Positions 1-64,000 of a DNA stretch of 64,000 nt are shown in pieces. This DNA comes from Pedomonas mirosovicensis. GTDB lineage: Bacteria > Pseudomonadota > Alphaproteobacteria > Sphingomonadales > Sphingomonadaceae. Below the pieces are notes generated by a model. The model ran no database searches, was not told the DNA's origin, and saw only the letters and a program-made list of their open reading frames with translations. The DNA is taken from NCBI RefSeq assembly GCF_022569295.1, contig NZ_JAKFIA010000001.1, positions 1,379,001 to 1,443,000 of the forward strand, read 5' to 3'. The stretch's first letter is position 1; the number at the start of each line of letters is the position of its first letter. Made by a program: the position numbers and the translations under genes.

Positions 1-561
1 CAGCTCGTTGATGACATCGGCCATGATGGGATCAAGGCCGGTGGTGGGCTCATCGAAGAAGATGATCTCCGGCTTGGCGGCGATGGCGCGGGCGAGGCCG
101 ACGCGCTTCTGCATGCCGCCCGAGAGCTCGGAGGGGCGCAGGTCGGCCACATCCGGCGTGAGGCCGACGCGGCGCAGGTTCTCGATGGCGATTTCCTTCG
201 CTTCTTTTGCCTTCAGCCCATGGCCCTGCATCAGCCCGAAGGAGACGTTGCGCCAGACGGAGAGGCTGTCGAACAGCGCCGCGCCCTGGAACAGCATGCC
301 GAACTTGTCCAGCACCTGGGCCCGGGCCTTGCCGCGCAGGCCGACGACGCTTTCGCCATCGACGAGGATGCGGCCCGCATCCGGGCGGAGAATGCCCAGG
401 ATGCACTTGAGCAGCACCGACTTGCCGGTGCCCGAGCCGCCGATGATGACCAGGCTCTGGCCCTTGTCGACGGTGAGGTTGACGCCGTCCAGCACCACCT
501 TGGGGCCGAAGCGCTTGGCAACGCCGTTGACGACGATCTTGGGGGAAGCAACATCCGTCAT
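1..561 (-). CDS. mlaF: MlaF-like ABC transporter ATP-binding protein (partial, runs off left edge)
   Basis: This is the ATPase of an Mla/MCE-type phospholipid transporter, energising the MlaE permease encoded just upstream. The reading frame is open from the ATG at 561 to the window edge (187 codons), so the C-terminus is missing. Walker A GGSGTGKS lies at about residues 41-48, followed by a Q-loop (LFQGAALFDSL), the signature LSGGMQKR and Walker B IIFFDEPTTGLDP. The combination of GGMQKR with FQGAALFDS is typical of the MlaF branch rather than of general importers. The start overlaps the end of the permease gene by four bases (ATGA), which suggests translational coupling in an alr-mlaE-mlaF operon. 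An MCE protein gene would be expected beyond the left edge. Confidence 0.93.
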   Translation of the reverse strand, partial: MTDVASPKIVVNGVAKRFGPKVVLDGVNLTVDKGQSLVIIGGSGTGKSVLLKCILGILRPDAGRILVDGESVVGLRGKARAQVLDKFGMLFQGAALFDSLSVWRNVSFGLMQGHGLKAKEAKEIAIENLRRVGLTPDVADLRPSELSGGMQKRVGLARAIAAKPEIIFFDEPTTGLDPIMADVINEL

Positions 562-1343
562 GAGCCGAAGACCAGAACCGTGATGACAAGGTTTGAGAAC
601 AGGATGAGGATGAAGGCCGAGACCACCGCGTTGGTGGTGGCGCGGCCGACGCCCGCAGCGCCGCCGGTGGATTTGAAGCCGTGGTAGCAGCCCATCAGCG
701 CGATGACGAGGCCGAACACCGCCGCCTTGACCAGCGAGGAGATCACGTCGTCGGCTTCAAGATACTGCTGGGTGACCTTGAGGTAGTTGGCCGGGTTGAA
801 GCCCAGCCGCTCGGTGGCGATGAGAAAGCCGCCCAGAACGCCGATGATGTTGGCGACCAGCGTCAAGAGCGGCATCACGATCACCGCTGCCACGATGCGC
901 GGCACGATGAGATACTTGAAGGGATCGGTGGAGAGGGTGGTCATGGCGTCGATCTGCTCGGTGACGCGCATGGTGCCCAGCTCCGCCGCCATGGAGGAGG
1001 AAACCCGGCCCGCGACCATGAGGCCGCCGAGCACCGGGCCCAGCTCGCGCACCATGGCGATGACCGTGACCGCCGCCACCGCGCTTTCGGCGTTGAAGCG
1101 CGAGCCGCCGACGAAGATCTGCTGGGCCAGCGCCGCGCCGGTGAAGAAGGCGGTGAGGCCAACCACCGGCAGCGAAAAGTAGCCGATGGAGAGCATCTGT
1201 TCGACCATGCGGCCGAAATAGAAGGGCGGGCGCACGATATGGCTGATGGCAAGCCCGGCGAACTTCGCCAGGCGGCCGATCGATGCGAGCCCGGCCAGGA
1301 ACACCCGGCCTATGATCGACAGGAAGTCAATGATCAGGGTCAC
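558..1343 (-). CDS. mlaE: MlaE-family ABC transporter permease
   Basis: This is a 261-residue inner-membrane permease of the MlaE/YrbE family, expected to form the homodimeric core of a lipid transporter with the neighbouring ATPase. Several long hydrophobic segments are visible. The family core is present: a VGLTAFFTGAALAQQ segment, then VRELGPVLGGLMVAGRVSSSMAAELGTM and RVTEQIDAM. Unlike the second MlaE-type permease in this window (31374-32513) it has no N-terminal STAS domain. The start overlaps the alanine racemase stop by four bases and the end overlaps the ATPase start by four, so all three genes are probably co-transcribed. Confidence 0.94.
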   Translation of the reverse strand: MTLIIDFLSIIGRVFLAGLASIGRLAKFAGLAISHIVRPPFYFGRMVEQMLSIGYFSLPVVGLTAFFTGAALAQQIFVGGSRFNAESAVAAVTVIAMVRELGPVLGGLMVAGRVSSSMAAELGTMRVTEQIDAMTTLSTDPFKYLIVPRIVAAVIVMPLLTLVANIIGVLGGFLIATERLGFNPANYLKVTQQYLEADDVISSLVKAAVFGLVIALMGCYHGFKSTGGAAGVGRATTNAVVSAFILILFSNLVITVLVFGS

Positions 1344-2476
1344 AGGGTCACTCTTGCCTCATGTTCCGGCGCTTCAGGGTGTGGCGCCTCGGTTTCCCGA
1401 ACAGCTGGACGTTCAGCACAATAATGCCGCTCATAGCGGTGGCCCAACAGGGTAAGCAACTCGTATTGCGACAAACCCGACCAGAGCGCAGCCTCAGCCA
1501 GAGGGATGCCATCGCCCAGCAGCGTTGCCCAGTCCCCCGGCTGGACGGCAGGCACGGCGCTGATATCGGCCGTGACCAGATCCATCGAGACGCGCCCGAC
1601 AACCGGGCAGCGCACGCCGCGCACCACAACCTGGCCCCGGCTGGAGAAGCCGCGCAGGTAGCCATCCGCATAGCCGATCGCCAGGGTGGCGAGGCGGGTG
1701 GGGGCGGCAGCGGCCCAGGTGGCGTTGTAGCCGACCGTCTCGCCGGCGGGTACGGTCTTTACCTGGATGACCTGCGCCTCGGCCTTTGCCACGGGCCGGA
1801 GGACGCCTTCCAGTGCCGGGTGAACCACGCCGCCGTAAAGGGCGATGCCGGGGCGGGCGAGATCGAAGAGGGCAGCGGGCGCCTCCACGATGCCAGCCGA
1901 GTTGGCAAGGCTGCGGCGACGGGCGGGCAGGCCTGCGGACAGGGCGGCGAACCTGTCTGCCTGACGGCGGGTGAGGGGGTGGCCCGGCTCATCCGCGCAG
2001 GCGAAGTGGCTCAGCGCAATGTCGAGGTTGAGCCCTGAGAGGTCGAGCCCGGCAACTTCCTCTGGGCGCACCCCGAGGCGGTTCATGCCGGTATCGAGCA
2101 TCAGGTCGGCAGGCCGCTCGCCGCCCGCCTGCCGCCACAAGGCGACCTGCTCGGGCGTGTTCAGCACGGGCTGGGCGCTCAGGGCGCGGAAGGCCGCCAC
2201 TTCCCCCTCCAGCACGCCGTTCAGCACGTGGATGCGCGCCTCCGGCAGCAGGGCGCGCAGCTGCGCCGCCTCGGGCAAGGTGGCAACGAAGAAATCCCGG
2301 CAGCCTTCCGCCCACAAACGGCGGGCGGGTTGCTCCAGCCCCAGGCCGTAGCACTCCGCCTTCACGGCGGCGGCGCACGCCGCAGGCCCCGCAAGCCGCG
2401 CCAGAGCGCGGTAATTGCTGCCAAGCGCGTCCAGATCGACGCTGAGGCGCAGGCGGGAGGCGGGAGGCATGGTCAT
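1340..2476 (-). CDS. alr: Alanine racemase
   Basis: This PLP enzyme interconverts L- and D-alanine for peptidoglycan precursors. The protein has 378 residues when started at the ATG at 2476. The frame stays open upstream, but that part is low-complexity and reads through an intergenic palindrome, so the longer start is rejected. The PLP-lysine motif reads AVKAECYGLG, where most alanine racemases have AVxKANAYGHG; the catalytic Lys is kept. The C-terminal catalytic region (GYADGYLRGFSSRG, GRVSMDLVTADIS) and the tail LSQYELLTLLGHRYER are typical. It is the first gene of a tightly overlapped set with mlaE and mlaF. The short C-terminal extension after HRYERHY is unlike the family core. Confidence 0.93.
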   Translation of the reverse strand: MTMPPASRLRLSVDLDALGSNYRALARLAGPAACAAAVKAECYGLGLEQPARRLWAEGCRDFFVATLPEAAQLRALLPEARIHVLNGVLEGEVAAFRALSAQPVLNTPEQVALWRQAGGERPADLMLDTGMNRLGVRPEEVAGLDLSGLNLDIALSHFACADEPGHPLTRRQADRFAALSAGLPARRRSLANSAGIVEAPAALFDLARPGIALYGGVVHPALEGVLRPVAKAEAQVIQVKTVPAGETVGYNATWAAAAPTRLATLAIGYADGYLRGFSSRGQVVVRGVRCPVVGRVSMDLVTADISAVPAVQPGDWATLLGDGIPLAEAALWSGLSQYELLTLLGHRYERHYCAERPAVRETEAPHPEAPEHEARVTL

Positions 2477-2558
2477 GGCGAACCGATAGCGGGCGGGCGG
2501 GTGAAAGGCAAATGGCACGCGGCGGGAGGGGGTATGGAGCAGTGTGAGATTGAAAAGA

Positions 2559-2665
2559 TTTGCAGGGGATTTGGACCCCTGGTCCTCAGGGGGAAATAAG
2601 GGCAAAGAAGAATGCAGGGGTCTTGGACCCCTGCACCCCTTCGTTTTTCGGGCCGTGTGTCCGGT
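2559..2665. repeat. Palindromic intergenic repeat, copy 1 (double)
   Basis: Two GGGGTC-type palindromes lie side by side. One is imperfect at 2562-2580 (AGGGG/CCCCT arms). The other is perfect at 2613-2635, with 10-bp arms TGCAGGGGTC and GACCCCTGCA around a 3-nt loop. The second is followed by TTCGTTTTTCGGG, the tail shared with the copies near 10655, 16102 and 28799. It lies between alr (upstream side) and the DUF4145 gene. Confidence 0.8.
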
Positions 2666-2765
2666 ATTCTCCGGTGACGGTGAATGACTGGATTGTGTTT
2701 CAGGAGGCTCTTGAAACTGGGGTCGGTTTTGACGGCCTGAATTCGTTATCGTATTATAATTCAAA

Positions 2766-3548
2766 TTATTGCAATGCTGCCTTTTCAGGCAAAGGCGCGG
2801 CCAAGGCTTTCGTTTCAGCCTGGCCATCCGCAATTAGTTGCTTCTTTTCGGTGCCTATTTTGCTGATTTCAGCTAGTTTTTGCTGACGCGTGTGTCGAGC
2901 TACATACCATTCTTCAAACAACATTTCGATTAACTCAATCAGCGCTTGAGCTTCTCCGGAATCAACCGGGACAATCAAGTTTATGTCCTTTTCCATGTGT
3001 GCACCAATGTTCCCGATTGAGCGCACATGATCGATGGCTTCGACGGTCTCGATGGTTACACCCGCCGGTCCATTGCCCAAATTTACGGCATCTCGAAGAG
3101 CGTTGATTTCGTCAACCAGTCGGCTCTTTGTAATTTTGCAGAAGTCACGGATCATTCCTTGAATGCAGCGGCGTGCGAGTGTTGCCGCAGCTTTGGGGCT
3201 CATTTCCCGGATTAAACAGGCTTCTACGTAATCCTCAACCAATGGTGCAGGAATATAGTCTGGTTGAGGCTTGGCTGAACCTTCGGGAAGCACTTGTCTT
3301 GAGAAGAGTGCTGGATAATCTGAAATGATGGTGTGATTAAGATTGGGGCCTCTATTTTTTCGTACCGAAAAACTTATAGTAGTTTTATTACATGCAGGGT
3401 TAGAGCATGCAATCGCTGAAATGCACCCGCTAATCGTGCCTTCAGCAGTTTTGCCTACGGTTATTGGCACATTAATATCATCGAATCGAGCCGGAACAAC
3501 CGTTTGGGCTCGCTGGCAATAAGGGCATGTCCAATTGAAACTTGCCAT
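2766..3548 (-). CDS. DUF4145 domain-containing protein
   Basis: The protein has 260 residues. The N-terminus carries a zinc-ribbon-like pair of motifs (CPYC at about residues 8-11 and CSNPAC near residue 50). A helical region follows with EDYVEACLIREMSPKAAATLARRCIQGMIRDFC and, further on, a segment with DHVRSIGNIGAHMEKD. That arrangement is characteristic of DUF4145, a domain met in restriction, abortive-infection and other accessory contexts. The exact role is unknown. The start at 3548 was chosen because GGAGAGACA sits directly upstream; a longer frame reaches 3572. Base composition is clearly more AT-rich than the flanking genes and codon use differs, which suggests horizontal acquisition. 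No partner gene is adjacent. Confidence 0.8.
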   Translation of the reverse strand: MASFNWTCPYCQRAQTVVPARFDDINVPITVGKTAEGTISGCISAIACSNPACNKTTISFSVRKNRGPNLNHTIISDYPALFSRQVLPEGSAKPQPDYIPAPLVEDYVEACLIREMSPKAAATLARRCIQGMIRDFCKITKSRLVDEINALRDAVNLGNGPAGVTIETVEAIDHVRSIGNIGAHMEKDINLIVPVDSGEAQALIELIEMLFEEWYVARHTRQQKLAEISKIGTEKKQLIADGQAETKALAAPLPEKAALQ

Positions 3549-3790
3549 TGTCTCTCCAGATCTGAACGTCACATAGTTATTAAATCTGTATCACCCAGAT
3601 GCGTTCAGATTATAACATTTTGTGGAGAGGTAGTAGATTTATTGAGGAGTATCTGCTTCACAGACAACGCTTATAGAAACACATGAATGTGTGCCGGTTG
3701 GTAGGCGTGCCGCGTCTTGCTCTTTCTCATCGTTGGATTTTGCACGGCGGTGGCGGGATCAGTGCGTCTGAGGCGGAGCGGCTGGCCGGA
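3549..3790. other. AT-rich spacer without recognisable gene
   Basis: This spacer separates the DUF4145 start from the iorB terminator. Short open frames exist but none resembles a protein family or has a convincing ribosome-binding site. It contains the likely promoter of the DUF4145 gene. Composition changes back to GC-rich near 3690-3740, which probably marks one edge of the acquired segment. Confidence 0.5.
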
Positions 3791-3828
3791 AAGAAAAACG
3801 CCGACCCGCGGATAAGCGGATCGGCGTT
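3791..3828 (-). terminator. Intrinsic terminator of iorB
   Basis: The stem is AACGCCGA/TCGGCGTT with an inner CCGC/GCGG pairing. Read on the minus strand it is followed by TTTTTC. It lies about 25 bases after the frame-corrected iorB stop (3851). Confidence 0.75.
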
Positions 3829-3850
3829 GTTCGTCAGGCTGGTCGTTCGA

Positions 3851-6046
3851 TCAGGCCAGAACTTGGTCGGCGAACGGCAGCTTGTAGAAGCGCTTGCCGG
3901 TGGCGGCGGCAAGGGCGTTGGCCACGGCCGGGGCGATGGGCGGCACGCCCGGCTCGCCGACGCCGGTGGGGGGCTTCGGCGGAGGGGAGGATGTGCACCT
4001 CCACCTCGCGCGGGCTGCCGCTCATGCGGAGCACCTGGTAGCTGTCGAAGTTGGTCTGCTCGACCGCGCCATCGGCCAGGGTGATGGCGCTGGAGAGCGC
4101 CGCGCCCAGGCCGAAGCCGATGCCGCCTTCCATCTGGGCGGCAACGATGTCCGGGTTGATGGCGATGCCGCAGTCCACGGCGCAGACGACTCGCTCGACG
4201 CGGAAGTCCTTGCCGTCATAGCTGATCTCGGCCACCTGCGCGACGTAGGAGCGGAACGACTCCTGCACCGCGACGCCCCGGTAGCGACCCTTCGGCAGCG
4301 GCTTGCCCCAGCCCGCCTTCTCGGCGGCGAGCTTGAGGACGCCCGCGATGCGCGGGTGCTTCTCCAGCAGCTTGAGGCGGAAGGCGACCGGGTCCTGCCC
4401 GGCGGCCTCGGCCAGCTGGTCGATCATCACCTCTTTCACGTAGGCGTTGTGGGTGTGGCCGACCGAGCGCCACCACAGCACCGGCACGCCGACCTTGGGG
4501 GCGACCCAGGTGACGCGGGCGGCGGGCAGGGCGTACTGCTCCAGCACGTTGCCCTCGACCGCCGCGCCGTCCGGCTTGTCGGCGGGTGAGAAGGGCGTTC
4601 CGGCGAGGATGGACTGATGAACGATGGTCTGGTCCCACGCCACCACGTCGCCGGAGGCGGAGAGGCCCGCCTTCACCTTGTGAACGGCCATGGGGCGATA
4701 GTAGCCGCCGGTCACGTCGTCCTCGCGGGTCCAGACGAGGCGCACCGGATACTTGCCGCCGGTCGCCTTGAGGATGTTGGCGATCTCCACCACCCAGTCG
4801 GACTGGAAGTTGGCGCGCCGGCCGAAGCTGCCGCCCGAGACGATGGTGGTGAGGTTGACCTTCTCCGGCGCGAGGCCCAGCACCTTGGCCACGTTGCCCT
4901 GGTCTATGGTGTGGAACTGGAAGCCGCCGGCCAGCTCGGCGCCGTCTTTGGTGAGGCGGCCCCAGCCGGTCATCGGCTCCATGGACGCATGGGCGAGGAA
5001 GGGGAACTCGAACGTGGCCTCGACCACCTTGGCGGCGGAGGCCATCGCCTCGGCGGGCTTGCCGGTCTCGCCGACGAGCATGCCGCCCCCGGCCTCGGCC
5101 AGCTTGCGGTACTCGGCGGTGAGTTCGGCGGTGCCGCGCTTCTCGGCGGCGGTTTCATCCCACTCGACGGTGAGCGCTTCCCGGCCCTTGATGGCGGCGA
5201 AGGTGTTCTTTGCGACGACGGCGACGCCGCTTGGCACCTGCACCACATCAACGACGCCGGGCACGGCCCTGGCCGCCGCGGCATCGAAGCTCTTCACCTT
5301 GCCGCCGAAGCGGGGCGCGCGCTGGATGACGGCCGTCATGGTGCCCTCGGGCGCCATGTCGATGCCGTAGACCGCCGTGCCGTCGGTCTTGGCGTTGTTG
5401 TCCAGCCGGTGGATGCGCTTGCCCACCAGCGTGAAGTCCTTCGGGTCCTTGAGGGGGACGGTGGCGGGCACCGTCTCGCTGGAAGCGAGGGTCGCCAGTT
5501 CGCCGAAGGTGGCCTGCTTGCCTGAGGCGGCGTGGCGGACGACGCCGCGCTCCACCGTGATTTCCGACGGCTGCGCGCCCCACTTGCGGGCGGCGGCGCT
5601 GACCAGCATGGCCCGCGCGGTGGCGCCGGCCTTGCGGAGCTGCTCCCACGAGTTGAACATGGCGGTGGAGCCGCCCGTGCCCTGAATCGTGCCGAAGGCG
5701 AGGTTGGCATAATCCGGCACGCGGGCAGGCGCGCCCTCGGCCCGCATCTGGGACCAGTCGGCGTCCAGCTCCTCCGCCACGATGGTGGCGAGGCCCGACC
5801 AGGTGCCCTGGCCCATCTCCAGGTGCTTGGCGAGCACGGTGACGGTGTTGTCCGGGCTGATGCGGATGAAGGGCGTCGCCTCAAGGCCGGTGCCGGCGGT
5901 CAGCCCTGCGCGGCGGCGGTGGCCGATTCGGGCAGGAGCGCCAGCGTCAGCCCCGCGCCGGTGAGGGCGAGGAAGCGGCGACGGTCCACGCGCGGAGCGT
6001 TGCCGGAGGCGGCGTTCCGGCCCGGAAGATCGAATTTCTGATACAT
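3851..6046 (-). CDS. iorB: Isoquinoline 1-oxidoreductase-type molybdenum hydroxylase large subunit (two frameshifts)
   Basis: This is the molybdopterin-binding subunit of an exported or periplasmic aldehyde/isoquinoline oxidoreductase, working with the [2Fe-2S] subunit encoded upstream. The ATG at 6046 gives a Tat-type leader ([17 protein letters not shown]). The body has two molybdopterin-binding blocks, for example [26 protein letters not shown] and [18 protein letters not shown]. Two single-base breaks interrupt the frame. Near 5900-5906 one base is missing at a GGG/CCC run, which ends the N-terminal frame after ATAAAQG. At the six-G run 3968-3973 one extra base shifts the end. Correcting both gives a normal C-terminus ([20 protein letters not shown]) and a stop at 3851. 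Both breaks are at homopolymers in an otherwise well-preserved gene, so sequence error is at least as likely as decay. Confidence 0.88.
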
Positions 6047-6050
6047 GGTC

Positions 6051-6509
6051 TCAGGCCTCCAGCGTTGAGGCCGCAGCCTTGATGGCCTTGCGGATGCGAA
6101 CATAGGTGGCGCAGCGGCAGATGTTGCCATCCATCGCGGCGTCGATGTCGTCGTCCGTCGGTTTCGGCGTCTCGTTGAGGAGCGCGACGGCCGACATGAT
6201 CTGGCCGGACTGGCAGTAGCCGCACTGCACCACGTCCAGATCGCGCCAGGCCTTGGTGACGGCTTCGGCCACCTTGCCGTTCAGCCCCTCGATGGTGGTG
6301 ATGGCGGACTCGCCGATGCTGCCGACCGGAAGCTGGCAGGAGCGGATCGGCTGGCCGTCCAGATGAACGGTGCAGGCGCCGCATTGGGCCATGCCGCAGC
6401 CGAACTTGGTGCCGGTGAGTTTAAGGTCGTCCCGCAGTGCCCAGAGAAGGGGGGTCTCCGGGTCAACGTCGAGCTGGCGAGACTGGCCATTCACGTTGAT
6501 CGTGATCAT
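6051..6509 (-). CDS. iorA: (2Fe-2S)-binding subunit of molybdenum hydroxylase
   Basis: The protein has 152 residues with the two-cluster layout of xanthine-oxidase-type small subunits. A plant-ferredoxin cluster motif ([15 protein letters not shown], with a further Cys in SCQLP) lies in the first half. A second cluster, [10 protein letters not shown] and NICRCATY, lies in the helical C-terminal half. It passes electrons from the molybdenum subunit iorB, which begins five bases after its stop. No dedicated XdhC-like maturation factor or cytochrome subunit is adjacent. Confidence 0.95.
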
Positions 6510-6661
6510 GCAAATGTCCCTGCGATGAAGAGAGTGGGGGAGGTAAGGATTATCGTTATTATGGCGTACAGAGTGCCATAGCAGAAAATTTGCAACAAGC
6601 CTTCAAGGAGCTATTGATCCCGGCAACGGCTTTGGCTATAGCCGGGCCTCCCCAGACAAGT

Positions 6662-6746
6662 GCGGTCGTGGCGGAATTGGTAGACGCGCAGCGTTGAGGT
6701 CGCTGTGGGGCAACCCGTGGAAGTTCGAGTCTTCTCGACCGCACCA
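6662..6746 (+). tRNA. tRNA-Leu (GAG)
   Basis: The acceptor arms GCGGTCG and CGACCGC pair fully, followed by discriminator A and an encoded CCA (6744-6746). The anticodon loop reads TTGAGGT, giving anticodon GAG (leucine). The T-arm is GTTCGAGTCTTC-like, and there is a long variable arm (TGTGGGGCAACCCGTG) as expected for a class II tRNA. Confidence 0.95.
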
Positions 6747-6862
6747 GTGCTCTCCCGAGCAGTTGGGCGCTTTCTCTAAAAAGCAGCATTAAAGCATCGA
6801 CCGGCCGAAAGGCTGGGCGGGGCTTTTCTGCGTGCCGTTTACGCCGGGCCGCGCTGCCGGGC

Positions 6863-6890
6863 AAAAAAAAGGCGGCGCTGGCGCGCCGCC
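6863..6890 (-). terminator. Intrinsic terminator of the PEP-CTERM gene
   Basis: The stem is GGCGGCGC/GCGCCGCC with a 4-nt loop and is followed on the minus strand by eight T. It lies 25 bases downstream of the PEP-CTERM gene stop. Confidence 0.9.
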
Positions 6891-6915
6891 CAAGTTTGAA
6901 CCGATCTTGCCTCGA

Positions 6916-7665
6916 TCAGGCCTTGCGACGCCGCATAAAGGCGATGCCGACAAGACCAGCGCCGAGCAGGCCAAGGGCCGCAGGCTCGGGCACCGCCGCG
7001 ATGCCGTCGTCGGCAACCAGCGAGAGTTCAATGTTCAGGTTGAGATTGGCGCTGGAGAGAAAGCCCAGCGGATTGTCGATCGTAAGGCCCAGGCCCTCGT
7101 TCAGGAAAACGAAGAAGTCATCCGCCTCGAGAAGGCCGCCAACCAGGCCGGGGTCGAAGGTCGCCAGGTCGCCGTCGAAATCGCCCACCGTCACATAGCC
7201 ACCGACGCCATCCTGATAGCCGGAGCCCGGAAGCGACTGGCTGAGGATGAAGGCAAGGGTCATGAGGTCGTTCACCACATCGTCGGTCGTCGACTCGAAC
7301 GTCGTGAGGACGCCGCCGAGCGTGGGAAAGTTGAACATGGTCTCGGTGCCGCCAACCGGCGTGTAGGTGCCGCCGCCGGAAACGGTGGCGGACAGCGTCC
7401 AGGTTGCATTCTGGCCGAGCGGCGGCATGTCGAGCGCGTAGTCGCTGAGCCGGAGCAGCGCGACCAGCTCGTAGTTGCGCCCATCGGCATCCAGGGTGTT
7501 GACCGCCTCGGGCACCGAAATGGACTCGGCAAAGGTCGTGCCATCGGCACGGTAGAAGGCAAACAGATCGACCATGGCGCTGGTCGAGTAGACAGTGGCC
7601 GATGCCGGCGCCGAGAACAGACCAATGGTCGCCGCGATGGCGGCCGCCCAAATTCCTCGTAGCAT
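6916..7665 (-). CDS. PEP-CTERM sorting domain protein
   Basis: This is a secreted protein of 249 residues with an N-terminal signal peptide (about residues 1-23, ending APASA) and a C-terminal sorting signal: VPEPAALGLLGAGLVGIAF followed by MRRRKA. The PEP motif, hydrophobic helix and basic tail are the substrate signal for an exosortase (EpsH/XrtA), which would have to be encoded elsewhere because none is in this window. The middle is low in charge, rich in Gly/Thr/Asp and predicted to be mainly beta, with no recognised catalytic motif. A strong intrinsic terminator follows. The gene is monocistronic. Confidence 0.9.
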   Translation of the reverse strand: MLRGIWAAAIAATIGLFSAPASATVYSTSAMVDLFAFYRADGTTFAESISVPEAVNTLDADGRNYELVALLRLSDYALDMPPLGQNATWTLSATVSGGGTYTPVGGTETMFNFPTLGGVLTTFESTTDDVVNDLMTLAFILSQSLPGSGYQDGVGGYVTVGDFDGDLATFDPGLVGGLLEADDFFVFLNEGLGLTIDNPLGFLSSANLNLNIELSLVADDGIAAVPEPAALGLLGAGLVGIAFMRRRKA

Positions 7666-7992
7666 TGCTCAATCCCTCGCAAACTAATCCCAGGGGATTA
7701 AAGCAAATGTTGTGCCACGCCCGTAATATGGCGGTTTTATCGCGTTTCGGTGGCAAAATCGTTGCGCGTTTGTAAGAAATATCGACAACAGGCGCGGACA
7801 AGGCTGGCGCTGCCTGTGTGGCCGGCGCGGCTGCCGGTTGGGCCGCGTCCTCAGGCGGGGTGTTCGGGCGGGGTGTTCGGGCGGGGTGTTCGGGCGGCCC
7901 TGGCGGGCCGTTGGCCGCAAAAATTCGCGCGCCTCGGCAATACATGTAGGTTAGAGGCTTTCCTTGGGCAGGCGAGGGGTTATAAGCCTGAC
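7666..7992. other. Divergent promoter spacer with 13-bp tandem repeat
   Basis: This gap separates the PEP-CTERM gene (minus) from mgtE (plus). It contains three copies of a 13-bp unit GCGGGGTGTTCGG (about 7856-7895; period 13 measured from successive TGTTCG positions 7861, 7874 and 7887). The left part (7690-7760) is more AT-rich and probably holds promoters. No riboswitch-like mgtE leader was recognised. Confidence 0.6.
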
Positions 7993-9408
7993 ATGACCGA
8001 GCAGCCGGACATCGAGATTGGGCCTGAGGACCTGGCGCCCCGCGAGGTGCTGGAGGGCGGCCGGCTGCGTCGTGACTTCATCGACGACGTTGTCACGGCG
8101 GCGGACGAGGGCGATGCCGGCCGCGTGCAGGAGCTGGTGGAAACGCTCCACCCGGCCGACCTTGCGGACCTGATCGAGATTGTCGGCGCGGAGCATCGCG
8201 CCCGCCTGGTGCAGGCGCTGGGCGACCGGCTGGACGCGGATACGGTCGCCGAACTCAACGACTGGGTGCGCGACGAGGTGATCGAGGTCATGGGTCCGAC
8301 GGACCTGGCCAACGTCGTCACCCAGCTGGAGACCGACGACGCGGTCGCCATCATCGAGGACCTGGAGGCGGACCAGCAGGAGCAGGTGCTCTCCGCCATG
8401 CCCGCCGAGGACCGCGCCGCCATCGAGGAGGCGCTGACCTACCCCGAGGACTCGGCCGGCCGCCTAATGCAGCGCGACCTGATCGCGGTGCCCGAATATT
8501 GGACCGTGGGCCAACTGATCGACTTCCTGCGCGAGAAGCAGGACCTGGCCACGGATTTCTGGGAAATCTTCGTCGTTGACGCGAGCCACCATCCGGTGGG
8601 GACCATCCGCCTGTCATGGGTGCTGCGCTCCCCGCGCTCGGTGATGGTCGCCGACCTGATGCAGCGCGAGCAGACGCTGATCCCGGTCGACATGGACCGG
8701 GAAGAGCTGGCCCTGCGCTTCCAGAAATACGGCCTCATCTCGGCGGCGGTGGTGGACCATGCGGGACGCCTCGTCGGCATGATTACGGTCGACGACGTGG
8801 TGCACATCATCTCCGAAGAGGCGCAGGAAGACGCGCTGAAGTTCGTCGGCGTGGGCGAGGGCGACATCAACGAGCCCGTCGTCAGCACCGCCATGACCCG
8901 CGTGCGCTGGCTGGTGGTCAACTGCGGCACCGCCATCATCGGCTCGCTGGTGATCGCCCTGTTCGAGGCCTCTATCGAGAAGCTGGTGGCGCTCGCCATC
9001 CTCATGCCCATCGTCGCCTCGCTCGGCGGCAACGCGGGCAACCAGACCATGGCCGTTGCCGTGCGCGCGCTCGCCACCGGCCAGCTGACGGCGGGCAATG
9101 CGACCCGCATCGTCATGCGCGAGACGAGGGTGGCGCTGCTCAACGGCACGCTGCTCGCCATCCTGGTGGGCGTGCTGACCGCGCTTTACTTCCACACGGT
9201 TGGCCTGGGGCTGGTGATCGCCGTTGCCATGGTGGTCAACATCCTGGTCGGCGGGCTGGCCGGCGTGCTGGTGCCCTTGACCATGCACCGGCTGAAGGTG
9301 GACCCGGCCGTGGCCTCATCGGTGTTTGTGACCATGACCACCGACGTCATGGGCTTTCTGGCGTTCCTGGGGCTGGCAACCGCCGTGGGGCTGGCCAACC
9401 TGCAGTAG
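7993..9408 (+). CDS. mgtE: Magnesium transporter MgtE
   Basis: This inner-membrane Mg2+ channel has 471 residues from the ATG at 7993. Domains in order are an N-terminal MgtE N domain of acidic superhelical repeats (about residues 30-140), two CBS domains (about 140-265, with LIPVDMDREELALRF and GRLVGMITVDDVVHII), then five hydrophobic segments forming the channel with the selectivity-region motif ASLGGNAGNQTMAVAVRAL. The cytosolic domains gate the channel according to magnesium level. A response-regulator gene begins six bases after the stop, suggesting an operon. Confidence 0.95.
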   Translation: MTEQPDIEIGPEDLAPREVLEGGRLRRDFIDDVVTAADEGDAGRVQELVETLHPADLADLIEIVGAEHRARLVQALGDRLDADTVAELNDWVRDEVIEVMGPTDLANVVTQLETDDAVAIIEDLEADQQEQVLSAMPAEDRAAIEEALTYPEDSAGRLMQRDLIAVPEYWTVGQLIDFLREKQDLATDFWEIFVVDASHHPVGTIRLSWVLRSPRSVMVADLMQREQTLIPVDMDREELALRFQKYGLISAAVVDHAGRLVGMITVDDVVHIISEEAQEDALKFVGVGEGDINEPVVSTAMTRVRWLVVNCGTAIIGSLVIALFEASIEKLVALAILMPIVASLGGNAGNQTMAVAVRALATGQLTAGNATRIVMRETRVALLNGTLLAILVGVLTALYFHTVGLGLVIAVAMVVNILVGGLAGVLVPLTMHRLKVDPAVASSVFVTMTTDVMGFLAFLGLATAVGLANLQ

Positions 9409-9414
9409 GCGGCA

Positions 9415-10203
9415 ATGGACGGAAATGCGAAGCCATCCGTTCTGATGGTGGACGATGAACCGCTGGTGATGCGGCTGCTCGGGCGGGCGGTGGAGACCAT
9501 GGGGTTCCATCCGCGCTACGCCTCCGACGGCTATGAGGCGCTGGAGGAAATCGACCGCGCGCCGGCCGCGCTGGTTCTGACCGACTACCACATGCCGGGC
9601 ATGACCGGCGTGGGGCTGGTCGAGGCGCTGGTGGACCGCGGAGCCAAGACCTGCCCGGTCATCCTCATCAGCGGCGACGATGACGCCGCCATGGTGCGCG
9701 CCGGGCTGCGGGCGGGCGTTGACGACTTCCTGGTGAAGGGCATGGCCTTCGGCACCTTCATGGGCCGGGTGCGCTTCTGGACCGAGGGGCCGTTCCGTGC
9801 GCTCCCGGAGCACATCCGCATAGCGGCGCTGGAGACGATGGACCGGCTGATGCCGCAGGACTTGCCGGTGCAGCAGCTGCGGCGCCGGCGCGACCTGCTG
9901 GTGGAGTGGGCCGCCATGGTGATGGCCGACCAGATCGCCGCCGCGCCGGAGGGCTTCGGCACGCAGGCGCTGGACCGGGTGCGCTTCCTCGGCGTGCTCG
10001 ACCGGGTGCTGGGCATTCTGGCGCGCACCTGCTGGCTGAACCAGCTGCAACGGGTCGATGCCCTCGTTGAGGTGGTGCGGTGGCTGGACCTGCCGTGGGG
10101 CGACCGGCTCCTCAAGGAAGAGATGCCCCGACTGGCGGAGTTGAGGCGGCGCGACATGGCCTTCGCCCATGCCGCCGCAACGTTGAGCGTGAGCGTGACA
10201 TGA
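9415..10203 (+). CDS. Response regulator with unassigned C-terminal domain
   Basis: The protein has 262 residues. A receiver domain fills about residues 1-120, with acidic pocket DDE, phosphoacceptor Asp in VLTDYHMPG and the conserved switch residues (LISGDDD, VDDFLVKG). The C-terminal half is alpha-helical and matches no DNA-binding or catalytic domain that I recognise, so the output is unknown. It follows mgtE closely and overlaps the DUF1489 gene by four bases (10200-10203). No histidine kinase is adjacent. Confidence 0.82.
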   Translation: MDGNAKPSVLMVDDEPLVMRLLGRAVETMGFHPRYASDGYEALEEIDRAPAALVLTDYHMPGMTGVGLVEALVDRGAKTCPVILISGDDDAAMVRAGLRAGVDDFLVKGMAFGTFMGRVRFWTEGPFRALPEHIRIAALETMDRLMPQDLPVQQLRRRRDLLVEWAAMVMADQIAAAPEGFGTQALDRVRFLGVLDRVLGILARTCWLNQLQRVDALVEVVRWLDLPWGDRLLKEEMPRLAELRRRDMAFAHAAATLSVSVT

Positions 10204-10634
10204 GCGTGCATCTGATAAAGATGGCTGTCGGCGTCGACAGCCTGGAAGACCTGACGGATTACCAGCGCCGGTCGGCGATCCAGCGGGCGGATGGCCGGCT
10301 GGTGTGCCGCCACCGCACCCGCCACGCCCCCAAGCGCGACGCGGAACTGCTGGACGGCGGCTCGCTCTACTGGGTCATCAAGCGGCAGATCGCGGCGCGG
10401 CAGGAAATCCTCGGCTTCGAACCCCTCGAAATCGAAGGGCAAACCCATTGCCTCATCCACCTGAACCCGGAGGTCATTCCGGTGATGCCGCAGCCGCGCC
10501 GCCCGCACCAGGGCTGGCGATACCTGGAAGGCGCGGATGTGCCGCCCGATCTCGGCGGAGCAGGAGCGGGCGCAGGCATCACCGAGCTGCCGCCCGCGCT
10601 GCTGAAGGAACTCAGGGAGCTGTGCCTGCTGTAG
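10200..10634 (+). CDS. DUF1489 family protein
   Basis: The protein has 144 residues of the alphaproteobacterial DUF1489 family. Recognisable features are the opening MSVHLIKMAVGVDSLEDL, a central RHTRHAPKRDAELLDGGSLYWVIK block and the end PRRPHQGWRYLEG. No function is established. It is probably cytosolic, as there is no signal peptide or membrane segment. It shares an ATGA overlap with the upstream response regulator gene. Confidence 0.85.
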   Translation: MSVHLIKMAVGVDSLEDLTDYQRRSAIQRADGRLVCRHRTRHAPKRDAELLDGGSLYWVIKRQIAARQEILGFEPLEIEGQTHCLIHLNPEVIPVMPQPRRPHQGWRYLEGADVPPDLGGAGAGAGITELPPALLKELRELCLL

Positions 10635-10651
10635 GGGCGCATGTCCCTTGG

Positions 10652-10715
10652 TTTTTGCAGGAAGAACGCGTTCCCCCTGCGACCCCCATTTCGTTCGAAC
10701 GGGACGTGTTTCCGG
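10652..10715 (+). repeat. Palindromic intergenic repeat, copy 2
   Basis: A TTTTTGCAGG ... CCCTGC hairpin is centred on the perfect palindrome GAACGCGTTC. It is followed by CCCCCATTTCGTTCGAACGG and GACGTGT, the tail shared with other copies. It starts 18 bases after the DUF1489 stop and could serve as its terminator. Confidence 0.7.
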
Positions 10716-11060
10716 CGATTGCTGGAGCGGCGGAGTCTCCATGTCATCTACGACACTTTGCCGAAAGAAGAGGCGCGGGGGGTGTGGAGCGGGGCGCGCG
10801 GGTTGGGGAAGAGCCCGACCCGTTGCTGCCGGGCGCGCGGGCTTTCGGATGGGCGGAACGCCGGGCAGGCGGTTTTCGGACGCGCGGGCGGCCAAGCGGA
10901 CAGGCTTCCGGGCAGGCGGGGCGGAGCGCAATCGGTTAAGGCTCCTGATCCAGACGACGTGCGGCCCGCTCGCTATGCGGCCGATTGTGGCTGATTGGGC
11001 CGTGGCTTCTGGAAGCGGCCGTGCGTACCGATACAATTGCTCCTTAAAATCATTCTAAAA
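10698..11060 (-). repeat. Dispersed element, copy A
   Basis: This copy shares with copy B (16127-16653) several ordered blocks: AACGGGACGTG, GACACTTTGCCGAAAG plus a GCGGGGGTGTGGAG-like block, GCGGCCGATTG, GGGCCGT, and a 25-nt identical terminal block at 11036-11060. Between the blocks the sequence has diverged and lengths differ. On the minus strand the terminal block reads as an inverted-repeat motif (TTTAGAA-TGA-TTTTAAG) followed by AAGGAG. Confidence 0.65.
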
Positions 11061-11222
11061 TTATAAATGTTCGGAATTTGCGCCGATGGGTGGGGCTGGA
11101 TGCAGCCGGATGCGCCCCCGTGATTCCCGGATCCAAAGGGCCGTAACCGCTGGGGCAGGGCGCGGCTGGTTCAAACGAAACGGGAGATGCAGGAGGGGCG
11201 AAGCCACTGGCTGAGCGACCCT

Positions 11223-11299
11223 CCTGTGAAAACAAACCTGGCCTGTGAAAACAAACCTGGCCTGCGAAAACAAACCTGGCCTGCAAAAAACAAACCCGG
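11223..11299. repeat. 19-bp tandem repeat, four copies
   Basis: The unit CCTGTGAAAACAAACCTGG starts at 11223, 11242, 11261 and 11280. The first two copies are identical, the third has one change and the fourth is degenerate with an extra A. It lies just 3' of the first GIN-domain gene, which ends at 11322 on the minus strand. Confidence 0.9.
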
Positions 11300-11321
11300 A
11301 AAGAAAAACGATCGAACCGGC

Positions 11322-11978
11322 TCAGCTTGCGTCTGCGTGGTAGGTGACGCCGCCGCCGCCCAGGATGGTCTTGGAGCGGTCCTTGGGGTTGCCGTAGACA
11401 TCGATATCGCCCGAGCCCATCACGCGGGCGGAGAAGCTCTGGCTCGCGTAGGCGGAGACATCGCCGCTGCCCGCGATGCGGATGGCAACGGAATCGCAGC
11501 GCAGGTCTTTCGCGCGGATGTTGCCCGAGCCCGCCACGTTGATGGTGAGGGACGTGCAGGTGCCATTGGCGGCGATGTCGCCGGAGCCGGCGATCTTTAT
11601 CTCCAGCTCGTCCGCCTTCAGGCTGTTCATCGCCACGTCGCCCGAGCCCGCCAGCAGGAACGAGCGCAGGTCCGGCATGGTAACGGTGACGGTGAGCCTG
11701 TCCGTCCGGCTGCCCTGCTTTTGCTTCAGGCGCAGCACGCCGTCGTCCACCTTCGGTTCCAGGTCATCGAGCGCGGCCTGGCTGCCTCTGGCAACGACCG
11801 AGATTTTATCGCCCTGTTGGATGCGGACATCCATCGAGCCTTCCAGCGACACGCCGGTGAAGCCCTTGGCGTCGATCTGGCGCTCGATGACCGCCGCGCG
11901 GTTGGGGGCGGCGATGGCGACGGCCGTGGCAACAGACAGGGAGCTGAACGCAACGAGGGCGATGGTTTTCAGGCGCAT
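11322..11978 (-). CDS. GIN-domain (DUF2807) exported protein 1
   Basis: The protein has 218 residues with a cleavable signal peptide (about residues 1-23, ending AIAAP). The mature part is a DUF2807 / head GIN domain: repeated short strands of the pattern AGSGDV, AGSGDIAANG, AGSGNIRAKDL, AGSGDVSAYA and MGSGDIDVYGNPK, predicted to form a right-handed beta solenoid. The function of such proteins is not established; extracytoplasmic binding or adhesion has been suggested for relatives. It is the last of three paralogues on the minus strand in this region. Confidence 0.88.
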   Translation of the reverse strand: MRLKTIALVAFSSLSVATAVAIAAPNRAAVIERQIDAKGFTGVSLEGSMDVRIQQGDKISVVARGSQAALDDLEPKVDDGVLRLKQKQGSRTDRLTVTVTMPDLRSFLLAGSGDVAMNSLKADELEIKIAGSGDIAANGTCTSLTINVAGSGNIRAKDLRCDSVAIRIAGSGDVSAYASQSFSARVMGSGDIDVYGNPKDRSKTILGGGGVTYHADAS

Positions 11979-12023
11979 TCTTTTTCTCCTCAGATGGACG
12001 GCTGGCGATGGTGCGGCCGGGCG

Positions 12024-12710
12024 TTACTGTGCCGTGTCGTGATAGGTGATCTCGCCGATGCCGAAGCGGTCCGCCGCGCGGGCCTTGGGGTTGCCGTAGA
12101 CATCGATGTTGCCGACGCCATAAAGGTGGCCCTGCAGGCTTTCATCGGCAAAGACATCAAGGTTGCTCGCACCGGCCAGCTCCGCCGACACGGTATGGCA
12201 TTTCAAATTCCTGGCGTTGACGTTGCCCGCGCCGGTGATGCCGACGGTGAGCTGGTCGCAGGTGCCGCTGGCCTCGAGATTGCCCGCGCCGTTGATTTGC
12301 AGGACGATCTTGTCCAGCGCCATGTCGCTGATATCCACATTGCCCGCGCCGTTGACGACCAGCCCGGTGAGGGTGGGCATGACGATATCGACGACGGTTT
12401 TTTCGCGGAATTCGATCGATTTCGCTTCCTGCTGCTCAAGGTAGAGCACGCCGTCCCTCACCTGCGACCGGAACCGCTCCAGCGCCGCCTCGCTGCCGGT
12501 GACGACGACGCTGGGCGTCTCGCCCTGGGTCACGTTGACGTTGATGGCTCCCTTGAAGGACAGGCCGGTGAAGTCCGTGGCCTCGATCCGGCGGTGCGCG
12601 GTGCCGGACGTATCGGCTTCCTTGTGTGCCGAGGAGCGAACGATAGCGGCGATGGCCGCAGCACCCAGGAGGACACCGATAACCGACACCAGAACGACCT
12701 TGGAACGCAT
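12024..12710 (-). CDS. GIN-domain (DUF2807) exported protein 2
   Basis: The protein has 228 residues from the ATG at 12710, chosen for the upstream GGGAGGAAAA. The N-terminus (MRSKVVLVSVIGVLLGAAAI) is a signal peptide or membrane anchor. The rest carries the repeating solenoid motif NGAGNVDIS, NGAGNLEASG, TGAGNVNARNL, AGASNLDVFA and YGVGNIDVYGNPK. Compared with its neighbours it uses GAGN in place of GSGD in most turns. It is separated from paralogue 1 by 45 bases, so the two may be co-transcribed. Molecular role unknown. Confidence 0.87.
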   Translation of the reverse strand: MRSKVVLVSVIGVLLGAAAIAAIVRSSAHKEADTSGTAHRRIEATDFTGLSFKGAINVNVTQGETPSVVVTGSEAALERFRSQVRDGVLYLEQQEAKSIEFREKTVVDIVMPTLTGLVVNGAGNVDISDMALDKIVLQINGAGNLEASGTCDQLTVGITGAGNVNARNLKCHTVSAELAGASNLDVFADESLQGHLYGVGNIDVYGNPKARAADRFGIGEITYHDTAQ

Positions 12711-12791
12711 TTTTCCTCCCTGAGCAGTATCCCCGGCCAGCGGATGAACTAATATCATCCGTTGGTAATATTCCTTCCGGCGGAGACTGCT

Positions 12792-13064
12792 ATGAAATGG
12801 TTCGGAAAGCTAGCCCTTGGCGCGGCCTGCGTTGCGTTTGGCGCAGGAGTGTTTCTCATTTCCCATGAGAGGCCGGCGGAGGCCCAGTCCTTCGGTGTCG
12901 GCGGCGGCGGGCCGTTGCATGTGGCGGCCTCGAGCGTGGGCAATACCAGCCATGCCTGGGCGATCGACCCGCGCACCAGCCTCGTCATCCACTGCGTGGC
13001 GGAAGGGGTGAAGGCCGAGTTCAAATGCGCCTCGGAGCCCCTGCCGGGCATGGCCCGGCCCTAA
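12792..13064 (+). CDS. Small secreted protein of unknown function
   Basis: The protein has 90 residues from the ATG at 12792 (GGCGGAGACTGCT upstream). The N-terminus MKWFGKLALGAACVAFGAGV looks like a signal peptide or anchor. The mature part has a glycine stretch (SFGVGGGGP) and two cysteines (HCVAEG and FKCASE) that could pair. No family recognised. It is divergent from GIN protein 2 and convergent with GIN protein 3. A 27-bp tandem repeat overlaps its last codons. Confidence 0.6.
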   Translation: MKWFGKLALGAACVAFGAGVFLISHERPAEAQSFGVGGGGPLHVAASSVGNTSHAWAIDPRTSLVIHCVAEGVKAEFKCASEPLPGMARP

Positions 13065-13114
13065 GTGGCTTCGGGCATGGCCCGGCCCTAAGCGGCTTCG
13101 GGCATGGCCCGGCC
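13045..13114. repeat. 27-bp tandem repeat overlapping a stop codon
   Basis: The unit CGGGCATGGCCCGGCC plus 11 bases begins at 13045, 13072 and 13099; the third copy is partial. The core GGGCATGGCCCGGCCC is itself nearly palindromic. The first copy contains the last codons and stop of the small secreted protein. Confidence 0.85.
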
Positions 13115-13148
13115 GTCGGCGGCATTGCCGGACGGCCGGGCGGCAGCT

Positions 13149-13811
13149 CTAGCGGGCCCCTGCGTGGTAGGTGATATCCCCGACACCGCGGCTTTGGCTC
13201 TCCCGCTCCTTGGGGTCGCCGTAGATATCGATATCGCCGACGCCTCGAACCGAGGCGTGCACGCTCTGGCGCGCGTGGACGGCAATGTCGCCCGCGCCGC
13301 TAACCCTGGCCGAGACGGCGCGGCATTTCAGGTTCTTGGCCACGATGTCCCCCGCGCCGGAGACGCTCGCTTCCAGTTCGTCGCACGTGCCGCTGGCGAT
13401 GATATCCCCCGCGCCGCTGACGGCCAGCGAGACCCGGCCCAGCTTCATGGCGCTGAGGGTGACATCGCCGCTGCCCTTGACCTTCACCGCCTGGAGCGCC
13501 GGCATGGTGATGGCGACCGTCACCTTGCCGTGGTTGCCGAAGAACGTGCTCTCCTGATCGAGCGCGAGCACGCCGCCGTCCACCTTCGCCTGCACCCGAT
13601 CAAGCGCAGCCGGTGAGCCGCTGGCAACGACGCTAAACCGGGCCCCCTGCCTGATCGTGATATCCATGGCGCCTTCGAGGCGGACCTGGGTGAAGCCCGC
13701 AACAGGGATCTCCCGCACCGCGGTTTCGGCCAGGGCAGGGCCTGCGGCGAGGGCGGGCAGGAGGACGGAAAGGCCGCCGAGCGCGGCGGCAGTTGCAAGC
13801 CTGATGGACAT
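13149..13811 (-). CDS. GIN-domain (DUF2807) exported protein 3
   Basis: The protein has 220 residues from the ATG at 13811, with a clear signal peptide (about residues 1-29, ending GPALA). The mature region shows the DUF2807 pattern KGSGDVTLS, SGAGDIIASG, SGAGDIVAKNL, SGAGDIAVHA and RGVGDIDIYGDPK, ending GVGDITYHAGAR. The C-termini of paralogues 2 (GIGEITYHDTAQ) and 1 (GGGGVTYHADAS) end the same way. This supports local gene duplication. Confidence 0.88.
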   Translation of the reverse strand: MSIRLATAAALGGLSVLLPALAAGPALAETAVREIPVAGFTQVRLEGAMDITIRQGARFSVVASGSPAALDRVQAKVDGGVLALDQESTFFGNHGKVTVAITMPALQAVKVKGSGDVTLSAMKLGRVSLAVSGAGDIIASGTCDELEASVSGAGDIVAKNLKCRAVSARVSGAGDIAVHARQSVHASVRGVGDIDIYGDPKERESQSRGVGDITYHAGAR

Positions 13812-13899
13812 GGTCTTCCCCGAACTGTTCGTCTCGCCCAGCATGGCCCGCTCCCCAGAGAAACGGAATAGGCCATTTTAATGGGCTCGCAGGGGGCGC

Positions 13900-14739
13900 T
13901 CAGACCGCCGGGCGGATGGGCCATGGTTCGGCGCGGCGCTCAAGCACCTCAACGGGATCGCCCACGCGCACGGGGCCGGGCACGCGCGGCACCGCATTCC
14001 AGCCGAACAGCGCGCCGGAGACTCGCGCGTCGGCGGACCTGCGGCAGCGCTGGAGCGTGCGGAGCGGCTCCTGGCTCGACCGCTCGGCGGTTTCCTGATC
14101 GGTGGTGGTGATGATGCAGCGGGTGCAGGGCTTGACCAATTCAAGCTCGACCGCGCCGATGCGAAGCGTGAGCCAGCTGTCCTCTCCCCAGGGCTCGTCG
14201 CTCTCGATGACGAGGCTGGGGCGGAAGCGGGCCATGGGCGCAGGATGCGCCAGCCGACGGTTGAGGTCCGCCAGGGAGGCGGTGTTGACGATAAGGATGG
14301 GATAGCCGTCGGCGAACCCGACCTCGCCGCCCCAGGGCACCCAGGTGGCGGGAAGGCGGCGGTTCGCGCGCTCCGGCATCCAGACGAGGCGCAGGGACCG
14401 GCCAAACCAGCCGGAGAGCCAGCCGGAGGCGGCCTCGGCGAGGCGGGCGGGAACCGTGTCCTTCCACACGGTGGCCATAACGATGGGCGCGTCCTCGCCC
14501 GGAACATCCAGCGCCAGCGTGCCCGCGCCGGGAGCGGAGAGGGTGAGCCCGTTCGGCCTCAAGGTGGCGGCGAGAAGGGCGAGGCGCGGCTCCTCCCGCT
14601 GGGTGAGGAAACGGCCCGCCTCATCGACGATCATCCAGCGGCGGTCCTCCGCAAAGCCGGCAGGCCGCAGCGCTGCTTCTTCCACATCCACCACGCGGCC
14701 GGACTTGACGGGATAGAGGTGAAGGCTGGCAACGCGCAT
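13900..14739 (-). CDS. MOSC domain-containing protein (mARC-like)
   Basis: The protein has 279 residues. An N-terminal MOSC N-type beta-barrel (about residues 1-120; opening MRVASLHLYPVKSGRVVDVEEAAL) is followed by the MOSC domain with the conserved cysteine in KPCTRCIITTTDQETAER, expected to hold molybdenum cofactor. Relatives reduce N-hydroxylated compounds or transfer sulfur; the substrate here is unknown. The iorAB molybdenum enzyme lies in the same window but is not adjacent. The gene stands alone between a GIN gene and an acyl-CoA dehydrogenase on the same strand. Confidence 0.88.
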   Translation of the reverse strand: MRVASLHLYPVKSGRVVDVEEAALRPAGFAEDRRWMIVDEAGRFLTQREEPRLALLAATLRPNGLTLSAPGAGTLALDVPGEDAPIVMATVWKDTVPARLAEAASGWLSGWFGRSLRLVWMPERANRRLPATWVPWGGEVGFADGYPILIVNTASLADLNRRLAHPAPMARFRPSLVIESDEPWGEDSWLTLRIGAVELELVKPCTRCIITTTDQETAERSSQEPLRTLQRCRRSADARVSGALFGWNAVPRVPGPVRVGDPVEVLERRAEPWPIRPAV

Positions 14740-14778
14740 GGCAGGGCTCTGAACAGACCGGAAGGAAAATGATTCTCC

Positions 14779-15981
14779 CTAGTTGTACTGCCTCAATTCC
14801 AGCTTGGCGATGGCCTGGCGGTGCACTTCATCCGGTCCGTCCGCCAGCCGCAAGGTGCGCTGGGCGGCGTACATGGAGGCGAGCGGGACGTCGTCGCTGA
14901 CGCCGCCGCCGCCGAAGGCCTGGATCGCCATGTCGATGACCCGGCAGGCCACATTCGGCGCGACCACCTTAATCATTGCGATCTCCTTCTGCGCCGTTTT
15001 GTTGCCGACCGTATCCATCATGTACGCGGCCTTGAGGGTGAGGAGCCGGGCCATGTCGATCTGGCAGCGCGCCTCGGCGATGCGCTCGTGCCACACGCCG
15101 TGCTCGGCAATGGGCCTGCCGAAGGCGACGCGGGACTTGAGCCGCTTGCACATCAGCTCCAAGGCCCGCTCCGCCGCACCGATGGAGCGCATGCAGTGGT
15201 GGATGCGGCCCGGCCCCAGCCGCCCTTGCGCGATCTCGAACCCGCGCCCTTCGCCCAGCAGCATGTTGGCGGCGGGGACGCGCACGTTCTCGAACACCAC
15301 CTCGAAATGGCCGTGGGGCGCGTCGTCATGGTGGAAGACGGTGAGGGGACGGATCAGCCGCACGCCGGGCGTGTCGGCGGGCACGAGGATCATCGACTGC
15401 TGCTGGTGCCTGGGCGCGTTGGGGTCAGTCTTGCCCATGACAATGAAGATCTTGCAGCGGGGATCGCCCGCGCCGCTGGTCCACCACTTGCGGCCGTTGA
15501 TGACATACTCATCGCCGTCCGGCACGATCGATGTCTCGATGTTGGTGGCGTCCGACGAGGCGACGGCGGGTTCGGTCATGGCGAAGGCCGAGCGGATCTC
15601 CCCCGCCAGCAGGGGCTTTAGCCACGCTTCCTTCTGCTCCTCCGTGCCGTAGCGCTCCAGCGTCTCCATGTTGCCGGTGTCGGGCGCGGAGCAGTTGAAC
15701 ACTTCGGACGCCCACGCGACCCGGCCCATCTCCTCGGCCAGCGGCGCATACTCAAGGTTGGTAAGCCCCGCGCCAAGCTCGGAATGGGGCAGAAACAGGT
15801 TCCACAGCCCCTCCGCCTTCGCCTTTTCCTTCAGCTCCTCGATGAGCGGCAGCACCTTCCAGCGCTCGCCCGTCTCGACCTGCGCGCGCCACGTGGCCTC
15901 GCTCGGGTAGACGTGCGCGTCCATGAAGGCACGGACGCGATCGATGTACTCAAGGGTCTTCGCGGAATAGTCGAAGTTCAC
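14779..15981 (-). CDS. Acyl-CoA dehydrogenase
   Basis: This is a flavoprotein of about 400 residues catalysing alpha,beta-dehydrogenation of an acyl-CoA thioester. The GTG at 15981 is preferred because GGGGAGG precedes it and the family normally starts near NFDYSAKT; an in-frame start exists at 16053. Visible motifs are the FAD/substrate segment [40 protein letters not shown] and the C-terminal region [34 protein letters not shown]. The [14 protein letters not shown] form is that of the longer-chain or ACAD10/11-like group. No beta-oxidation partner is adjacent. Confidence 0.9.
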
Positions 15982-16101
15982 GCCATCCTCCCCGGCAGGC
16001 TGCTGCTCATCCGGTGAAAAGGTAGGGCAAAAGCCGGGCGGCACCTCGCGCAAAAACAGGGGGTGAAGGGGGGAGGGTTTGGGGGTGGGGACAGGAAGAT
16101 G

Positions 16102-16142
16102 AAAGGGGGTCTTGGGCCCCCCTTTGTTTTGAACGGGACGTG
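16102..16142 (+). repeat. Palindromic intergenic repeat, copy 3
   Basis: Arms AAAGGGGG (16102-16109) and CCCCCTTT (16118-16125) form a hairpin followed by GTTTTGAACGGGACGTG, the tail shared with copy 2. It lies upstream of the acyl-CoA dehydrogenase start. Confidence 0.7.
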
Positions 16143-16653
16143 CGCGGCATCAAGGGCTACGCCTGCCGGATCTGCGGGCGCAAGTGGCCACGTATGGGGT
16201 ATTTCATGTCACCTGTGACACTTTGCCGAAAGGGCGGCGCGGGGGTGTGGAGGAGGTGTCGAGTGTGATGTTGGGGTGGTGCCGCGCTGGTTAGAGGGCG
16301 AGCCTCATGAAGGGCTTACCGGCTGGCGGGGCGAAGCTTGAGGCGTCGCTCCCGGCGTAGCGGGGAGGCCAGCGAATGATGGATAGCTGGCCGCAGGCAG
16401 AAACCCGTCGCTCCCGGCGTAGCGGGGAGGCCAGAGACGTTGCTGTCGAGCGCGGCATAGCGCGGGGCGCTACTGTCGGGTGCTGCGTGGCTCGAAGCGT
16501 TGCTGCCGGGCTTGGCAGCCGATGGCGCGGGTTCCAGATGATGCGCGGTGCGTGCGACACGCGGCCGATTGCGGGTTGCCGGGCCGTAGGTTTGGGGGGC
16601 GGTCGTGTATCTTACGAGGAGCATAGAGATTGCTCCTTAAAATCATTCTAAAA
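16127..16653 (-). repeat. Dispersed element, copy B
   Basis: This is a longer counterpart of copy A (10698-11060) with the same ordered blocks, including GACACTTTGCCGAAAG, GCGGCCGATTG, GGGCCGT and the identical 25-nt end (16629-16653). On the minus strand AAGGAG is followed eight bases later by an ATG at 16624. Confidence 0.65.
16344..16434. repeat. Two identical 29-bp repeats separated by 33 bp
   Basis: The same 29 bases occur at 16344-16372 and 16406-16434. They contain a CTCCC/GGGAG dyad around GGCGTAGC. A diverged third unit begins near 16444 but at a different spacing. There are no cas genes in the window. Confidence 0.75.
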
Positions 16654-16817
16654 GCTAAAGATATTCAGGATGCTCGCTGGTGAGTGTGGGCCGGGCCCGG
16701 CCGGGCGCTGGTGAGTGTGGGCCGGGTGCTAGTGAGTGTAGCCAAGTGCTGGCGGGTGCGGCCGGACATGGCCCTGTTGTCTCCAAAAAACGATTGGGCG
16801 CGATGGCCGCGATGCAG

Positions 16818-16885
16818 GGCGCGGCCCGAAAAGCGAAAGGGAGGTTGCCAGGAGGGTCCGAGACCCTCCTGCAAAATCAAGATTA
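16818..16885 (-). repeat. Palindromic intergenic repeat, copy 4 (inverted)
   Basis: A perfect hairpin CAGGAGGGTC/GACCCTCCTG with a 3-nt loop lies at 16849-16871. On the minus strand it is followed by CCCTTTCGCTTTTCGGGCC, matching the tail of copy 1. It starts 22 bases after the oxygenase gene stop (16893) on the minus strand and is probably its terminator. Confidence 0.75.
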
Positions 16886-16892
16886 CCCAAAC

Positions 16893-17879
16893 TCAAGCCT
16901 GGAACGGACGCTCGCGGATCCAGCGGGAGGCGAGCCATTTCTGCCCCTGCGTGACCGGGGTTCCGGCGTGGCGGGAGAGGGGTTCGGGCGCGCCGTTATC
17001 AGTCACGTTGACGAACAGGAGGGCATCGCCCACCCGGCCGCGCCAGCGGAGGTTCAGCTCGGTGAAGGCGGTCTCGCCGCCCGTGTAGCCGTCGTTCAGC
17101 GCGATGAGCAGGGTCTTGATGCGCTGGCCGCTCTCCTGAAGCCGGTCCTCGGGGCGGGCGGCATTGGGCGGCAGGCAGTCGAGATGGGGGCGGTATTCCC
17201 CGCCGGGCGCGTAGGCGAGGATGGCGAGCGGCTCGCCCTGTGCGGCATTGGTGCCGGAGGCGTGCGCGATGCGGCGGTTCACCCACGCAATGATGGAGTC
17301 ATAGAGGGTGGGGCCGAAGTTCATGTTGTGCGCCCGGCGAACGGGGTGGGGGCGGGACTGGCCGGTTTTGGGGTCGAATACCTGGGCGGGCCGCACCTGC
17401 GGCTGGGCGGCGCGCAGCACGTGCTGGCAGATGGCTGAGGGCACGAGGCCGGGCAGGGCGCTGATGCGGGGCGCATCGTGAAGGCTTTCGGGCTCCGGCA
17501 GGGGCGCGTCGCGCAGGGGCCAGAGGTTCACCTCCGCCTGCGCCGATGGGTCGCCGTTTTCCGCCGCGCGACGGGTCCAGCGATCGGCTTCCACCCCGTC
17601 GCCATCCGGGGCTTCCCAGCGCAGCAGGCAGGCGTAAAGCTGCATGGCGGGCGGCAGGCCGCTTTCGGCGGCGTGTCGCGCCATCTCGAGGGCTTTCGTG
17701 GGATCACGGGGAAGGCGGCTGCCGGTCGCCAGCCACTCGGCCACCGCCAGCTGGGCCAGCGGCACGCCGTCTAGAGCTGCTTCCCGCATCAGGGGCACGG
17801 CCTCGCGCGCCGCGCCGCGCTGGAAGGCGGCGAGGGCCGCGTTGACGCGCGGATCGGGAGCTGGCGGCCGGTCTGCCAT
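16893..17879 (-). CDS. 2OG-Fe(II) oxygenase (prolyl 4-hydroxylase type) with Sel1-like N-terminus
   Basis: The protein has 328 residues. The N-terminal third has three Sel1/TPR-like helical repeats (APLAQLAVAEWLATGSRLPRDP is the clearest; about residues 15-115). The C-terminal half is a prolyl 4-hydroxylase-like double-stranded beta-helix domain. It has the metal ligands HLD (in YRPHLDCLPP) and the distal His in SRHAGTPVTQG, with Lys in GQKWLASRWIRER for 2-oxoglutarate. It likely hydroxylates a protein or peptide; the substrate is unknown. It may be co-transcribed with nothing, since the CpdR-like gene ends nine bases upstream of its start. Confidence 0.88.
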   Translation of the reverse strand: MADRPPAPDPRVNAALAAFQRGAAREAVPLMREAALDGVPLAQLAVAEWLATGSRLPRDPTKALEMARHAAESGLPPAMQLYACLLRWEAPDGDGVEADRWTRRAAENGDPSAQAEVNLWPLRDAPLPEPESLHDAPRISALPGLVPSAICQHVLRAAQPQVRPAQVFDPKTGQSRPHPVRRAHNMNFGPTLYDSIIAWVNRRIAHASGTNAAQGEPLAILAYAPGGEYRPHLDCLPPNAARPEDRLQESGQRIKTLLIALNDGYTGGETAFTELNLRWRGRVGDALLFVNVTDNGAPEPLSRHAGTPVTQGQKWLASRWIRERPFQA

Positions 17880-17888
17880 GAATGGGCC

Positions 17889-18266
17889 TCAGGACGCGGA
17901 AGGATTGTGCTTGGACAGGATGCGGTTGACGGCCGTGTTCAGGTCTTCCAGCGAAAAGGGTTTGTCCAGCACGTCGGCGATCAGTTCCTGAAGATTGTAG
18001 GCCCGCTGCCGCTCGTGGGCGTAGCCGGTCATCATCAGCACCGGCATGTCGGGCGCGACGGAGCTGGCCTTCAGCGCCAGCGCGATGCCGTCCATCACCG
18101 GCATGACGATATCGGTGATGAGCAGGTCGAACTGCTCGTGATTGAGGCAGGAGAGCGCCGCGCCGCCATCTCCCACCGATACGACCGTATGACCGAAATG
18201 GGCGAGGCTGCGCTCCACGAACTCGCGGACCGCGGCATTGTCCTCAGCGACGAGGATGCGCGCCAT
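17889..18266 (-). CDS. CpdR-like single-domain response regulator
   Basis: The protein is a 125-residue receiver domain with nothing after it. The acidic pocket (AEDN), phosphoacceptor Asp in LLITDIVMPVMDG, Thr in MMTGYAHE and Lys in LDKPFSLEDL are present. It resembles the cpdR product at 42516 (LLLTDIVMPEMDG, LSKPFHL), so the window has two such paralogues. CpdR in Caulobacter controls ClpXP-dependent proteolysis; whether this copy does is not shown. It ends just before the 2OG oxygenase gene and starts eight bases after the zinc-ribbon gene stop. Confidence 0.85.
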   Translation of the reverse strand: MARILVAEDNAAVREFVERSLAHFGHTVVSVGDGGAALSCLNHEQFDLLITDIVMPVMDGIALALKASSVAPDMPVLMMTGYAHERQRAYNLQELIADVLDKPFSLEDLNTAVNRILSKHNPSAS

Positions 18267-18273
18267 GGAGGCG

Positions 18274-19146
18274 TCAGCCTTCGGTGCCCGTATCTGCGCC
18301 GGTTTCGAAGCCGATACGCAGCTGTCGCGCCGTGCGCGGAAAGTTTTCGACCGTGGTATCGAACATGACCGTCTGACCCCCGTTCAGCACCAGCGTGGGC
18401 GGTGGAAAGACCCAGGAGAACACCACGTTGCCGTTCTCGTCCAGCATGGTGCCCTTGAGGCTGGGAATGCGGACGGTACGGGTGGTGGGGTTCTCGATGG
18501 AGCCGGTGATTTCCTGCGACAGGTTGCCGTTCTCCAGCAGCCGCGCGGGCGGCGGCGGCGGATAGCTGATGCGAAGCACCTGCGCGCCAAGGCTGGCGTC
18601 GTGCGGCACCGGCGTTGCCAGCCCCGCCGCCGCATAGAAGCTGCGGAACATGTCGCTGTGTTCAATCAGCGCGTCCTTCCACAGGAAGACGTTGAGGGCG
18701 AGGACCGCAACGACGCCCGTGCCGATGGCGACCCACTTGACCGGAAAGCGGCGCTTCGGCTTGCGCGAACGCCGGGTCTGGCGGCTCTCATCGGCCTGGA
18801 TGCGCCGGCGCAGGGCGCGGGTGGACCCCTCCATCGGCGCGGGATCCTCGAAGGCGTCCGCCATGGGGGCGGCCTCGTCTCCCAGGCGGGGGATGGGGCC
18901 TTCGGCAAATTTCGGGTAGGCGGGCGCCGCCTCGTCCGCCAGGTCAGGGGCGGCGGACCCGGCCTGCGCCCCGGCCATGGCGTCGGCGGGAGCGCCGACG
19001 GCCTCAAGCTCGCGGGCGGGCGTCTCGGCCGGGTATTCGGTCCAGACGTGCTTGCAGGCAGCGCAGCGCACCGCGCGACCGCCTACGGGGATCGCCGTAT
19101 CGCTGACCAGGTAGCGGGAATTACAGTTCGGACAGGTCAGGATCAT
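18274..19146 (-). CDS. MJ0042-type zinc-ribbon, membrane-anchored protein with DUF3426-like C-terminus
   Basis: The protein has 290 residues from the ATG at 19146. An N-terminal zinc ribbon (CPNCNSRYLV ... VRCAACKHVW, about residues 5-35) is of the MJ0042 finger type. An acidic, Ala/Pro-rich linker and a basic stretch lead to one membrane segment (VKWVAIGTGVVAVLALNVFLW). An extracytoplasmic domain follows, with ITGSIENPTTRTVRIPSLKGTMLDENG, typical of DUF3426. In alphaproteobacteria this gene is usually found beside ftsE, as here (divergent). Function unknown; a link to envelope or division is inferred from context only. Confidence 0.83.
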   Translation of the reverse strand: MILTCPNCNSRYLVSDTAIPVGGRAVRCAACKHVWTEYPAETPARELEAVGAPADAMAGAQAGSAAPDLADEAAPAYPKFAEGPIPRLGDEAAPMADAFEDPAPMEGSTRALRRRIQADESRQTRRSRKPKRRFPVKWVAIGTGVVAVLALNVFLWKDALIEHSDMFRSFYAAAGLATPVPHDASLGAQVLRISYPPPPPARLLENGNLSQEITGSIENPTTRTVRIPSLKGTMLDENGNVVFSWVFPPPTLVLNGGQTVMFDTTVENFPRTARQLRIGFETGADTGTEG

Positions 19147-19441
19147 GCACAGCCGTCGAACAAAAGCCTTGCTCGCCTCTGAGAAGTGGAATGACTGGAG
19201 TTGAACGACGCCCCCAAAATGGATGACCCCCCACAGGGACGACCGGGGCCTCAGCGCCAATATCCACACCTTGACTATGCAGCGCAAGAGAATCGAAGAG
19301 GGCCTGGCTCCGCCGCCGTCCGGCCGTGCTTCGCATGGGATGGTTGCAGCGCCCGGCCATGGAAAGCGCTGCCTCCCCGTTTGCGTTTGGCTGCAACGCG
19401 TGCCAAACAAAGGGCAAGTCTCATCATCCACAGGCGTTGCC

Positions 19442-20176
19442 GTGAATACCGTCGTCCGGTTCGAAAACGTAGGTCTGCGCTATGGCACGGGCGCGGAGGT
19501 GCTGCGCGACATCAGCTTCTCGCTGGAGAAGGGGTCGCTGCACTTCCTGACCGGCCCGAGCGGCGCAGGCAAGACCTCGCTCCTGAAGCTGCTCTACCTT
19601 GCCCAGCGCCCCTCGCGTGGGCTGATCGAGCTGTTCGGGCAGGAAGTGGTATCGATGGCGCGCGAGGGCCTGCCGGCGCTGCGCCGCCGAATCGGCGTGA
19701 TTTTTCAGGATTTTCGCCTGCTGCCGCACCTGACCGCGCTGGAGAACGTTGCCCTGCCGCTGCGGATATCCGGCACGGGCGAGAACGAGGCGCTCAGCCA
19801 CGCCGAGGAAATGCTGACCTGGGTGGGCCTGGCCGACCGGATGAACGCGCGGCCCGCCACGCTTTCGGGCGGCGAGCAGCAGCGCCTCGCCATCGCCCGC
19901 GCGGTGATCGGCCGGCCGGACCTGTTGCTGGCGGACGAGCCCACCGGCAACGTGGACCCGGACATGGCCGGGCGGCTGCTGCACCTGTTCCAGGAGCTGA
20001 ACCGGCTAGGCACCACGCTCTTGATTGCGACTCACGACCAGCACCTGATCGGCATGGCCCAGAACGCGGGCGTGCTGCGGCTGGAGAAGGGCGAGCTGGC
20101 CACCGGCCCCGCCGTCGCCCCGCCGCTAGATGCGCCCGCCGGGCCGCCGCCGCTGACGCGGGGGAGCCTGCTATGA
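19442..20176 (+). CDS. ftsE: Cell division ATP-binding protein FtsE
   Basis: This is the 244-residue ATPase of the FtsEX complex, which regulates peptidoglycan hydrolases at the septum. The GTG start at 19442 gives MNTVVRFENVGLRYG. Walker A GPSGAGKTS, the Q-loop region GVIFQDFRLLPHLTALENVALPL, the signature LSGGEQQRLAIARA and Walker B LLLADEPTGNVDP are all intact. GNVDP is characteristic of FtsE. It overlaps ftsX by four bases. Upstream, 19147-19441 is a divergent promoter region with the zinc-ribbon gene. Confidence 0.95.
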   Translation: MNTVVRFENVGLRYGTGAEVLRDISFSLEKGSLHFLTGPSGAGKTSLLKLLYLAQRPSRGLIELFGQEVVSMAREGLPALRRRIGVIFQDFRLLPHLTALENVALPLRISGTGENEALSHAEEMLTWVGLADRMNARPATLSGGEQQRLAIARAVIGRPDLLLADEPTGNVDPDMAGRLLHLFQELNRLGTTLLIATHDQHLIGMAQNAGVLRLEKGELATGPAVAPPLDAPAGPPPLTRGSLL

Positions 20177-21084
20177 ACGCGCAGGGGCCGGGTATGCAGC
20201 AACAGCGCCGTCACCGCTTCCGCTTCCTGCCGGAGGGGCGCGAATCCCAAGGCGTGCTGCCGTGGGTGATCGCGGTGATGGTCTACCTGATGGTGCTGGC
20301 GGTGGCCGGGGGCATTGGCCTCGTGACCGCGACGCAAGGGTGGAGCGGCGGGCTGGCGCGCAGCTGGACGGTGCAGATCTTGAACGCAGAGCCGGGCGCG
20401 CAGCAGACGGAGGCGCAGGCGGCGGCGCGTTTCCTCAAGGAACAGCCGGGCATCAGCAACGTCGCCGTGCTGCCGGAGCGGGAAGCGCGGGCGCTGCTGG
20501 AGCCGTGGCTCGGCGAGAGCGCGCAGAGCGGCGAGCTGCCGGTGCCCGCGCTCATCGAGGTGACGCTGGCCGCCGACGCCGAGGTGGACTCCGCCGCCGT
20601 GGAGGAGGCTCTGAAGGCGCATGCGCCCTCCGCCAGCATCGACAACCACGAGGAGTGGCTGGGCCAGCTGACCGTGTTCGCGCGCGGGCTGGAAGGGCTC
20701 GCCTATCTGATCGTGGGGCTGATGGCGCTGGCAACGGTCGCCATCGTCACCTTCAGCACCCGCGCCGGGCTTTCCAGCCACCACGGCACCATCGAGATTC
20801 TGCACCTGATGGGCGCAGAGGACCGGCAGATCGCCCGCGAGTTCCAGTGGCGCTACCTGGCGCACGGCCTCAAGGGTAGCATCGTTGGCGCGGGGCTCGG
20901 CATCGGCACGGTGCTGGCCATCGGCGCGATGGCGCGGCGGCTCGGCACCGAGGGGATTCTGGGCTCGATGAGCTTCGGCCCCGGCGCCTGGATGCTGCTG
21001 GCCGCGCTGCCGCTGCTGGTGGCGCTGCTGACCATGGTGACGGCGCGGTGGACCGTCCATCGCGCGCTGGCGGAGTTCCTTTGA
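20173..21084 (+). CDS. ftsX: Cell division protein FtsX
   Basis: The protein has 303 residues with the FtsX layout: a cytosolic N-terminus, a first membrane segment (VIAVMVYLMVLAVAGGIGLV), a large extracytoplasmic domain (about residues 60-165) and three further membrane segments at the end. The motif ILHLMGAEDRQIAREFQWRY lies in the conserved intracellular loop. It pairs with the overlapping ftsE to form the septal ABC complex. Confidence 0.93.
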   Translation: MNAQGPGMQQQRRHRFRFLPEGRESQGVLPWVIAVMVYLMVLAVAGGIGLVTATQGWSGGLARSWTVQILNAEPGAQQTEAQAAARFLKEQPGISNVAVLPEREARALLEPWLGESAQSGELPVPALIEVTLAADAEVDSAAVEEALKAHAPSASIDNHEEWLGQLTVFARGLEGLAYLIVGLMALATVAIVTFSTRAGLSSHHGTIEILHLMGAEDRQIAREFQWRYLAHGLKGSIVGAGLGIGTVLAIGAMARRLGTEGILGSMSFGPGAWMLLAALPLLVALLTMVTARWTVHRALAEFL

Positions 21085-21088
21085 TCCC

Positions 21089-21634
21089 GTGCGCTTCCTG
21101 TTGAAGATCCTCGTGGCGCTTGTCGTGCTGTGGACCATGGGTTTCCTGTGGTTCTGGCTCACCTTGCCCAAGCCGGTGAACAGCGCCGCTCACACCGATG
21201 GCATCGTGGCGCTGACCGGCGGCGAGGGACGGCTGGCCTCGGCCATAGAGCTGCTGGAGCAGGGGCTGGCGCGGCGGGTGCTGATTACCGGCGTGCATCC
21301 CACCACCGGCAAGCGGCTGCTGGCCGTGCAGCTGGGGGTGCGCCAGGAGGTGATGGACTGTTGCGTCGATATCGAGCATGAAGCGGGCAATACGGTCGGC
21401 AACGCCCGCGCGGCGGCCCTGTGGGTGCGGCAGCAGAAGATCAGGTCGGTCCGGCTGGTGACATCCGACTACCACATGCCGCGGGCGCTGGTGGAGTTCC
21501 GCGCGGCCCTGCCGGACGTGGAAATCCTGCCCAGCCCGGTGGCGGGGCCGATCAACTTTACCGGCCTTGTCGGCGAATATGTGAAGTACAGCGTCCGGCT
21601 GGTCAGCATCCGCTTCGATGGAGCCCCGATTTGA
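21089..21634 (+). CDS. YdcF/SanA-like DUF218 protein
   Basis: The protein has 181 residues with one N-terminal membrane segment (FLLKILVALVVLWTMGFLWFWL) and a DUF218 domain. The conserved strands are VALTGGEGRLASAIELL, RRVLITGV and VRLVTSDYHMPRALVEF. Members such as SanA, ElyC and YdcF affect envelope integrity in enterobacteria. The GTG start lies four bases after ftsX, and the end overlaps the next gene's start by four bases, so it belongs to the same transcription unit. Confidence 0.88.
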   Translation: MRFLLKILVALVVLWTMGFLWFWLTLPKPVNSAAHTDGIVALTGGEGRLASAIELLEQGLARRVLITGVHPTTGKRLLAVQLGVRQEVMDCCVDIEHEAGNTVGNARAAALWVRQQKIRSVRLVTSDYHMPRALVEFRAALPDVEILPSPVAGPINFTGLVGEYVKYSVRLVSIRFDGAPI

Positions 21635-22341
21635 CTTTCCTGCGGTCCGTTCTCCTGAACATCTTCATCCTCTTGTGGACGCCGCTCGTCGGCGTGCCGG
21701 GGATCGTGCTGGTGTGGTTCAACCGCCGCAAGGTCAAGTGCGTTACCACCCTGTGGGCGCGAGGCGTGGTCTGCGCCGCGCAAAAGCTGACCGGCATCCG
21801 CTACCAGGTGCTGGGGCGGGAGCACCTGCCGCAGCAGGGCTCGTACATCTTCGCCTGTAAGCACCAGAGCGCCTGGGAGACCATTTCCATCCTGATGCTG
21901 CTGGACAACCCGGCCATCGTGCTGAAGCAGGAGCTGCTGAAGCTGCCCGTTTTCGGCTGGTATGCCCGGCACAGCGGCATGATCCCGGTGGACCGGAGCG
22001 GGTCATCGAAGGCGCTGCGGACCATGCTGCGCGCGGCGGAAGAGGCCAAGGCGCAGGGGCGGCCGATCGTGATTTTCCCGGAAGGCACGCGGTCCGCGCC
22101 CGGCACCCGGCCCGAGCTGCACCCCGGCATGGCCGGGCTCTACGCCTTCCTCAACCTGCCGCTGGTGCCCGCCGCCCTCAACTCGGGGCTGGTGTGGGGG
22201 CGGGAGAGTTTCACGAAATATCCCGGCATGATTACGGTGCAGATTCACCCGGCCATCGCGCCGGGCCTGTCCCGCGCGGACATGACGGCGCGGGTTCATG
22301 CCGCCATCAACAGTCTCGAAGAAGAAGGATCATCGCTGTGA
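21631..22341 (+). CDS. plsC: 1-acyl-sn-glycerol-3-phosphate acyltransferase
   Basis: The protein has 236 residues. It acylates lysophosphatidic acid to phosphatidic acid at the inner membrane. An N-terminal hydrophobic segment is followed by the acyltransferase motifs: KHQSAWET in place of the textbook NHxxxxD (the catalytic His is kept and Glu occupies the acidic position, a form common in this group), then FPEGTRSAPGT. The TTG start at 21631 overlaps the upstream stop. The end overlaps the DUF2125 gene. Confidence 0.92.
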   Translation: MTFLRSVLLNIFILLWTPLVGVPGIVLVWFNRRKVKCVTTLWARGVVCAAQKLTGIRYQVLGREHLPQQGSYIFACKHQSAWETISILMLLDNPAIVLKQELLKLPVFGWYARHSGMIPVDRSGSSKALRTMLRAAEEAKAQGRPIVIFPEGTRSAPGTRPELHPGMAGLYAFLNLPLVPAALNSGLVWGRESFTKYPGMITVQIHPAIAPGLSRADMTARVHAAINSLEEEGSSL

Positions 22342-23417
22342 GTGCGCCGTTTGGGAGCTCGCTGTTCGCGCCCCGTTACCGTCCGTTCTGGCTGCTGGGC
22401 GTCGTCGTCCTGGCGCTGATCGCCTATGCCATCTACTGGTTCGCGCGGCTGGCCGAGTTCAAGGAAACCGTGCAGGCGCTGGCGGGCGGCCGGGGGCCGG
22501 TGGACGTGGTGGCCGAGGATATCTCCTACGGCGGCTTTCCCTACCGGCTGTCCGCCACCTTCACCAACGTGACCGTGAAGCGGGCGGGCAAGGACTACAC
22601 CTTGACCGTGACCGCGCCCGAACTGGTGATCGAGCGCCAGCCGTGGCGGGGCACCTTGCATCTGGGCTTCTTCCAGACCCCGAAGCTGACGCTGGCGGCC
22701 CCGGCGCTGGCGGGCGGCGTGCAGCTCACCGGCACGGGCACCGAGGGGCGGTTCAGCCTGTTCCTGAAGAACGGAAACGTTGAGCGCCTCTCGACGGTGC
22801 TGGACAATGCGCGCATCAGCGGCGGCCCGTGGCTGGAGACGCCGCTGGTAGCTGAGAAGCTGGAGTTGCACGGCCGCGAGGTGGCGGCGATGCGGGCTCG
22901 CCAGCCGCTTCCCAATGCCGGGGAGCAGGCCGAGGGGCCGGGCGCATCCCCGACGCCGCCGACGTTCCTCGAGGTGATCGTCAACGGCGAGAAGGTTCAG
23001 TGGGGCGAGGGCGAGCCGCTGACCCTGATGGCGAGCCTTGGCATCACCGGCGAGCCGCAGGCGGACGCGATCGGCCAGTCCTATCTGGATGCATGGCGGG
23101 ATGCCGGCGGGACGCTGGAGGTGCACAGCCTCACCCTGACGGCGGGCAAGGACGACCTCGTGATCGCCAAGGCAACCTTGGCGCTCGACGACCAGCGCCA
23201 GCTGCTGGCAGGCGGCACGCTGACGACGCCGTGCCCGGCGATGCTGGCTGGGCTGTTCGGCCAGACGCTGGAAGGCGCGCCCGAGGGCCGGGTTCAGGGC
23301 CTGATCTCGCTGCCTTTCCAGGCGCGGGACGGCAAGCTCACTCTGTCCCAGCCGCAGACGGAGTGGCCGTCTCCCGCCCGAAATCGGGACGCGCGGTGTC
23401 CTGACCTGCGTCGATGA
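22338..23417 (+). CDS. DUF2125 domain protein
   Basis: The protein has 359 residues from the GTG at 22338, which overlaps the plsC stop. One N-terminal membrane segment (FWLLGVVVLALIAYAIYWFAR) is followed by an AsmA-like beta-rich region (ISYGGFPYRLSATFTNVTV, LTVTAPELVIERQPWRG), the pattern of DUF2125 periplasmic proteins. Function unknown. The last about 20 residues (TEWPSPARNRDARCPDLRR) do not look like the family and overlap tyrA on the other strand by 80 bases. A frameshift near 23340 is possible but I could not demonstrate it. Confidence 0.8.
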   Translation: MSAPFGSSLFAPRYRPFWLLGVVVLALIAYAIYWFARLAEFKETVQALAGGRGPVDVVAEDISYGGFPYRLSATFTNVTVKRAGKDYTLTVTAPELVIERQPWRGTLHLGFFQTPKLTLAAPALAGGVQLTGTGTEGRFSLFLKNGNVERLSTVLDNARISGGPWLETPLVAEKLELHGREVAAMRARQPLPNAGEQAEGPGASPTPPTFLEVIVNGEKVQWGEGEPLTLMASLGITGEPQADAIGQSYLDAWRDAGGTLEVHSLTLTAGKDDLVIAKATLALDDQRQLLAGGTLTTPCPAMLAGLFGQTLEGAPEGRVQGLISLPFQARDGKLTLSQPQTEWPSPARNRDARCPDLRR

Positions 23418-24288
23418 TGGTGCGCCGGATGTGGCGCGTCCGGCTGAACAGGTTGAACAGCGCGTCGCCGTCTCCCCAGCGGATGGCGCGCTGAAGCGCC
23501 GTCAGGTCCTCGTTGAAGCGCTGGAGGATTTCCAAGACCGCCTCGCGGTTGTTGAGGAACACGTCGCGCCACATGGTGGGGTCCGAGGCCGCGATGCGGG
23601 TGAAATCACGAAAGCCACCCGCCGAGAACTTGATGACTTCCGATTCCGTCACCTGCTCCAGATCGGACGCGGTGCCGACGATGGTGTAGGCGATGAGGTG
23701 GGGAATGTGGGACGTGACCGCCAGCACCCGGTCGTGGTGCTGGGCGTCCATCACCTCGACGTTCGAGCCCAGAGCCGTCCAGAAGTCACACACACGGGCA
23801 ACGGCTGTCTCATCCGCGCCTTCGGGCGGGGTGACGATGCACCAGCGGCCCTTGAACAGGGTGGCGAAGCCCGCATCCGGCCCAGAGTTTTCCGTGCCCG
23901 CCACCGGGTGGGCGGGGACGAGGTGGCACTGCTCCGGCAGGTGTGGCGCGACGGCGGCGATGGCCGAGCCCTTGGTGGAGCCCACGTCCGACACGATGGC
24001 GCCCGGCTTGAGGTGCGGGGCCATGGCCTGCGCGATGCCCTCGAACGTGCCGACCGGCGTGCAGAGGATGACGCAGTCGCTATCGGCCACCGCTGCTTCC
24101 AGGGTTTCGGCAACGGTGTCGGCCAGCCCGAGTTCGCGCACGCGGTCGCGCACGGCCTCGCTCGCGTCATAGGCGGTGACGTGGGTGGAAAGCCCCACGG
24201 CCTTCACCGCGCGGGCGATGGAGCCGCCGATGAGGCCGAGACCGATGATGGTGAGGTGATTGAAACTCTGGGACTGGGGTACGCTCAC
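23338..24288 (-). CDS. tyrA: Prephenate/arogenate dehydrogenase family protein
   Basis: The protein has 316 residues from the GTG at 24288. It oxidatively decarboxylates prephenate or arogenate for tyrosine synthesis. An N-terminal Rossmann motif (TIIGLGLIGGSIARAVKAVG) binds NAD(P), and the family signature regions DVGSTKGSAIAAVAPHLP, VPAHPVAGTENSGPDAG and HHDRVLAVTSHIPHLIAY are present. The start overlaps the hisC stop by four bases. The frame continues upstream into hisC but that part is a shadow. Confidence 0.93.
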   Translation of the reverse strand: MSVPQSQSFNHLTIIGLGLIGGSIARAVKAVGLSTHVTAYDASEAVRDRVRELGLADTVAETLEAAVADSDCVILCTPVGTFEGIAQAMAPHLKPGAIVSDVGSTKGSAIAAVAPHLPEQCHLVPAHPVAGTENSGPDAGFATLFKGRWCIVTPPEGADETAVARVCDFWTALGSNVEVMDAQHHDRVLAVTSHIPHLIAYTIVGTASDLEQVTESEVIKFSAGGFRDFTRIAASDPTMWRDVFLNNREAVLEILQRFNEDLTALQRAIRWGDGDALFNLFSRTRHIRRTIIDAGQDTARPDFGRETATPSAAGTE

Positions 24289-25400
24289 GATGCTTGTCTT
24301 TCCGCCTGTGCGCTGCGGATGAAGGCAGCCAGCGCCGCGATCACGCCGCGATTTTCCTCTTCCGTGCCGACGGTCAGACGCAGGCAATCCGGCAGGCCCT
24401 GGCCGGGCAGCCAGCGCAGGATGTATCCGGCTTCCTGAAGGGCGAGGTTGGCGGCTTCCGCCGTGATGCCGTCGCTTTCCGGGAAGCGGATGAGAAGGAA
24501 GTTGCACTGGGAGGGCACGACATGGAGGCCCAGCGCCTCGATCTCCGCCTGCAGCCACGGCAGCCACTGGTTGTTGTGGGCGCGGGCCCGCTCGATCCAC
24601 GCCTGGTCCTCCAGCGCCGCGACCGCCCCGGCAAGGCCGGCGGAGGTGACGTTGAAGGGGCCGCGCACCTTGTGCAGCGTCTCGATGATGTGCGCCGGGC
24701 CATAGCACCAGCCGATGCGCTCCGCCGCCAGCCCGTAGATCTTGGAGAAGGTGCGGGTGGTGACGACGTTGGGCGCGGTGCGGGCGAGCTTGAGGCCGGA
24801 TTCGTAATCGGGTGCGGTCACATACTCGGCATAGGCCGCGTCCAGCACCAGAATGACATCCGAGGGCAGCCCGGCGTGCAGGCGGTTGATCTCGCTTTCG
24901 GCCAAATAGGTGCCGGTGGGGTTGTTGGGGTTGGCGAGGTAGAGAATGCGCGTGCGCGGCGTGACGGCGGCCAGCAGGGCGTCAACGTCCGCCGTGTAGT
25001 CGCGGTCCGCCACTTCCACCAGCGTTGCGCCCATGCGCTGGGCGGCGATGGGGTAGACCATGAAGCCATGGCGCACGAACATCACCTCGTCGTCCGCGCT
25101 GCAATAGGCGTGGGCGAGGAGATGCAGGGCTTCATCGGAGCCGGTGCCGCACATGATGCGCTCCGCCTCGATGCCGTGATGGCGGGCAACCGCCTCGCGC
25201 AGCACCGTCGCGCCGCCGTCCGGGTATCGATGCGCGCTCAGGCAGGCCGCCTGCATGGCGGCGACCGCCTTGGGGCTGGGGCCCAGCGGGGACTCGTTGG
25301 CCGACAGCTTGGCGGCCGGACGTCCGCTCGGCGTCGTGGCCTTGCCCGGTATGTAAGGGGCGATTGCGCTGATCCAGGGCTTCGGCTGCGGGAGCGACAT
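24285..25400 (-). CDS. hisC: Histidinol-phosphate aminotransferase
   Basis: This PLP class I/II aminotransferase has 371 residues from the ATG at 25400, placed by GGAGG upstream. Landmarks are ANESPLGPSPKAVAAM, the substrate loop NPNNPTGTYL, DAAYAEYV and the PLP lysine in TRTFSKIYGLAAERIGW. Next to tyrA it could also act on prephenate or aromatic substrates, as in other alphaproteobacteria with this gene pair. Confidence 0.92.
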   Translation of the reverse strand: MSLPQPKPWISAIAPYIPGKATTPSGRPAAKLSANESPLGPSPKAVAAMQAACLSAHRYPDGGATVLREAVARHHGIEAERIMCGTGSDEALHLLAHAYCSADDEVMFVRHGFMVYPIAAQRMGATLVEVADRDYTADVDALLAAVTPRTRILYLANPNNPTGTYLAESEINRLHAGLPSDVILVLDAAYAEYVTAPDYESGLKLARTAPNVVTTRTFSKIYGLAAERIGWCYGPAHIIETLHKVRGPFNVTSAGLAGAVAALEDQAWIERARAHNNQWLPWLQAEIEALGLHVVPSQCNFLLIRFPESDGITAEAANLALQEAGYILRWLPGQGLPDCLRLTVGTEEENRGVIAALAAFIRSAQAERQAS

Positions 25401-25474
25401 GATACCTCCATCGGTTCGCCGCGGACCCATACGCCCTGTACACTACAGTTGACAAGAACTTGCCCGCGTGAGCG

Positions 25475-26197
25475 TCACCCGGACGCGGGAAAGGCCGCCT
25501 GCCGCTTGGCCTGACGCAGCGCCGCCGGAACCGGGGCAGCAGGGGCGAGGCCATCCGTTTTCTCAGCGAGCACGATATGGACGCCGCCGAGGTTGGGCGC
25601 GATGGCACAGGCGGTGCGCTCCAGCGGCATCAGCCAGGTGACGGGCGGCATCACCAGCGCCGTCTGCCACGACAGGGGCTGGAACAGGCTGTCCTGCAAG
25701 AGGGATTGAAGCTGGCCCCGGCCATAGGGGCGGCCGTTGCCGAAGGGCGTCTTCTCGAAATGCGCCCACAGGCCGGACCGGTTGGCGGCGACCAGCAGCA
25801 GGCGGCCATTGGGCGCGAGAACCCGCCAGATTTCCCGAAGCAGGCGGCGGGCGGGATCAACGAACTCCAGCCCGTGGATGACGACCACCTGATCGAACAG
25901 GGCGTCCGCAAAGGGCATGGCGGTTTCATCCGCCAGCAACGCCCGGTTGGGCACCGGCTGACCGGAGAGAGGCCGGGGCCAGCGCATGACGCCCTGCCGC
26001 GCGGGCATGAGGAGGACGAGCCGTTCCGGCTTGTCCTCCAGCCCGTCGAGGAAGGGGCCGCAATAGCCCAGCCCCAGCACCCGGTCGGTTCCGCGTTGGG
26101 CGAGGAGCGGCGTCAGTTTGCGCCGCACCTCGCGCACGGCGCGGCGGCCGAGCGCGGTGGCGTAGAAGCCAGAGATTTCCTCAACACTGGGGCGCAT
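25475..26197 (-). CDS. Class I SAM-dependent methyltransferase
   Basis: The protein has 240 residues. The SAM-binding motif I is weak (DRVLGLGYCGPFL, where E/DxGxGxG is usual). The later motifs ADETAMPFADALFDQVVVIHGLEFV and LREIWRVLAPNGRLLLVAANRSGLWAHFE are typical of the methyltransf_11 fold. The substrate is unknown. A gene of this type commonly sits beside hisC-tyrA in sphingomonads. The C-terminus after LAEKTDG is low complexity. Confidence 0.82.
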   Translation of the reverse strand: MRPSVEEISGFYATALGRRAVREVRRKLTPLLAQRGTDRVLGLGYCGPFLDGLEDKPERLVLLMPARQGVMRWPRPLSGQPVPNRALLADETAMPFADALFDQVVVIHGLEFVDPARRLLREIWRVLAPNGRLLLVAANRSGLWAHFEKTPFGNGRPYGRGQLQSLLQDSLFQPLSWQTALVMPPVTWLMPLERTACAIAPNLGGVHIVLAEKTDGLAPAAPVPAALRQAKRQAAFPASG

Positions 26198-26252
26198 GGC
26201 GTCATGCTAACGTGGGTGTGTGAAGCCGAAAAGACGAGACGGGCGGGCGCGT

Positions 26253-26888
26253 TCAGCGCTTGCGGCGGCTCCTGGCATCGCGCGGCAGCTCGGGCCGGTC
26301 CACGATCTCATGGCCCATCGCCTTCAATTGCGCCTCCAGCGCGTGGGCGTCCTCATCGCCAAGGCCGCCCACCTGGAAGATGCGGTGAAGCAGCCCGCGC
26401 TCCGGATGGTGGCGGGACTGGACGAAATCAATGCCGCGAAAGCCGCCGGGGCTCTGCCAGCGCATGATCGGCTCCACCTCGTCGAGCATGGCGAAGTCGT
26501 CCCACGGGCCGGTCTTGCCGAGGCGACGGCCGATGCGCCGCCCGGTGAGGGCGAAGTAGATGGGCGGATGCAGGCGGCGCATCACCGGCACCGCCATCAA
26601 CCCCATGATGAAGAAGGAGATGACGAGGGCGGCCAGGATGTAGAGGGCAAGATCGTAGCCGCTGGGCAGGGCCTCGCCGGCGCTGAGGAACAGGCCGAAC
26701 AGCGCGGCCAGAATGGCGATCGCCAGCCCCGCCACGCACAGGAGCAGGATGCCGACGGCACGGCGCATGGCGCGGGCGTCCATGGTCTCGACGAGCACGT
26801 CGAAGGTGGTCCACTTGGCCTCGGGCCGGGCGGACCACAGCACGGGTTCGGCGATGTCGTCCGCCATCAGTTCGGGAGGCGTGGTCAT
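26253..26888 (-). CDS. Two-pass membrane protein with PH-like C-terminal region
   Basis: The protein has 211 residues from the ATG at 26888 (GGAGACGGC upstream). Two hydrophobic segments (AVGILLLCVAGLAIAILAALFGLFL and LALYILAALVISFFIMGLMAVPV) lie in the middle, followed by YFALTGRRIGRRLG and EVEPIMRWQSPGGFRGIDFVQS. That layout resembles bacterial PH/YdbT-like domains. I do not recognise a named family. It is not overlapped by its neighbours. Confidence 0.6.
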   Translation of the reverse strand: MTTPPELMADDIAEPVLWSARPEAKWTTFDVLVETMDARAMRRAVGILLLCVAGLAIAILAALFGLFLSAGEALPSGYDLALYILAALVISFFIMGLMAVPVMRRLHPPIYFALTGRRIGRRLGKTGPWDDFAMLDEVEPIMRWQSPGGFRGIDFVQSRHHPERGLLHRIFQVGGLGDEDAHALEAQLKAMGHEIVDRPELPRDARSRRKR

Positions 26889-27024
26889 GCCGTCTCCTCT
26901 GGTTCCGTTGGTTACACGCTGGCTCCCGCAGTCGCAGGAGGTTTCCCCCAAGCATGGGGCAGGCCGGTGGGGCGGCGCAACCTAGAAAGGTTCGAGGCAA
27001 TTGCCAAGGCCGGCGGACAAGGGG

Positions 27025-28083
27025 TCAGCGGCTCAGAAGCCACCGGGCCAGGGGCTCCCACAACAGGGCGGGAGCCCGGCGGCCGACGATCATGCCCACA
27101 TGGCCGGCCTCGACGCACAACGCGGAAGCGCGGGACAAGTGGCAGGAAAGCGGCGATGAACTCGCCTGCGGCACGATCCGGTCGCCCGAGGCGCTGATGA
27201 CGAGGGCGGGCAGGGTAAGGCGGGCGGGATCAATGGCGGTTTCCCCGATGCGCCAGGCGCCAAGGCCGGGCTCATCCCGCCCGAAAAAGGCCTCGAAGCA
27301 CTGGCGGGCGGCAGGAAGGCTGAGCGGCGGGCCGGAATTGGCCCAGTCCTCCAAGGCGATGAAATCCTCGGCTTGCAAAGAGGCGGGGTCGTAGGCCGCG
27401 AAGCGGGCGAACTTGCGCTCCAGCAGGTCGGGGTCCAGCGCCCAGAAGGCGATTTGCAGCGCCTCGGCGGGAAAGACGCCAAGGCTCTCCGCCAAGGGCT
27501 CCCACTGGGCGGCGAAGGCAGCGAGGTCCTGCCGGGGCTGGTCATCATAGGCGCTGAACACCCAGGGCGCGGCCAGCAGCGCCAACCGTTCTACCTGCGG
27601 GCTGAGACAGGCGGCAGCCACGCCAAGCGTGCCGCCGAGGCAGTAGCCGGCCAGCGTGACCGGCTCGCCCAGCTGCTCGATGAGCGGCAGGAGGCGGCGG
27701 GTGACGTAGGCGTTAAGGTCAAAGCCGCGCTCCTCGGGGCCGGGCGTGCCCCAGTCCACAAGGAACGGGCGCAGCCCTTGCGTTGCCAGCCAGCGCATGA
27801 GCGAGCGCTGGGCGGAGAGATCCAGCACCCAGGCAGGGTTGATAAGCGAGGGCACGAAGACAACCGCCGGGCCGCTGCCGCCGTAGGCCAGCAGCCGCGC
27901 CGAGCCCGCTTCGGCGACAGCGGGCGGAGGCAAAAGGTCGCGCCGCCAGGGGTGCGCCTGGTAGCGGCGCAGGGCCGTGAGGAACCGTTCCAGCCGGGCG
28001 GCTTGCCCCGGATCTGCCGCAGTGCGGCAGAGCAGTTGGGAGAGGTAAAACCCGAGGGGATGAGGGCCCCTATCAAGACGCAT
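27025..28083 (-). CDS. PHA synthase-like alpha/beta hydrolase (PhaC family)
   Basis: The protein has 352 residues. The alpha/beta-hydrolase core starts near GPAVVFVPSLINPAWVLDL, a PHA-synthase hallmark. The nucleophile elbow is GYCLGGTLG, with Cys in the place of Ser as in PHA synthases. It then shows a Pro-Trp segment (LLAAPWVFSAYD) and the acidic region ALVISASGDRIVP, with His in EAGHVGMIVG. It is shorter than class I PhaC (about 570-600), nearer to class III PhaC. It is divergent from phaR, the PHA synthesis regulator, which supports a PHA link. No phasin, phaA or phaB is adjacent. Confidence 0.82.
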   Translation of the reverse strand: MRLDRGPHPLGFYLSQLLCRTAADPGQAARLERFLTALRRYQAHPWRRDLLPPPAVAEAGSARLLAYGGSGPAVVFVPSLINPAWVLDLSAQRSLMRWLATQGLRPFLVDWGTPGPEERGFDLNAYVTRRLLPLIEQLGEPVTLAGYCLGGTLGVAAACLSPQVERLALLAAPWVFSAYDDQPRQDLAAFAAQWEPLAESLGVFPAEALQIAFWALDPDLLERKFARFAAYDPASLQAEDFIALEDWANSGPPLSLPAARQCFEAFFGRDEPGLGAWRIGETAIDPARLTLPALVISASGDRIVPQASSSPLSCHLSRASALCVEAGHVGMIVGRRAPALLWEPLARWLLSR

Positions 28084-28172
28084 AGCCTATTTCGCCCGTA
28101 CAGTTTGGCAGCGCACAAAAGTCCATGCTATGAAGCCGGGGACTGTCAGCCTTGACGCGAAGAGAGACGTTC

Positions 28173-28781
28173 ATGGTCGAAACCGGACCGAAAACGCCGC
28201 CCATCATCATCAAGAAATACGCCAACCGGCGGCTCTATAACACCGAGACGTCAAGCTACATCACTCTGGAGCATCTGGCCCAGATGGTTCGCGACAATCG
28301 TGAGTTCAAAGTGGTGGACGCCAAGACCGGCGACGACATCACGCGCACGGTGCTGACCCAGATCATCGTGGAGGAGGAGGCGCAAGGCAAGAACATGCTG
28401 CCCATCTCCTTCCTGCGGCAGCTGATCTCCATGTACGGCGACAGCATGCAGGCGCTCATGCCCCAGTATCTGGAGGCGAGCATGGAGGCGTTCCGCCGCA
28501 ACCACGAGCAGTTCCGCAAGGCGCTGGAGGGCGCGTTCAGCACCGGGGCGTTCGGCCCGTTCGAGCAGATCGCCAAGCAGAACATGGCCATGTTCGAGGC
28601 GGCGGCGGGCATGTTCGGAGGCAAGCCCCAGGGCGAGGCGGGACACGCGCCGCAGCAGACAGAGCCCGAGAAGACCCCCGAAAAGCCGAAGGAAACGGCG
28701 AAAAGCGCGGACGAACTGGCGGAGCTGAAGGCCCAGATGGCCGAGCTTCAGAACCGGCTGGACCGGCTGTCGTCCAAGTAA
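28173..28781 (+). CDS. phaR: Polyhydroxyalkanoate synthesis repressor PhaR
   Basis: The protein has 202 residues from the ATG at 28173. The N-terminal DNA-binding domain (IIIKKYANRRLYNTETSSYITLEHLAQMVRDN) and the PHB accumulation regulator region (GDDITRTVLTQIIVEEEAQGKNMLPISFLRQLISMYGDSMQ) are unmistakable. The C-terminus is a charged linker plus a coiled coil (ELAELKAQMAELQNRLDRLSSK). PhaR binds both PHA granules and promoters of phasin and PHA genes. The divergent gene is the PHA synthase-like hydrolase. Confidence 0.95.
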   Translation: MVETGPKTPPIIIKKYANRRLYNTETSSYITLEHLAQMVRDNREFKVVDAKTGDDITRTVLTQIIVEEEAQGKNMLPISFLRQLISMYGDSMQALMPQYLEASMEAFRRNHEQFRKALEGAFSTGAFGPFEQIAKQNMAMFEAAAGMFGGKPQGEAGHAPQQTEPEKTPEKPKETAKSADELAELKAQMAELQNRLDRLSSK

Positions 28782-28798
28782 AAGGGCTGGTTTTCAAA

Positions 28799-28876
28799 GG
28801 GGTCTCAGACCCCCATTCGTTTTTAAAGGAACGGCCCGATAAAACGTGAGGGGTGCAGGGGCCCCAAGACCCCTGC
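28799..28876. repeat. Palindromic intergenic repeat, copy 5 (paired)
   Basis: A GGGGTCTcAGACCCC palindrome at 28799-28813 is followed by CCATTCGTTTTTAAAGG and ACGGCC. A second, oppositely oriented hairpin lies at 28855-28876 (GCAGGGG/CCCCTGC). The pair sits between the convergent phaR and MCE lipoprotein genes, so each could terminate one of them. Confidence 0.75.
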
Positions 28877-28901
28877 GATAGAAACCAGGTATTCCGAAAA
28901 A

Positions 28902-29618
28902 CTAGCGACTTCCGGTGTCGGGCGAGGTGGTTTCGGTCGGCGGCACCGGCATGCCCGGCTGCGCCGGGGCGTTGACGTTCTGCCGGGCGATCCAGTCCAC
29001 CAGCTGGGTGGCGATGTCGTTGGCCGCCGCGTTCAGCGTTTCGGTGACGTGATCGGGATCGACCGAGCGAAGCGGGCGCTCGGCGCTGAAGTGCGCCGTC
29101 CCGAGGGCGCGCGGCTGGGGCGACTTCTGGCTTGGCGCGCGAAACAGCATGACCTCCAGCGCGACGCGGGCGACATGCTCGCCGTTGCGGGCATCCACAT
29201 GGAAGCCGACGAGGCGGGAATTGAGCCGATAGTCGTAGCCCACTTCGAACTGGCGCGGGCTCAGCACCACGCCGGTCGAGGCATGGCGCAGCCGTTCCTC
29301 CAGGAGGCGGGCCATGAGCCGGGCGGGCGGGTCGATCCAGCGGGAATTGGGCAGGTAGCTGACCCCGGTGAGCGAAGTGAACACCGCGATGCGCGGCGGG
29401 CGCAGCTCGGCGATGGGCTCGGGCGTCGTCACCAGGAGCGGCGTGGGCAGGGCGCGGGGCGTCTCGTCCTGCGGCGCGGCCGAGCGCAGCGCATAGAGAT
29501 GGGGCGGCGGGCTGTCGTCGCCGAACTCCACCAGCGGACCGCAGGCGGCAAGGCCCAGGGCCGCCGCCAGGCCAAGCGCGGCCGTGGCCGCCTTACTCCT
29601 GAGATTGTGAAGGGTCAT
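28902..29618 (-). CDS. ABC-type transport auxiliary lipoprotein (PqiC-like)
   Basis: The protein has 238 residues from the ATG at 29618. The signal peptide ends in a lipobox (LGLAAC, Cys near residue 26), giving an outer-membrane or periplasmic lipoprotein. The mature part matches the ABC-type transport auxiliary domain family (PPPHLYALRS, PRIAVFTSLTGVSYLPNSRWIDPPARLMARLLEERL). It is the last gene of the STAS-permease / ATPase / MCE operon and overlaps the MCE gene by 26 bases, so it is probably the outer-membrane partner of that lipid transporter. Confidence 0.88.
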   Translation of the reverse strand: MTLHNLRSKAATAALGLAAALGLAACGPLVEFGDDSPPPHLYALRSAAPQDETPRALPTPLLVTTPEPIAELRPPRIAVFTSLTGVSYLPNSRWIDPPARLMARLLEERLRHASTGVVLSPRQFEVGYDYRLNSRLVGFHVDARNGEHVARVALEVMLFRAPSQKSPQPRALGTAHFSAERPLRSVDPDHVTETLNAAANDIATQLVDWIARQNVNAPAQPGMPVPPTETTSPDTGSR

Positions 29619-30549
29619 ACTCTGGCACCTTGTTTCCACTGAGCAGCGAGGCTGCCGGACCATCCTCCAGTCGTTCGGTGACCTGCTGGATGGAGCGCAT
29701 CAGGTCGCGCATCTCGATGATGAGCCGCGTTGCCTCGGGCAGGGTGATCCGGGTGAACTGGCTGACGGCGGGCCGGTTCTCGGCCACCACCGCGTTCAGC
29801 TCGGCCACCAGCTTGTCGGCCTGGCCGGAGACGCGGCGCAGATCGGCCATCAGCGGGCGCACGTCGTCATCCACCAGCGCGTTGGCGCTCTGGCTGAGGT
29901 GGGTGAGGTTCTCAGCGGCCGTTCGCACCTCGGCCATGGTGGAGGCCAGCTCGACGAGCGTCTGGTCGATCTCGGGGCTGCGGTTGGCGACGGTCTGGGT
30001 CAGCCGCTCCACGTTCTTGAGGCTCTGGGTGATGGAGGCGCGGTTCTCCGGCCCCAGGATCTCGGCAAGGCGGGTAACGGCCACCGTTGCCTGCTGGAGC
30101 AGCTGGGGCGCGCCGCTGACCAGCTCGGACAGGGACGAGGGGCGGCTGGGGATGACCGGCACGCCATAAGGGCCTTCCTTGGTGAGCGGCGGCGCGCCGA
30201 CCATGGTGCCGTAGAGCTGCACGAACACGATGCCGGTGATGCCCAGCGGCTCCAGCGTCGCCGTGGTGCCCTGGAGAATGGGGGCATCCGACGCGATGGA
30301 GACGCGCACGCGCACGTGGCGCGGGTCGTTGGGGAACAGGGCGATCTGCTTCACCTGCCCGATGGGCACGCCGTTGAAGCGCACGTCTCCGCCCACATCG
30401 AGGCCGGTGACGGAGTCGGTGAAAAAGATGTCGTACTCCCTGGCATTGCTCTGATCGAGCCGCGACAGCCAGAGGACGAAGCCGAAGAGGGCCGCGATAA
30501 GCGCCAGAACGAAGGCGCCGATCAGGACGTGGTTGGCTTTGGTTTCCAA
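29593..30549 (-). CDS. MCE-domain lipid transport protein
   Basis: The protein has 318 residues. One N-terminal membrane anchor (HVLIGAFVLALIAALFGFVLW) is followed by a single MCE domain (about residues 38-120: VTGLDVGGDVRFNGVPIGQVKQI, TLEPLGITGIVFVQLYG) and a long helical C-terminus with a coiled-coil character (residues 150-300). That helix is expected to form a tunnel or needle with other subunits across the periplasm. It belongs to the second MlaD-type system of the window. Confidence 0.92.
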   Translation of the reverse strand: METKANHVLIGAFVLALIAALFGFVLWLSRLDQSNAREYDIFFTDSVTGLDVGGDVRFNGVPIGQVKQIALFPNDPRHVRVRVSIASDAPILQGTTATLEPLGITGIVFVQLYGTMVGAPPLTKEGPYGVPVIPSRPSSLSELVSGAPQLLQQATVAVTRLAEILGPENRASITQSLKNVERLTQTVANRSPEIDQTLVELASTMAEVRTAAENLTHLSQSANALVDDDVRPLMADLRRVSGQADKLVAELNAVVAENRPAVSQFTRITLPEATRLIIEMRDLMRSIQQVTERLEDGPAASLLSGNKVPEYDPSQSQE

Positions 30550-30568
30550 GAGGCGTTTCCCCTGCTGC

Positions 30569-31371
30569 TCAGTTCTCAGGCACGGGCTGATGCGTCATGG
30601 CAGCCCGCCCACGCGGTCCCTTGAAGTAGTCTTGAACCCAAGGGTGCTGAAATTCCAGCAATTCTTCCATCGGCGCGACCGTGATGACCCGCTTGTCGGC
30701 CAGGACCGCGATGCGGTCGCAGATGGAATGCAAGGTATCGAGATCGTGGGTGATGAGGAACACGGTGAGCCCCAGCGTGTCGCGCAGGCGCACCACCAGA
30801 TCATCGATGGCCGCCGCGCCGATGGGATCGAGCCCGGCGGTGGGCTCATCGAGAAACAGGATCTGCGGATCGAGCGCCAGCGCGCGGGCAAGGCCGGCGC
30901 GTTTCCGCATGCCGCCCGACAGATCCGACGGGAACTTGGGGCCAGCCTCCCGCGGCAGCCCGACCAGCGCGATCTTGAACGCGGCAAGCTCGTCCAGCAG
31001 GGTCTGATCCATCTGGTAATACTCGCGCAAGGGCACCTGCACGTTCTCGGCGACCGTCAGCGAGGTGAACAGCGCGCCGTTCTGGAACAGCACGCCCCAG
31101 GAGCGGCGCAGTTCCTTGGCCTCCGCCTCGCTGAGGGCGCGCGCGTCATAGCCCAGCACCTCGATGGAGCCCTCGGCGGGAGTCTGGAGCCCGATGATGG
31201 AGCGCAGGAGCACCGACTTGCCGGTGCCCGAGCCGCCGACGACGCCGATGATCTCCCCCGCCGGACATCGAGGTCGAGGTTCTCGTGGACGACCTGCGCG
31301 CCGAACTGGTTCCGCAATCCGCGAATGCGGATGATGATATCGTCTTCACTGTGGATGGCTGGCGCGGTCAT
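30569..31371 (-). CDS. MCE transporter ATP-binding protein (frameshifted)
   Basis: This is the ATPase of the STAS-permease/MCE system. The N-terminal frame (MTAPAIHSEDDIIIRIRGLRNQFG ... LDLDVRRG) and the C-terminal frame (from GVVGGSGTGKSVLLRSIIGLQ) are separated by one missing base in the five-G run at 31257-31261. Adding a G gives RRGEIIGVVGGSGTGKS with a perfect Walker A. The signature LSGGMRKRAGLARAL and Walker B ILFLDEPTAGLDP are intact. The break at a homopolymer within an intact operon points to sequence error, but true loss cannot be excluded. The start lies by the permease stop. Confidence 0.88.
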
Positions 31372-31373
31372 GA

Positions 31374-32513
31374 TCACATTCCGATTGCGCTGAAGAACAC
31401 GGCGAAGAAGGCATCCAGCACAATCACCATGAAGATGGACTCAACGACCGAGATGGTCGTGCGCTCACCAACCGATGCCGCGTCGCCCGAAACCTGCATG
31501 CCCTCGAAGCATCCGGCCACGGCGATAATCATGCCAAAGACAGGGGCCTTGATGATGCCGACCAGAAAGTCGCTCATGGTAACGGTGGTTCGCATGCGCG
31601 AAAGAAACGTGTCGACCGGAATGTCCAGCGACATCCAGCTGAACAGGATGCTGCCGACGAGCGCGATCATGCTGGCGTAGAACACGAGCAGCGGCATGAG
31701 CAGGATGAGGGCGATCATGCGCGGCAGGACCAGCGTGTCGATGGGATCAACGCCGATGGTCCGCATGGCGTCCACCTCCTCGGTCAGCCGCATGGTGCCG
31801 ATCTGGGCGGTGAAGGCCGAGCCGGACCGGCCCGCCACCATGATGGCGGTGAGCAGCACGCCCAGCTCGCGCACGGTGGAGATGCTGACCAGATCGACGA
31901 CGAACACCTCCGCCCCGAACTTGCGGAGCTGGAACGCGCCCTGCTGCACCAGCACCAGGCCGATGAGGAAGGACATGAGGCCGATGATGGGCAGGGCGTT
32001 GAGGCCGATCTGCTCCATCTGATTGGAGAGCGCCACCCAGCGGATGCGGCTGGGGTGGGCGACCTGCCGGCCGAAGCGCGCCAGCACCAGCCCGAAGAAG
32101 GCGAGCAGCAAACCGAATCGGTCCGCGATGCGGACGCATGCCGCGCCAAGGGCGGCCAGTTGACAGATGATGATGGACGGCTGGCGGGGCTGGCCGGGGC
32201 AGCCGGCATCATGGCTTTCGGCCTGCTGGATGAGGGAGGCCTGATCGGGCGAGGCATTGTCCAGGCCGACCTCCGCGCCGGCATGCTTCCAATCCCGCAT
32301 GAAGCGGTGCAGCAGCCACGCGCCGGAGGTATCCATTACGGAAACGTTAGAAAGATCAAAGACAAGGCGACGGTTCTTGCCGGGGCGAATCTGGTCGAGC
32401 CGCGCGAAGGCTGCCCCCGCTTCGGCCACGGTCAGCGGTCCGTTGATGCGGATGCGGCAGGCGGCATTGGCCTCCTCGTCAACGGCGATGTCCGCGGTAC
32501 GCAGTTCTGTCAC
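31374..32513 (-). CDS. MlaE-family permease with N-terminal STAS domain
   Basis: The protein has about 379 residues from the GTG at 32513, preceded by GGGAGGGG; a TTG at 32531 is an alternative. The N-terminal 100 residues form a STAS domain (RLVFDLSNVSVMDTSGAWLLHRF). The rest is an MlaE permease with VRELGVLLTAIMVAGRSGSAFTAQIGTMRLTEEVDAM and GCFEGMQVSGDAASVGERTT. Fusion of STAS to the permease, where E. coli has separate MlaB, is a known arrangement. First gene of the operon 32513-28902. Confidence 0.92.
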   Translation of the reverse strand: MTELRTADIAVDEEANAACRIRINGPLTVAEAGAAFARLDQIRPGKNRRLVFDLSNVSVMDTSGAWLLHRFMRDWKHAGAEVGLDNASPDQASLIQQAESHDAGCPGQPRQPSIIICQLAALGAACVRIADRFGLLLAFFGLVLARFGRQVAHPSRIRWVALSNQMEQIGLNALPIIGLMSFLIGLVLVQQGAFQLRKFGAEVFVVDLVSISTVRELGVLLTAIMVAGRSGSAFTAQIGTMRLTEEVDAMRTIGVDPIDTLVLPRMIALILLMPLLVFYASMIALVGSILFSWMSLDIPVDTFLSRMRTTVTMSDFLVGIIKAPVFGMIIAVAGCFEGMQVSGDAASVGERTTISVVESIFMVIVLDAFFAVFFSAIGM

Positions 32514-32627
32514 GAGCCCCTCCCGGTACAAGCCTTATGAGTCTAATGTGTTGAAACGAAGGGACAAGCAAAGCTTCTTCGCGCCCGCACCATATTTCGG
32601 CCACAAGGCGCTGAGAGAGAGCGGCGT

Positions 32628-33740
32628 ATGGCAGACTATGGAATTATCGTTGGCGAATGTCAGACCCCCATCTGGGGTCTGACATCCCATGAGCGGATCA
32701 GGCGAATCTTCAACGCGCGCAGCGTGCCGCTGCACGCCAGCCAGCCGTTTGCGCCGTCGGACCGGGTGTTCCTGGCGGACGCGCGCTTCGCCTTCGATCC
32801 CGCCTGGATGGGGGCCATTCTCAAGAAGCCGACGGTGCTGACCTGGGAGGGCCGGCCGATCCTCGCCCATGTGACGGGCGACTTCGTCGACGTGATCCAC
32901 CGGGCGATGGCGCACGGCGAGCCGTGGTCCGTGCCGGCGGATGTGGAGATCATGGCCGCCGACGGCGACGCGCAGGTCTACAATCTGGAATTGCGGAAGC
33001 GCGAACGCCCGTTCGTCGAGCCGCTGACGCCGGAGTCCGTGCGGAGCATCGAGCGGCAGAGCTACTACGGCGCCTACAAGGGCGTGACGGACTTGTTGAC
33101 CAAATACGCCTGGCCGGAGCTGGCGCTGGTGCTGACCCGCTGGGCGGCGAAGCTCGGCCTCACTCCGAACATGGTGACGGCGGTGGGCTTCGTGCTCTGC
33201 CTCGGCGCGACGTTCGCCTTCTTCGAAGGGCATCTGTGGCTCGGCCTCATCATGGGCTGGACCATGATGGTGCTGGACACGGTGGATGGAAAGCTGGCCC
33301 GCTGCACCATCACCTCATCCGCCATCGGCAATGTCTTTGACCACGGCATCGACCTCGTGCATCCGCCGTTCTGGTACTGGGGCTGGCTCGCTGGCCTTTC
33401 GGCCTACGGCACGCCCATCGGGGCGGAGGCCTATGAGATGGTGCTGTGGGTGATCTTCGCCACCTACATCCTGGGCCGCGTTATCGAAGGCATCTTCGAA
33501 TGGCGCTACAAGATGCACATTCACGTGTGGCGGAAGATCGACAGCCAGTTCCGGCTCATCACCGCCCGGCGCAACCCGAACGTGCTGATCCTGACGATCG
33601 CGCTGATCTTCGGGCGGCCGGACGTGGGCATCCTGCTGGTGGCGCTGTGGAGCATCCTGTCGCTGGTCTTCCACGCGGTGCGGCTGCTGCAGGCGCTTGT
33701 TTCCCGCAAGCCGATCGTCTCGTGGATGAGCGAGGCCTGA
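32628..33740 (+). CDS. CDP-alcohol phosphatidyltransferase family protein
   Basis: The protein has 370 residues. The N-terminal about 130 residues are a separate domain with no family I can name. The C-terminal half has the CDP-alcohol phosphotransferase signature DG(x2)AR(x8)G(x3)D(x3)D, fully intact as DGKLARCTITSSAIGNVFDHGID, within several membrane segments. Such enzymes join a CDP-activated alcohol to a second alcohol to make phospholipids or phosphodiesters; the substrates here are unknown. The stop overlaps the start of the nucleotidyltransferase gene by one base. A perfect inverted repeat of the intergenic type lies within codons 10-20. Confidence 0.9.
   Translation: MADYGIIVGECQTPIWGLTSHERIRRIFNARSVPLHASQPFAPSDRVFLADARFAFDPAWMGAILKKPTVLTWEGRPILAHVTGDFVDVIHRAMAHGEPWSVPADVEIMAADGDAQVYNLELRKRERPFVEPLTPESVRSIERQSYYGAYKGVTDLLTKYAWPELALVLTRWAAKLGLTPNMVTAVGFVLCLGATFAFFEGHLWLGLIMGWTMMVLDTVDGKLARCTITSSAIGNVFDHGIDLVHPPFWYWGWLAGLSAYGTPIGAEAYEMVLWVIFATYILGRVIEGIFEWRYKMHIHVWRKIDSQFRLITARRNPNVLILTIALIFGRPDVGILLVALWSILSLVFHAVRLLQALVSRKPIVSWMSEA
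32657..32685. repeat. Perfect inverted repeat inside a coding region
   Basis: Arms ATGTCAGACCCC (32657-32668) and GGGGTCTGACAT (32674-32685) are 12 bp each and fully complementary, with a 5-nt loop. The core equals that of the intergenic GGGGTC/GACCCC family, but here it encodes residues around QTPIWGLTS of the CDP-alcohol phosphotransferase. Confidence 0.85.
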
Positions 33741-34537
33741 TGCAGGGCGGCGTTACCGCGCTGGTGCCTGCCGGCCGGCGGCCGGGCGTGGACCCGCTGG
33801 CCGCCCACTTCGGCGCGGACTTCAAGGCGGTCATCCCCATCAACGGCGAGCCGATGATCCTGCACGTGGTGCGGGCGCTGCTGGCCTGTCCGAGCGTGGG
33901 CCGCGTCGTCATCCTGACCCAGGAGCCGGACAGCTTCCTCATGCGGCCGGAGCTGGCGTGGATGGCGCAGGAATCGCGCATCGTCTGGCGGCGCTCGTCG
34001 GAATCGGTGAGCGCCAGCGTGCTCGACGCCATCCGGGCACTCAGAGAGGAACAAACCCCGTTCCTGCTGACGACGGCGGACCACCCGCTGCTCACCCCCG
34101 CCATGATCGATGCGTTCCTCGACGGGGCGGAGAACGAGCAGGCGGATATCGCTGTGGGGTTCGTCGAAAGCCGCACGCTGCTGGCCAAATACCCCGAGAA
34201 CAAGCGCACCTGGCTGAAATTCCGGGGCGGCTGGTATTCGGGCGCGAACCTGTTCTACTTCGGCTCGCCCAAGGTGGAGCCCGCGCTCGCCCTGTGGCGC
34301 GAGGTGGAGCAGGACCGCAAAAAGGTGTGGAAGCTGTTCGCCCGCTTCGGCCCGTGGCTGTTCGCGCAGGCGGCCTTGCGGATCGCAACCCTCAAGAGCG
34401 CGCTCGGCCAGGCCGGGCGCAAGCTGGGGCTGAAGGTCGCGCCGGTGGTGCTCGACACTGCGGAAGCCTGTATTGACGTGGACAAGGTGGAAGACTTCCA
34501 CCTGGTCGAGAAGATCCTATCCGAGCGGACCCGATGA
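33740..34537 (+). CDS. Nucleotidyltransferase family protein (MobA/CobY-like)
   Basis: The protein has 265 residues. The N-terminus resembles NTP-transferases of the GT-A fold but the usual GGxGxRL loop reads ALVPAGRRPGVDPLA. FKAVIPINGEPMILHVVRALL and LLTTADHPLLTPAMI are recognisable, the latter carrying the metal-binding Asp. It probably activates an alcohol phosphate with CTP or GTP for the preceding CDP-alcohol phosphotransferase; this is inferred from operon position. It overlaps the next gene by four bases. Confidence 0.82.
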   Translation: MQGGVTALVPAGRRPGVDPLAAHFGADFKAVIPINGEPMILHVVRALLACPSVGRVVILTQEPDSFLMRPELAWMAQESRIVWRRSSESVSASVLDAIRALREEQTPFLLTTADHPLLTPAMIDAFLDGAENEQADIAVGFVESRTLLAKYPENKRTWLKFRGGWYSGANLFYFGSPKVEPALALWREVEQDRKKVWKLFARFGPWLFAQAALRIATLKSALGQAGRKLGLKVAPVVLDTAEACIDVDKVEDFHLVEKILSERTR

Positions 34538-35220
34538 CCAAGACCAAGCTGGCGATCTATGACATGGATCGCACCATCACCCATTACGGCACCTACACGC
34601 CGTTCCTGATGTCCTGGGCGCTGCGGCACCGGCCGTGGCGGCTGGCGTTCGTGCCGCTGGTGATGCTGTGCCTCGTGGCCTACACCGCCAAGCTGATCTC
34701 GCGCGGGCGGCTGAAAACCCTGATGCTGTTCATGCTGGTGGGCAAGCCCACGCGCACGCAGCTGGAGCCGGCCATCGAGCGCTTCGTCGGCCGCCTGATG
34801 GCAAAGGCCGTCTACCCCGGCGCGCTGGCCCAGCTGGCGGCGGACCGGGCGGCGGGCAGGCGGCTAGTGCTGGCAACCGCCAGCTACGATTTCTACGTGG
34901 GCGCGATCGCCCGGCGGCTCGGCATGGACGACGTGGTGGCCACCCGCGCCATGTGGGACGCCGCCGACGCCATCCGCCCCGGCATCGAGGGCGAGAACTG
35001 CTACGGCGAGGCCAAGCTGACCATGGTGCAGGCCTACCTGCGCGACGTGCTGAAGGTGGACCGCAAGGACTGCCACATCGTCTTCTACTCCGATCACCAC
35101 TCCGACCTGCCGATGTTCGACTATGCGGACGAGCAGGTGGTGACCAACCCCAACAAGAAACTGCGCGCCATCGCCGAAGCGCGCGGCTGGCCGATCGTGA
35201 TGTGGGGCCAGACGGTCTGA
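34534..35220 (+). CDS. HAD-IB family phosphatase
   Basis: The protein has 228 residues. HAD motif I is YDMDRTIT, motif II LVLATASYDFYVG, and motif III/IV KLTMVQAYL plus VFYSDHHSDLPMFDYAD. A hydrophobic cap segment (LAFVPLVMLCLVAYTAKLI) suggests membrane association. It resembles SerB-like or PGP-phosphatase-like enzymes and could remove the phosphate left by the CDP-alcohol phosphotransferase product. It is the third gene of a tightly overlapped operon. Confidence 0.85.
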   Translation: MTKTKLAIYDMDRTITHYGTYTPFLMSWALRHRPWRLAFVPLVMLCLVAYTAKLISRGRLKTLMLFMLVGKPTRTQLEPAIERFVGRLMAKAVYPGALAQLAADRAAGRRLVLATASYDFYVGAIARRLGMDDVVATRAMWDAADAIRPGIEGENCYGEAKLTMVQAYLRDVLKVDRKDCHIVFYSDHHSDLPMFDYADEQVVTNPNKKLRAIAEARGWPIVMWGQTV

Positions 35221-35236
35221 CCGTGCTTTCTCTGAT

Positions 35237-35276
35237 GTTTTTCTTGCAGGGGGAACGAGTCCCCCCTGCAATAAAA
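35237..35276. terminator. Palindromic repeat, copy 6, probable bidirectional terminator
   Basis: Arms TTGCAGGGGG (35244-35253) and CCCCCTGCAA (35262-35271) are flanked by T-rich sequence upstream and AATAAAAAG downstream. It can therefore act on both strands, between the convergent HAD and glycosyltransferase genes. Confidence 0.75.
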
Positions 35277-35295
35277 AGCCAACCCCGCAGGCGCG

Positions 35296-36582
35296 TCAGG
35301 CGGCGGCGGAGAGGGACGGGGGCTGGTCGTCCGGCCCGCGGACTTCTTCCGTCAGCAGATCGGCATAGGCCTCGAGCGCGCGGCTGAGATCGTATTCCTG
35401 CGCGCGGGCGACGAGCTGGGCCGACTGGCGCGGCTGGGCAAGCCGCCAGGCCATGGCTTCCGCCAGGGCTTCCGCATTCTCGATTTCAACCAGCGGGCCG
35501 TAGCGGCCTTCGTCCAGCACCTCGACCGTGCCGGTGGGGCAGCGGGTGGCGACCACCGGGCAGCCGCAGGCCATGGCTTCGAGGAGCGCGTTGCTCATCC
35601 CCTCCCACGAGGAGGAGAGCACGAACAGCGAGGCCCGGCGCAGGTAGGCGAAGGGGTTCTCCACGTAGCCGGTCAGCTCCACGTCGTCGGCGACGCCGAG
35701 GCGCGCGGCCAACTCCAGCAGTTCCTGCCGGGCCTCCACCGTGCCGGTGCCGAGGATCATCAGCCGCGCGGGCTGCGCTTGGCGCAGCTGCGCGAAGGCG
35801 CGGATGAGCAGGGGAAAGTTCTTCTGGCGGTGCAGGCGACCGATGCCGACGATGACCGGCGGCTCGCCAGGCGCGAACCAGGGATGGTTGACCACCTCGC
35901 AGGCAAGGTGCGCCACGCGGCCCACATCGATGCCGTTAGAAACGACGTTGATGCGCTCCTTGGGCAGGCTGAGGCGCTGGCCAAGATCGGCCGCCAGTTC
36001 CTCGGAGACGGAGACGATGCGGTCCGCCATCAGAAACATGGCGCGCAGGAGCGGGCGCGCGCCCACGGCCAGCACGCGGGCCAGCGCCGATTCCCAGCCG
36101 TTGCGGCGGGCGTGGCTGATATCGTTGGAGGCGCGCATGATAAGGCGGGGCGCGTTCGCCAGCCGGAAGCAGGCCATCGCCGCCAGCGGGTGAATATGAT
36201 TGCCGGCCGAGAACAGCACGCGCGGGCGGCGCTGACGCAAGTAGGCGCGCAAGGGCGCAGCCGCCGCCAGCGTGCCGAGAAACCGATTCGCGGATGCATC
36301 GGGCATCAGCGCGACAAGGCGGAGGAGCGGGTGGTCGAAGGGCCTGAAGTCCCCGTTCGCGTGCACCACCACCACGTCGCAGCGCAGCCCCGCAACCGCG
36401 GCGCGCCGGGCGATCCGCAAGGCGTTCCGCACGACACCCGAGGCGCGCAGGTCATAGACCAGCACGGCAACATCGGGCTGGAAGGCTGACACGGCCTGAC
36501 CGGATGCCGGATACGCGCCGGTCGGCACGGACATCCCGCCCATGACCGGTAGCATCTGGGCATTACGGCTGCTCATTTGCAC
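35296..36582 (-). CDS. Glycosyltransferase family 4 protein
   Basis: The protein has 428 residues with a GT-B fold. The C-terminal nucleotide-sugar domain carries VGIGRLHRQKNFPLLIRAFAQL, YVENPFAYLRRASLFVLSSSWEGMSNALLEAMACGCPVVAT and the EX7E-like region. N-terminal acceptor domain from about residue 35. No signal peptide, so it should act at the cytoplasmic membrane face. The sugar donor and acceptor are unknown. The first about 30 residues may not be translated; later Met codons exist. Confidence 0.9.
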   Translation of the reverse strand: MQMSSRNAQMLPVMGGMSVPTGAYPASGQAVSAFQPDVAVLVYDLRASGVVRNALRIARRAAVAGLRCDVVVVHANGDFRPFDHPLLRLVALMPDASANRFLGTLAAAAPLRAYLRQRRPRVLFSAGNHIHPLAAMACFRLANAPRLIMRASNDISHARRNGWESALARVLAVGARPLLRAMFLMADRIVSVSEELAADLGQRLSLPKERINVVSNGIDVGRVAHLACEVVNHPWFAPGEPPVIVGIGRLHRQKNFPLLIRAFAQLRQAQPARLMILGTGTVEARQELLELAARLGVADDVELTGYVENPFAYLRRASLFVLSSSWEGMSNALLEAMACGCPVVATRCPTGTVEVLDEGRYGPLVEIENAEALAEAMAWRLAQPRQSAQLVARAQEYDLSRALEAYADLLTEEVRGPDDQPPSLSAAA

Positions 36583-36734
36583 GAGAGAGGACCTCTGTGA
36601 ATCTCAAACGGAGGGAAACAATACGCCGCACACCTGAACTCCATGTGACGCGCTTATGGAGATTCTATGGCAAAGCCACAGGGTTAGGCTCCGGTTGGTT
36701 CATTTTCACGATCAGCCGTCGCGGATTGTTGACA

Positions 36735-36756
36735 TGTGATAACATAACATCTACAG
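36735..36756 (+). promoter_or_regulatory. Possible Zur operator upstream of the zinc receptor
   Basis: The AT-rich imperfect dyad TGTGATAACATAACATCTAC lies about 35 bases before the znuD start. It resembles the ATGTTATAACAT-type operators of alphaproteobacterial Zur. Judged by eye only. Confidence 0.4.
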
Positions 36757-36786
36757 CTTCGTTTCGTAGTAGCAGGGGCTGTAGCG

Positions 36787-38895
36787 ATGAATTACCCATC
36801 CCATCTGATCCTCCTTGGTCTGAGTGTTTCCTCTTTGTCGTTGGCCAGCGCCGCCCACGCGGAGCAGGGCCGGCATGATGCCGCCGCGACTGCGGACATC
36901 ATCGTCTCCGCGCCGTTGCGGCGTGAGCGGCTGGATGCCCTCCAGGCCACCTCGGTGTTGAGCGCGGACGAATTGCAGCGCTCCTTGCAGGGCACCATCG
37001 GCGAGACGCTGGCCGGTCTGCCGGGCGTGAGCGCCACGTCTTTCGGTCCGGGCTCCTCCCGCCCGGTGCTGCGCGGCTTCCAGGGCGAGCGTATTCGCAT
37101 TCTCGTTGACGGCATCGGCAACGTGGACGCCTCCGGCTCCTCGCCGGACCATGCGGTCTCCAGTGATCCGCTGACCTCCGAGCGGGTCGAGGTGGTGCGC
37201 GGCCCGGCGACCCTGCTGTACGGCTCCTCGGCCGTGGGTGGCGTCGTCAACCAGATCGACCGCCGCATCCCGACCAAGGCGCCCGATGCCGGGTTCGAGG
37301 GCGAGGCGCAGGCCATCTTCGGCACCGCCGCCAACGAGGCGAGCCTGGGCGCAAGCATGACCGGCGAGATCGCGCCCTCCTGGGTGGCGCAGGTGAGCGG
37401 TTCCTTCCGCGATACGGACGACATGCACATCGGCGGCGATGCCGAGTCCCATTATCTGCACGAGCAGGAAGAGGCCGAAGGCGGCCACGACCATGAGGGC
37501 GAGGAGGCCAAGCGCGGCACGCTGGAGAACAGCGCCACGCGGACCAAGACCGGCTCGGTGGGCCTGACCCGCCTGTTCGACCAGGGCTTCCTTGGCGCGG
37601 CAATCAGCCTCTATGACAGCCGCTACGGCGTGCCGGGGCACGAGCATGTGGGCGAGGAAGAGGGCCATGACCACAATCATGATCATGACCATGACCATGA
37701 CCACGACCACGCGGAAGAAGAGGAAGCGCCCGTCCGCATCGACATGAAGCAGACGCGGGTCGACCTGAAGGGCGGTTACCGCTTCGACAGCGGCTTCATC
37801 GAGGAGGCGAAGCTGCGCTTCGGCTGGGCCGACTATCGCCACTTCGAGCTGGAAGGCGACGAGATCGGCACCCGGTTCGACGTGCGCGGCTACGAGGGCC
37901 GGCTGGACCTGGTGCAGCGCGAGCGCGGCGCCTGGCGCGGCGCATTCGGCATGCAGGGCATGAACCGCAAGTTCAAGGCAACCGGCGATGAAGCCTACCT
38001 GCCTGCCAACCGCACCCAGCAGCTTGGCGCCTTTGCCCTGCAGGAAGGGCGGTTCGGGCCGGTCACCCTTGAGGGATCGTTGCGCTATGAAATCAATGAC
38101 CTGGAAGCCGCCGGCCAGCAGGGCCGCTCCTTCCAGTCAGTCAGCGGATCAGTGGGCGGCAACTACCGCCTGAGCGATGCCTGGCGCATCGGCGTCAGCC
38201 TGTCGCGCACCACCCGCGCGCCCTCGACCGAAGAGCTTTATGCCAACGGTCCGCACGTGGCGACGCGCAGCTACCTGGTGGGCGATGCTTCCTTCGGTCA
38301 GGAAAAGGCCTGGGGCGCGGAAGGCTGGGTGCGGGCCGAAACGGACCTGTTCAGCCTCGGCGCGAGCGTCTACTGGAGCCGCTTTGACGACTATATCTAC
38401 GAGCAGGCCACCGGCGCGTTCATCGACGGGCTGCCGGTCTACCAGTACACGCAAACCGATGCCCGCTACACCGGCGTGGAGCTGGAAGGCTCGGCAACGC
38501 TGGCCAAGGCGGCGGGCTGGACCTTCGTTGCCGACGTGGTGGGCGATTACACCAGGGCCACCAATCTCAACACCCATACGCCGCTGCCGCGTATTCCGGC
38601 CAAGCGGGTGCGGGGCGGCCTGGAAGCGCAGTCGGAAAAGTTCGATGCCCGCGCGGAAGTGGAACTGACGGACGACCAGAAGCGCGTCTCTCCCAACGAA
38701 CTGCCAACCGATGGCTACACCATGGTCAACCTCTCGGCGGCGTGGCGGCCGTGGGGGCATGACCGCGACATCACCCTGATGCTGCAGGCCAACAACCTGT
38801 TCGACGTGGTTGCCCGCCGCCATGCCTCGTTCCTCAAGGACATGGCCCCGCTCTCCGGCCGGGACATCCGCCTCAACCTGCACCTGGGCTTCTAG
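36787..38895 (+). CDS. znuD: TonB-dependent zinc receptor (ZnuD-like)
   Basis: This outer-membrane receptor has 702 residues with a signal peptide ending ASAAHA (about residue 25). A plug domain follows (GETLAGLPGVSATSFGPGSSRPVLRGFQGERIRILVDG, then VEVVRGPATLLYGSSAVGGVVNQID) and a 22-strand barrel ending in LNLHLGF. Two extracellular loops are rich in His/Asp/Glu: one near residue 225-245 (EAEGGHDHEGEEAK) and one near 285-310 (GHDHNHDHDHDHDHDHAEEEE). This is the hallmark of ZnuD zinc receptors. A Zur-like operator precedes it. Expected to be zinc-repressed. Confidence 0.92.
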   Translation: MNYPSHLILLGLSVSSLSLASAAHAEQGRHDAAATADIIVSAPLRRERLDALQATSVLSADELQRSLQGTIGETLAGLPGVSATSFGPGSSRPVLRGFQGERIRILVDGIGNVDASGSSPDHAVSSDPLTSERVEVVRGPATLLYGSSAVGGVVNQIDRRIPTKAPDAGFEGEAQAIFGTAANEASLGASMTGEIAPSWVAQVSGSFRDTDDMHIGGDAESHYLHEQEEAEGGHDHEGEEAKRGTLENSATRTKTGSVGLTRLFDQGFLGAAISLYDSRYGVPGHEHVGEEEGHDHNHDHDHDHDHDHAEEEEAPVRIDMKQTRVDLKGGYRFDSGFIEEAKLRFGWADYRHFELEGDEIGTRFDVRGYEGRLDLVQRERGAWRGAFGMQGMNRKFKATGDEAYLPANRTQQLGAFALQEGRFGPVTLEGSLRYEINDLEAAGQQGRSFQSVSGSVGGNYRLSDAWRIGVSLSRTTRAPSTEELYANGPHVATRSYLVGDASFGQEKAWGAEGWVRAETDLFSLGASVYWSRFDDYIYEQATGAFIDGLPVYQYTQTDARYTGVELEGSATLAKAAGWTFVADVVGDYTRATNLNTHTPLPRIPAKRVRGGLEAQSEKFDARAEVELTDDQKRVSPNELPTDGYTMVNLSAAWRPWGHDRDITLMLQANNLFDVVARRHASFLKDMAPLSGRDIRLNLHLGF

Positions 38896-38915
38896 GGCCC
38901 CAGGAAAACAGCCTG

Positions 38916-38955
38916 AAGACGGGGCGTGATCCTTTGGGGTCGCGCCCTGTTTTCT
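38916..38955 (+). terminator. Intrinsic terminator of znuD
   Basis: The stem GGGGCGTGATCC/GGGGTCGCGCCC forms with two G-U pairs and a 3-nt loop. TGTTTTCTT follows. It begins about 25 bases after the stop. Confidence 0.75.
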
Positions 38956-38970
38956 TAGCGGTTTCTTTTT

Positions 38971-38998
38971 ATTGCAGAGGGCCTTGGACCCCCTTGCG
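38971..38998. repeat. Palindromic intergenic repeat, copy 7 (imperfect)
   Basis: TTGCAGAGGGCC ... GGACCCCCTTGCG is preceded by a TTTCTTTTTA stretch. It is a degenerate relative of the GGGGTC/GACCCC family, lying between znuD and the convergent glycosyltransferase gene. Confidence 0.6.
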
Positions 38999-39117
38999 CT
39001 CCCTTTCCTTACAGGGCCGGGCTCGTCATGAGGAACGAGGCTTTGTTTAAGTTTTCAGGTCAGGGCACGAACGCATCCGTAAAGGCGGGCGAGCCTAAAA
39101 ATGAATGGGAGCGCCGC

Positions 39118-40173
39118 TCAGGCCGCCAGCGCGGTCGGCTCAATCGGCGTCAGGGCCGAGAGGAACTGGGCGGTGCTGTTCTCCCACGAGAAGTTCCGGG
39201 CATAGTCGGCGCAGGCCGCGCGCTCGCAGCGCAGGGCGGCGGCGATGGCGGCTTCCAGAGTTTCGTCCACCGCGCCGACGGGCGTGTTCCAGCCGGCGAT
39301 GACGCCGCGGCCATCTTCCCCCAGCACGTCGAGGGGGCCGGGCACCGGATAGGCGGCGACCGGGACACCGCTGGCAAGCGCCTCGATCATGACGAGGCCG
39401 AAGGTGTCGGTCTTGCTGGGGAAGACGAAGACATCGGCGCTGGCATAGGCGCTGGCCAGCTGCTCGCCGTGCAGCGCGCCGAGAAAGGCGGCATTGGGAT
39501 ATTTAAGGATCAGCGAGGACAGGGCCGGGCCGTCGCCCACCACCACCTTGGTGCCCGGATGGGTGTTGCTGAGGAACGCTTCCAGGTTCTTCTCAACGGC
39601 CACCCGGCCGACGCACAGCTGGATGGGGCGGGGCAGGGTGGCGAGGGCCGGGTGCGGTTTCGCGCCGGAATGAAAGAGGGTGAGGTCAACGCCCCGCGTC
39701 CAGTGGGCGGTTGATGCGATGCCGTGTTCGTGCAGTTCGTGGGCAAGGCGCGGCGTTGCCGTAAGCACGTGGCGGGCTGGCGCATGGAACCAGCGAATGT
39801 ACCGCCAGAGCAGCCTTGGCGGCAGCTTGGTGCGGGCCGCCACATAATCGGGAAAGCGGGTGTGAAAGGCGGTGGTGAAGGGCACGCTCCGGCGCACGCA
39901 GGCGCGCCGCGCCGCCAGCCCCAGCGGGCCTTCGGTGGCGATGTGCAGCGCATCCGGCGCGAAGGCTTCGATCAGCCGCTCCACCCGCCGCCGCGTTGCG
40001 AACGCCAGCCGGATTTCCGGATAGGTGGGGCAGGGAAGGGAGCGGAACAGGCTTGGCGTGATGAGTTGAACCTGATGGCCCATGGCTTCCAGCCGGGCAA
40101 CCACCGTTTGGAGCGTCCGCACGACGCCGTTGACTTGCGGGGCCCAGGCGTCGGTGACGATGCTGAGTCTCAT
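39118..40173 (-). CDS. Glycosyltransferase family 4 (mannosyltransferase-like)
   Basis: The protein has 351 residues with a GT-B fold. The opening MRLSIVTDAWAPQVNGVVRTLQTVV and TEGPLGLAARRACVRRSVPFTTAFHTRFPDYV match GT4 enzymes that mannosylate diacylglycerol or lipid carriers. The C-terminal domain has VGRVAVEKNLEAFL, FPSKTDTFGLVMIEALASGVPVAAYPVPGP. It shares a four-base overlap with the LpxH-like gene upstream, so the two probably act in one lipid-modifying step. The acceptor is unknown. Confidence 0.9.
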   Translation of the reverse strand: MRLSIVTDAWAPQVNGVVRTLQTVVARLEAMGHQVQLITPSLFRSLPCPTYPEIRLAFATRRRVERLIEAFAPDALHIATEGPLGLAARRACVRRSVPFTTAFHTRFPDYVAARTKLPPRLLWRYIRWFHAPARHVLTATPRLAHELHEHGIASTAHWTRGVDLTLFHSGAKPHPALATLPRPIQLCVGRVAVEKNLEAFLSNTHPGTKVVVGDGPALSSLILKYPNAAFLGALHGEQLASAYASADVFVFPSKTDTFGLVMIEALASGVPVAAYPVPGPLDVLGEDGRGVIAGWNTPVGAVDETLEAAIAAALRCERAACADYARNFSWENSTAQFLSALTPIEPTALAA

Positions 40174-41135
40174 GCGATCGCCGCCTCTTTTTCAGGAGCT
40201 TTTTCAGGAGCGCGCGCCGTGTCCTCGGCCGGGCGCGCTTCCTGTTTCGGGGAACGCGGGCGGCGCTGGCGCTCGGCCCAGTCGATAATCTCCATCCGTC
40301 CGTCCGGGTGCTCGACCAGCGCCGTGCAGCTCTCCACCCAGTCGCCATCGTTGTAATAGGTGACAGGGCCGAACTGGCGGATCTCGGCTGAGTGGATATG
40401 ACCGCAAACGATGCCGTCCGCGCCCCGGTCCTGCGCGGCGTGAGCCACCGCCTCCTCGAAGCGGCAGACATATTCCACCGCGTTCTTCACCTTGCGCTTC
40501 AGGTAGGCCGACAGCGACCAGTAGGGCAGGCCGAACCGGCGGCGCACCGCATTGACCGCTATGTTGAGGCGCAGCAGGAGGTTGTAGGCGCTGTCCCCCA
40601 GAAAGGCGAGCCAGCGGGCGTAGAGCACCACGCCGTCGAACTCGTCGCCGTGGAGAACGAGCAGGCGGCGGCCATCGGCGGTTTCGTGGACCGCCTGCGC
40701 CACGATCTCCACCCCGCCGAAGTTGAGGCCCGTATAGTCCCGCAGCATTTCATCATGATTGCCGGGGATGTAGATGACCCGCGTGCCCTTCTTCGCCATC
40801 TTCAGGATGCGTCGCACCACGTCGTTGTGCTGGGGCGGCCAGTACCAGCCGCGCCGCAGCCGCCAGCCATCGATGATGTCGCCCACCAGATAGAGGGTGT
40901 CGCACTCGATGACCTTGAGGAAGTCCAGCAGCAGGGCGGCGTTGCACCCCGGCGTGCCCAGGTGGATGTCCGAGATCCAGACCGTGCGGACGCGAAGCCG
41001 TTTCAAATGGCCCTCTCCATCTTCCTCCTGCGCCCAGGCGGGCATGAAGACGCGGGCCGGAAGCTTGGGCGCGCGGGCTGGACGAGAGGGGCGGGGGCTT
41101 TGTTCGGCCAGGCGGCCATGGGCGACAGCGGTCAT
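40170..41135 (-). CDS. UDP-2,3-diacylglucosamine diphosphatase-like metallophosphoesterase
   Basis: The protein has 321 residues. The calcineurin-like motifs are complete: WISDIHLGTPGC, LVGDIIDGW, IPGNHDE, VLHGDEFDG and CGHIHSAEIR. This is the LpxH-like family that in alphaproteobacteria often accompanies a GT4 glycosyltransferase. The N-terminal 50 and C-terminal 40 residues are low-complexity extensions. Whether it acts on UDP-diacylglucosamine or on another pyrophosphate is not known. It overlaps the GT4 gene by four bases. Confidence 0.88.
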   Translation of the reverse strand: MTAVAHGRLAEQSPRPSRPARAPKLPARVFMPAWAQEEDGEGHLKRLRVRTVWISDIHLGTPGCNAALLLDFLKVIECDTLYLVGDIIDGWRLRRGWYWPPQHNDVVRRILKMAKKGTRVIYIPGNHDEMLRDYTGLNFGGVEIVAQAVHETADGRRLLVLHGDEFDGVVLYARWLAFLGDSAYNLLLRLNIAVNAVRRRFGLPYWSLSAYLKRKVKNAVEYVCRFEEAVAHAAQDRGADGIVCGHIHSAEIRQFGPVTYYNDGDWVESCTALVEHPDGRMEIIDWAERQRRPRSPKQEARPAEDTARAPEKAPEKEAAIA

Positions 41136-41450
41136 GGTCCCTCTTTCGCGGATTGAGGCCGCTGCGAGGGTCTGGCCTTCGCAGCACCCTTAATACGAAA
41201 GGGTTATACGTCGCTTGTGTGTCGCTTTCTTTACGGCGCGCGCCTGCGCTCCCTCGTCTTCAGGGGACCGGCAGATTTTTCCGGAATGGTTACCTTGCGG
41301 ACCCAAAGGCCGCCGCCTATCTTTGAGGTACGGAAACGCGGAGGATCTCCGGCGTTTCCTGCGTACTCTAATGGGTACCCCCAGCGGGTACGCGATTTCC
41401 TCCCTGAACCCTGGCCACTCCACCCACTGGTAGAGTGGCCTTTTTTCGTG
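41136..41450 (+). ncRNA. Candidate structured non-coding RNA with intrinsic terminator
   Basis: This gap between two minus-strand genes has no convincing ORF but strong plus-strand structure. A long hairpin spans 41325-41368: arms GAGGTACGGAAACGC and GCGTTTCCTGCGTACTC, with a GGAG/CTCC tip. A second follows near 41373-41391 (GTACCC/GGGTAC). A terminator with a perfect 8-bp stem GGCCACTC/GAGTGGCC and six T ends at 41446. Only the plus strand has the T-run, and no plus-strand CDS precedes it, so an independent transcript is implied. The 5' end is not defined. I could not match it to 6S, SRP, tmRNA or RNase P RNA. Confidence 0.5.
41413..41446 (+). terminator. Intrinsic terminator
   Basis: The stem GGCCACTC (41413-41420) / GAGTGGCC (41433-41440) has a 12-nt loop and is followed by TTTTTT. 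It ends the candidate RNA transcript. Confidence 0.88.
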
Positions 41451-41472
41451 TCCGGGTGTTTGTCGGGCGAGG

Positions 41473-42381
41473 CTATTCCGCCGCCGGGCGGAGCGTCTGC
41501 CCCAGGTTGAGCGCCGGCAGGCCGTCGCGGATCGTCCTGAAAATACGGGCGATATTCTGGCGCAAGGCGGCCAGGCCGGTGCTGCGGGTCAGGTGCAGCT
41601 CGGACATGTAAAGGCTGCGGTCGATCTCGATTTGCACCACATGCACGTTGCGCTCAGGCTGGCCATAGACCTCGGTGGTGTAGCCGCCCGAGTAGGGCGT
41701 GTTCAGCGCGATATGATAGCCTTCGGCCTCTAGCGCGCCGCGTACAAGGCCCAGCACCGCGGGCGAGCAGCTCTCACCCCAGCGGTTGCCGAGCACGATA
41801 TCGGGCCGACGCGCGCCGGTCTTGGAGGTTTGCGGCAAGGCCGCCGAGGGCATGGAATGGCAGTCCAGCAGCAGGGCATAGCCATGGGCGCGCTGGGCCT
41901 CCTCGATCAGGTCCTTCAGCGCCGCATGATAGGGCACATGCACCGTCTCGATGCGCGCCAGCGCCTCCGAGAGCGGCAGCTTGGTGTTGTAGATGTCCAG
42001 CCCGATGCCGGCGACGCGGGGCACGACGCCAAGGCCTGCCGCCACCCGCTCCGAGAGGCAACGGGCATAGGAGGGCAGCGGATCGAAGAACATGGCCGGG
42101 TCCAGCTCATCGGGCGCGCGGTTGAGGTCCACGTAGGCGCGGGCGTAGCGGGCGCAGATGAGCGACAGGCCAAGGGACGGGGCATCGGCCACCAGCTCGT
42201 CCACGAAGGCGTCTTCCGACCGGCGCAGCAGGCGCAGATCAAGCCGGGACCGGCGCAGGAAATCGGGCGGATACAGGGTGCCGCTGTGCGGCGATGCGAT
42301 GATCAGCGGAGCGCAGACGCCCGCTGGTCGTTGAATTTGATACGGCCGGTTTAGCGTCTCGGCAGATGTATCCGTAACCAT
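41473..42381 (-). CDS. N-formylglutamate amidohydrolase
   Basis: The protein has 302 residues of the N-formylglutamate amidohydrolase family (HutG-like): LIIASPHSGTLYPPDFL at the start, then ARYARAYVDLNRAPDELDPAMF, LLLDCHSMPSA, RRPDIVLGNRWGESC and TPYSGGYTTEVYG. It hydrolyses N-formylglutamate, an intermediate of histidine degradation, although no other hut gene is nearby. It is divergent from cpdR, a pairing often seen in alphaproteobacteria. Its true substrate could differ. Confidence 0.9.
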   Translation of the reverse strand: MVTDTSAETLNRPYQIQRPAGVCAPLIIASPHSGTLYPPDFLRRSRLDLRLLRRSEDAFVDELVADAPSLGLSLICARYARAYVDLNRAPDELDPAMFFDPLPSYARCLSERVAAGLGVVPRVAGIGLDIYNTKLPLSEALARIETVHVPYHAALKDLIEEAQRAHGYALLLDCHSMPSAALPQTSKTGARRPDIVLGNRWGESCSPAVLGLVRGALEAEGYHIALNTPYSGGYTTEVYGQPERNVHVVQIEIDRSLYMSELHLTRSTGLAALRQNIARIFRTIRDGLPALNLGQTLRPAAE

Positions 42382-42515
42382 GACGACAGGATGAGGGTCA
42401 ACGGCTGCTCACGCAATCTTAAACTTCTCAGGTGAGGATAAACTTCTCAAGTTGAGATTTCGGGCGGCCCGGTGCGGTTTCAGGAGTGGCGATGACGGGA
42501 GAGAGGCGTCCGGTG

Positions 42516-42872
42516 GTGAAGATCCTCTTGGCCGAAGACGATGATTCGATGCGGGCGTTCCTGGCCAAGGCCATCCAGCGCGCGGGCTATGAGGTGGAAG
42601 CCGTGGATCGGGGCACGGCCGCGTTGCCGCTGATTGCCACCGGCACGTTCGACCTGCTGCTCACCGACATCGTGATGCCGGAGATGGACGGCATCGAACT
42701 GGCCCAGCGGGCGGCGGCGCTGGCCCCGAACATGCAGGTGGTGTTCATCACCGGCTTTGCCGCCGTGGCGCTCAACCGGCCCGAAGGCGCGCCGCAGAAC
42801 GCCAAGGTGCTGTCAAAACCCTTTCATCTGCGTGAGCTAATCAGCGAAATCGAACGGATGCTCGCCGCCTGA
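42516..42872 (+). CDS. cpdR: Cell-cycle response regulator CpdR
   Basis: The protein is a single receiver domain of 118 residues from the GTG at 42516 (GAGAGG nine bases upstream). Starts at 42486 or 42492 are also possible. ILLAEDDDSMRAFLAKAIQRAGYEV, phosphoacceptor Asp in LLLTDIVMPEMDGIELAQRA and KVLSKPFHLRELISEIERML are nearly diagnostic for CpdR. In Caulobacter the unphosphorylated form localises ClpXP and triggers degradation of PdeA and other substrates. Divergent from the amidohydrolase. Confidence 0.9.
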   Translation: MKILLAEDDDSMRAFLAKAIQRAGYEVEAVDRGTAALPLIATGTFDLLLTDIVMPEMDGIELAQRAAALAPNMQVVFITGFAAVALNRPEGAPQNAKVLSKPFHLRELISEIERMLAA

Positions 42873-42939
42873 GGCGCCCGGCCGGGGCAGAGCCCTCGGG
42901 CTTTCCCTCGGGCGCGGCCTGGGGCGAGGGGGGCGGATC

Positions 42940-44082
42940 ATGGCGGGACTATTCCGCGCAGGGGTTTGGGCGGCTATAGCCTGCGCTCTGGGCGCGGCCG
43001 GAGGGGCTGCCATCATGGCAAGGCAGGGGAATTTCGTGGAACAGCCGATCGTTATTGCCCACCGGGGCGCGAGCGCCGAACGCCCGGAGCACACGCTGGC
43101 AGCCTATGAGCGGGCCATCGACCTGGGGGCGGACTATATCGAGCCGGATCTGGTCTCGACAAAGGACGGCGTGCTGGTCGCCCGCCACGAGAACGAGATC
43201 AGCAGCACCACGGATGTGGCGCGCCGCCCCGAATTCGCCGGGCGCAGGACGACGAAGAGGATCGACGGCCGCGATGTGACCGGCTGGTTCACCGAGGACT
43301 TCACGCTGGCCGAGCTGAAAACCTTGCGGGCGCGCGAGCGGCTGCCGGAGGTGCGGCCCGCCAACACCGCCTATGACGGGCAGGAGGCCATCCCGACGCT
43401 GGAGGAGATCATCGCGCTCGCCCGCCGCAAGGAGCGGGAGACGGGGCGCGCCATCGGCCTCTACATCGAGACCAAGCACCCCAGCTATTTCGCCTCCATC
43501 GGCCTGCCGCTGGAGCCGGGCCTCGTGCGCCTGCTCTCGGCGCACGGCTACGAGGGGCGGCAAGCGCCGGTGTTCCTCCAGTCCTTCGAGGTGGGGAACC
43601 TTAGGGTGCTGAGGGCGGAGACCCGGCTGCCGCTGGTGCAGCTGATGGAGGCGGACGGCGCGCCCTATGATCGGGTGCTGGCGGGCGACGTTCGCACCTA
43701 TGCCGACATGGCGACACGGCAAGGGCTGGCGGAGATATCCGCCTATGCGGACGCCATCGGCATCCAGAAGGAGATGCTGGTGCCGAGGGGGGCGGACAAC
43801 GACATTCTCGCGCCGACGACGCTGGTGCGGGACGCCCACGCGGCGGGGCTCAAGGTCCATGTGTGGACCTTCCGCAGCGAGAACGCCTTCCTGCCGCGCC
43901 GCTGGCAGGCGGGCCCGGAGGCCGGGGCCGGAGCGGGGGCTGGGGCGGACGCTGCCCCAGCCGTGCGCGGCGACGCGGAGGCGGAGCTGGAGCTGTTCCT
44001 GGGGCTGGGCGTTGACGGCGTCTTCGCCGATGATCCGGCCGTTGCGGTGCCGGTGCGGAACCGCCTGCGGGCGGCGCATTGA
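42940..44082 (+). CDS. Glycerophosphodiester phosphodiesterase
   Basis: The protein has 380 residues. An N-terminal hydrophobic segment (AAIACALGAAGGAAIMA) suggests export or anchoring. The GDPD catalytic motifs are IVIAHRGASAERPEHTLAAYERAIDLGADYIEPDLVSTKDGVLVARHE, with both His and the metal-binding Glu/Asp, then IETKHPS and VHVWTFRSEN. It releases glycerol 3-phosphate from deacylated phospholipids. A glycine/alanine-rich insert (GPEAGAGAGAGADAAPA) lies near residue 325-345 and is unusual. Confidence 0.92.
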   Translation: MAGLFRAGVWAAIACALGAAGGAAIMARQGNFVEQPIVIAHRGASAERPEHTLAAYERAIDLGADYIEPDLVSTKDGVLVARHENEISSTTDVARRPEFAGRRTTKRIDGRDVTGWFTEDFTLAELKTLRARERLPEVRPANTAYDGQEAIPTLEEIIALARRKERETGRAIGLYIETKHPSYFASIGLPLEPGLVRLLSAHGYEGRQAPVFLQSFEVGNLRVLRAETRLPLVQLMEADGAPYDRVLAGDVRTYADMATRQGLAEISAYADAIGIQKEMLVPRGADNDILAPTTLVRDAHAAGLKVHVWTFRSENAFLPRRWQAGPEAGAGAGAGADAAPAVRGDAEAELELFLGLGVDGVFADDPAVAVPVRNRLRAAH

Positions 44083-44177
44083 GCCTCTCAAAAATTTGGA
44101 ATTCGGGTCTTGCGTTTGAAAAGAACTGGGGTATAAGGCCGCTCTCCGGACGGCACTGCCGCCGGATTGACCCGGGT

Positions 44178-44252
44178 GGGCGTGTAGCTCAGTGGTAGAG
44201 CACTGTGTTGACATCGCAGGGGTCGCAAGTTCAATCCTTGCCACGCCCACCA
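44178..44252 (+). tRNA. tRNA-Val (GAC), island integration site
   Basis: The acceptor arms GGGCGTG and CACGCCC pair fully, then discriminator A and encoded CCA (44250-44252). The anticodon loop TTGACAT gives anticodon GAC (valine). The T-arm reads AAGTTCAATCCTT. The 3' half plus 18 bases downstream is repeated at 48102-48165, marking this gene as the attachment site. Confidence 0.95.
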
Positions 44253-44270
44253 TTCTTCCCCTTGAAATTG
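44207..44270 (+). repeat. Left attachment-site repeat (attL)
   Basis: 64 bases from the anticodon loop of tRNA-Val to 18 bases past its CCA. 58 of 64 positions match 48102-48165. The differences are one in the T-arm side (G/A), three around the tRNA 3' end and two further downstream. Confidence 0.85.
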
Positions 44271-44900
44271 CTATGATTATTGTCGTTGCAAGCGCAGCGA
44301 TGATTTGGCCTTTCCCCTCAAGGCTCCCTAAACGGGGCGTGGAGCGAGGCGGGTGCTCCTTGAGTGCAGCTGTGCAAGAGCTTGGTGCGTCATGCCTGCC
44401 GACAGGTAAATGCGGCCAACTTAAGAAGGCCGCTCAGCGCCATAGTAGGCCTCAGTCCGGACCAGCATGGCGTTCTCCGCCTTTTAGGGATCTTCCTTCG
44501 GACCCAAAACTGGGCTGCTTCCCGCTGGTCTGTTGTCCCCAGCAAGCAACCACTACCCGAAAGAGTGGTCAAGCCAACCGAGTAGAATATTCGGAATATA
44601 TGCAGCGGCCATGCGCCCCGGCCTGGCCGTGGCTGCAACCATGCCGCCACCGAGGGCAGGGGTGTCCGCAGCCCCAAGGCGCGCGCTTAATCCCCCGCCT
44701 CGCCTGCGGGCTTTATGTGTCGGTTTTGATGCACCGGGGGCACCGGCCCGGCATAAGGCAGGCCGCGGGCCGGTAGGGGGGAGGCAAGGGGAGGCTCAGA
44801 TCGATGCGAATTGATGCAGGCTAAGGCTCTCCCAGCGGGCAGGTACGGGGTTGACCGCTGAAGCTAATTCGATCGGTTCGATAGCCAGAATTTCGGAGGG
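44271..44900. other. Island left end, no gene recognised
   Basis: There are several short open frames in this stretch but none resembles a known family or has a good ribosome-binding site. Composition is intermediate, with a GC-rich block at 44590-44780. A decayed integrase could lie here but I see no recombinase motif. Confidence 0.45.
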
Positions 44901-44912
44901 TTGTCTGGAAAA

Positions 44913-45102
44913 CCATAACTTCCATAACCATCCCTGGCGAGAGCCGTTTAAGTGACTGAAATTTAACAATAACTCAAGTTATGGTCTGGCCATAATCTTT
45001 TATACCTTTATAACCCGAAAAGTGTAATCTGGTTATGGTGACGTTATGGTAGATGTTATGGCGTAAGTGTTTGAATTTTCAGGCATGTTATAGATGTTAT
45101 GG
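44913..45102. repeat. GTTATGG iteron-like repeat cluster
   Basis: Five exact GTTATGG copies start at 44978, 45032, 45043, 45055 and 45096, with one variant GTTATAG at 45087. Two exact reverse copies (CCATAAC) lie at 44913 and 44922, with a variant CCATAAT at 44990. The 45032/45043/45055 trio is spaced 11 and 12 bases, one helical turn. The intervening DNA is AT-rich. It lies upstream of the HipA-like gene. Confidence 0.85.
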
Positions 45103-45273
45103 TTTTCCCGCCCTCTCCCGAACTTTCTAACGATTGGCAGAGATTTTGAGGCTAACACTTCGCATAATTGGAGTATAAGGAGCTTCCGGCGGTTTCCGAT
45201 CGTCAAGTTGTGGGCGAACAGGAGGGCTAAGGGCGGCCAGCAACGCGTGGCCCGCTTTAAGGGGGTGAGTTTA

Positions 45274-45998
45274 GTGGTAGATCGACTGATAGTCGATGAG
45301 ATTCTGCGAGCAACAATTAGCGGGGCCACGAAGCCTTTTGTGTGCCGCCTCAACGATGACCAGCTATATGTGCTCAAGGGAAGAAGCGCTCAGGCACGAG
45401 GTTGCATAGCCGAGGTTGTTGCCGCTGCATTGGGCAGAGCGTTCTCTTTGCCTATCCCGTCCTTTGCGCTAGCAGATGTACCGCTACCTTTAGTTGAGGC
45501 AATGCCGGAAGCGCGGTCGTCCCTCGGTCATGGCGTAGCGTTCGCATCTCAATATGTGGACGGCCTGCAGCCCCTTTCTATATCAGCTATGGGTCCAAGC
45601 TGGGAACATACGCTAGCGCGCGTGTTTTTATTTGATCATTGGATAATGAACGAAGATCGGACTGGGACCGAGCATGGGGGCAACCCTAATCTTTTTTCAG
45701 ATCGGAGAGACAGGACGTAGTTGTTATCGACCATAATCTTGCCTTTGATCCGACTTATAACCCTGAAAACAATGTCAAACTCCATATATGTAGGGAATTT
45801 TGGCACCAAACATCTCAAGATATGTTACAATTAACCATTCTTAAATCAGAGATGTTGGAGGTACTGGGCTCCTTGGAAAGCGTATTTGAGTGCTTGCCTG
45901 CGGAATGGATCGACATGGAGCCGGCATTCATTCCAAAAATCGAAGAAACTCTGCATAGGTGTGAGCGGGACCAGTTTTGGAGCGAGATAAAATGGTGA
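45274..45998 (+). CDS. HipA-like kinase (HipA_2 type), frameshifted
   Basis: The protein has about 242 residues if one base is added to the six-T run at 45692-45697. The GTG at 45274 is preferred because AAGGGGG precedes it; the frame is open further upstream. N-terminal lobe: KPFVCRLNDDQLYVLKGR, with the ATP-binding Lys, and IAEVVAAALGRAFSLPIPSFAL. Catalytic region: FDHWIMNEDRTGTEHGGNPNL, and after correction VVVIDHNLAFDPTYN with the metal-binding Asp. This matches the short HipA-like family rather than full HipA, and no hipB is adjacent. As written the frame stops at 45720. The last seven bases overlap the DUF3037 start, so the downstream part is evidently still organised as coding sequence. 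Confidence 0.8.
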
Positions 45999-46843
45999 AT
46001 GTGTTCAAATACTGCATCATCAGGTTTCGCCCGTTTGTGGAAACTGAAGAGTTCGCCAATATTGGAATCATAGTACTTAATTTCGAGACTGGTGAACTAG
46101 GTCATCATTTGGCTCCGACTCGATTCGGACGAGTGATGCAGTTTTTTGAGGAAATGGAGGCAGGGTTATATTCCAGCGTTGTTCGGGGACTGGATGACAT
46201 TCTTTGCACCGTCGAGGATTTAGCTAAGGAAAGCCCCTCGAACGGCAAGGATATTTTTGAGCACTTGACGACACGTCAAGAGGCTGCGGTCATTTATAGC
46301 CAGCCTCGGGCTATCCGCGCTGAAGGGAATGTTCAGGACGTCGCAAAAAGGCTTTTCTATCGATACGTCAAGCGTCAGTTTGATGATGCTGCAAATCGTG
46401 AAGATGTCCTTACTAAAAGAATTCGAAAATGGCTTAATGATGCCAATATTAAAGGGTTCAAGTCAGGTAGAATTGAGGACGAACTCCTACCGGTTAACTT
46501 TTCTCTTATTAGCAAAGAGAGGGGTGTGCATGTGATCCAGCCCCTTTCTTTTGCTGATAAACCGAGTGTTCGAATCATTGATCATGCTGCGAAATGGCAT
46601 GATCGGATCCAACTTTTACTTGATCGCCGGAAGCTGGAAGAAGGACGTGTGTTGCTCACTTTGGAGCCGCCTTCAGATAAAGCGGAGGAAAGCAATAGAC
46701 ACGCCTATCGAATCGCGACGAAGGGCTTGAGAGGGCTGCCGGTTCGTATCCTTGAAAAGGGATGCGACCCTGAGATTGAGCAGCAGATTGTTGAATTTGC
46801 GAGACGAGGGGCTAAGGCCCAGTCCAATTGGCTACTCCACTAA
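45992..46843 (+). CDS. DUF3037 family protein
   Basis: The protein has 283 residues from the ATG at 45992, which overlaps the HipA-like gene's stop region; a start at 45977 is also in frame. The DUF3037 hallmark is at the N-terminus: FKYCIIRFRPFVETEEFANIGIIVLNFETGELGHHLAP. The C-terminal half is helical and charged. No enzyme motif or membrane segment is visible. DUF3037 genes are, from general knowledge, often found beside HipA-like kinase genes, which suggests one two-component unit of unknown function. A terminator follows 26 bases after the stop. Confidence 0.88.
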   Translation: MVNVFKYCIIRFRPFVETEEFANIGIIVLNFETGELGHHLAPTRFGRVMQFFEEMEAGLYSSVVRGLDDILCTVEDLAKESPSNGKDIFEHLTTRQEAAVIYSQPRAIRAEGNVQDVAKRLFYRYVKRQFDDAANREDVLTKRIRKWLNDANIKGFKSGRIEDELLPVNFSLISKERGVHVIQPLSFADKPSVRIIDHAAKWHDRIQLLLDRRKLEEGRVLLTLEPPSDKAEESNRHAYRIATKGLRGLPVRILEKGCDPEIEQQIVEFARRGAKAQSNWLLH

Positions 46844-46868
46844 TTGACCAATTATCAAATGTATTTGG

Positions 46869-46897
46869 AAAGGGCGGCTTCGGGCCGCTCTTTTTAT
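46869..46897 (+). terminator. Intrinsic terminator of the HipA-like/DUF3037 operon
   Basis: The stem AAAGGGCGGC/GCCGCTCTTT has ten pairs with one G-U and loop TTCGG, followed by TT and A/T-rich sequence. Confidence 0.85.
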
Positions 46898-47156
46898 CGG
46901 ATACGTCTGCGAGGATATTGAAACATCAGGAGAAAGCTGTTTGGGGCTGTTTCGGGACTCTCCCGCCAAATGGTGGCTTTTCGTGCCGTTTTGTCCTGCT
47001 TTCATGAAATACCGCTTGACCGCAAACCCGTGCGGAAACTAGGGAACTGCACACGGCGGTCGGTCGGCTCAGTTGAGCATCTCGTTTACACCGAGGGAAC
47101 CGGCCCTTTGGTCGAAGTAGGCAGGTGCCGGCCGCCTCAGACGGCCGGCATTAGGT
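46898..47156. other. Island spacer; hairpin after the small ORF
   Basis: No gene recognised. A GCCGGCCG/CGGCCGGC hairpin at about 47129-47151 lies directly after the stop of the minus-strand small ORF and may end its transcript, although there is no T-run. Confidence 0.5.
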
Positions 47157-47321
47157 TTATTTGAATATTCCGCCGACTGTGAGTAGGCCGCCAAGCGCTG
47201 CAATGCGGGCCAGTAGCCGCCTTATGCTTGCTAGGCTGCCCTTATATTTCAACTCCAGGCTGTGATATCGGGCGTATAGCTCGACTGGGTGTTGATCGTT
47301 GCTGCTATCTGGCTGGTTCAT
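47157..47321 (-). CDS. Small ORF, 54 residues, possible membrane peptide
   Basis: The ATG at 47321 is preceded by GAACGAGGCAATTAG, a plausible ribosome-binding site. The product begins MNQPDSSNDQHPVELYARYH and ends with a basic then hydrophobic stretch, SIRRLLARIAALGGLLTVGG, which could be a short membrane-inserting helix. No homology recognised. It lies in the island on the strand opposite to the kinase operon. Coding status is inferred only from length, start signal and amino-acid make-up. Confidence 0.5.
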   Translation of the reverse strand: MNQPDSSNDQHPVELYARYHSLELKYKGSLASIRRLLARIAALGGLLTVGGIFK

Positions 47322-47613
47322 CTAATTGCCTCGTTCAGGTTGCCGACTTGACCCAGCCAATCAAAGTGGCATTCTCTTCATCGGAGATTGTGTGAAGAGA
47401 CCCATCTCTAACGGCTAGACCGTTCACACACCCAGGCTTCGGTTTGGGCCGTCTAAGGGGATCTTGTTCCAGCAGGATCCCCTTAGCTCGTTGTGGCCTG
47501 CGCCAAGGTGCGTTCCCCCAATGAACCCCAAGATATGGGGCGAGGCAAGAGGCCAGTTTGGATCCGAAACAACGGTCGGACAGTGGGCTAGACCAGTGAT
47601 CCTAAGTTATTCT

Positions 47614-47652
47614 GGATCACTATGGACCACTATGGATCACTATGGATCACCA
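47614..47652. repeat. 10-bp tandem repeats GGATCACTAT
   Basis: Units start at 47614, 47624 (one change, GGACCACTAT), 47634 and 47644 (last unit incomplete). A reverse copy AGTGATCC lies 11 bases upstream at 47596-47603. Confidence 0.85.
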
Positions 47653-47998
47653 GAGATCTGGCAAAAATTCGAGTTCTGGATCATTGGCCATTATCCGTGC
47701 GTCAATTTGCCGCATGTGTTCTCAACTGCGTATTGCGGGCACGCTGGTGCAGCAACGCCGAGTTGATAGGAGATCTGTGATCAGTTGTGAGAGCGAATCG
47801 ATCGAATAGGCTGTTCAGATGTCACTTCTAGGCTGAAGGAACTGAGGACGCTTAAATCGAGCTGTGTCGGAAAGCTGATTGCAACCGCAGCGTTTCCTTC
47901 TGCCCCTTGATCAGCTGCTGATTGGTTAGGGTGCAAAGTGGTCGGGATATTTTCCGGTTTTCATAGGTTCGAACCGGTGCAAAATCTATCGGGTGAGG

Positions 47999-48019
47999 TT
48001 CGGGTGAAATTCACCCGAA
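47999..48019. promoter_or_regulatory. Perfect 21-bp palindrome near attR
   Basis: The 10-bp arms TTCGGGTGAA and TTCACCCGAA are separated by a single A. This is typical of a dimeric repressor or recombination-protein site. It ends 83 bases before attR. Confidence 0.7.
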
Positions 48020-48101
48020 AAGCCCGTTTGTTCGCAGTTTGTTCCAGTAAATCGACGGTATTAAACCCAATGAAATCAATGGGTTAATCCTATCTCGATA
48101 C

Positions 48102-48165
48102 GTTGACATCGCAAGGGTCGCAAGTTCAATCCTTGCCACGCCACCTATTCTTCCCCTCGAAATCG
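48102..48165 (+). repeat. Right attachment-site repeat (attR), displaced tRNA-Val 3' end
   Basis: 58 of 64 bases match 44207-44270. It contains the tRNA from the anticodon loop to the acceptor stem but no 5' half, and its 3' end is degenerate (GCCACCTA in place of GCCCACCA), so it is not a functional tRNA. Confidence 0.85.
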
Positions 48166-48250
48166 TCAGGCCTTCCAGAGCGTGCTGCTGCGCGCCTTTT
48201 GCTGTTCCGGCGATAGGCTATAAGGGGCCATTGCTGCGGAAGGGGCTGGG

Positions 48251-48745
48251 ATGAAGTGGCGGCGGGCGAGGGCGGAAGATGCGGAGGCGATCGGCCGCCT
48301 TTCCGTTGATATTCTGGGCGAGCTGGGCGAGCCGCCCGCCATCTTTGCGGAGCGCATCGCCCTGTGCCCGGAGGGCTGCCACGTGCTGGCCAGCGGGGCG
48401 GACATTCTCGGCCACATGATCAGCCACCCGTGGGTGCGGGGAAGGCCGCCTGCTCTCAACCAGATGCTCCGGCACATCCCGGCCGGGGCGGACTGCTGGT
48501 ATATCCATGAAGTCGCCTTGCGGGAGGCGGCGCGGGGGCGGGGCTGCATCCGCGCTATCCTGCGCCAGTTGGCGGACACGGCAGTGGCTGCGGGCCTTCC
48601 CGTCATGGCGCTGGTGGCGGTGGCAAATGCTGTGGCCTACTGGCAGCGGCTGGGGTTCAGGCCGGCGCCGCTCGCCGCGGACGGGATCGACAGCCATATC
48701 GGCAGCTACGGCGGGGCGGCGGCCTATCTGGAAATGGAACTCTGA
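48251..48745 (+). CDS. GNAT family N-acetyltransferase
   Basis: The protein has 164 residues of the GNAT fold: MKWRRARAEDAEAIGRLSVDI at the start, CWYIHEVALREAARGRGCIRAILRQL, which holds the acetyl-CoA loop in the form RGRG, and VANAVAYWQRLGFRPAP near the end. The substrate is unknown. It lies directly outside the right attachment site and has chromosomal GC content. Confidence 0.88.
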   Translation: MKWRRARAEDAEAIGRLSVDILGELGEPPAIFAERIALCPEGCHVLASGADILGHMISHPWVRGRPPALNQMLRHIPAGADCWYIHEVALREAARGRGCIRAILRQLADTAVAAGLPVMALVAVANAVAYWQRLGFRPAPLAADGIDSHIGSYGGAAAYLEMEL

Positions 48746-48796
48746 GCCGTCTCCGGCGGCGCTGCCTCGGGCTTCGCGGATGGCGTTGCCGCAGCC

Positions 48797-49681
48797 TTAC
48801 GTTGCGCTGATAGGCGCGGGGCGCGCGGCCTGGCCCCGTTCCGTTTCCGCGCGCAGCGGGCAGGCGCGCCAGCCTTCGTCGGCGTAGGTATAGTGGACGC
48901 GGCTGCCGGGCTGGAAGCCGGTGCCGTCCCAGCTGATGACCTGAAGCTCCAGATCGTTGTGACGGCGCACATCCAGCCAGTTGAAGCTCTGCCGTTCGCC
49001 CGCGCGCAGGCGCACGGAGGTGGCCGTGCCCGCCTGCACCACCAGGGCGTGGCCCGCCGTCTCCACCATGCGGCTGGCAGCCTCGGCGAAGGTGCGGTGA
49101 AAGTGCCCGGCCAGCGCCAGGTGAACCCCAGCGCGGGCGAGGGCGGCAACGGCGCTTTCGTGCCGCCCCACCGCCTCGCTCAACCGTTCGCCCTTGCCGA
49201 TGGGCATGGCAAAGAGCGGATGATGGGTGACGAGAATGCGCGTCTTCTGCGGGGCGACATCGCGGAAGCGATCCTCGATAATCCGCATCTGCGTGCGGTT
49301 GATACGGCCGCCGGTCAGCGCGATGGAGCGGGCAGTGTTGATGCCGAGGACGGCCACCTCGTCGTTCTCGAACCAGGGGTTCAGGTTAGTGTCGATATAG
49401 CGCCGGTAGCGCCGCAGCGGCGAGAACAGGCGGCGCGCCACGTCGTAGAGCGGCACGTCGTGGTTGCCGGGCACGGTCAGCACCTTGAGGCCCGCCGCCC
49501 GCAGGCGATCGAGGTAGGCCGATGCGTCCTTGAACTGGCGGATGCGCGCCCGTTGGGTGAGGTCGCCGCTGATGATGACGAGGTCCGGGGCGTTCTCGCG
49601 CAGCCATGCCTCACTGGCGGCAACCACGCGCTTATCATGGGCGCCGAAGTGAACATCAGAGAGATGCGCGATCAGGGCCAT
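48797..49681 (-). CDS. Calcineurin-like metallophosphoesterase
   Basis: The protein has 294 residues. The metal-binding motifs are HLSDVHFG, IISGDLTQRAR, VPGNHDVP, VTHHPLF and AGHFHRTF, complete for the family. No membrane segment. The best-known relatives are cyclic nucleotide or other phosphodiesterases (CpdA-like), but the substrate cannot be read from the sequence. The divergent neighbour is a diacylglycerol-kinase-like gene. Confidence 0.9.
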   Translation of the reverse strand: MALIAHLSDVHFGAHDKRVVAASEAWLRENAPDLVIISGDLTQRARIRQFKDASAYLDRLRAAGLKVLTVPGNHDVPLYDVARRLFSPLRRYRRYIDTNLNPWFENDEVAVLGINTARSIALTGGRINRTQMRIIEDRFRDVAPQKTRILVTHHPLFAMPIGKGERLSEAVGRHESAVAALARAGVHLALAGHFHRTFAEAASRMVETAGHALVVQAGTATSVRLRAGERQSFNWLDVRRHNDLELQVISWDGTGFQPGSRVHYTYADEGWRACPLRAETERGQAARPAPISAT

Positions 49682-49758
49682 CGTAACACAACGAGCGTTT
49701 GCCGTTCCGGGTTCCTCGGGAAGGCGGAGCGAAACCGTACTTCAAGCGTTTTAGGCCT

Positions 49759-50721
49759 ATGGTGCTCCAGCCAGTTCCGCGTGAGGCTGCCCTCATTGTA
49801 AACGCACAGTCCCGGCGTGGGGACGACCTGTTTCAGCAGGCAAGGGAAAAGCTCCAGGCGGCCGGCTTCAAGTTGATCGCGGCCCACGCGGTTCATGACC
49901 CGACAGAACTTGCCCTCACCGTGCGCCAGGCGGTGCGGAACGGCGCGCCCATGGTGATCGTGGGCGGGGGCGACGGCTCGCTCTCCGGCACGGTGGACGA
50001 GGTGGTCGATACCGGCTGCGTGTTCGCGGTGCTGCCGCTCGGCACCGCGAACAGCTTCGCGCGCACGCTGGGCATCCCGCTCGACCTGGATGCGGCGGTT
50101 GCATGCCTTGCCAACGGCCGCCGTCGCCGGATCGACCTTGGCATGATCGATGACGACTATTTCCTGAACGCAGCCTCCATCGGCCTGTCGCCCACCATCG
50201 GGGCCACCATTCCGCATAAGCTGAAGAAATACCTGGGGCGCGCCGGCTATCTGGCGTGGGCGGCGCGATGCTTTCTCAAGCTGAAGCCCTTTCGCCTCAT
50301 CCTCAATGACGGCGCGCGCGAGAGGCGCATGTGGTCGACGGAGGTGCGCGTGCTCAACGGCCGGTTTCATGGCGGCGTCGAGCTGACGGAGGAGGCCGAT
50401 GTGGACAGCGGCGATATCATCATCCAGGCCGTCACGGGCCGGAACCGCCTTTCGCTGATCCTCGATTGGTATGCCAAGGTCTTCAAGCTGAGGGACCGCA
50501 ACGCCCACACCGAGGATTTCCGGGGGCGGGAATTCCGCCTCGACACCCGGCCCTCCCTGCGGATTTCCATTGACGGCGAGGTGCTGGCGAGAACCCCGGT
50601 GACGGTGAAGGTTGCCTCCCGCGCCATTGAGGTGGTGGCCCCTTGCGACTATGAAACGGCAAGGGCCGGGGCCGGGGCAGGGGATGGCGATGCGGGACGA
50701 AGATCGGCGGATTGGGGCTGA
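49759..50721 (+). CDS. Diacylglycerol/lipid kinase family protein
   Basis: The protein has 320 residues from the ATG at 49759. The DAGK catalytic domain shows IVNAQSRRGDDLFQQAREKL, the nucleotide loop VIVGGGDGSLSGTVDEV and LPLGTANSFARTLGIP; the C-terminal domain contains DGEVLARTPVTVKV. It probably phosphorylates diacylglycerol or another lipid alcohol. It slightly overlaps a PAP2 phosphatase gene, giving a kinase/phosphatase pair on lipid substrates. Confidence 0.9.
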   Translation: MVLQPVPREAALIVNAQSRRGDDLFQQAREKLQAAGFKLIAAHAVHDPTELALTVRQAVRNGAPMVIVGGGDGSLSGTVDEVVDTGCVFAVLPLGTANSFARTLGIPLDLDAAVACLANGRRRRIDLGMIDDDYFLNAASIGLSPTIGATIPHKLKKYLGRAGYLAWAARCFLKLKPFRLILNDGARERRMWSTEVRVLNGRFHGGVELTEEADVDSGDIIIQAVTGRNRLSLILDWYAKVFKLRDRNAHTEDFRGREFRLDTRPSLRISIDGEVLARTPVTVKVASRAIEVVAPCDYETARAGAGAGDGDAGRRSADWG

Positions 50722-51301
50722 GGGCATCTGGCTGTTCCCGGCGCTGGCGCTGGTCTGGCTGGCCGCCCTGCTGGAAGGCGGGGCTGCCTCGGCGTTCGAC
50801 CGGGGCCTCCTGTCCGCTTTTTATCTGGGCGGGGAGGCGCGCCTTGTCGGCTTCTGGGTCTTCGTGACCGAACTCGGCGGCTGGCGGGCGTTGATTCCCC
50901 TGGCGGTCGCCGCTGGCGCATTCCTGCTCGCCAAACGCCGCACGCGCGACGCGCTGTTTCTGCTCTCCGTTGTTATCGGCGCGCGCGTGCTGGTGGAGGC
51001 GCAGAAGCTTCTGGTGGACCGGGCGCGACCCGGCGAGGCGCACCTCGTTGATGTCTACTCCCAGAGTTTTCCCAGCGGCCATGCGGCCAATTCCCTTGCC
51101 ACCTACCTGGCCCTGGCCATGCTGTTCTTCGGTAGCCGGCGCGCGGTTGTCGCCGCCCTGCTGCTCGCCGGGCTCATCGGCCTCAGCCGGGTGCGGCTCG
51201 GGGTGCACTGGCCGAGCGACGTGATCGGCGGCTGGGCCTTTGCCTTGCTTTGGGCGCTGGCTCTGGCGCGCCTGTTCCGCGTGGCGCCTGTCAGACGTTG
51301 A
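50690..51301 (+). CDS. PAP2 superfamily membrane phosphatase
   Basis: The protein has 203 residues from the ATG at 50690. There are several membrane segments. The three PAP2 motifs are KLLVDRARP, PSGHAANSLATYL (catalytic-site His) and SRVRLGVHWPSDVIGG (second His). It removes phosphate from lipid phosphates or undecaprenyl pyrophosphate. It follows the lipid kinase gene with a 32-base overlap and its last bases overlap the convergent response-regulator gene. Confidence 0.9.
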   Translation: MRDEDRRIGAEGIWLFPALALVWLAALLEGGAASAFDRGLLSAFYLGGEARLVGFWVFVTELGGWRALIPLAVAAGAFLLAKRRTRDALFLLSVVIGARVLVEAQKLLVDRARPGEAHLVDVYSQSFPSGHAANSLATYLALAMLFFGSRRAVVAALLLAGLIGLSRVRLGVHWPSDVIGGWAFALLWALALARLFRVAPVRR

Positions 51302-51686
51302 CGCGCCGGGCGAGCGCCTTCACCAGCGCCTGTTCCAGATCCGATTGCTGGTAGGGCTTGTGCAGAACCGGCCAATCCTGCCATTCCGGGCTCACCGCGC
51401 CGTCGCCATAGCCGGTGGCGAAGATGAACGGTGCGCCGCGCTGCTTCATGGCCTCGGCGATGGGATAGGCGGGTTCGCCGGCCAGGTTGATGTCGATGAT
51501 GGCGATGTCCGGCTGCAGCGCCTCGATGAGGGCAAGGGCGCGCGCCACCTGCCCGGCGCAACCGACCACGACGCAGCCCAGCTCTTCCAGCAGATCCTCC
51601 AGAAAGATGGCCACGAGCGTCTCGTCTTCAACAACGAGCGCGCGCAGGCCTTCCAACGTGGGAAGCGGCGCGGCGGCATTGGCCAT
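51291..51686 (-). CDS. Response regulator (single receiver domain)
   Basis: The protein has 131 residues from the ATG at 51686, whose A overlaps the upstream kinase stop. It is a receiver domain only: LRALVVEDETLVAIFLEDLLEELG, phosphoacceptor Asp in IAIIDINLAGEPAYP, Thr in FATGYGDG and Lys in VLHKPYQQSDLEQAL. The FATGYG form is the one usual for partners of HWE/HisKA_2 kinases. It should be phosphorylated by the kinase encoded immediately upstream. Confidence 0.9.
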   Translation of the reverse strand: MANAAAPLPTLEGLRALVVEDETLVAIFLEDLLEELGCVVVGCAGQVARALALIEALQPDIAIIDINLAGEPAYPIAEAMKQRGAPFIFATGYGDGAVSPEWQDWPVLHKPYQQSDLEQALVKALARRVNV

Positions 51687-53143
51687 CAGGCGTGTTTCTC
51701 CATGTTCGGTCTCAGGGGTATTTCCAGGCGGCAGCTGAGGCCAGTGGGGAGGAACTCCATGTGGGCGCTGCCGTGCAGCTGGTCGCGGGTGCTGCGCTCG
51801 ATGAACAGCGAGCCGAAGCCGTGCGTCCGGGGCAGATGGGCGGGCGGGCCGCCACTTTCCCGCCATAGCAGGTGCAACAGGGGCTGGCCGTCAGCCGGGT
51901 TGGCGATCACGTGCCACTCGATCCGCACGCCGCCCGTCGGCTGGGACAGGCTGCCGTGCTTGATGGCGTTGGTCACCAGCTCATGGAACACCATGCCCAG
52001 CACTACGGCCTGATCGGCGGTCAGCTCCACCGCGTCGCCGGTCAGGATGATGCGCCGCCCTTCGCCCTCGCGGTAGGGCAATACCTGGTCCTCGATGATG
52101 TCGCGCAGCGCCGCCCCCGACCACTGGCTGCGGGTGAGCAGGCTGTGCGCCTTGCTGAGCGCCATGAGGCGGCCCTGAAACTTCTCGTAGAAGGTGTGGG
52201 CATCCGGTGTTTTCCGCACGGTCTGGTAGGCGAGGGACTGAACCGTCGCCAACGTATTCTTGATGCGATGGTTAAGCTCGCCCATCAGCATCTGCTGGCG
52301 TTCCTGCACCTGCTTGAATTGGGTGATATCCTGCGCGACGCGCACACTGTAGAGGTAGCCGTCCTCCACGCTCCGCACGGCGGAAGAGGTGACGGATACC
52401 CAGAGCTGGGTGCCATCCTTCCGGATGTGGCGCTGTTCAAGCGTATAGCGATCCAGTTGCCCCGCAACCTGCCGCACGTAGAACTCATGCTCGCGCGCGC
52501 GGTCCTCCTCGGTCACGAGAGCGGAGATGTTGAGGGACAGAAGCTCTTGCCGGCTGTAGCCGGTGAGGGCGCAGAAAGCCTCGTTGACCCGCAGCAGGCG
52601 ACCGCTTGCGTCCGTCTCGCCAATGCCAACGCCTGCGTGCTCGTAAATGGCCGCCAGTTCCGCCGTGTCGGCGGGCGGAATATCCCGGCGCGGCTGCTGC
52701 GGCGTATCCTGAACGCAGGAGACGGCCCCGATGACGCGCGCGTCCGCATCCAGCACCGGCGCGGCGCTGATCGTTGCAAAGGTGCGCGAGCGATCTGGTC
52801 GTTCGATGAGGATGGGCTGGCCGGAGGTGGCGGTGCCCTGCCTCAGGGCCAGGTGCACGGGCGTGGCCTCGGGCGCGAGCGGGGTGCCATCAGGCAGGAA
52901 GAGCGTGAGCGACCCGCAACAGCAGGGCCCGGCCTCGCCCGCAGGCGCGGGCGCGCAACGCCACAATTCCAGCGCGCGCCGGTTATGCCGCGCCGGCGTG
53001 CCATTGGCCCGGTAGATGGTCACCGCCATGGGCAGCAGGTCGAGCAATCCCTGCGGCGTGCTGAACAAGGCTTCGAGTGCGGCCTCGGCAGGGTGGGGAG
53101 TGCAGTCAAGCGTGGCGCCTGAATCGTACATGCCGATTGCCAT
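51686..53143 (-). CDS. PAS-containing sensor histidine kinase (HWE/HisKA_2 type)
   Basis: The protein has 485 residues. Two to three PAS-like regions (about 25-135 and 155-285, the second with DASGRLLRVNEAFCALTGYSRQELL and VAQDITQFKQVQER) precede a phosphoacceptor helix GELNHRIKNTLATVQSLAYQ. The ATPase part shows FHELVTNAIKHGSLS (N-box) and GFGSLFIERSTRDQL. The NHRIKN form is that of HisKA_2/HWE kinases. A CCC/CC cysteine cluster (AGPCCCGSL) near residue 72 is unusual. No membrane segments, so it senses a cytosolic signal. It is translationally coupled to the response regulator. Confidence 0.9.
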   Translation of the reverse strand: MAIGMYDSGATLDCTPHPAEAALEALFSTPQGLLDLLPMAVTIYRANGTPARHNRRALELWRCAPAPAGEAGPCCCGSLTLFLPDGTPLAPEATPVHLALRQGTATSGQPILIERPDRSRTFATISAAPVLDADARVIGAVSCVQDTPQQPRRDIPPADTAELAAIYEHAGVGIGETDASGRLLRVNEAFCALTGYSRQELLSLNISALVTEEDRAREHEFYVRQVAGQLDRYTLEQRHIRKDGTQLWVSVTSSAVRSVEDGYLYSVRVAQDITQFKQVQERQQMLMGELNHRIKNTLATVQSLAYQTVRKTPDAHTFYEKFQGRLMALSKAHSLLTRSQWSGAALRDIIEDQVLPYREGEGRRIILTGDAVELTADQAVVLGMVFHELVTNAIKHGSLSQPTGGVRIEWHVIANPADGQPLLHLLWRESGGPPAHLPRTHGFGSLFIERSTRDQLHGSAHMEFLPTGLSCRLEIPLRPNMEKHA

Positions 53144-53408
53144 ATCTCATTTCGTCAGGGAAGGTCCCGCCGGAGGCGCGGTGTACGAAGAATATGGTAA
53201 CTTACCGGAAGTTGATCGCGCAATGGCGTAGACGTCTAAAAAATCGATAAAACCGGCGGCATTTGCTACAATTGGATGAGCTAAAGGATTGTTTGCTAGT
53301 GCATTTGTGTCCTTCTGTTAACAGCGCGAAACGTCTATTGCCGGCATGCTGACTTCTCGCTGAACCAAGCATCAATTTGTAATTTGGTTTACTTTTATTG
53401 GAGGCGTT

Positions 53409-54377
53409 CTATTGCCCGGACAGGACGGCGCGTCGTTCAGCAAGCGCTGTCGCGTCGTCCGGCGCGGTCGGATGGTCCGGCATGGAGGGGCCGAGAAGGG
53501 CGGCCTTTTCCGCATCTACCACCAGTTGCAGAAACTCCGCGACGGCCCGGACGCGCGGAATGGAGCGCAGGTCCGCGTGCAGCACGATCCAGTAGGCGCG
53601 CTCCACTCGAACCTGGTCAGCAAGCACAGGGATGAGGCGCGGGTCCTGGCAGGCGGAAAAATGGTGCAGGAGCCCAAGCCCGAAGCCTGCGCCCACCGCA
53701 TTCTGTTGCGCGCTGATGGAGCTGGACCGGAACGGCACGGCGGGGTCGTTCACCACATCATGCACGAACTTGAGCTGGGGCAGGGCGATGAGGTCTTCGA
53801 TGTAGGAGACGAAGTCCTTGCCCTTCAGGTCCTCGATGGCGCGGATGGGGCCGTGGCGCGAGAGGTACTCGGCAGAGGCATAGAGGCCGAGGCTATAGTC
53901 GGTGAGCTTGCGGGCATAGAGGCGCCCCGAAGGCGGGCGGCCGAGCATCACGGCGATATCCGCTTCCCGCTTTGAGAGGCTGATGGCCTGGTTCTCCGCC
54001 ACCAGTTCCAGGTTGAGCTGGGGATACATCTGGCGCAGCCGCACCATGTTGGGCGCCACGAGAAAGCTGCCGAAAGCCTCCGGCGTCGCCAGCCGCACGG
54101 TGCCTGAAATTTGGAAATCCTGCCCGGCGAGGTCCGCGCTGATGGCGGCGGTCTCGCTCTCGATGCGCTCCGCATGGCCAACCAGGCGCTGGCCGCTTTC
54201 CGTCAGCGTCAGGCCGCGGGGCGAACGGTGGAACAGCAGGCAGCCGATGGCCTGCTCCAGCGCTGTGATGCGCCGGGCGACGGTGGTGTGATCGACCCCC
54301 AGGCGGCGGGCAGCATCCACCAGCCGCCCGTGGCGGGCGACGGCCAGGAAAAAGCGCAGGTCGTTCCAGTCGAACAT
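53409..54377 (-). CDS. LysR-family transcriptional regulator
   Basis: The protein has 322 residues from the ATG at 54377. The N-terminal helix-turn-helix (FDWNDLRFFLAVARHGRLVDAARRLGVDHTTVARRITALEQAIG) and the periplasmic-binding-like effector domain are typical of LysR regulators. It is divergent from mmsA across a 103-base gap containing a dyad, so it very likely regulates the mmsA-acd-mmsB cluster. Its inducer is probably a valine catabolite, by inference only. Confidence 0.92.
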   Translation of the reverse strand: MFDWNDLRFFLAVARHGRLVDAARRLGVDHTTVARRITALEQAIGCLLFHRSPRGLTLTESGQRLVGHAERIESETAAISADLAGQDFQISGTVRLATPEAFGSFLVAPNMVRLRQMYPQLNLELVAENQAISLSKREADIAVMLGRPPSGRLYARKLTDYSLGLYASAEYLSRHGPIRAIEDLKGKDFVSYIEDLIALPQLKFVHDVVNDPAVPFRSSSISAQQNAVGAGFGLGLLHHFSACQDPRLIPVLADQVRVERAYWIVLHADLRSIPRVRAVAEFLQLVVDAEKAALLGPSMPDHPTAPDDATALAERRAVLSGQ

Positions 54378-54394
54378 AGCATTTCTGCACATTT

Positions 54395-54413
54395 GATCGG
54401 CGCAAAACCGATC
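54395..54413. promoter_or_regulatory. Putative LysR operator between lysR and mmsA
   Basis: The inverted repeat GATCGG/CCGATC has a 7-base spacer (CGCAAAA) in the shared promoter region of the divergent genes. An AT-rich stretch (ATCTATTATTCGC) follows. Confidence 0.6.
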
Positions 54414-54480
54414 TATTATTCGCATGATTGCACAGACTACAGTTCGGAGGAACGACTTTCTGGCGAAGGGGAGACCAGCC

Positions 54481-55977
54481 ATGCGGAACATCACCCACTT
54501 CATCTCCGGCAAGAGCGTGGCGGGCACGTCCGGCCGGTTCAGCGACGTGTTCAACCCGAACACGGGCGAGGTGCAGGCCCACGTCGCGCTGGCGAGCGAG
54601 GATGAGGTGAATGCTGCCGTGCAGGCGGCGGCGAAGGCCTTCCCGGCGTGGGCGGCGCTCAACCCGCAGCGGCGCGCGCGGGTGATGTTCAACTTCAAGG
54701 CGCTGGTCGAACAGCACATGGACGAGCTGGCCGAGATGCTCTCGCTGGAGCACGGCAAGGTGCTGGCCGACGCGCGCGGGGACGTGCAGCGCGGGCTTGA
54801 GGTGATCGAGTTCGCCTGCGGCATCCCGCACCTGCAGAAGGGCGAGTTCACCGAAGGCGCGGGGCCGGGCATCGACGTGTTCTCCATGCGCCAGCCGCTG
54901 GGCGTGGTGGCGGGCATCACCCCGTTCAACTTCCCGGCCATGATCCCGATGTGGATGTTCGGCGTGGCGATTGCCTGCGGCAACACCTTCATCCTGAAGC
55001 CGTCGGAGCGGGACCCGTCCCTGCCGGTGCGACTGGCCGAGCTGTTCCTCGAGGCGGGCGGTCCGGAAGGCGTGCTGAACGTGGTGCACGGCGACAAGGT
55101 GGCGGTCGATGCCATCCTCGACCACCCGGAGATCAAGGCGGTGAGCTTCGTCGGCTCCTCCGACATCGCCCACTATGTCTACCAGCGCGGCGCGGCGGCA
55201 GGGAAGCGCGTGCAGGCCATGGGCGGCGCGAAGAACCACGGTATCGTGCTGCCGGATGCGGACCTCGATCAGGTGGTGCGCGACCTGGTGGGCGCCGCCT
55301 ACGGCTCGGCGGGCGAGCGCTGCATGGCGCTGCCGGTGGTGGTGCCGGTGGGCGCCAAGACGGCGGACGGCCTGCTGGAGCGCCTCATCCCCGAAGTGCA
55401 GAAGCTGAAGGTGGGCACCTCCACTGATCCCGAAGCCCAATATGGCCCGGTGGTGACGGCGGCGCATCGCGAGCGCATCAAGTCGTACATCCAGATGGGG
55501 GTGGACGAGGGCGCCGAGCTGCTGATGGACGGCCGCGATTTCCAGCTTCAGGGTTATGAGAAGGGCTTCTTCATCGGCCCGTCGCTGTTCGACCATGTGA
55601 AGCCGAGCATGAAGAGCTATCAGGAAGAGATCTTCGGCCCGGTGCTCCAGATGGTGCGCGCCGAGACGCTGGACGAGGCGATCGAGCTGCCGAGCAGGCA
55701 CCAGTATGGCAACGGCGTTGCCCTCTTCACCCGCAACGGCAACGCGGCGCGGGAGTTCGCCCAGCGGGTGAACGTGGGCATGGTTGGCATCAACGTGCCG
55801 ATCCCGGTGCCGGTGGCCTACCACACCTTTGGCGGCTGGAAGCGCTCGGCCTTTGGCGATACCAATCAGCATGGCATGGAAGGCGTGCGCTTCTACACCA
55901 AGATCAAGACGGTGACCCAGCGCTGGCCGGTGGGTGACGTGGGCGACCAGTCCTTCGTCATCCCGACGATGCGGTAA
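54481..55977 (+). CDS. mmsA: CoA-acylating methylmalonate-semialdehyde dehydrogenase
   Basis: The protein has 498 residues from the ATG at 54481. It oxidises methylmalonate semialdehyde to propionyl-CoA in valine catabolism. The family features are present: the opening ITHFISGKSVAGTSGRFSDVFNP, ITPFNFPAMIPMWMFGVAIACGN, the catalytic Cys in GSAGERCMALPVVVPVG, GPVVTAAHRERIKSYI and INVPIPVPVAYHTFGGWK. In most members GPVDxG... is similar. Next to it lie an acyl-CoA dehydrogenase and mmsB. Confidence 0.95.
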   Translation: MRNITHFISGKSVAGTSGRFSDVFNPNTGEVQAHVALASEDEVNAAVQAAAKAFPAWAALNPQRRARVMFNFKALVEQHMDELAEMLSLEHGKVLADARGDVQRGLEVIEFACGIPHLQKGEFTEGAGPGIDVFSMRQPLGVVAGITPFNFPAMIPMWMFGVAIACGNTFILKPSERDPSLPVRLAELFLEAGGPEGVLNVVHGDKVAVDAILDHPEIKAVSFVGSSDIAHYVYQRGAAAGKRVQAMGGAKNHGIVLPDADLDQVVRDLVGAAYGSAGERCMALPVVVPVGAKTADGLLERLIPEVQKLKVGTSTDPEAQYGPVVTAAHRERIKSYIQMGVDEGAELLMDGRDFQLQGYEKGFFIGPSLFDHVKPSMKSYQEEIFGPVLQMVRAETLDEAIELPSRHQYGNGVALFTRNGNAAREFAQRVNVGMVGINVPIPVPVAYHTFGGWKRSAFGDTNQHGMEGVRFYTKIKTVTQRWPVGDVGDQSFVIPTMR

Positions 55978-56101
55978 GAGCCGGGGGCGCGCGAAGTTTT
56001 GGGGAGGCGTCCGGCCTTGCCGCAAGAGGGTCAATGTAGCCCCGGCGGCGGGCCGGACGTATTTGCAGAGTAACGGTTCTCGAAAAGGGTTGGTCACGGC
56101 A

Positions 56102-57241
56102 ATGGATTTTCAGCTGTCCGAAGACCGGGTGATGATTCAGGACATGGCCCGCAAGTTCGCAAGCGAGCGCCTGCGGCCGAACGCCATGCGCTGGGACGAG
56201 GAAAAGACGCTGGATCGCAGCGTGTTGCAGGAAGCGGGAAGCCTCGGCTTCGGGGCGATCTACGCGCGGGAGGACGTGGGCGGCTCGGCGCTGACCCGGC
56301 TGGACGCGGCGCTGATCTTCGAGGCGCTGTCGGCGGGGGACGTGAGCCACGCGGCGTTTCTTTCAATCCACAACATGGCGACGTGGATGATCGACACCTA
56401 CGGCAGCGAGGAGCAGCGCCGCCACTGGGTGCCGAAGCTTGCCCCGCTGGAGCTGATCGCCAGCTACTGCCTCACCGAGCCGTCTTCGGGCTCGGACGCC
56501 GCCAGCCTTCGCACCCGCGCCGAGCGGGATGGCGACCATTATGTGCTGAACGGCTCCAAGGCGTTCATCTCGGGCGCGGGCTATTCTGATATCTATGTGG
56601 TGATGGTCCGCACCGGCGAGGCGGGGCCGAAGGGCATCTCGACGCTGATCGTCGAGAAGGGCACGCCGGGCCTCTCTTTTGGCGCCAACGAGAAGAAGAT
56701 GGGCTGGAACGCCCAGCCAACCGGCATCGTCAACTTCGATAACTGCCGGGTGCCGGTGGCCAACCGCCTCGGCGAGGAAGGGCAGGGCTTCAAGATCGCC
56801 ATGTCCGGGCTGGACGGCGGGCGCATCAACATCGGCGCGTGCTCGCTGGGCGGCGCGCAGGAAGCGCTCGACCGGGCGATCGAATACGCCCGCACCCGCC
56901 AGCAGTTCGGCAAGCCGATTGCCGATTTTCAGGTGAACCAGTTCAAGCTGGCCGACATGGCGACCGAGCTGGAGGCCGCGCGCCTGCTGCTCTACCGGGC
57001 GGCCTGCGCGCTTGATGCCGCCGCGCCGGACAAGTCCAAGCTCTCGGCCATGGCCAAGCGCCTGGCCACCGATACAGGCTTCCGCGTCGCCAACGAGGCG
57101 CTGCAGATTCATGGCGGCTACGGCTACCTGAAGGATTACGAGATCGAGCGGATCGTGCGCGACCTGCGCGTGCACCAGATCCTCGAGGGGACCAACGAGA
57201 TCATGCGCGTGGTCATCTCGCGCGAGATGCTGAGGGGGTAA
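56102..57241 (+). CDS. Acyl-CoA dehydrogenase, probably isobutyryl-CoA dehydrogenase
   Basis: The protein has 379 residues. The acyl-CoA dehydrogenase motifs are YCLTEPSSGSDAASLRTRA, KAFISGAGYSDIYVVM, the C-terminal RQQFGKPIADFQVNQFKLADMATEL and, near the end, LQIHGGYGYLKDYEIERIVRDLRVHQILEGTNEIMR, whose Glu in YEIER is the expected catalytic base region. Its position between mmsA and mmsB argues for isobutyryl-CoA as substrate. A 120-base gap separates it from mmsA. Confidence 0.92.
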   Translation: MDFQLSEDRVMIQDMARKFASERLRPNAMRWDEEKTLDRSVLQEAGSLGFGAIYAREDVGGSALTRLDAALIFEALSAGDVSHAAFLSIHNMATWMIDTYGSEEQRRHWVPKLAPLELIASYCLTEPSSGSDAASLRTRAERDGDHYVLNGSKAFISGAGYSDIYVVMVRTGEAGPKGISTLIVEKGTPGLSFGANEKKMGWNAQPTGIVNFDNCRVPVANRLGEEGQGFKIAMSGLDGGRINIGACSLGGAQEALDRAIEYARTRQQFGKPIADFQVNQFKLADMATELEAARLLLYRAACALDAAAPDKSKLSAMAKRLATDTGFRVANEALQIHGGYGYLKDYEIERIVRDLRVHQILEGTNEIMRVVISREMLRG

Positions 57242-57244
57242 GCG

Positions 57245-58136
57245 ATGGCGACGATTGCATTCATTGGCGTCGGCAACATGGGCGGCGGCATGGCCGTCAA
57301 CCTGGCCAAGGCCGGGCACCGGGTGCTGGCTTACGATCTGTTGCCCGCCAATCTGGAAAGGGTTGTCGAACAGGGTTGCGAGCAGGCGGAAAGCGTGGCT
57401 GCCGCCGTGGCGCAGGCCGATGCGGTCGTCACCATGCTGCCCGCGGGCAAGCACGTGCGGCAGGTGTATGAGACCGAGGTGTTCCTCGCCGCCCGGCCCG
57501 GCATGGTGATGATGGACTGCTCCACCATTGATGTGGCGACGGCCCGCAGCGTGGTGGAAGCCGCCACCGCCAAGGGCTTCGTGATGGTGGACGCGCCGGT
57601 CTCCGGCGGCGTTGCAGCGGCCAGCGCGGGCACGCTCACCTTCATGGTGGGCGGCACGGAAGAGGCTTTTGCCGCTGCCGAGCCGTTTCTTGCGAAGATG
57701 GGCAAGGCGGTGATCCACGCGGGCGATGCGGGCGCGGGACAGGCCGCCAAGATCTGCAACAACATGCTGCTCGGCATTTCCATGATCGGCACCTGCGAGG
57801 CCTTCAACCTCGCCCAGAAGTTGGGGCTGGATCCGCAGCGGTTCTTCGACATCACCTCCAAGGCGTCCGGCCAGTGCTGGTCGGTGACGAGCTATTGCCC
57901 GGTGCCCGGCCCGGTGCCGGCCGCGCCCTCCAACCGCAACTACGAGGGCGGATTCGCGGCGGCGCTGATGCTGAAGGACCTGCGGCTTGCCATGGAGGCG
58001 GCGCAGCAGGTGAGCGCGCCCACCCCGTTGGGGGGCGGAGGCGGAATCGCTCTATTCCATCTTCAACGGCCTGGGCGGGGCAGGGAAGGACTTCTCCGCC
58101 ATCATCAGGATGCTTTCGGGCGAATGGAAAGGCTGA
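57245..58136 (+). CDS. mmsB: 3-hydroxyisobutyrate dehydrogenase (frameshifted)
   Basis: The protein has about 296 residues after correction. It oxidises 3-hydroxyisobutyrate to methylmalonate semialdehyde with NAD. The N-terminal Rossmann motif is IAFIGVGNMGGGMAVNLAKAGH. The substrate loop MDCSTIDVATARSVVEAATAKGF and DAPVSGGVAAASAGTLTFMVGG are intact, as is the catalytic Lys in GAGQAAKICNNMLLG. At the six-G run 58030-58035 one extra base derails the end. Removing it restores AEAESLYSIFNGLGGAGKDF and a stop at 58136. Sequence error is likely. Confidence 0.9.
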
Positions 58137-58189
58137 CTTCGCTCGTATTCCAGTAGCAGCCTCTCAACTGCAACCAGACGAACTTGCGC

Positions 58190-58215
58190 GGCGGCCCCTT
58201 GGGGTCGCCGTTTTT
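58190..58215 (+). terminator. Intrinsic terminator of mmsB
   Basis: The stem GGCGGCCCC/GGGGTCGCC has one G-T mismatch-tolerated pair and a 2-nt loop, followed by GTTTTT. It is 54 bases after the corrected mmsB stop. Confidence 0.8.
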
Positions 58216-58312
58216 CTTGCCGGTGATTCGTGCGGATAAATAGGGGCTTGGAATTTGCGGCCTGCGGCGGCGGGCAGGGCAGGGGTCCCAAATACGACAC
58301 CTGAATACGACA

Positions 58313-58343
58313 AAGGCCCAGATGAGCGTATCATCTGGGCCTT
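58313..58343 (-). terminator. Intrinsic terminator of tRNA-Asn
   Basis: A perfect 13-bp stem (AAGGCCCAGATGA/TCATCTGGGCCTT) with a 5-nt loop lies 8 bases after the tRNA on the minus strand, followed by a short T-rich tail. Confidence 0.85.
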
Positions 58344-58351
58344 CGCGTAAG

Positions 58352-58426
58352 TGGCTCCCCGGGCCGGATTCGAACCAGCGACCAACCGGTTAACAGCCGG
58401 TTGCTCTACCGCTGAGCTACCGGGGA
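58352..58426 (-). tRNA. tRNA-Asn (GTT)
   Basis: Read on the minus strand, it begins TCCCCGGTAGCTCAGCGG, has anticodon loop CTGTTAA (anticodon GTT, asparagine), T-arm TGGTTCGAATCC and ends with the pairing 3' acceptor strand, G and encoded CCA. Confidence 0.95.
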
Positions 58427-58611
58427 ATAAGGGGCCTTGGCGTTTCCGTCTCGGCGCCCCCCGAAACTCGGCGCGGTCTATATCAACCCCAGCCGATCCT
58501 GCCAATACCGTAATTCTCTTTTCTGCAATTTTTTGCCGGCGGGCAGGAAACCGGCTTGGAAAATCAGGCGCTTGGCCGGAAGGCGCGCGCGCCTCCCATG
58601 CCTTGCCGGGC

Positions 58612-59067
58612 TTATTGCTGCGGCGTGCCGCTGGCCGGCGAGAAGCGGCCGATGTTGCCGAACAGCTGGTCCCACACGGAGATGTCGCGGCCGCGGGTCG
58701 GCGTCTTGTCATTGGACGGATCGACATGGACGATCTGGTCCATGCCCAGCTTCTCGACCTTGGAGACCACGCCCTTGTCGTTGAAGTTGATGACCAGCAC
58801 CTCGTGCTTCACCGGCTTCGGGTTGAGGAAGGCGAGCTGCTCGGTCTGACGCGAGACGTAGTACCAGGTGTTCGGGTCAAACTCCGACTGCAGCGACGGC
58901 CGGCCCAGGGTGTGGCTGACCGATTCCTTATTGTCGATGCCCGGCTGGATGGCGGCGACGAGCTGCGGGTCGGCAAGGTAACCCTTGGTGTCCTTGATCC
59001 GGGTGCAGCTTACCGTACTGGCCGCAATGGCGGCGATGAGCAGGGTTTTGGCAAGGCCATGCAGCAT
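58612..59067 (-). CDS. bamE: Outer membrane assembly factor BamE
   Basis: The protein is a 151-residue lipoprotein. The signal peptide ends in a lipobox (AASTVSC, Cys about residue 21). The SmpA/OmlA domain follows: IQPGIDNKESVSHTLGRPSLQSEFDPNTWYYVSRQTEQ and VLVINFNDKGVVSKVEKL. BamE is an accessory of the BAM complex that folds outer-membrane beta-barrels. It is divergent from the cytochrome bc1 chaperone gene, an arrangement common in related bacteria. Confidence 0.92.
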   Translation of the reverse strand: MLHGLAKTLLIAAIAASTVSCTRIKDTKGYLADPQLVAAIQPGIDNKESVSHTLGRPSLQSEFDPNTWYYVSRQTEQLAFLNPKPVKHEVLVINFNDKGVVSKVEKLGMDQIVHVDPSNDKTPTRGRDISVWDQLFGNIGRFSPASGTPQQ

Positions 59068-59200
59068 AATCGACTCGATCTCCGTTGTCGTCGCGTTGAC
59101 GATGGATCAAGAGCCTTGCATATCCGCCTGTGAGCGCCGGGGCAAGCATCTGGCAACGGATGCAGGCCCGGACTTCTGAATTCGATAAGGAAGCGTTCCC

Positions 59201-59737
59201 TTGAGCTGGTTCAAGTCTTTCCTCGGACACTCCGGCAAGCGCCGGCAGGCCGAAACCCTCTATGAGGCGCTGGTTCATCTGGTGCGCCAGCCGGATTGGT
59301 ATGCGCGGGGGCAGGTGCCCGACACGGTGGATGGCCGGTTCGACATCCTGGCGCTGGCACTGTCGCTGGCGTTCGCGCGTTTGAAAAAGGAAGGCGAGGC
59401 GGGCGTGCCGCTCTCCAAGGGCCTTCTGGAGCTGTTCGTTGACGACATGGACAACAGCTTGCGCGAGATGGGCGTGGGCGACCTTTCGGTCGGCAAGCAG
59501 GTGCAGAAGATGGTCTCGGCCCTGAATGGCCGCCAGCAGGCCTACGAGGGCGCGCTGGCCTCGCAGGACCCGGCCGAGCTGCCCGCCGCCCTGGTACGGA
59601 ATGCCTACCGGGGCGAGACTCCGGGGCCGAAGGCGCTGGACTGGCTGGTGGAGCGCACCCGCGCGCTCGATGCCCGGTTCGCGGCGCTCAGCCTCGACAA
59701 CCTGAAGCGCGGACAACTTGGGGAGGAGCGGCCATGA
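59201..59737 (+). CDS. Ubiquinol-cytochrome c chaperone family protein
   Basis: The protein has 178 residues from the TTG at 59201. The bc1 chaperone (CBP3-like) domain is recognised by QAETLYEALVHLVRQPDWYARGQVPDTVDGRFDILALALSLAFARL and LLELFVDDMDNSLREMGVGDLSVGKQVQKM. It assists assembly of cytochrome bc1 complex. The end overlaps the DUF177 gene by four bases. Confidence 0.9.
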   Translation: MSWFKSFLGHSGKRRQAETLYEALVHLVRQPDWYARGQVPDTVDGRFDILALALSLAFARLKKEGEAGVPLSKGLLELFVDDMDNSLREMGVGDLSVGKQVQKMVSALNGRQQAYEGALASQDPAELPAALVRNAYRGETPGPKALDWLVERTRALDARFAALSLDNLKRGQLGEERP

Positions 59738-60288
59738 CCGAGACCGGCATGATTCCACCGGAGATGTCCCGCCCGGTCGAGACGGGCAAGATTCCCGCCC
59801 ATGGCCTCAGAATGGTGGTCGATGCCACCCCGAGGGAGCGCGAGGCGCTCGCCCGGCGCTTCCAGATCCCCGAGGTGAAGAGCCTGCACGCCGAGGTGGA
59901 GATCAAGCCCTCTGGAACCGGCTTCCTTATGACCGGCGAGCTGGCGGCGGAGGTGGTGCAGACCTGCGTCATCTCCAGCAACCCGGTGGAGCAGAAGGTT
60001 TCAGAGGCCCTGAAACTGCAGTTCTCGCCCGACGTTGAGGAATCCGAAGAAGAGATTGAGCTCAGCGAGGGCGACCTCGACGTGCTGCCTCTGGAAGGGG
60101 ATTCCCTCGATGTCGGCGAGGCCATCGCGGAAACCCTGGCCCTGGCGCTGGATCCTTACCCCCGCGCCTCGGATGAGCAGCTGGCCGAGGTTCGCCAGTT
60201 CCTTCTGACCGAGGAAGAGGATCGCCTGGCGCGTTCCCCCTTCTCGGGGCTTGCACAAAAACGCAATAATCCCGCTGACAAGGGTTGA
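59734..60288 (+). CDS. DUF177 (YceD) family protein
   Basis: The protein has 184 residues. VVQTCVISSNPVEQKVSEALKLQFSP is the conserved DUF177 block around a single Cys, followed by an acidic stretch and PLEGDSLDVGEAIAETLALALDPYPR. The gene lies immediately upstream of rpmF, as is nearly universal for YceD, whose bacterial relatives are linked to 23S rRNA accumulation in ribosome assembly. Co-transcription with rpmF is likely. Confidence 0.92.
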   Translation: MTETGMIPPEMSRPVETGKIPAHGLRMVVDATPREREALARRFQIPEVKSLHAEVEIKPSGTGFLMTGELAAEVVQTCVISSNPVEQKVSEALKLQFSPDVEESEEEIELSEGDLDVLPLEGDSLDVGEAIAETLALALDPYPRASDEQLAEVRQFLLTEEEDRLARSPFSGLAQKRNNPADKG

Positions 60289-60371
60289 ATCTGGCCGCTG
60301 AATGAGTATTGTCGCGCGCTCATGTGAGCGGCCGGGTTTCCCGGCCCGAAAAGACATTTTTTAGGTGTGCC

Positions 60372-60554
60372 ATGGCAGTACCCAAGAGAAAAACCACTCC
60401 GTCCCGTCGCAACATGCGCCGGAGCCACCATGCCCTGAAGCCGGTGGGCCATCAGGAATGCTCCAACTGCGGCGAGCTGAAGCTGCCGCACCATGTCTGC
60501 GGTGCTTGCGGCCACTACGACGGCCGTGAGGTCATCACCGAGGCGTCGGCCTGA
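60372..60554 (+). CDS. rpmF: 50S ribosomal protein L32
   Basis: The protein has 60 residues: [20 protein letters not shown] then [28 protein letters not shown], with the four-Cys zinc ribbon complete (C..C and C..C). Position downstream of DUF177 and upstream of plsX is typical. Confidence 0.97.
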
Positions 60555-60584
60555 CGTTAGGTTCTAGCGGCTCAGAATCTTAGA

Positions 60585-61628
60585 ATGGCTCAGGGTCCGA
60601 CGATCGCGCTCGACGCCATGGGCGGCGATCATGGGCCAACCGTGGTCCTCGCCGGGGCGGAGCTTGCCCGTGTCCGGTTTCCGGAGATCCGGTACCTGAT
60701 ATTCGGCCGCGAAGATGAAATCCGGAAGGTCCTCAAGCAATACCCAAAGCTTGAGGCCGCTTCCGAGATTATCCATACGGACGACGTGGTTCTTGGTTCG
60801 GACAAGCCGAGCCAAGCGCTGCGTCGTAGCCGTACGTCCAGCATGGGCATGGCCATTCAATCGGTGAAGGACGGGCAGGCGCAAGCCGCCGTCTCCGCCG
60901 GCAATACCGGCGCGCTCATGGCCATGGCCAAGTTCATCCTCAGGACCAACGAAGGCATCGACCGGCCGGCGCTGGTGGCGCTGCTGCCCAACATGCGCTC
61001 GGAATCGGTGATGCTGGACCTGGGGGCGAATACGGAATGTTCGGCTGAAAACCTGGTTCAGTTCGCTGTCATGGGTGCGGCTTTTGCGCGCACCGTCCTC
61101 GGGCTCAACCGGCCCAAGGTCGCCCTCCTCAATATCGGCGAGGAGGAGCTGAAGGGCACGGACGACCTGAAGGAAGCCGCCGCGCGCCTGCGCGATACGG
61201 ATCTGCCCATGGAATTCGTGGGCTTCACCGAAGGCGATAAGATCGGCGTCGGCGATGTCGATGTCATTGTGACCGACGGCTTTAGCGGCAACATCGCGCT
61301 GAAAACCGCCGAAGGCACCGCCAAGCTGATCTCCGGCTTGTTGCGCCGGGCCTTCCTCCATTCCCTGTGGACCAAGCTTGGCTATGTGCTCGCCCGTGGC
61401 GGGCTCAGGGCGCTGCGGTCCCACCTGGACCCAAACAACCATAACGGCGCCGTATTTCTGGGTTTGAACGGGCTTGTGGTAAAAAGCCATGGCAGCGCCA
61501 ATGCCGCAGGCATGGCGGCGGCCATCAGTCTGTCCTATGATTTGATTACGGATGATATCAGCCGCAGGATCGCGCAGGACCTGGAAAACTTCCGCGCGAC
61601 GCCGGCGGCGCCCACGGAGGATGCATGA
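60585..61628 (+). CDS. plsX: Phosphate acyltransferase PlsX
   Basis: The protein has 347 residues. It makes acyl phosphate from acyl-ACP for phospholipid synthesis. [73 protein letters not shown] and [20 protein letters not shown] are diagnostic. It overlaps fabH by four bases. Confidence 0.96.
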
Positions 61629-62608
61629 GCGGCGCGTTGCGGTCCCGGATCATCGGTTGCGGCTCATATCTGCCACAGCGCGTGATGTCCAACGAGGATC
61701 TGGCCCAGATCGTCGAGACCTCTGACGAATGGATTGTGGAGCGAACCGGCATTCGCCAGCGCCACGTGGCGGCGGATGACGAGAAGACCTCCGACCTTGC
61801 GACCGAGGCCGCCAAGCGAGCGCTCGCCAAAGCGGGTGTCGACGCATCCGAAGTCGAGTTGATCGTGGTGGCGACCGCCACCCCTGACGATACCTTCCCG
61901 GCCGTGGCGACGCAGGTGCAGCGCAAGCTGGGCGTGACCCAGGGCGCGGCGTTTGACGTGCAGGCCGTGTGCTCGGGCTTCATCTATGCCCTGTCCGTCA
62001 CCGACGCCATGGTGCGCGCCGGTCAGGCCAAGGTGGCGCTGGTGATCGGCGCGGAGACCTTCAGCCGCATTCTCGATTGGCAGGACCGCACCACCTGCGT
62101 GCTGTTTGGCGACGGCGCGGGCGCAGTCGTCCTGAAGGCGGCGCCGGCCGAGGACATCCACACCGACCGGGGCGTGCTGGCCAGCCGCCTTCACTCGGAC
62201 GGGCGCTATCGCGACATGCTGTATGTGGATGGCGGTCCGTCCTCCACCCGCACCACCGGCTATCTTCGCATGAAGGGGCGGGAGGTGTTCCGCCACGCCG
62301 TCGAGAATCTGGCCTCGGTGGTGGGCGAGGTGCTGGACGAGGCCGGCTTCGAGCCGCAAGACATCGATTGGGTGGTGCCGCACCAGGCCAACCGCCGCAT
62401 TCTCGAGAGCACGGCCAAGAAGCTGGGCCTCTCCATGGACCAGGTGGTGGTGACGGTCGACCAGCACGCCAACACTTCGGCGGCCTCGGTGCCGCTGGCG
62501 TTGGACGCGGCGGTGAGCGACGGGCGGATCAAGCCGGGCGATCTGCTGCTGCTGGAGGCAATGGGCGGTGGATTCACCTGGGGCGGCGCGCTGGTGCGTT
62601 GGGGATAA
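61625..62608 (+). CDS. fabH: 3-oxoacyl-ACP synthase III
   Basis: The protein has 327 residues. It starts fatty-acid synthesis by condensing acetyl-CoA with malonyl-ACP. The catalytic triad is visible: Cys in [14 protein letters not shown], His in [11 protein letters not shown] and Asn in [38 protein letters not shown] opens the protein. Same operon as plsX. Confidence 0.97.
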
Positions 62609-62721
62609 AGGGTTTTTCGGCCCAGCCATTGGCACCGGAACATTCGGCCGGCGTTGTTATTCACAGTCCAGTCATGTAGGATTCACTACTTCGGTGGTGA
62701 CAGAAGGGCAAAGGCGACGTC

Positions 62722-63033
62722 ATGTCCAGCAATACAGTCACGCGCGCCGACTTGAGCGAGGCCGTCTATCAGGAAATCGGTCTGTCGAGGGCTGAGTCCG
62801 CTGCGCTCGTCGAGCAGGTGCTCGCTCTGATCTCCGATACGCTGGTGTCGGGTCAGAATGTGAAGCTTTCTTCCTTCGGCAGCTTCGTCCTGCGCCAGAA
62901 GGGCGGGCGCGTCGGTCGCAATCCCAAGACCGGCGAGGAAGTGCCGATCGATCCGCGCCGGGTGCTGACCTTCAAGGCCAGCCAGGTGATGCGCGACCGC
63001 ATCAACAGCGGCAGCGGCGGGGCAAGCGACTGA
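62722..63033 (+). CDS. ihfA: Integration host factor subunit alpha
   Basis: The protein has 103 residues of the HU/IHF family: [72 protein letters not shown]. The beta-arm ends with RNPKTGE as in IHF-alpha. It bends DNA at specific sites and is often needed by tRNA-targeting integrases. Position after fabH and before a MerR gene is conserved. Confidence 0.95.
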
Positions 63034-63169
63034 GCAGTGGCCTGGGGCCCATGGGGCCCCGGCCATCTGGACATTGCCGGCGCTTCAACCCGATCCTTTA
63101 GGATTTTCCTGACCGCGGCCTGATTGCAGGCTGCCGGATAACGGTTACAGCGTGAGGACCATTGCGGGA

Positions 63170-63955
63170 ATGAGTGAGGGAAAGTCAGCCAAAGCCTATC
63201 GCACCATCAGCGAGGTGGCCGAAAGCCTTGGCGTGCCCCAGCATGTCCTGCGGTTCTGGGAGACCAAGTTTCCCGCCGTCAAGCCGCTGAAGCGGGGTGG
63301 CAACCGGCGTTACTATCGTCCGGAAGATATCGAACTCCTCCAGGTCATTCATCGCCTGCTGCACGTGGAAGGCTATACCATCAAGGGCGCGCAGAAGCTG
63401 CTGAAGGAGCAGGGCGCGCGGCCGCTGGTGGAAGCGCTGATGGGCAGCGAAGGGCCGGTGCCGTTGGCCCTGGCCGCTGTTGCCACGGATGGCGCGGCGG
63501 ATGACAACGTGTCGGCGCAGGCCGCGCCTAGAGCCGAGCCGGAAGCCCAAGGCGAAGCGGTTGCCGAGGCCGGTCGTGATGCGGATGCCGAGAGTGCACC
63601 CGCAGACGTGGCCTCCGCTGCCTCGGCTGCCGGGGAAACGCCCGCCGTGGACGCGGCGGCGCTGTCCGCCGAACTGGCGCAGGCGAGCGCCCCGGCGTTT
63701 GCCGGACCAGCCAGCGATGATAATGCCGGCACCGCGCCCAAGGATATTGCAGCCGCCGTGGCTGTGATGCCGGTCGAGATGGCCGAAGCCACGCTGGAGC
63801 GCGCCGTGGAGAGTGCCGCTCCTAAACGCTCGGCAGAGTTTGCTGAAGCTGCGCCCGCCGCACGACAGCGGAGCGGCGCCTTGGTGGCCGAACTCAAGGC
63901 CATCCGCGCCCAGTTGGCCGAGGCGCTGGCCGCAACAACGCCTGCGGCCCGCTGA
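63170..63955 (+). CDS. MerR-family transcriptional regulator
   Basis: The protein has 261 residues from the ATG at 63170; a GTG at 63152 is possible. The winged helix-turn-helix reads [70 protein letters not shown]. The C-terminal 160 residues are Ala/Glu/Pro-rich and low complexity, without a recognised effector domain. It follows ihfA as in most alphaproteobacteria. The last about 45 bases of the window are non-coding. Confidence 0.9.
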
Positions 63956-64000
63956 ACCCAGACGGAGTGGCGCTGCCTGCCATTCCTTGCTGACCCCGCT

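Follow-up and report, generated by a model that had tools for sequence, protein, structure and literature searches.

A HipA-like kinase and DUF3037 locus beside a P2-type cos word, between tRNA-Val(gac) repeats of Pedomonas mirosovicensis: a probable composite relic

Described systems and the anatomy of the island

Pairs of a HipA-like kinase and a DUF3037 protein are recognised as toxin-antitoxin systems that defend against phage and go by the names HipAD, DS-6 and PDC-M66. HipAD is reportedly described, judging by a paper's title, from E. coli prophages. It is also described from a retron locus, where, in the excerpted text of PMC12548924, a pair beside Retron-Sda1 protects against Bas51 without the retron, deletion of the kinase removes defence and deletion of DUF3037 is toxic; in the excerpted text of PMC13092281, DS-6/HipAD defence is lost on mutating a predicted catalytic residue. 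Defence, toxicity without DUF3037 and the requirement for a catalytic residue were thus demonstrated by others, in homologues of the pair reported here. HipAB resembles HipAD in the fold of its toxin kinase and differs in the partner, which is HipB there and DUF3037 for the kinase of this island. Two further kinds of locus are relevant to the surroundings of the pair, namely the cos-adjacent hotspot for defence genes (old/tin locus) in P2-like phages and P4-like satellites (PMC9122126, as excerpted), and islands integrated at tRNA genes by a tyrosine integrase.

The locus lies within a stretch of 64,000 nucleotides (the window), and its features, with positions counted from the first letter of the window, are as follows.

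44178..44252, + strand: intact tRNA-Val(gac), left att side (ARAGORN; Rfam tRNA, 68.6 bits)
44207..44268, + strand: left att-type direct repeat copy, from the tRNA anticodon loop to the 3' end plus flank
44253..44665, no strand: left non-coding part, without any arm-repeat word searched
44693..44733, + strand: P2-type cos word, candidate as to cutting, within a conserved block at 44666-44734
44913..45102, no strand: iteron-like array with seven exact GTTATGG/CCATAAC
45274..45720, + strand: HipA-like kinase part 1, HipA_2 (PF20613) positions 1-139, stop at its end (ORF list, Pfam)
45723..45998, + strand: HipA-like kinase part 2 in another frame, HipA_2 positions 145-240, bearing the IDH motif (ORF list, Pfam)
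45992..46843, + strand: DUF3037 gene (PF11236; HipD / DS-6B / PDC-M66B), intact (ATG 45992; upstream TTG 45977 also open)
about 46868..46896, + strand: intrinsic-terminator-like hairpin and T run, read from the sequence
46940..47095, + strand: 5' half of tRNA-Val(tac) with the host-type DNA upstream of it, 84% to the genome's own C1:2124733-2124892
47613..47652, + strand: four 10-bp tandem units of TGGATCACTA type, of which the preferred explanation gives no account
47991..48045, + strand: arm-type repeats GGGTGA.. and TGTTC.. at the right att end, matching DNA beside displaced tRNA-Val copies of two relatives (G008, G080)
48102..48163, + strand: right, displaced tRNA-Val 3'-half copy

The initial annotation had described an AT-rich segment flanked by the tRNA-Val 3' half and a displaced copy of it, and this anatomy is borne out. 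The direct repeats at 44207-44268 and 48102-48163 are 92% identical over 62 nt without gaps and stand 3.9 kb apart, and the tRNA's final 40 nt have a sole other copy, at 48108 with 4 mismatches, when both strands of 38001-54000 are searched at up to 8 mismatches. GC content ranges from 0.475 to 0.53 over 45001-48000 (three 1-kb bins) and is 0.589 in the mixed bin 44001-45000, as against 0.656-0.702 in the adjoining bins (42001-44000 and 48001-50000). Foreign DNA is thereby enclosed by a duplicated tRNA 3' end, as in tRNA-integrated islands. The annotation had also recognised the terminator after the pair, and had found no recombinase; all six integrase-family (PF00589) matches of the genome indeed fall outside the island. 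The cos word, the GTTATGG array, the tRNA-Val(tac) fragment, the repeats at 47991-48045 and the break in the kinase frame are features beyond that annotation. Two further small ORFs in the island matched no Pfam family, and no RNA family besides tRNA reached its own gathering score there.

From this anatomy and the homologies set out below, we consider the island to be, with a probability of about 0.8, a composite relic, in which what is left of a P2-like prophage, its cos-side end with HipAD and host flank, lies inside the att repeats of another element.

The HipA-like kinase and its DUF3037 partner

The gene pair had been annotated as a HipA-like kinase gene overlapping a DUF3037 gene by seven bases. 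Both families and the overlap stand, with the kinase stop and the DUF3037 ATG sharing 45992-45998 in co-oriented genes, but the kinase is not intact. Its frame is visibly broken before the IDH motif, which we take to be metal-binding by analogy to HipA, and an intact single polypeptide is absent from the sequence as given; the conserved kinase residues are all present, yet divided between two frames. PADLOC calls the pair PDC-M66A/B and, judged by sequence, it belongs to the HipAD/DS-6/PDC-M66 toxin-antitoxin kind, whose function has been tested in homologues and is not new. The island resembles those systems in both families, gene order, overlap and mobile-DNA setting, and is unlike them in its broken kinase frame.

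Among the 80 DUF3037 loci compared, 76 have a kinase reading whose end is no more than 200 nt from DUF3037, and 65 have a single-frame kinase match covering at least 200 of 243 positions; the other 15 are without such a match, some through short pieces. The relatives' kinase is about 244 aa long, and all five aligned sphingomonad kinases (L032, L033, L066, L068, L070) read in one frame. The structural model of the intact L033 kinase (pLDDT 94.2) matches the folds of CtkA (Z 14.4), HipT (Z 12.8) and HipA (Z 12.5), while a search of PDB sequences gave the kinase no match at E <= 1, its kin being found by fold alone. DUF3037, which is 22-37% identical to six aligned relatives, had five matches to PDB sequences, the best at just E = 0.2, and none by Foldseek at E <= 0.001; VIA gave Z up to 8.3 over residues 136-282, in the range that the tool calls typical without a clear match, and several of its top rows are presumably PD-(D/E)XK-type enzymes. 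The pair occurs elsewhere on plasmids, phages and a prophage, which agrees with the earlier suggestion of a mobile cargo of toxin or defence type; the search for such pairs on other mobile elements, proposed at that time, thus found them.

In the intact pair, the HipA-like kinase would be the toxin and DUF3037 (HipD) would restrain it; infection, the trigger that we infer, would release the kinase to phosphorylate a host protein, and growth would stop. In the island, the kinase frame is interrupted ahead of the IDH motif, and therefore we predict that defence is dead and that the antitoxin alone remains. The break adjoins a short homopolymer run, however, and may stem from an error in sequencing; the pair would then possibly be live. 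A possible, though rather doubtful, alternative compatible with the composite relic is accordingly that a sequencing or assembly error conceals a working HipAD, which defends its host from within a dead island. DUF3037 is intact, and the two kinase parts cover HipA_2 positions 1-139 and 145-240 and keep the residues invariant in 20 aligned kinases, all of which would suit a live pair; the given sequence nonetheless reads as two frames, and kinase decay beside DUF3037 occurs elsewhere, among the 15 loci mentioned above.

The cos word, the GTTATGG array and the tRNA-Val(tac) fragment

By its likeness in sequence the cos word is P2-type; the P2 cohesive end is printed in PMC3931495 (as excerpted). 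The word shares 90% identity across 41 bp with phage pro483 (Peduovirus), where it lies beside the terminase and the 'capsid packaging protein'. Its exact pattern occurs in 22 viral contigs, and in 16 of them the same piece also encodes an L066-like portal or terminase; L147, one of the 16, is the L066 prophage itself. This intact prophage of Novosphingobium lindaniclasticum (L147, identical to L066) has, in this order, terminase, portal, cos, array and HipAD, and its pair extends from +549 to +2107 relative to cos, compared with +581 to +2150 in the island. The window gave no tblastn match to the L066 portal and terminase at E <= 0.01, both of which are present in relatives. The island is thus like the P2-like/P4-like hotspot in having defence genes beside a P2-type cos, and differs in that the window is without an L066-type portal or terminase and in that an iteron-like array parts cos from cargo.

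The array holds seven exact GTTATGG copies in 44880-45115, where 5000 single-base shuffles gave two at most. Similar arrays follow cos in L066/L147, L149, L153, L159, L164 and L165, and the prophage L169, borne by a Sphingomonas plasmid, has one as well. As a general operator of HipAD the array was rejected, because like arrays precede other genes in L164 and L165 and stand before tRNA-Val(tac) without the pair in L169 and L059. A simple word search found no cos word in L169, and L059 has a portal fragment alone (90 aa) and one exact GTTAYG word. The order of array and then tRNA-Val(tac) in these two loci bears on the 84% stretch at 46940-47095, whose left end we propose as the boundary between prophage and host, although the flanks of L059 and the window give a poor alignment outside the tRNA and a short common start, and the stretch could have arrived separately.

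Origin of the island and its ends

The composite relic would have arisen from a P2-like prophage beside tRNA-Val(tac) that carried HipAD in its cos-adjacent defence slot and left behind its cos-side end together with some 155 nt of flanking host DNA. This remnant block would now be enclosed by the att repeats of another integrative element, one specific to tRNA-Val(gac) and since deprived of its integrase and of the repeats at its left end, an order of events that we infer from the present arrangement. P2-like phages keep defence genes by cos, and the island therefore appears to be a decayed case of known kinds. HipAD is seen in the cos-adjacent slot of one Novosphingobium P2-like prophage (L066/L147) and, decayed, in the island, which suggests that such cargo can outlast its phage by landing between the att repeats of another element. 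A practical lesson for annotation is that a prophage end, betrayed by its cos word, may pass for an 'integrase-free HipA island'.

The ends of the island accord with the integrase loss that the initial annotation had suggested, as the right-end repeats are common to the right ends of tRNA-Val(gac) elements in relatives, 44253-44692 held none of the arm-repeat words searched, and the integrases lie elsewhere. By eye, such repeats were absent from the right end of G049, and in G020 they occur solely on the opposite side of the copy. The island shares tRNA 3'-half direct repeats and right-end repeats with tRNA-integrated islands, and differs from them in having neither integrase nor left-end repeats and in its size, about 3.9 kb versus 43-164 kb in four measured elements of relatives. 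The stretches 44253-44665 and 47096-47990 are left without explanation by the composite relic. Within the left part, 44430-44537 is 87% identical to the genome's own C2:198369-198478.

A very improbable alternative is that of a live minimal satellite of 3.9 kb, which would be packaged through cos by a P2-like helper and inserted at tRNA-Val(gac) by the integrase of others acting in trans, with the array serving copying or regulation and HipAD as sole cargo; if true, this would be an element without any mobility gene of its own. Although cos, array, cargo, att repeats and right-end repeats are all present, and other tRNA-Val(gac) elements occur in the family, the left end is without the searched repeat words, the displaced tRNA 3' half is altered, the kinase frame is broken, the genome has a single cos word (<=3 mismatches) and a tRNA-Val(tac) fragment lies inside the island. 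Moreover, in 148 other family genomes, with just two or three candidates scored per genome, the matches listed reached at most 95 nt of left flank and 55 nt of right flank. P4-like satellites carry an integrase and a large primase, and no ORF of the island list fits either at P4 size, though broken remnants could remain. A stress or defence module of undescribed type, confined to the lineage, as the initial annotation had proposed, would suit the presence of DUF3037 (E <= 0.001) in just 8 of 298 family genomes, own included, and is discarded unless the island copy acts differently, because the pair is already in PADLOC as PDC-M66 and in print as HipAD/DS-6, with toxin, antitoxin and defence roles tested in homologues (PMC12548924 and PMC13092281, as excerpted).

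Compact islands holding the pair alone between tRNA repeats were rejected as a general kind. A scan of 91 loci for tRNA and tmRNA placed 16 such genes in 15 of them. In one locus, L105, the last 28 and 40 nt of the gene proved to be duplicated, and the island there spans 10 kb and includes further genes. The displaced tRNA 3' half at 48102-48163 has diverged from the left copy. No empty tRNA-Val(gac) site was found in the relatives compared; none of the 58 is congeneric, and two genes tested from the downstream neighbourhood had no match in 11 relative tRNA-Val loci (flank up to 1.5 kb). A third downstream gene, lipid-kinase-like, is, where found, separated from the tRNA by tens of kb or more, or else is on a different contig.

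Anatomy and identity of the gene pair

The island is a segment of about 3.9 kb between a tRNA-Val(gac) gene and a displaced copy of its 3' half, and our verdict is that it represents decayed HipAD cargo from the cos-adjacent slot of a P2-like prophage, now lying between the attachment repeats of another element.

44178-44252, tRNA-Val(gac), whose 3' half is one copy of the direct repeat
44207-44268 and 48102-48163, direct repeat, 92% over 62 nt
45274-45717, kinase reading, HipA_2 positions 1-139
45723-45995, kinase reading in another frame, HipA_2 positions 145-240

The initial annotation had described direct repeats flanking an AT-rich segment beside tRNA-Val, with a terminator after the gene pair and no recombinase inside, and all of this is borne out: GC falls to 0.475-0.53 in the three 1-kb bins of 45001-48000 versus 0.656-0.702 in the two bins on each side of 44001-48000, a terminator-like hairpin lies downstream of the pair, and the six integrase matches of this genome are all located elsewhere. 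A further low-GC dip (0.525) occurs at 3001-4000, within a higher-GC surround.

Pfam matches assign the kinase reading to the HipA-like family PF20613 and the gene after it to DUF3037 (PF11236). The proposed seven-base overlap stands, the kinase stop overlapping the DUF3037 ATG by 7 nt, but the intact kinase gene does not, as the reading is divided between two frames; a search of the own genome returns the same two pieces. Alignment against six complete relatives places the break immediately before the IDHN motif, in which D, H and N are invariant among 20 aligned kinases. We predict from the sequence that this kinase copy is inactive and that the antitoxin is retained; that the apparent frame break is a sequencing error seems to us rather unlikely.

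The pair had also been put forward as an undescribed system, a proposal that has to be abandoned. NCBIfam holds no family for either protein, and PADLOC recognizes the two as PDC-M66A and PDC-M66B. A full-text search returned three papers mentioning DUF3037, one of which, going by its title, concerns the plant RNA exosome. PMC12548924 reports that such a pair, encoded next to Retron-Sda1, confers protection against phage Bas51 even when the retron is absent, that deletion of the kinase abolishes protection and that deletion of DUF3037 is toxic. The pair appears as DS-6, renamed HipAD, in PMC13092281, where a mutant in a predicted catalytic residue loses defence. In the intact pair DUF3037 would bind and silence the kinase, infection would free the kinase from DUF3037, and growth would then stop; that infection triggers the release, and that the pair defends by arresting growth, is our inference. 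The model of an intact relative kinase (locus L033; pLDDT 94.2) best matches CtkA (Z 14.4, rmsd 3.2, 200 aligned), followed by PI4KII (Z 13.7), HipT (12.8) and HipA (12.5), predicted similarities that are as expected for a HipA-type kinase. The DUF3037 model (pLDDT 91.5, pTM 0.65) yields middling matches for its C-terminal part, such as Can2 (Z 8.3), BstEII (8.1) and BsoBI (7.9), from which we draw no conclusion.

A probable P2-like prophage end

Among 148 other family genomes, nine have matches to the stretch 44666-44734. Its core, 44693-44733, is 90% identical over 41 bp to the P2-like phage pro483, directly beside genes annotated as terminase and capsid packaging protein. The reverse complement of the P2 cohesive ends, as given in PMC3931495, shares the CCCCGCCTCGCC core with 44693-44733. 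An exact scan of viral contigs for this cos word returned 22 pieces, 16 of which also encode a portal or terminase resembling those in a Novosphingobium lindaniclasticum prophage (L066), two of whose proteins PHROGs identifies as portal and terminase large subunit; one of the 16, L147, is that same prophage. At up to three mismatches the island's cos word is the only one in the own genome.

After cos comes a GTTATGG array, with seven exact words in 44880-45115 versus at most two in 5000 single-base shuffles. At least five GTTAY/RTAAC words lie within 900 nt of cos in six of the 22 viral pieces (L147, L149, L153, L159, L164 and L165), a count to be read knowing that some remaining pieces are too short to reveal an array; in the arrays compared, direct words follow inverted ones, broadly as in the window. 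In L147/L066 the order is terminase, portal, an SRAP-like gene (by inspection; unknown function in PHROGs), cos, array and an intact HipAD, the pair lying at +549 to +2107 from cos versus +581 to +2150 in the window. These sequence comparisons indicate that the island contains a P2-like prophage end. According to PMC9122126, P2-like phages have a defence hotspot next to cos, in the interval from replication gene A to portal Q, and the P4 hotspot likewise adjoins cos. Other P2-like pieces carry different genes in this slot; in viral contig piece L157 (5342-8626) two Ser/Thr protein kinases and a PP2C-like phosphatase lie beside a P2-type cos, recalling the kinase-kinase-phosphatase defence module, a name taken from an abstract. 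Pair and slot both belong to known kinds, of which we judge the island a decayed example.

Boundaries and outer repeats

At 84% identity, positions 46940-47095 correspond to the DNA preceding the genome's own tRNA-Val(tac) gene plus that gene's first half. Arrays of the same kind lie directly upstream of tRNA-Val(tac) in a Sphingomonas parapaucimobilis plasmid prophage with annotated scaffold, terminase and portal (L169:5800-6419) and in genome G098, with a portal fragment and cos block (L059:2706-3523). The four tRNA-Val(tac) sequences compared share a start like TTCGGGA..GGGACT and the tRNA, with little similarity in between except for the window versus its own genome; from these four, the common start would mark the boundary of prophage and host, and the own tRNA-Val(tac) locus would be unoccupied. 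This boundary, at L059 and L169, possibly represents an attachment site located 5' of the tRNA, an unusual arrangement if so. A simple search found no cos word in L169, which argues against a fully uniform layout.

In four relatives (G008, G011, G012 and G017) the intact tRNA-Val gene and a second 3' half are separated by 43 to 164 kb, with an integrase-family match beside the tRNA in three, that of G012 being below the curated cut-off. Judged by eye on seven right-hand copies and four left ends, GGGTGA- or CCGGT-type repeats precede the right-hand copy in these four and in G022, occur only after it in G020, are absent before it in G049, and are present at all four left ends. The window has repeats of this kind at its right end (47991-48045, by matches to G080 and G008) and none of the searched words at its left (44253-44692). 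Since the left end lacks them and the integrases lie elsewhere, the outer repeats resemble what a tRNA-Val(gac) element would keep after losing its integrase side. No empty tRNA-Val(gac) site could be demonstrated among the relatives examined.

Two smaller features lie within the island: four units of an unexplained 10-bp tandem repeat of TGGATCACTA type at 47613-47652, and a 108-nt non-coding stretch (44430-44537) with an 87% copy on the genome's second contig (C2:198369-198478), near genes that by inspection resemble a FecR/sigma-factor pair.

Distribution of the pair

Scanning bacterial genomes yielded 167 confirmed DUF3037 relatives; of the best 80, 76 have a kinase reading whose end lies no more than 200 nt from DUF3037, and in 65 a single-frame match covers at least 200 of 243 kinase positions. 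Five loci (L073, L081, L092, L127 and L131) have the kinase over two or more ORFs, like the window, possibly reflecting repeated loss of the toxin with the antitoxin kept, although these loci had been chosen via DUF3037 in the first place. Absence of the pair from other mobile elements, which the initial annotation had named as counting against it, is not what we find: DUF3037 matched 19 plasmid records, two of them chromosome-sized (2.2 and 4.9 Mb), and three phage records (tblastn, E <= 1e-5), a HipA family kinase is annotated in 13 of the 19 plasmid rows, and in phage PhiR5_1 the pair, annotated HipA toxin and HipD antitoxin, adjoins cI.

Within the family, DUF3037 occurs in 8 of 298 genomes, own included (E <= 0.001). 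Comparison of window proteins with stretches fetched from six of the other seven (G293 left out) gave a kinase match in G178, G233 and G146, and none at E <= 0.001 in G184, G161 and G109. A class-wide sample of 289 genomes, own included, has PF20613 in five and PF11236 in two (E <= 0.001); both of the latter carry an adjacent kinase, and the remaining three kinase matches are weak.

Two loci place related pairs beside tRNA-Thr(cgt). In a proteobacterial MAG, a 10-kb island (L105:324-10459) runs from this tRNA to a duplicate of its 3' end and holds HipAD between genes resembling, by inspection, type I restriction-modification subunits; G146 has a HipA-like/DUF3037 pair that is more distantly related (L034:637-3829) and lies right behind an integrase (PHROGs).
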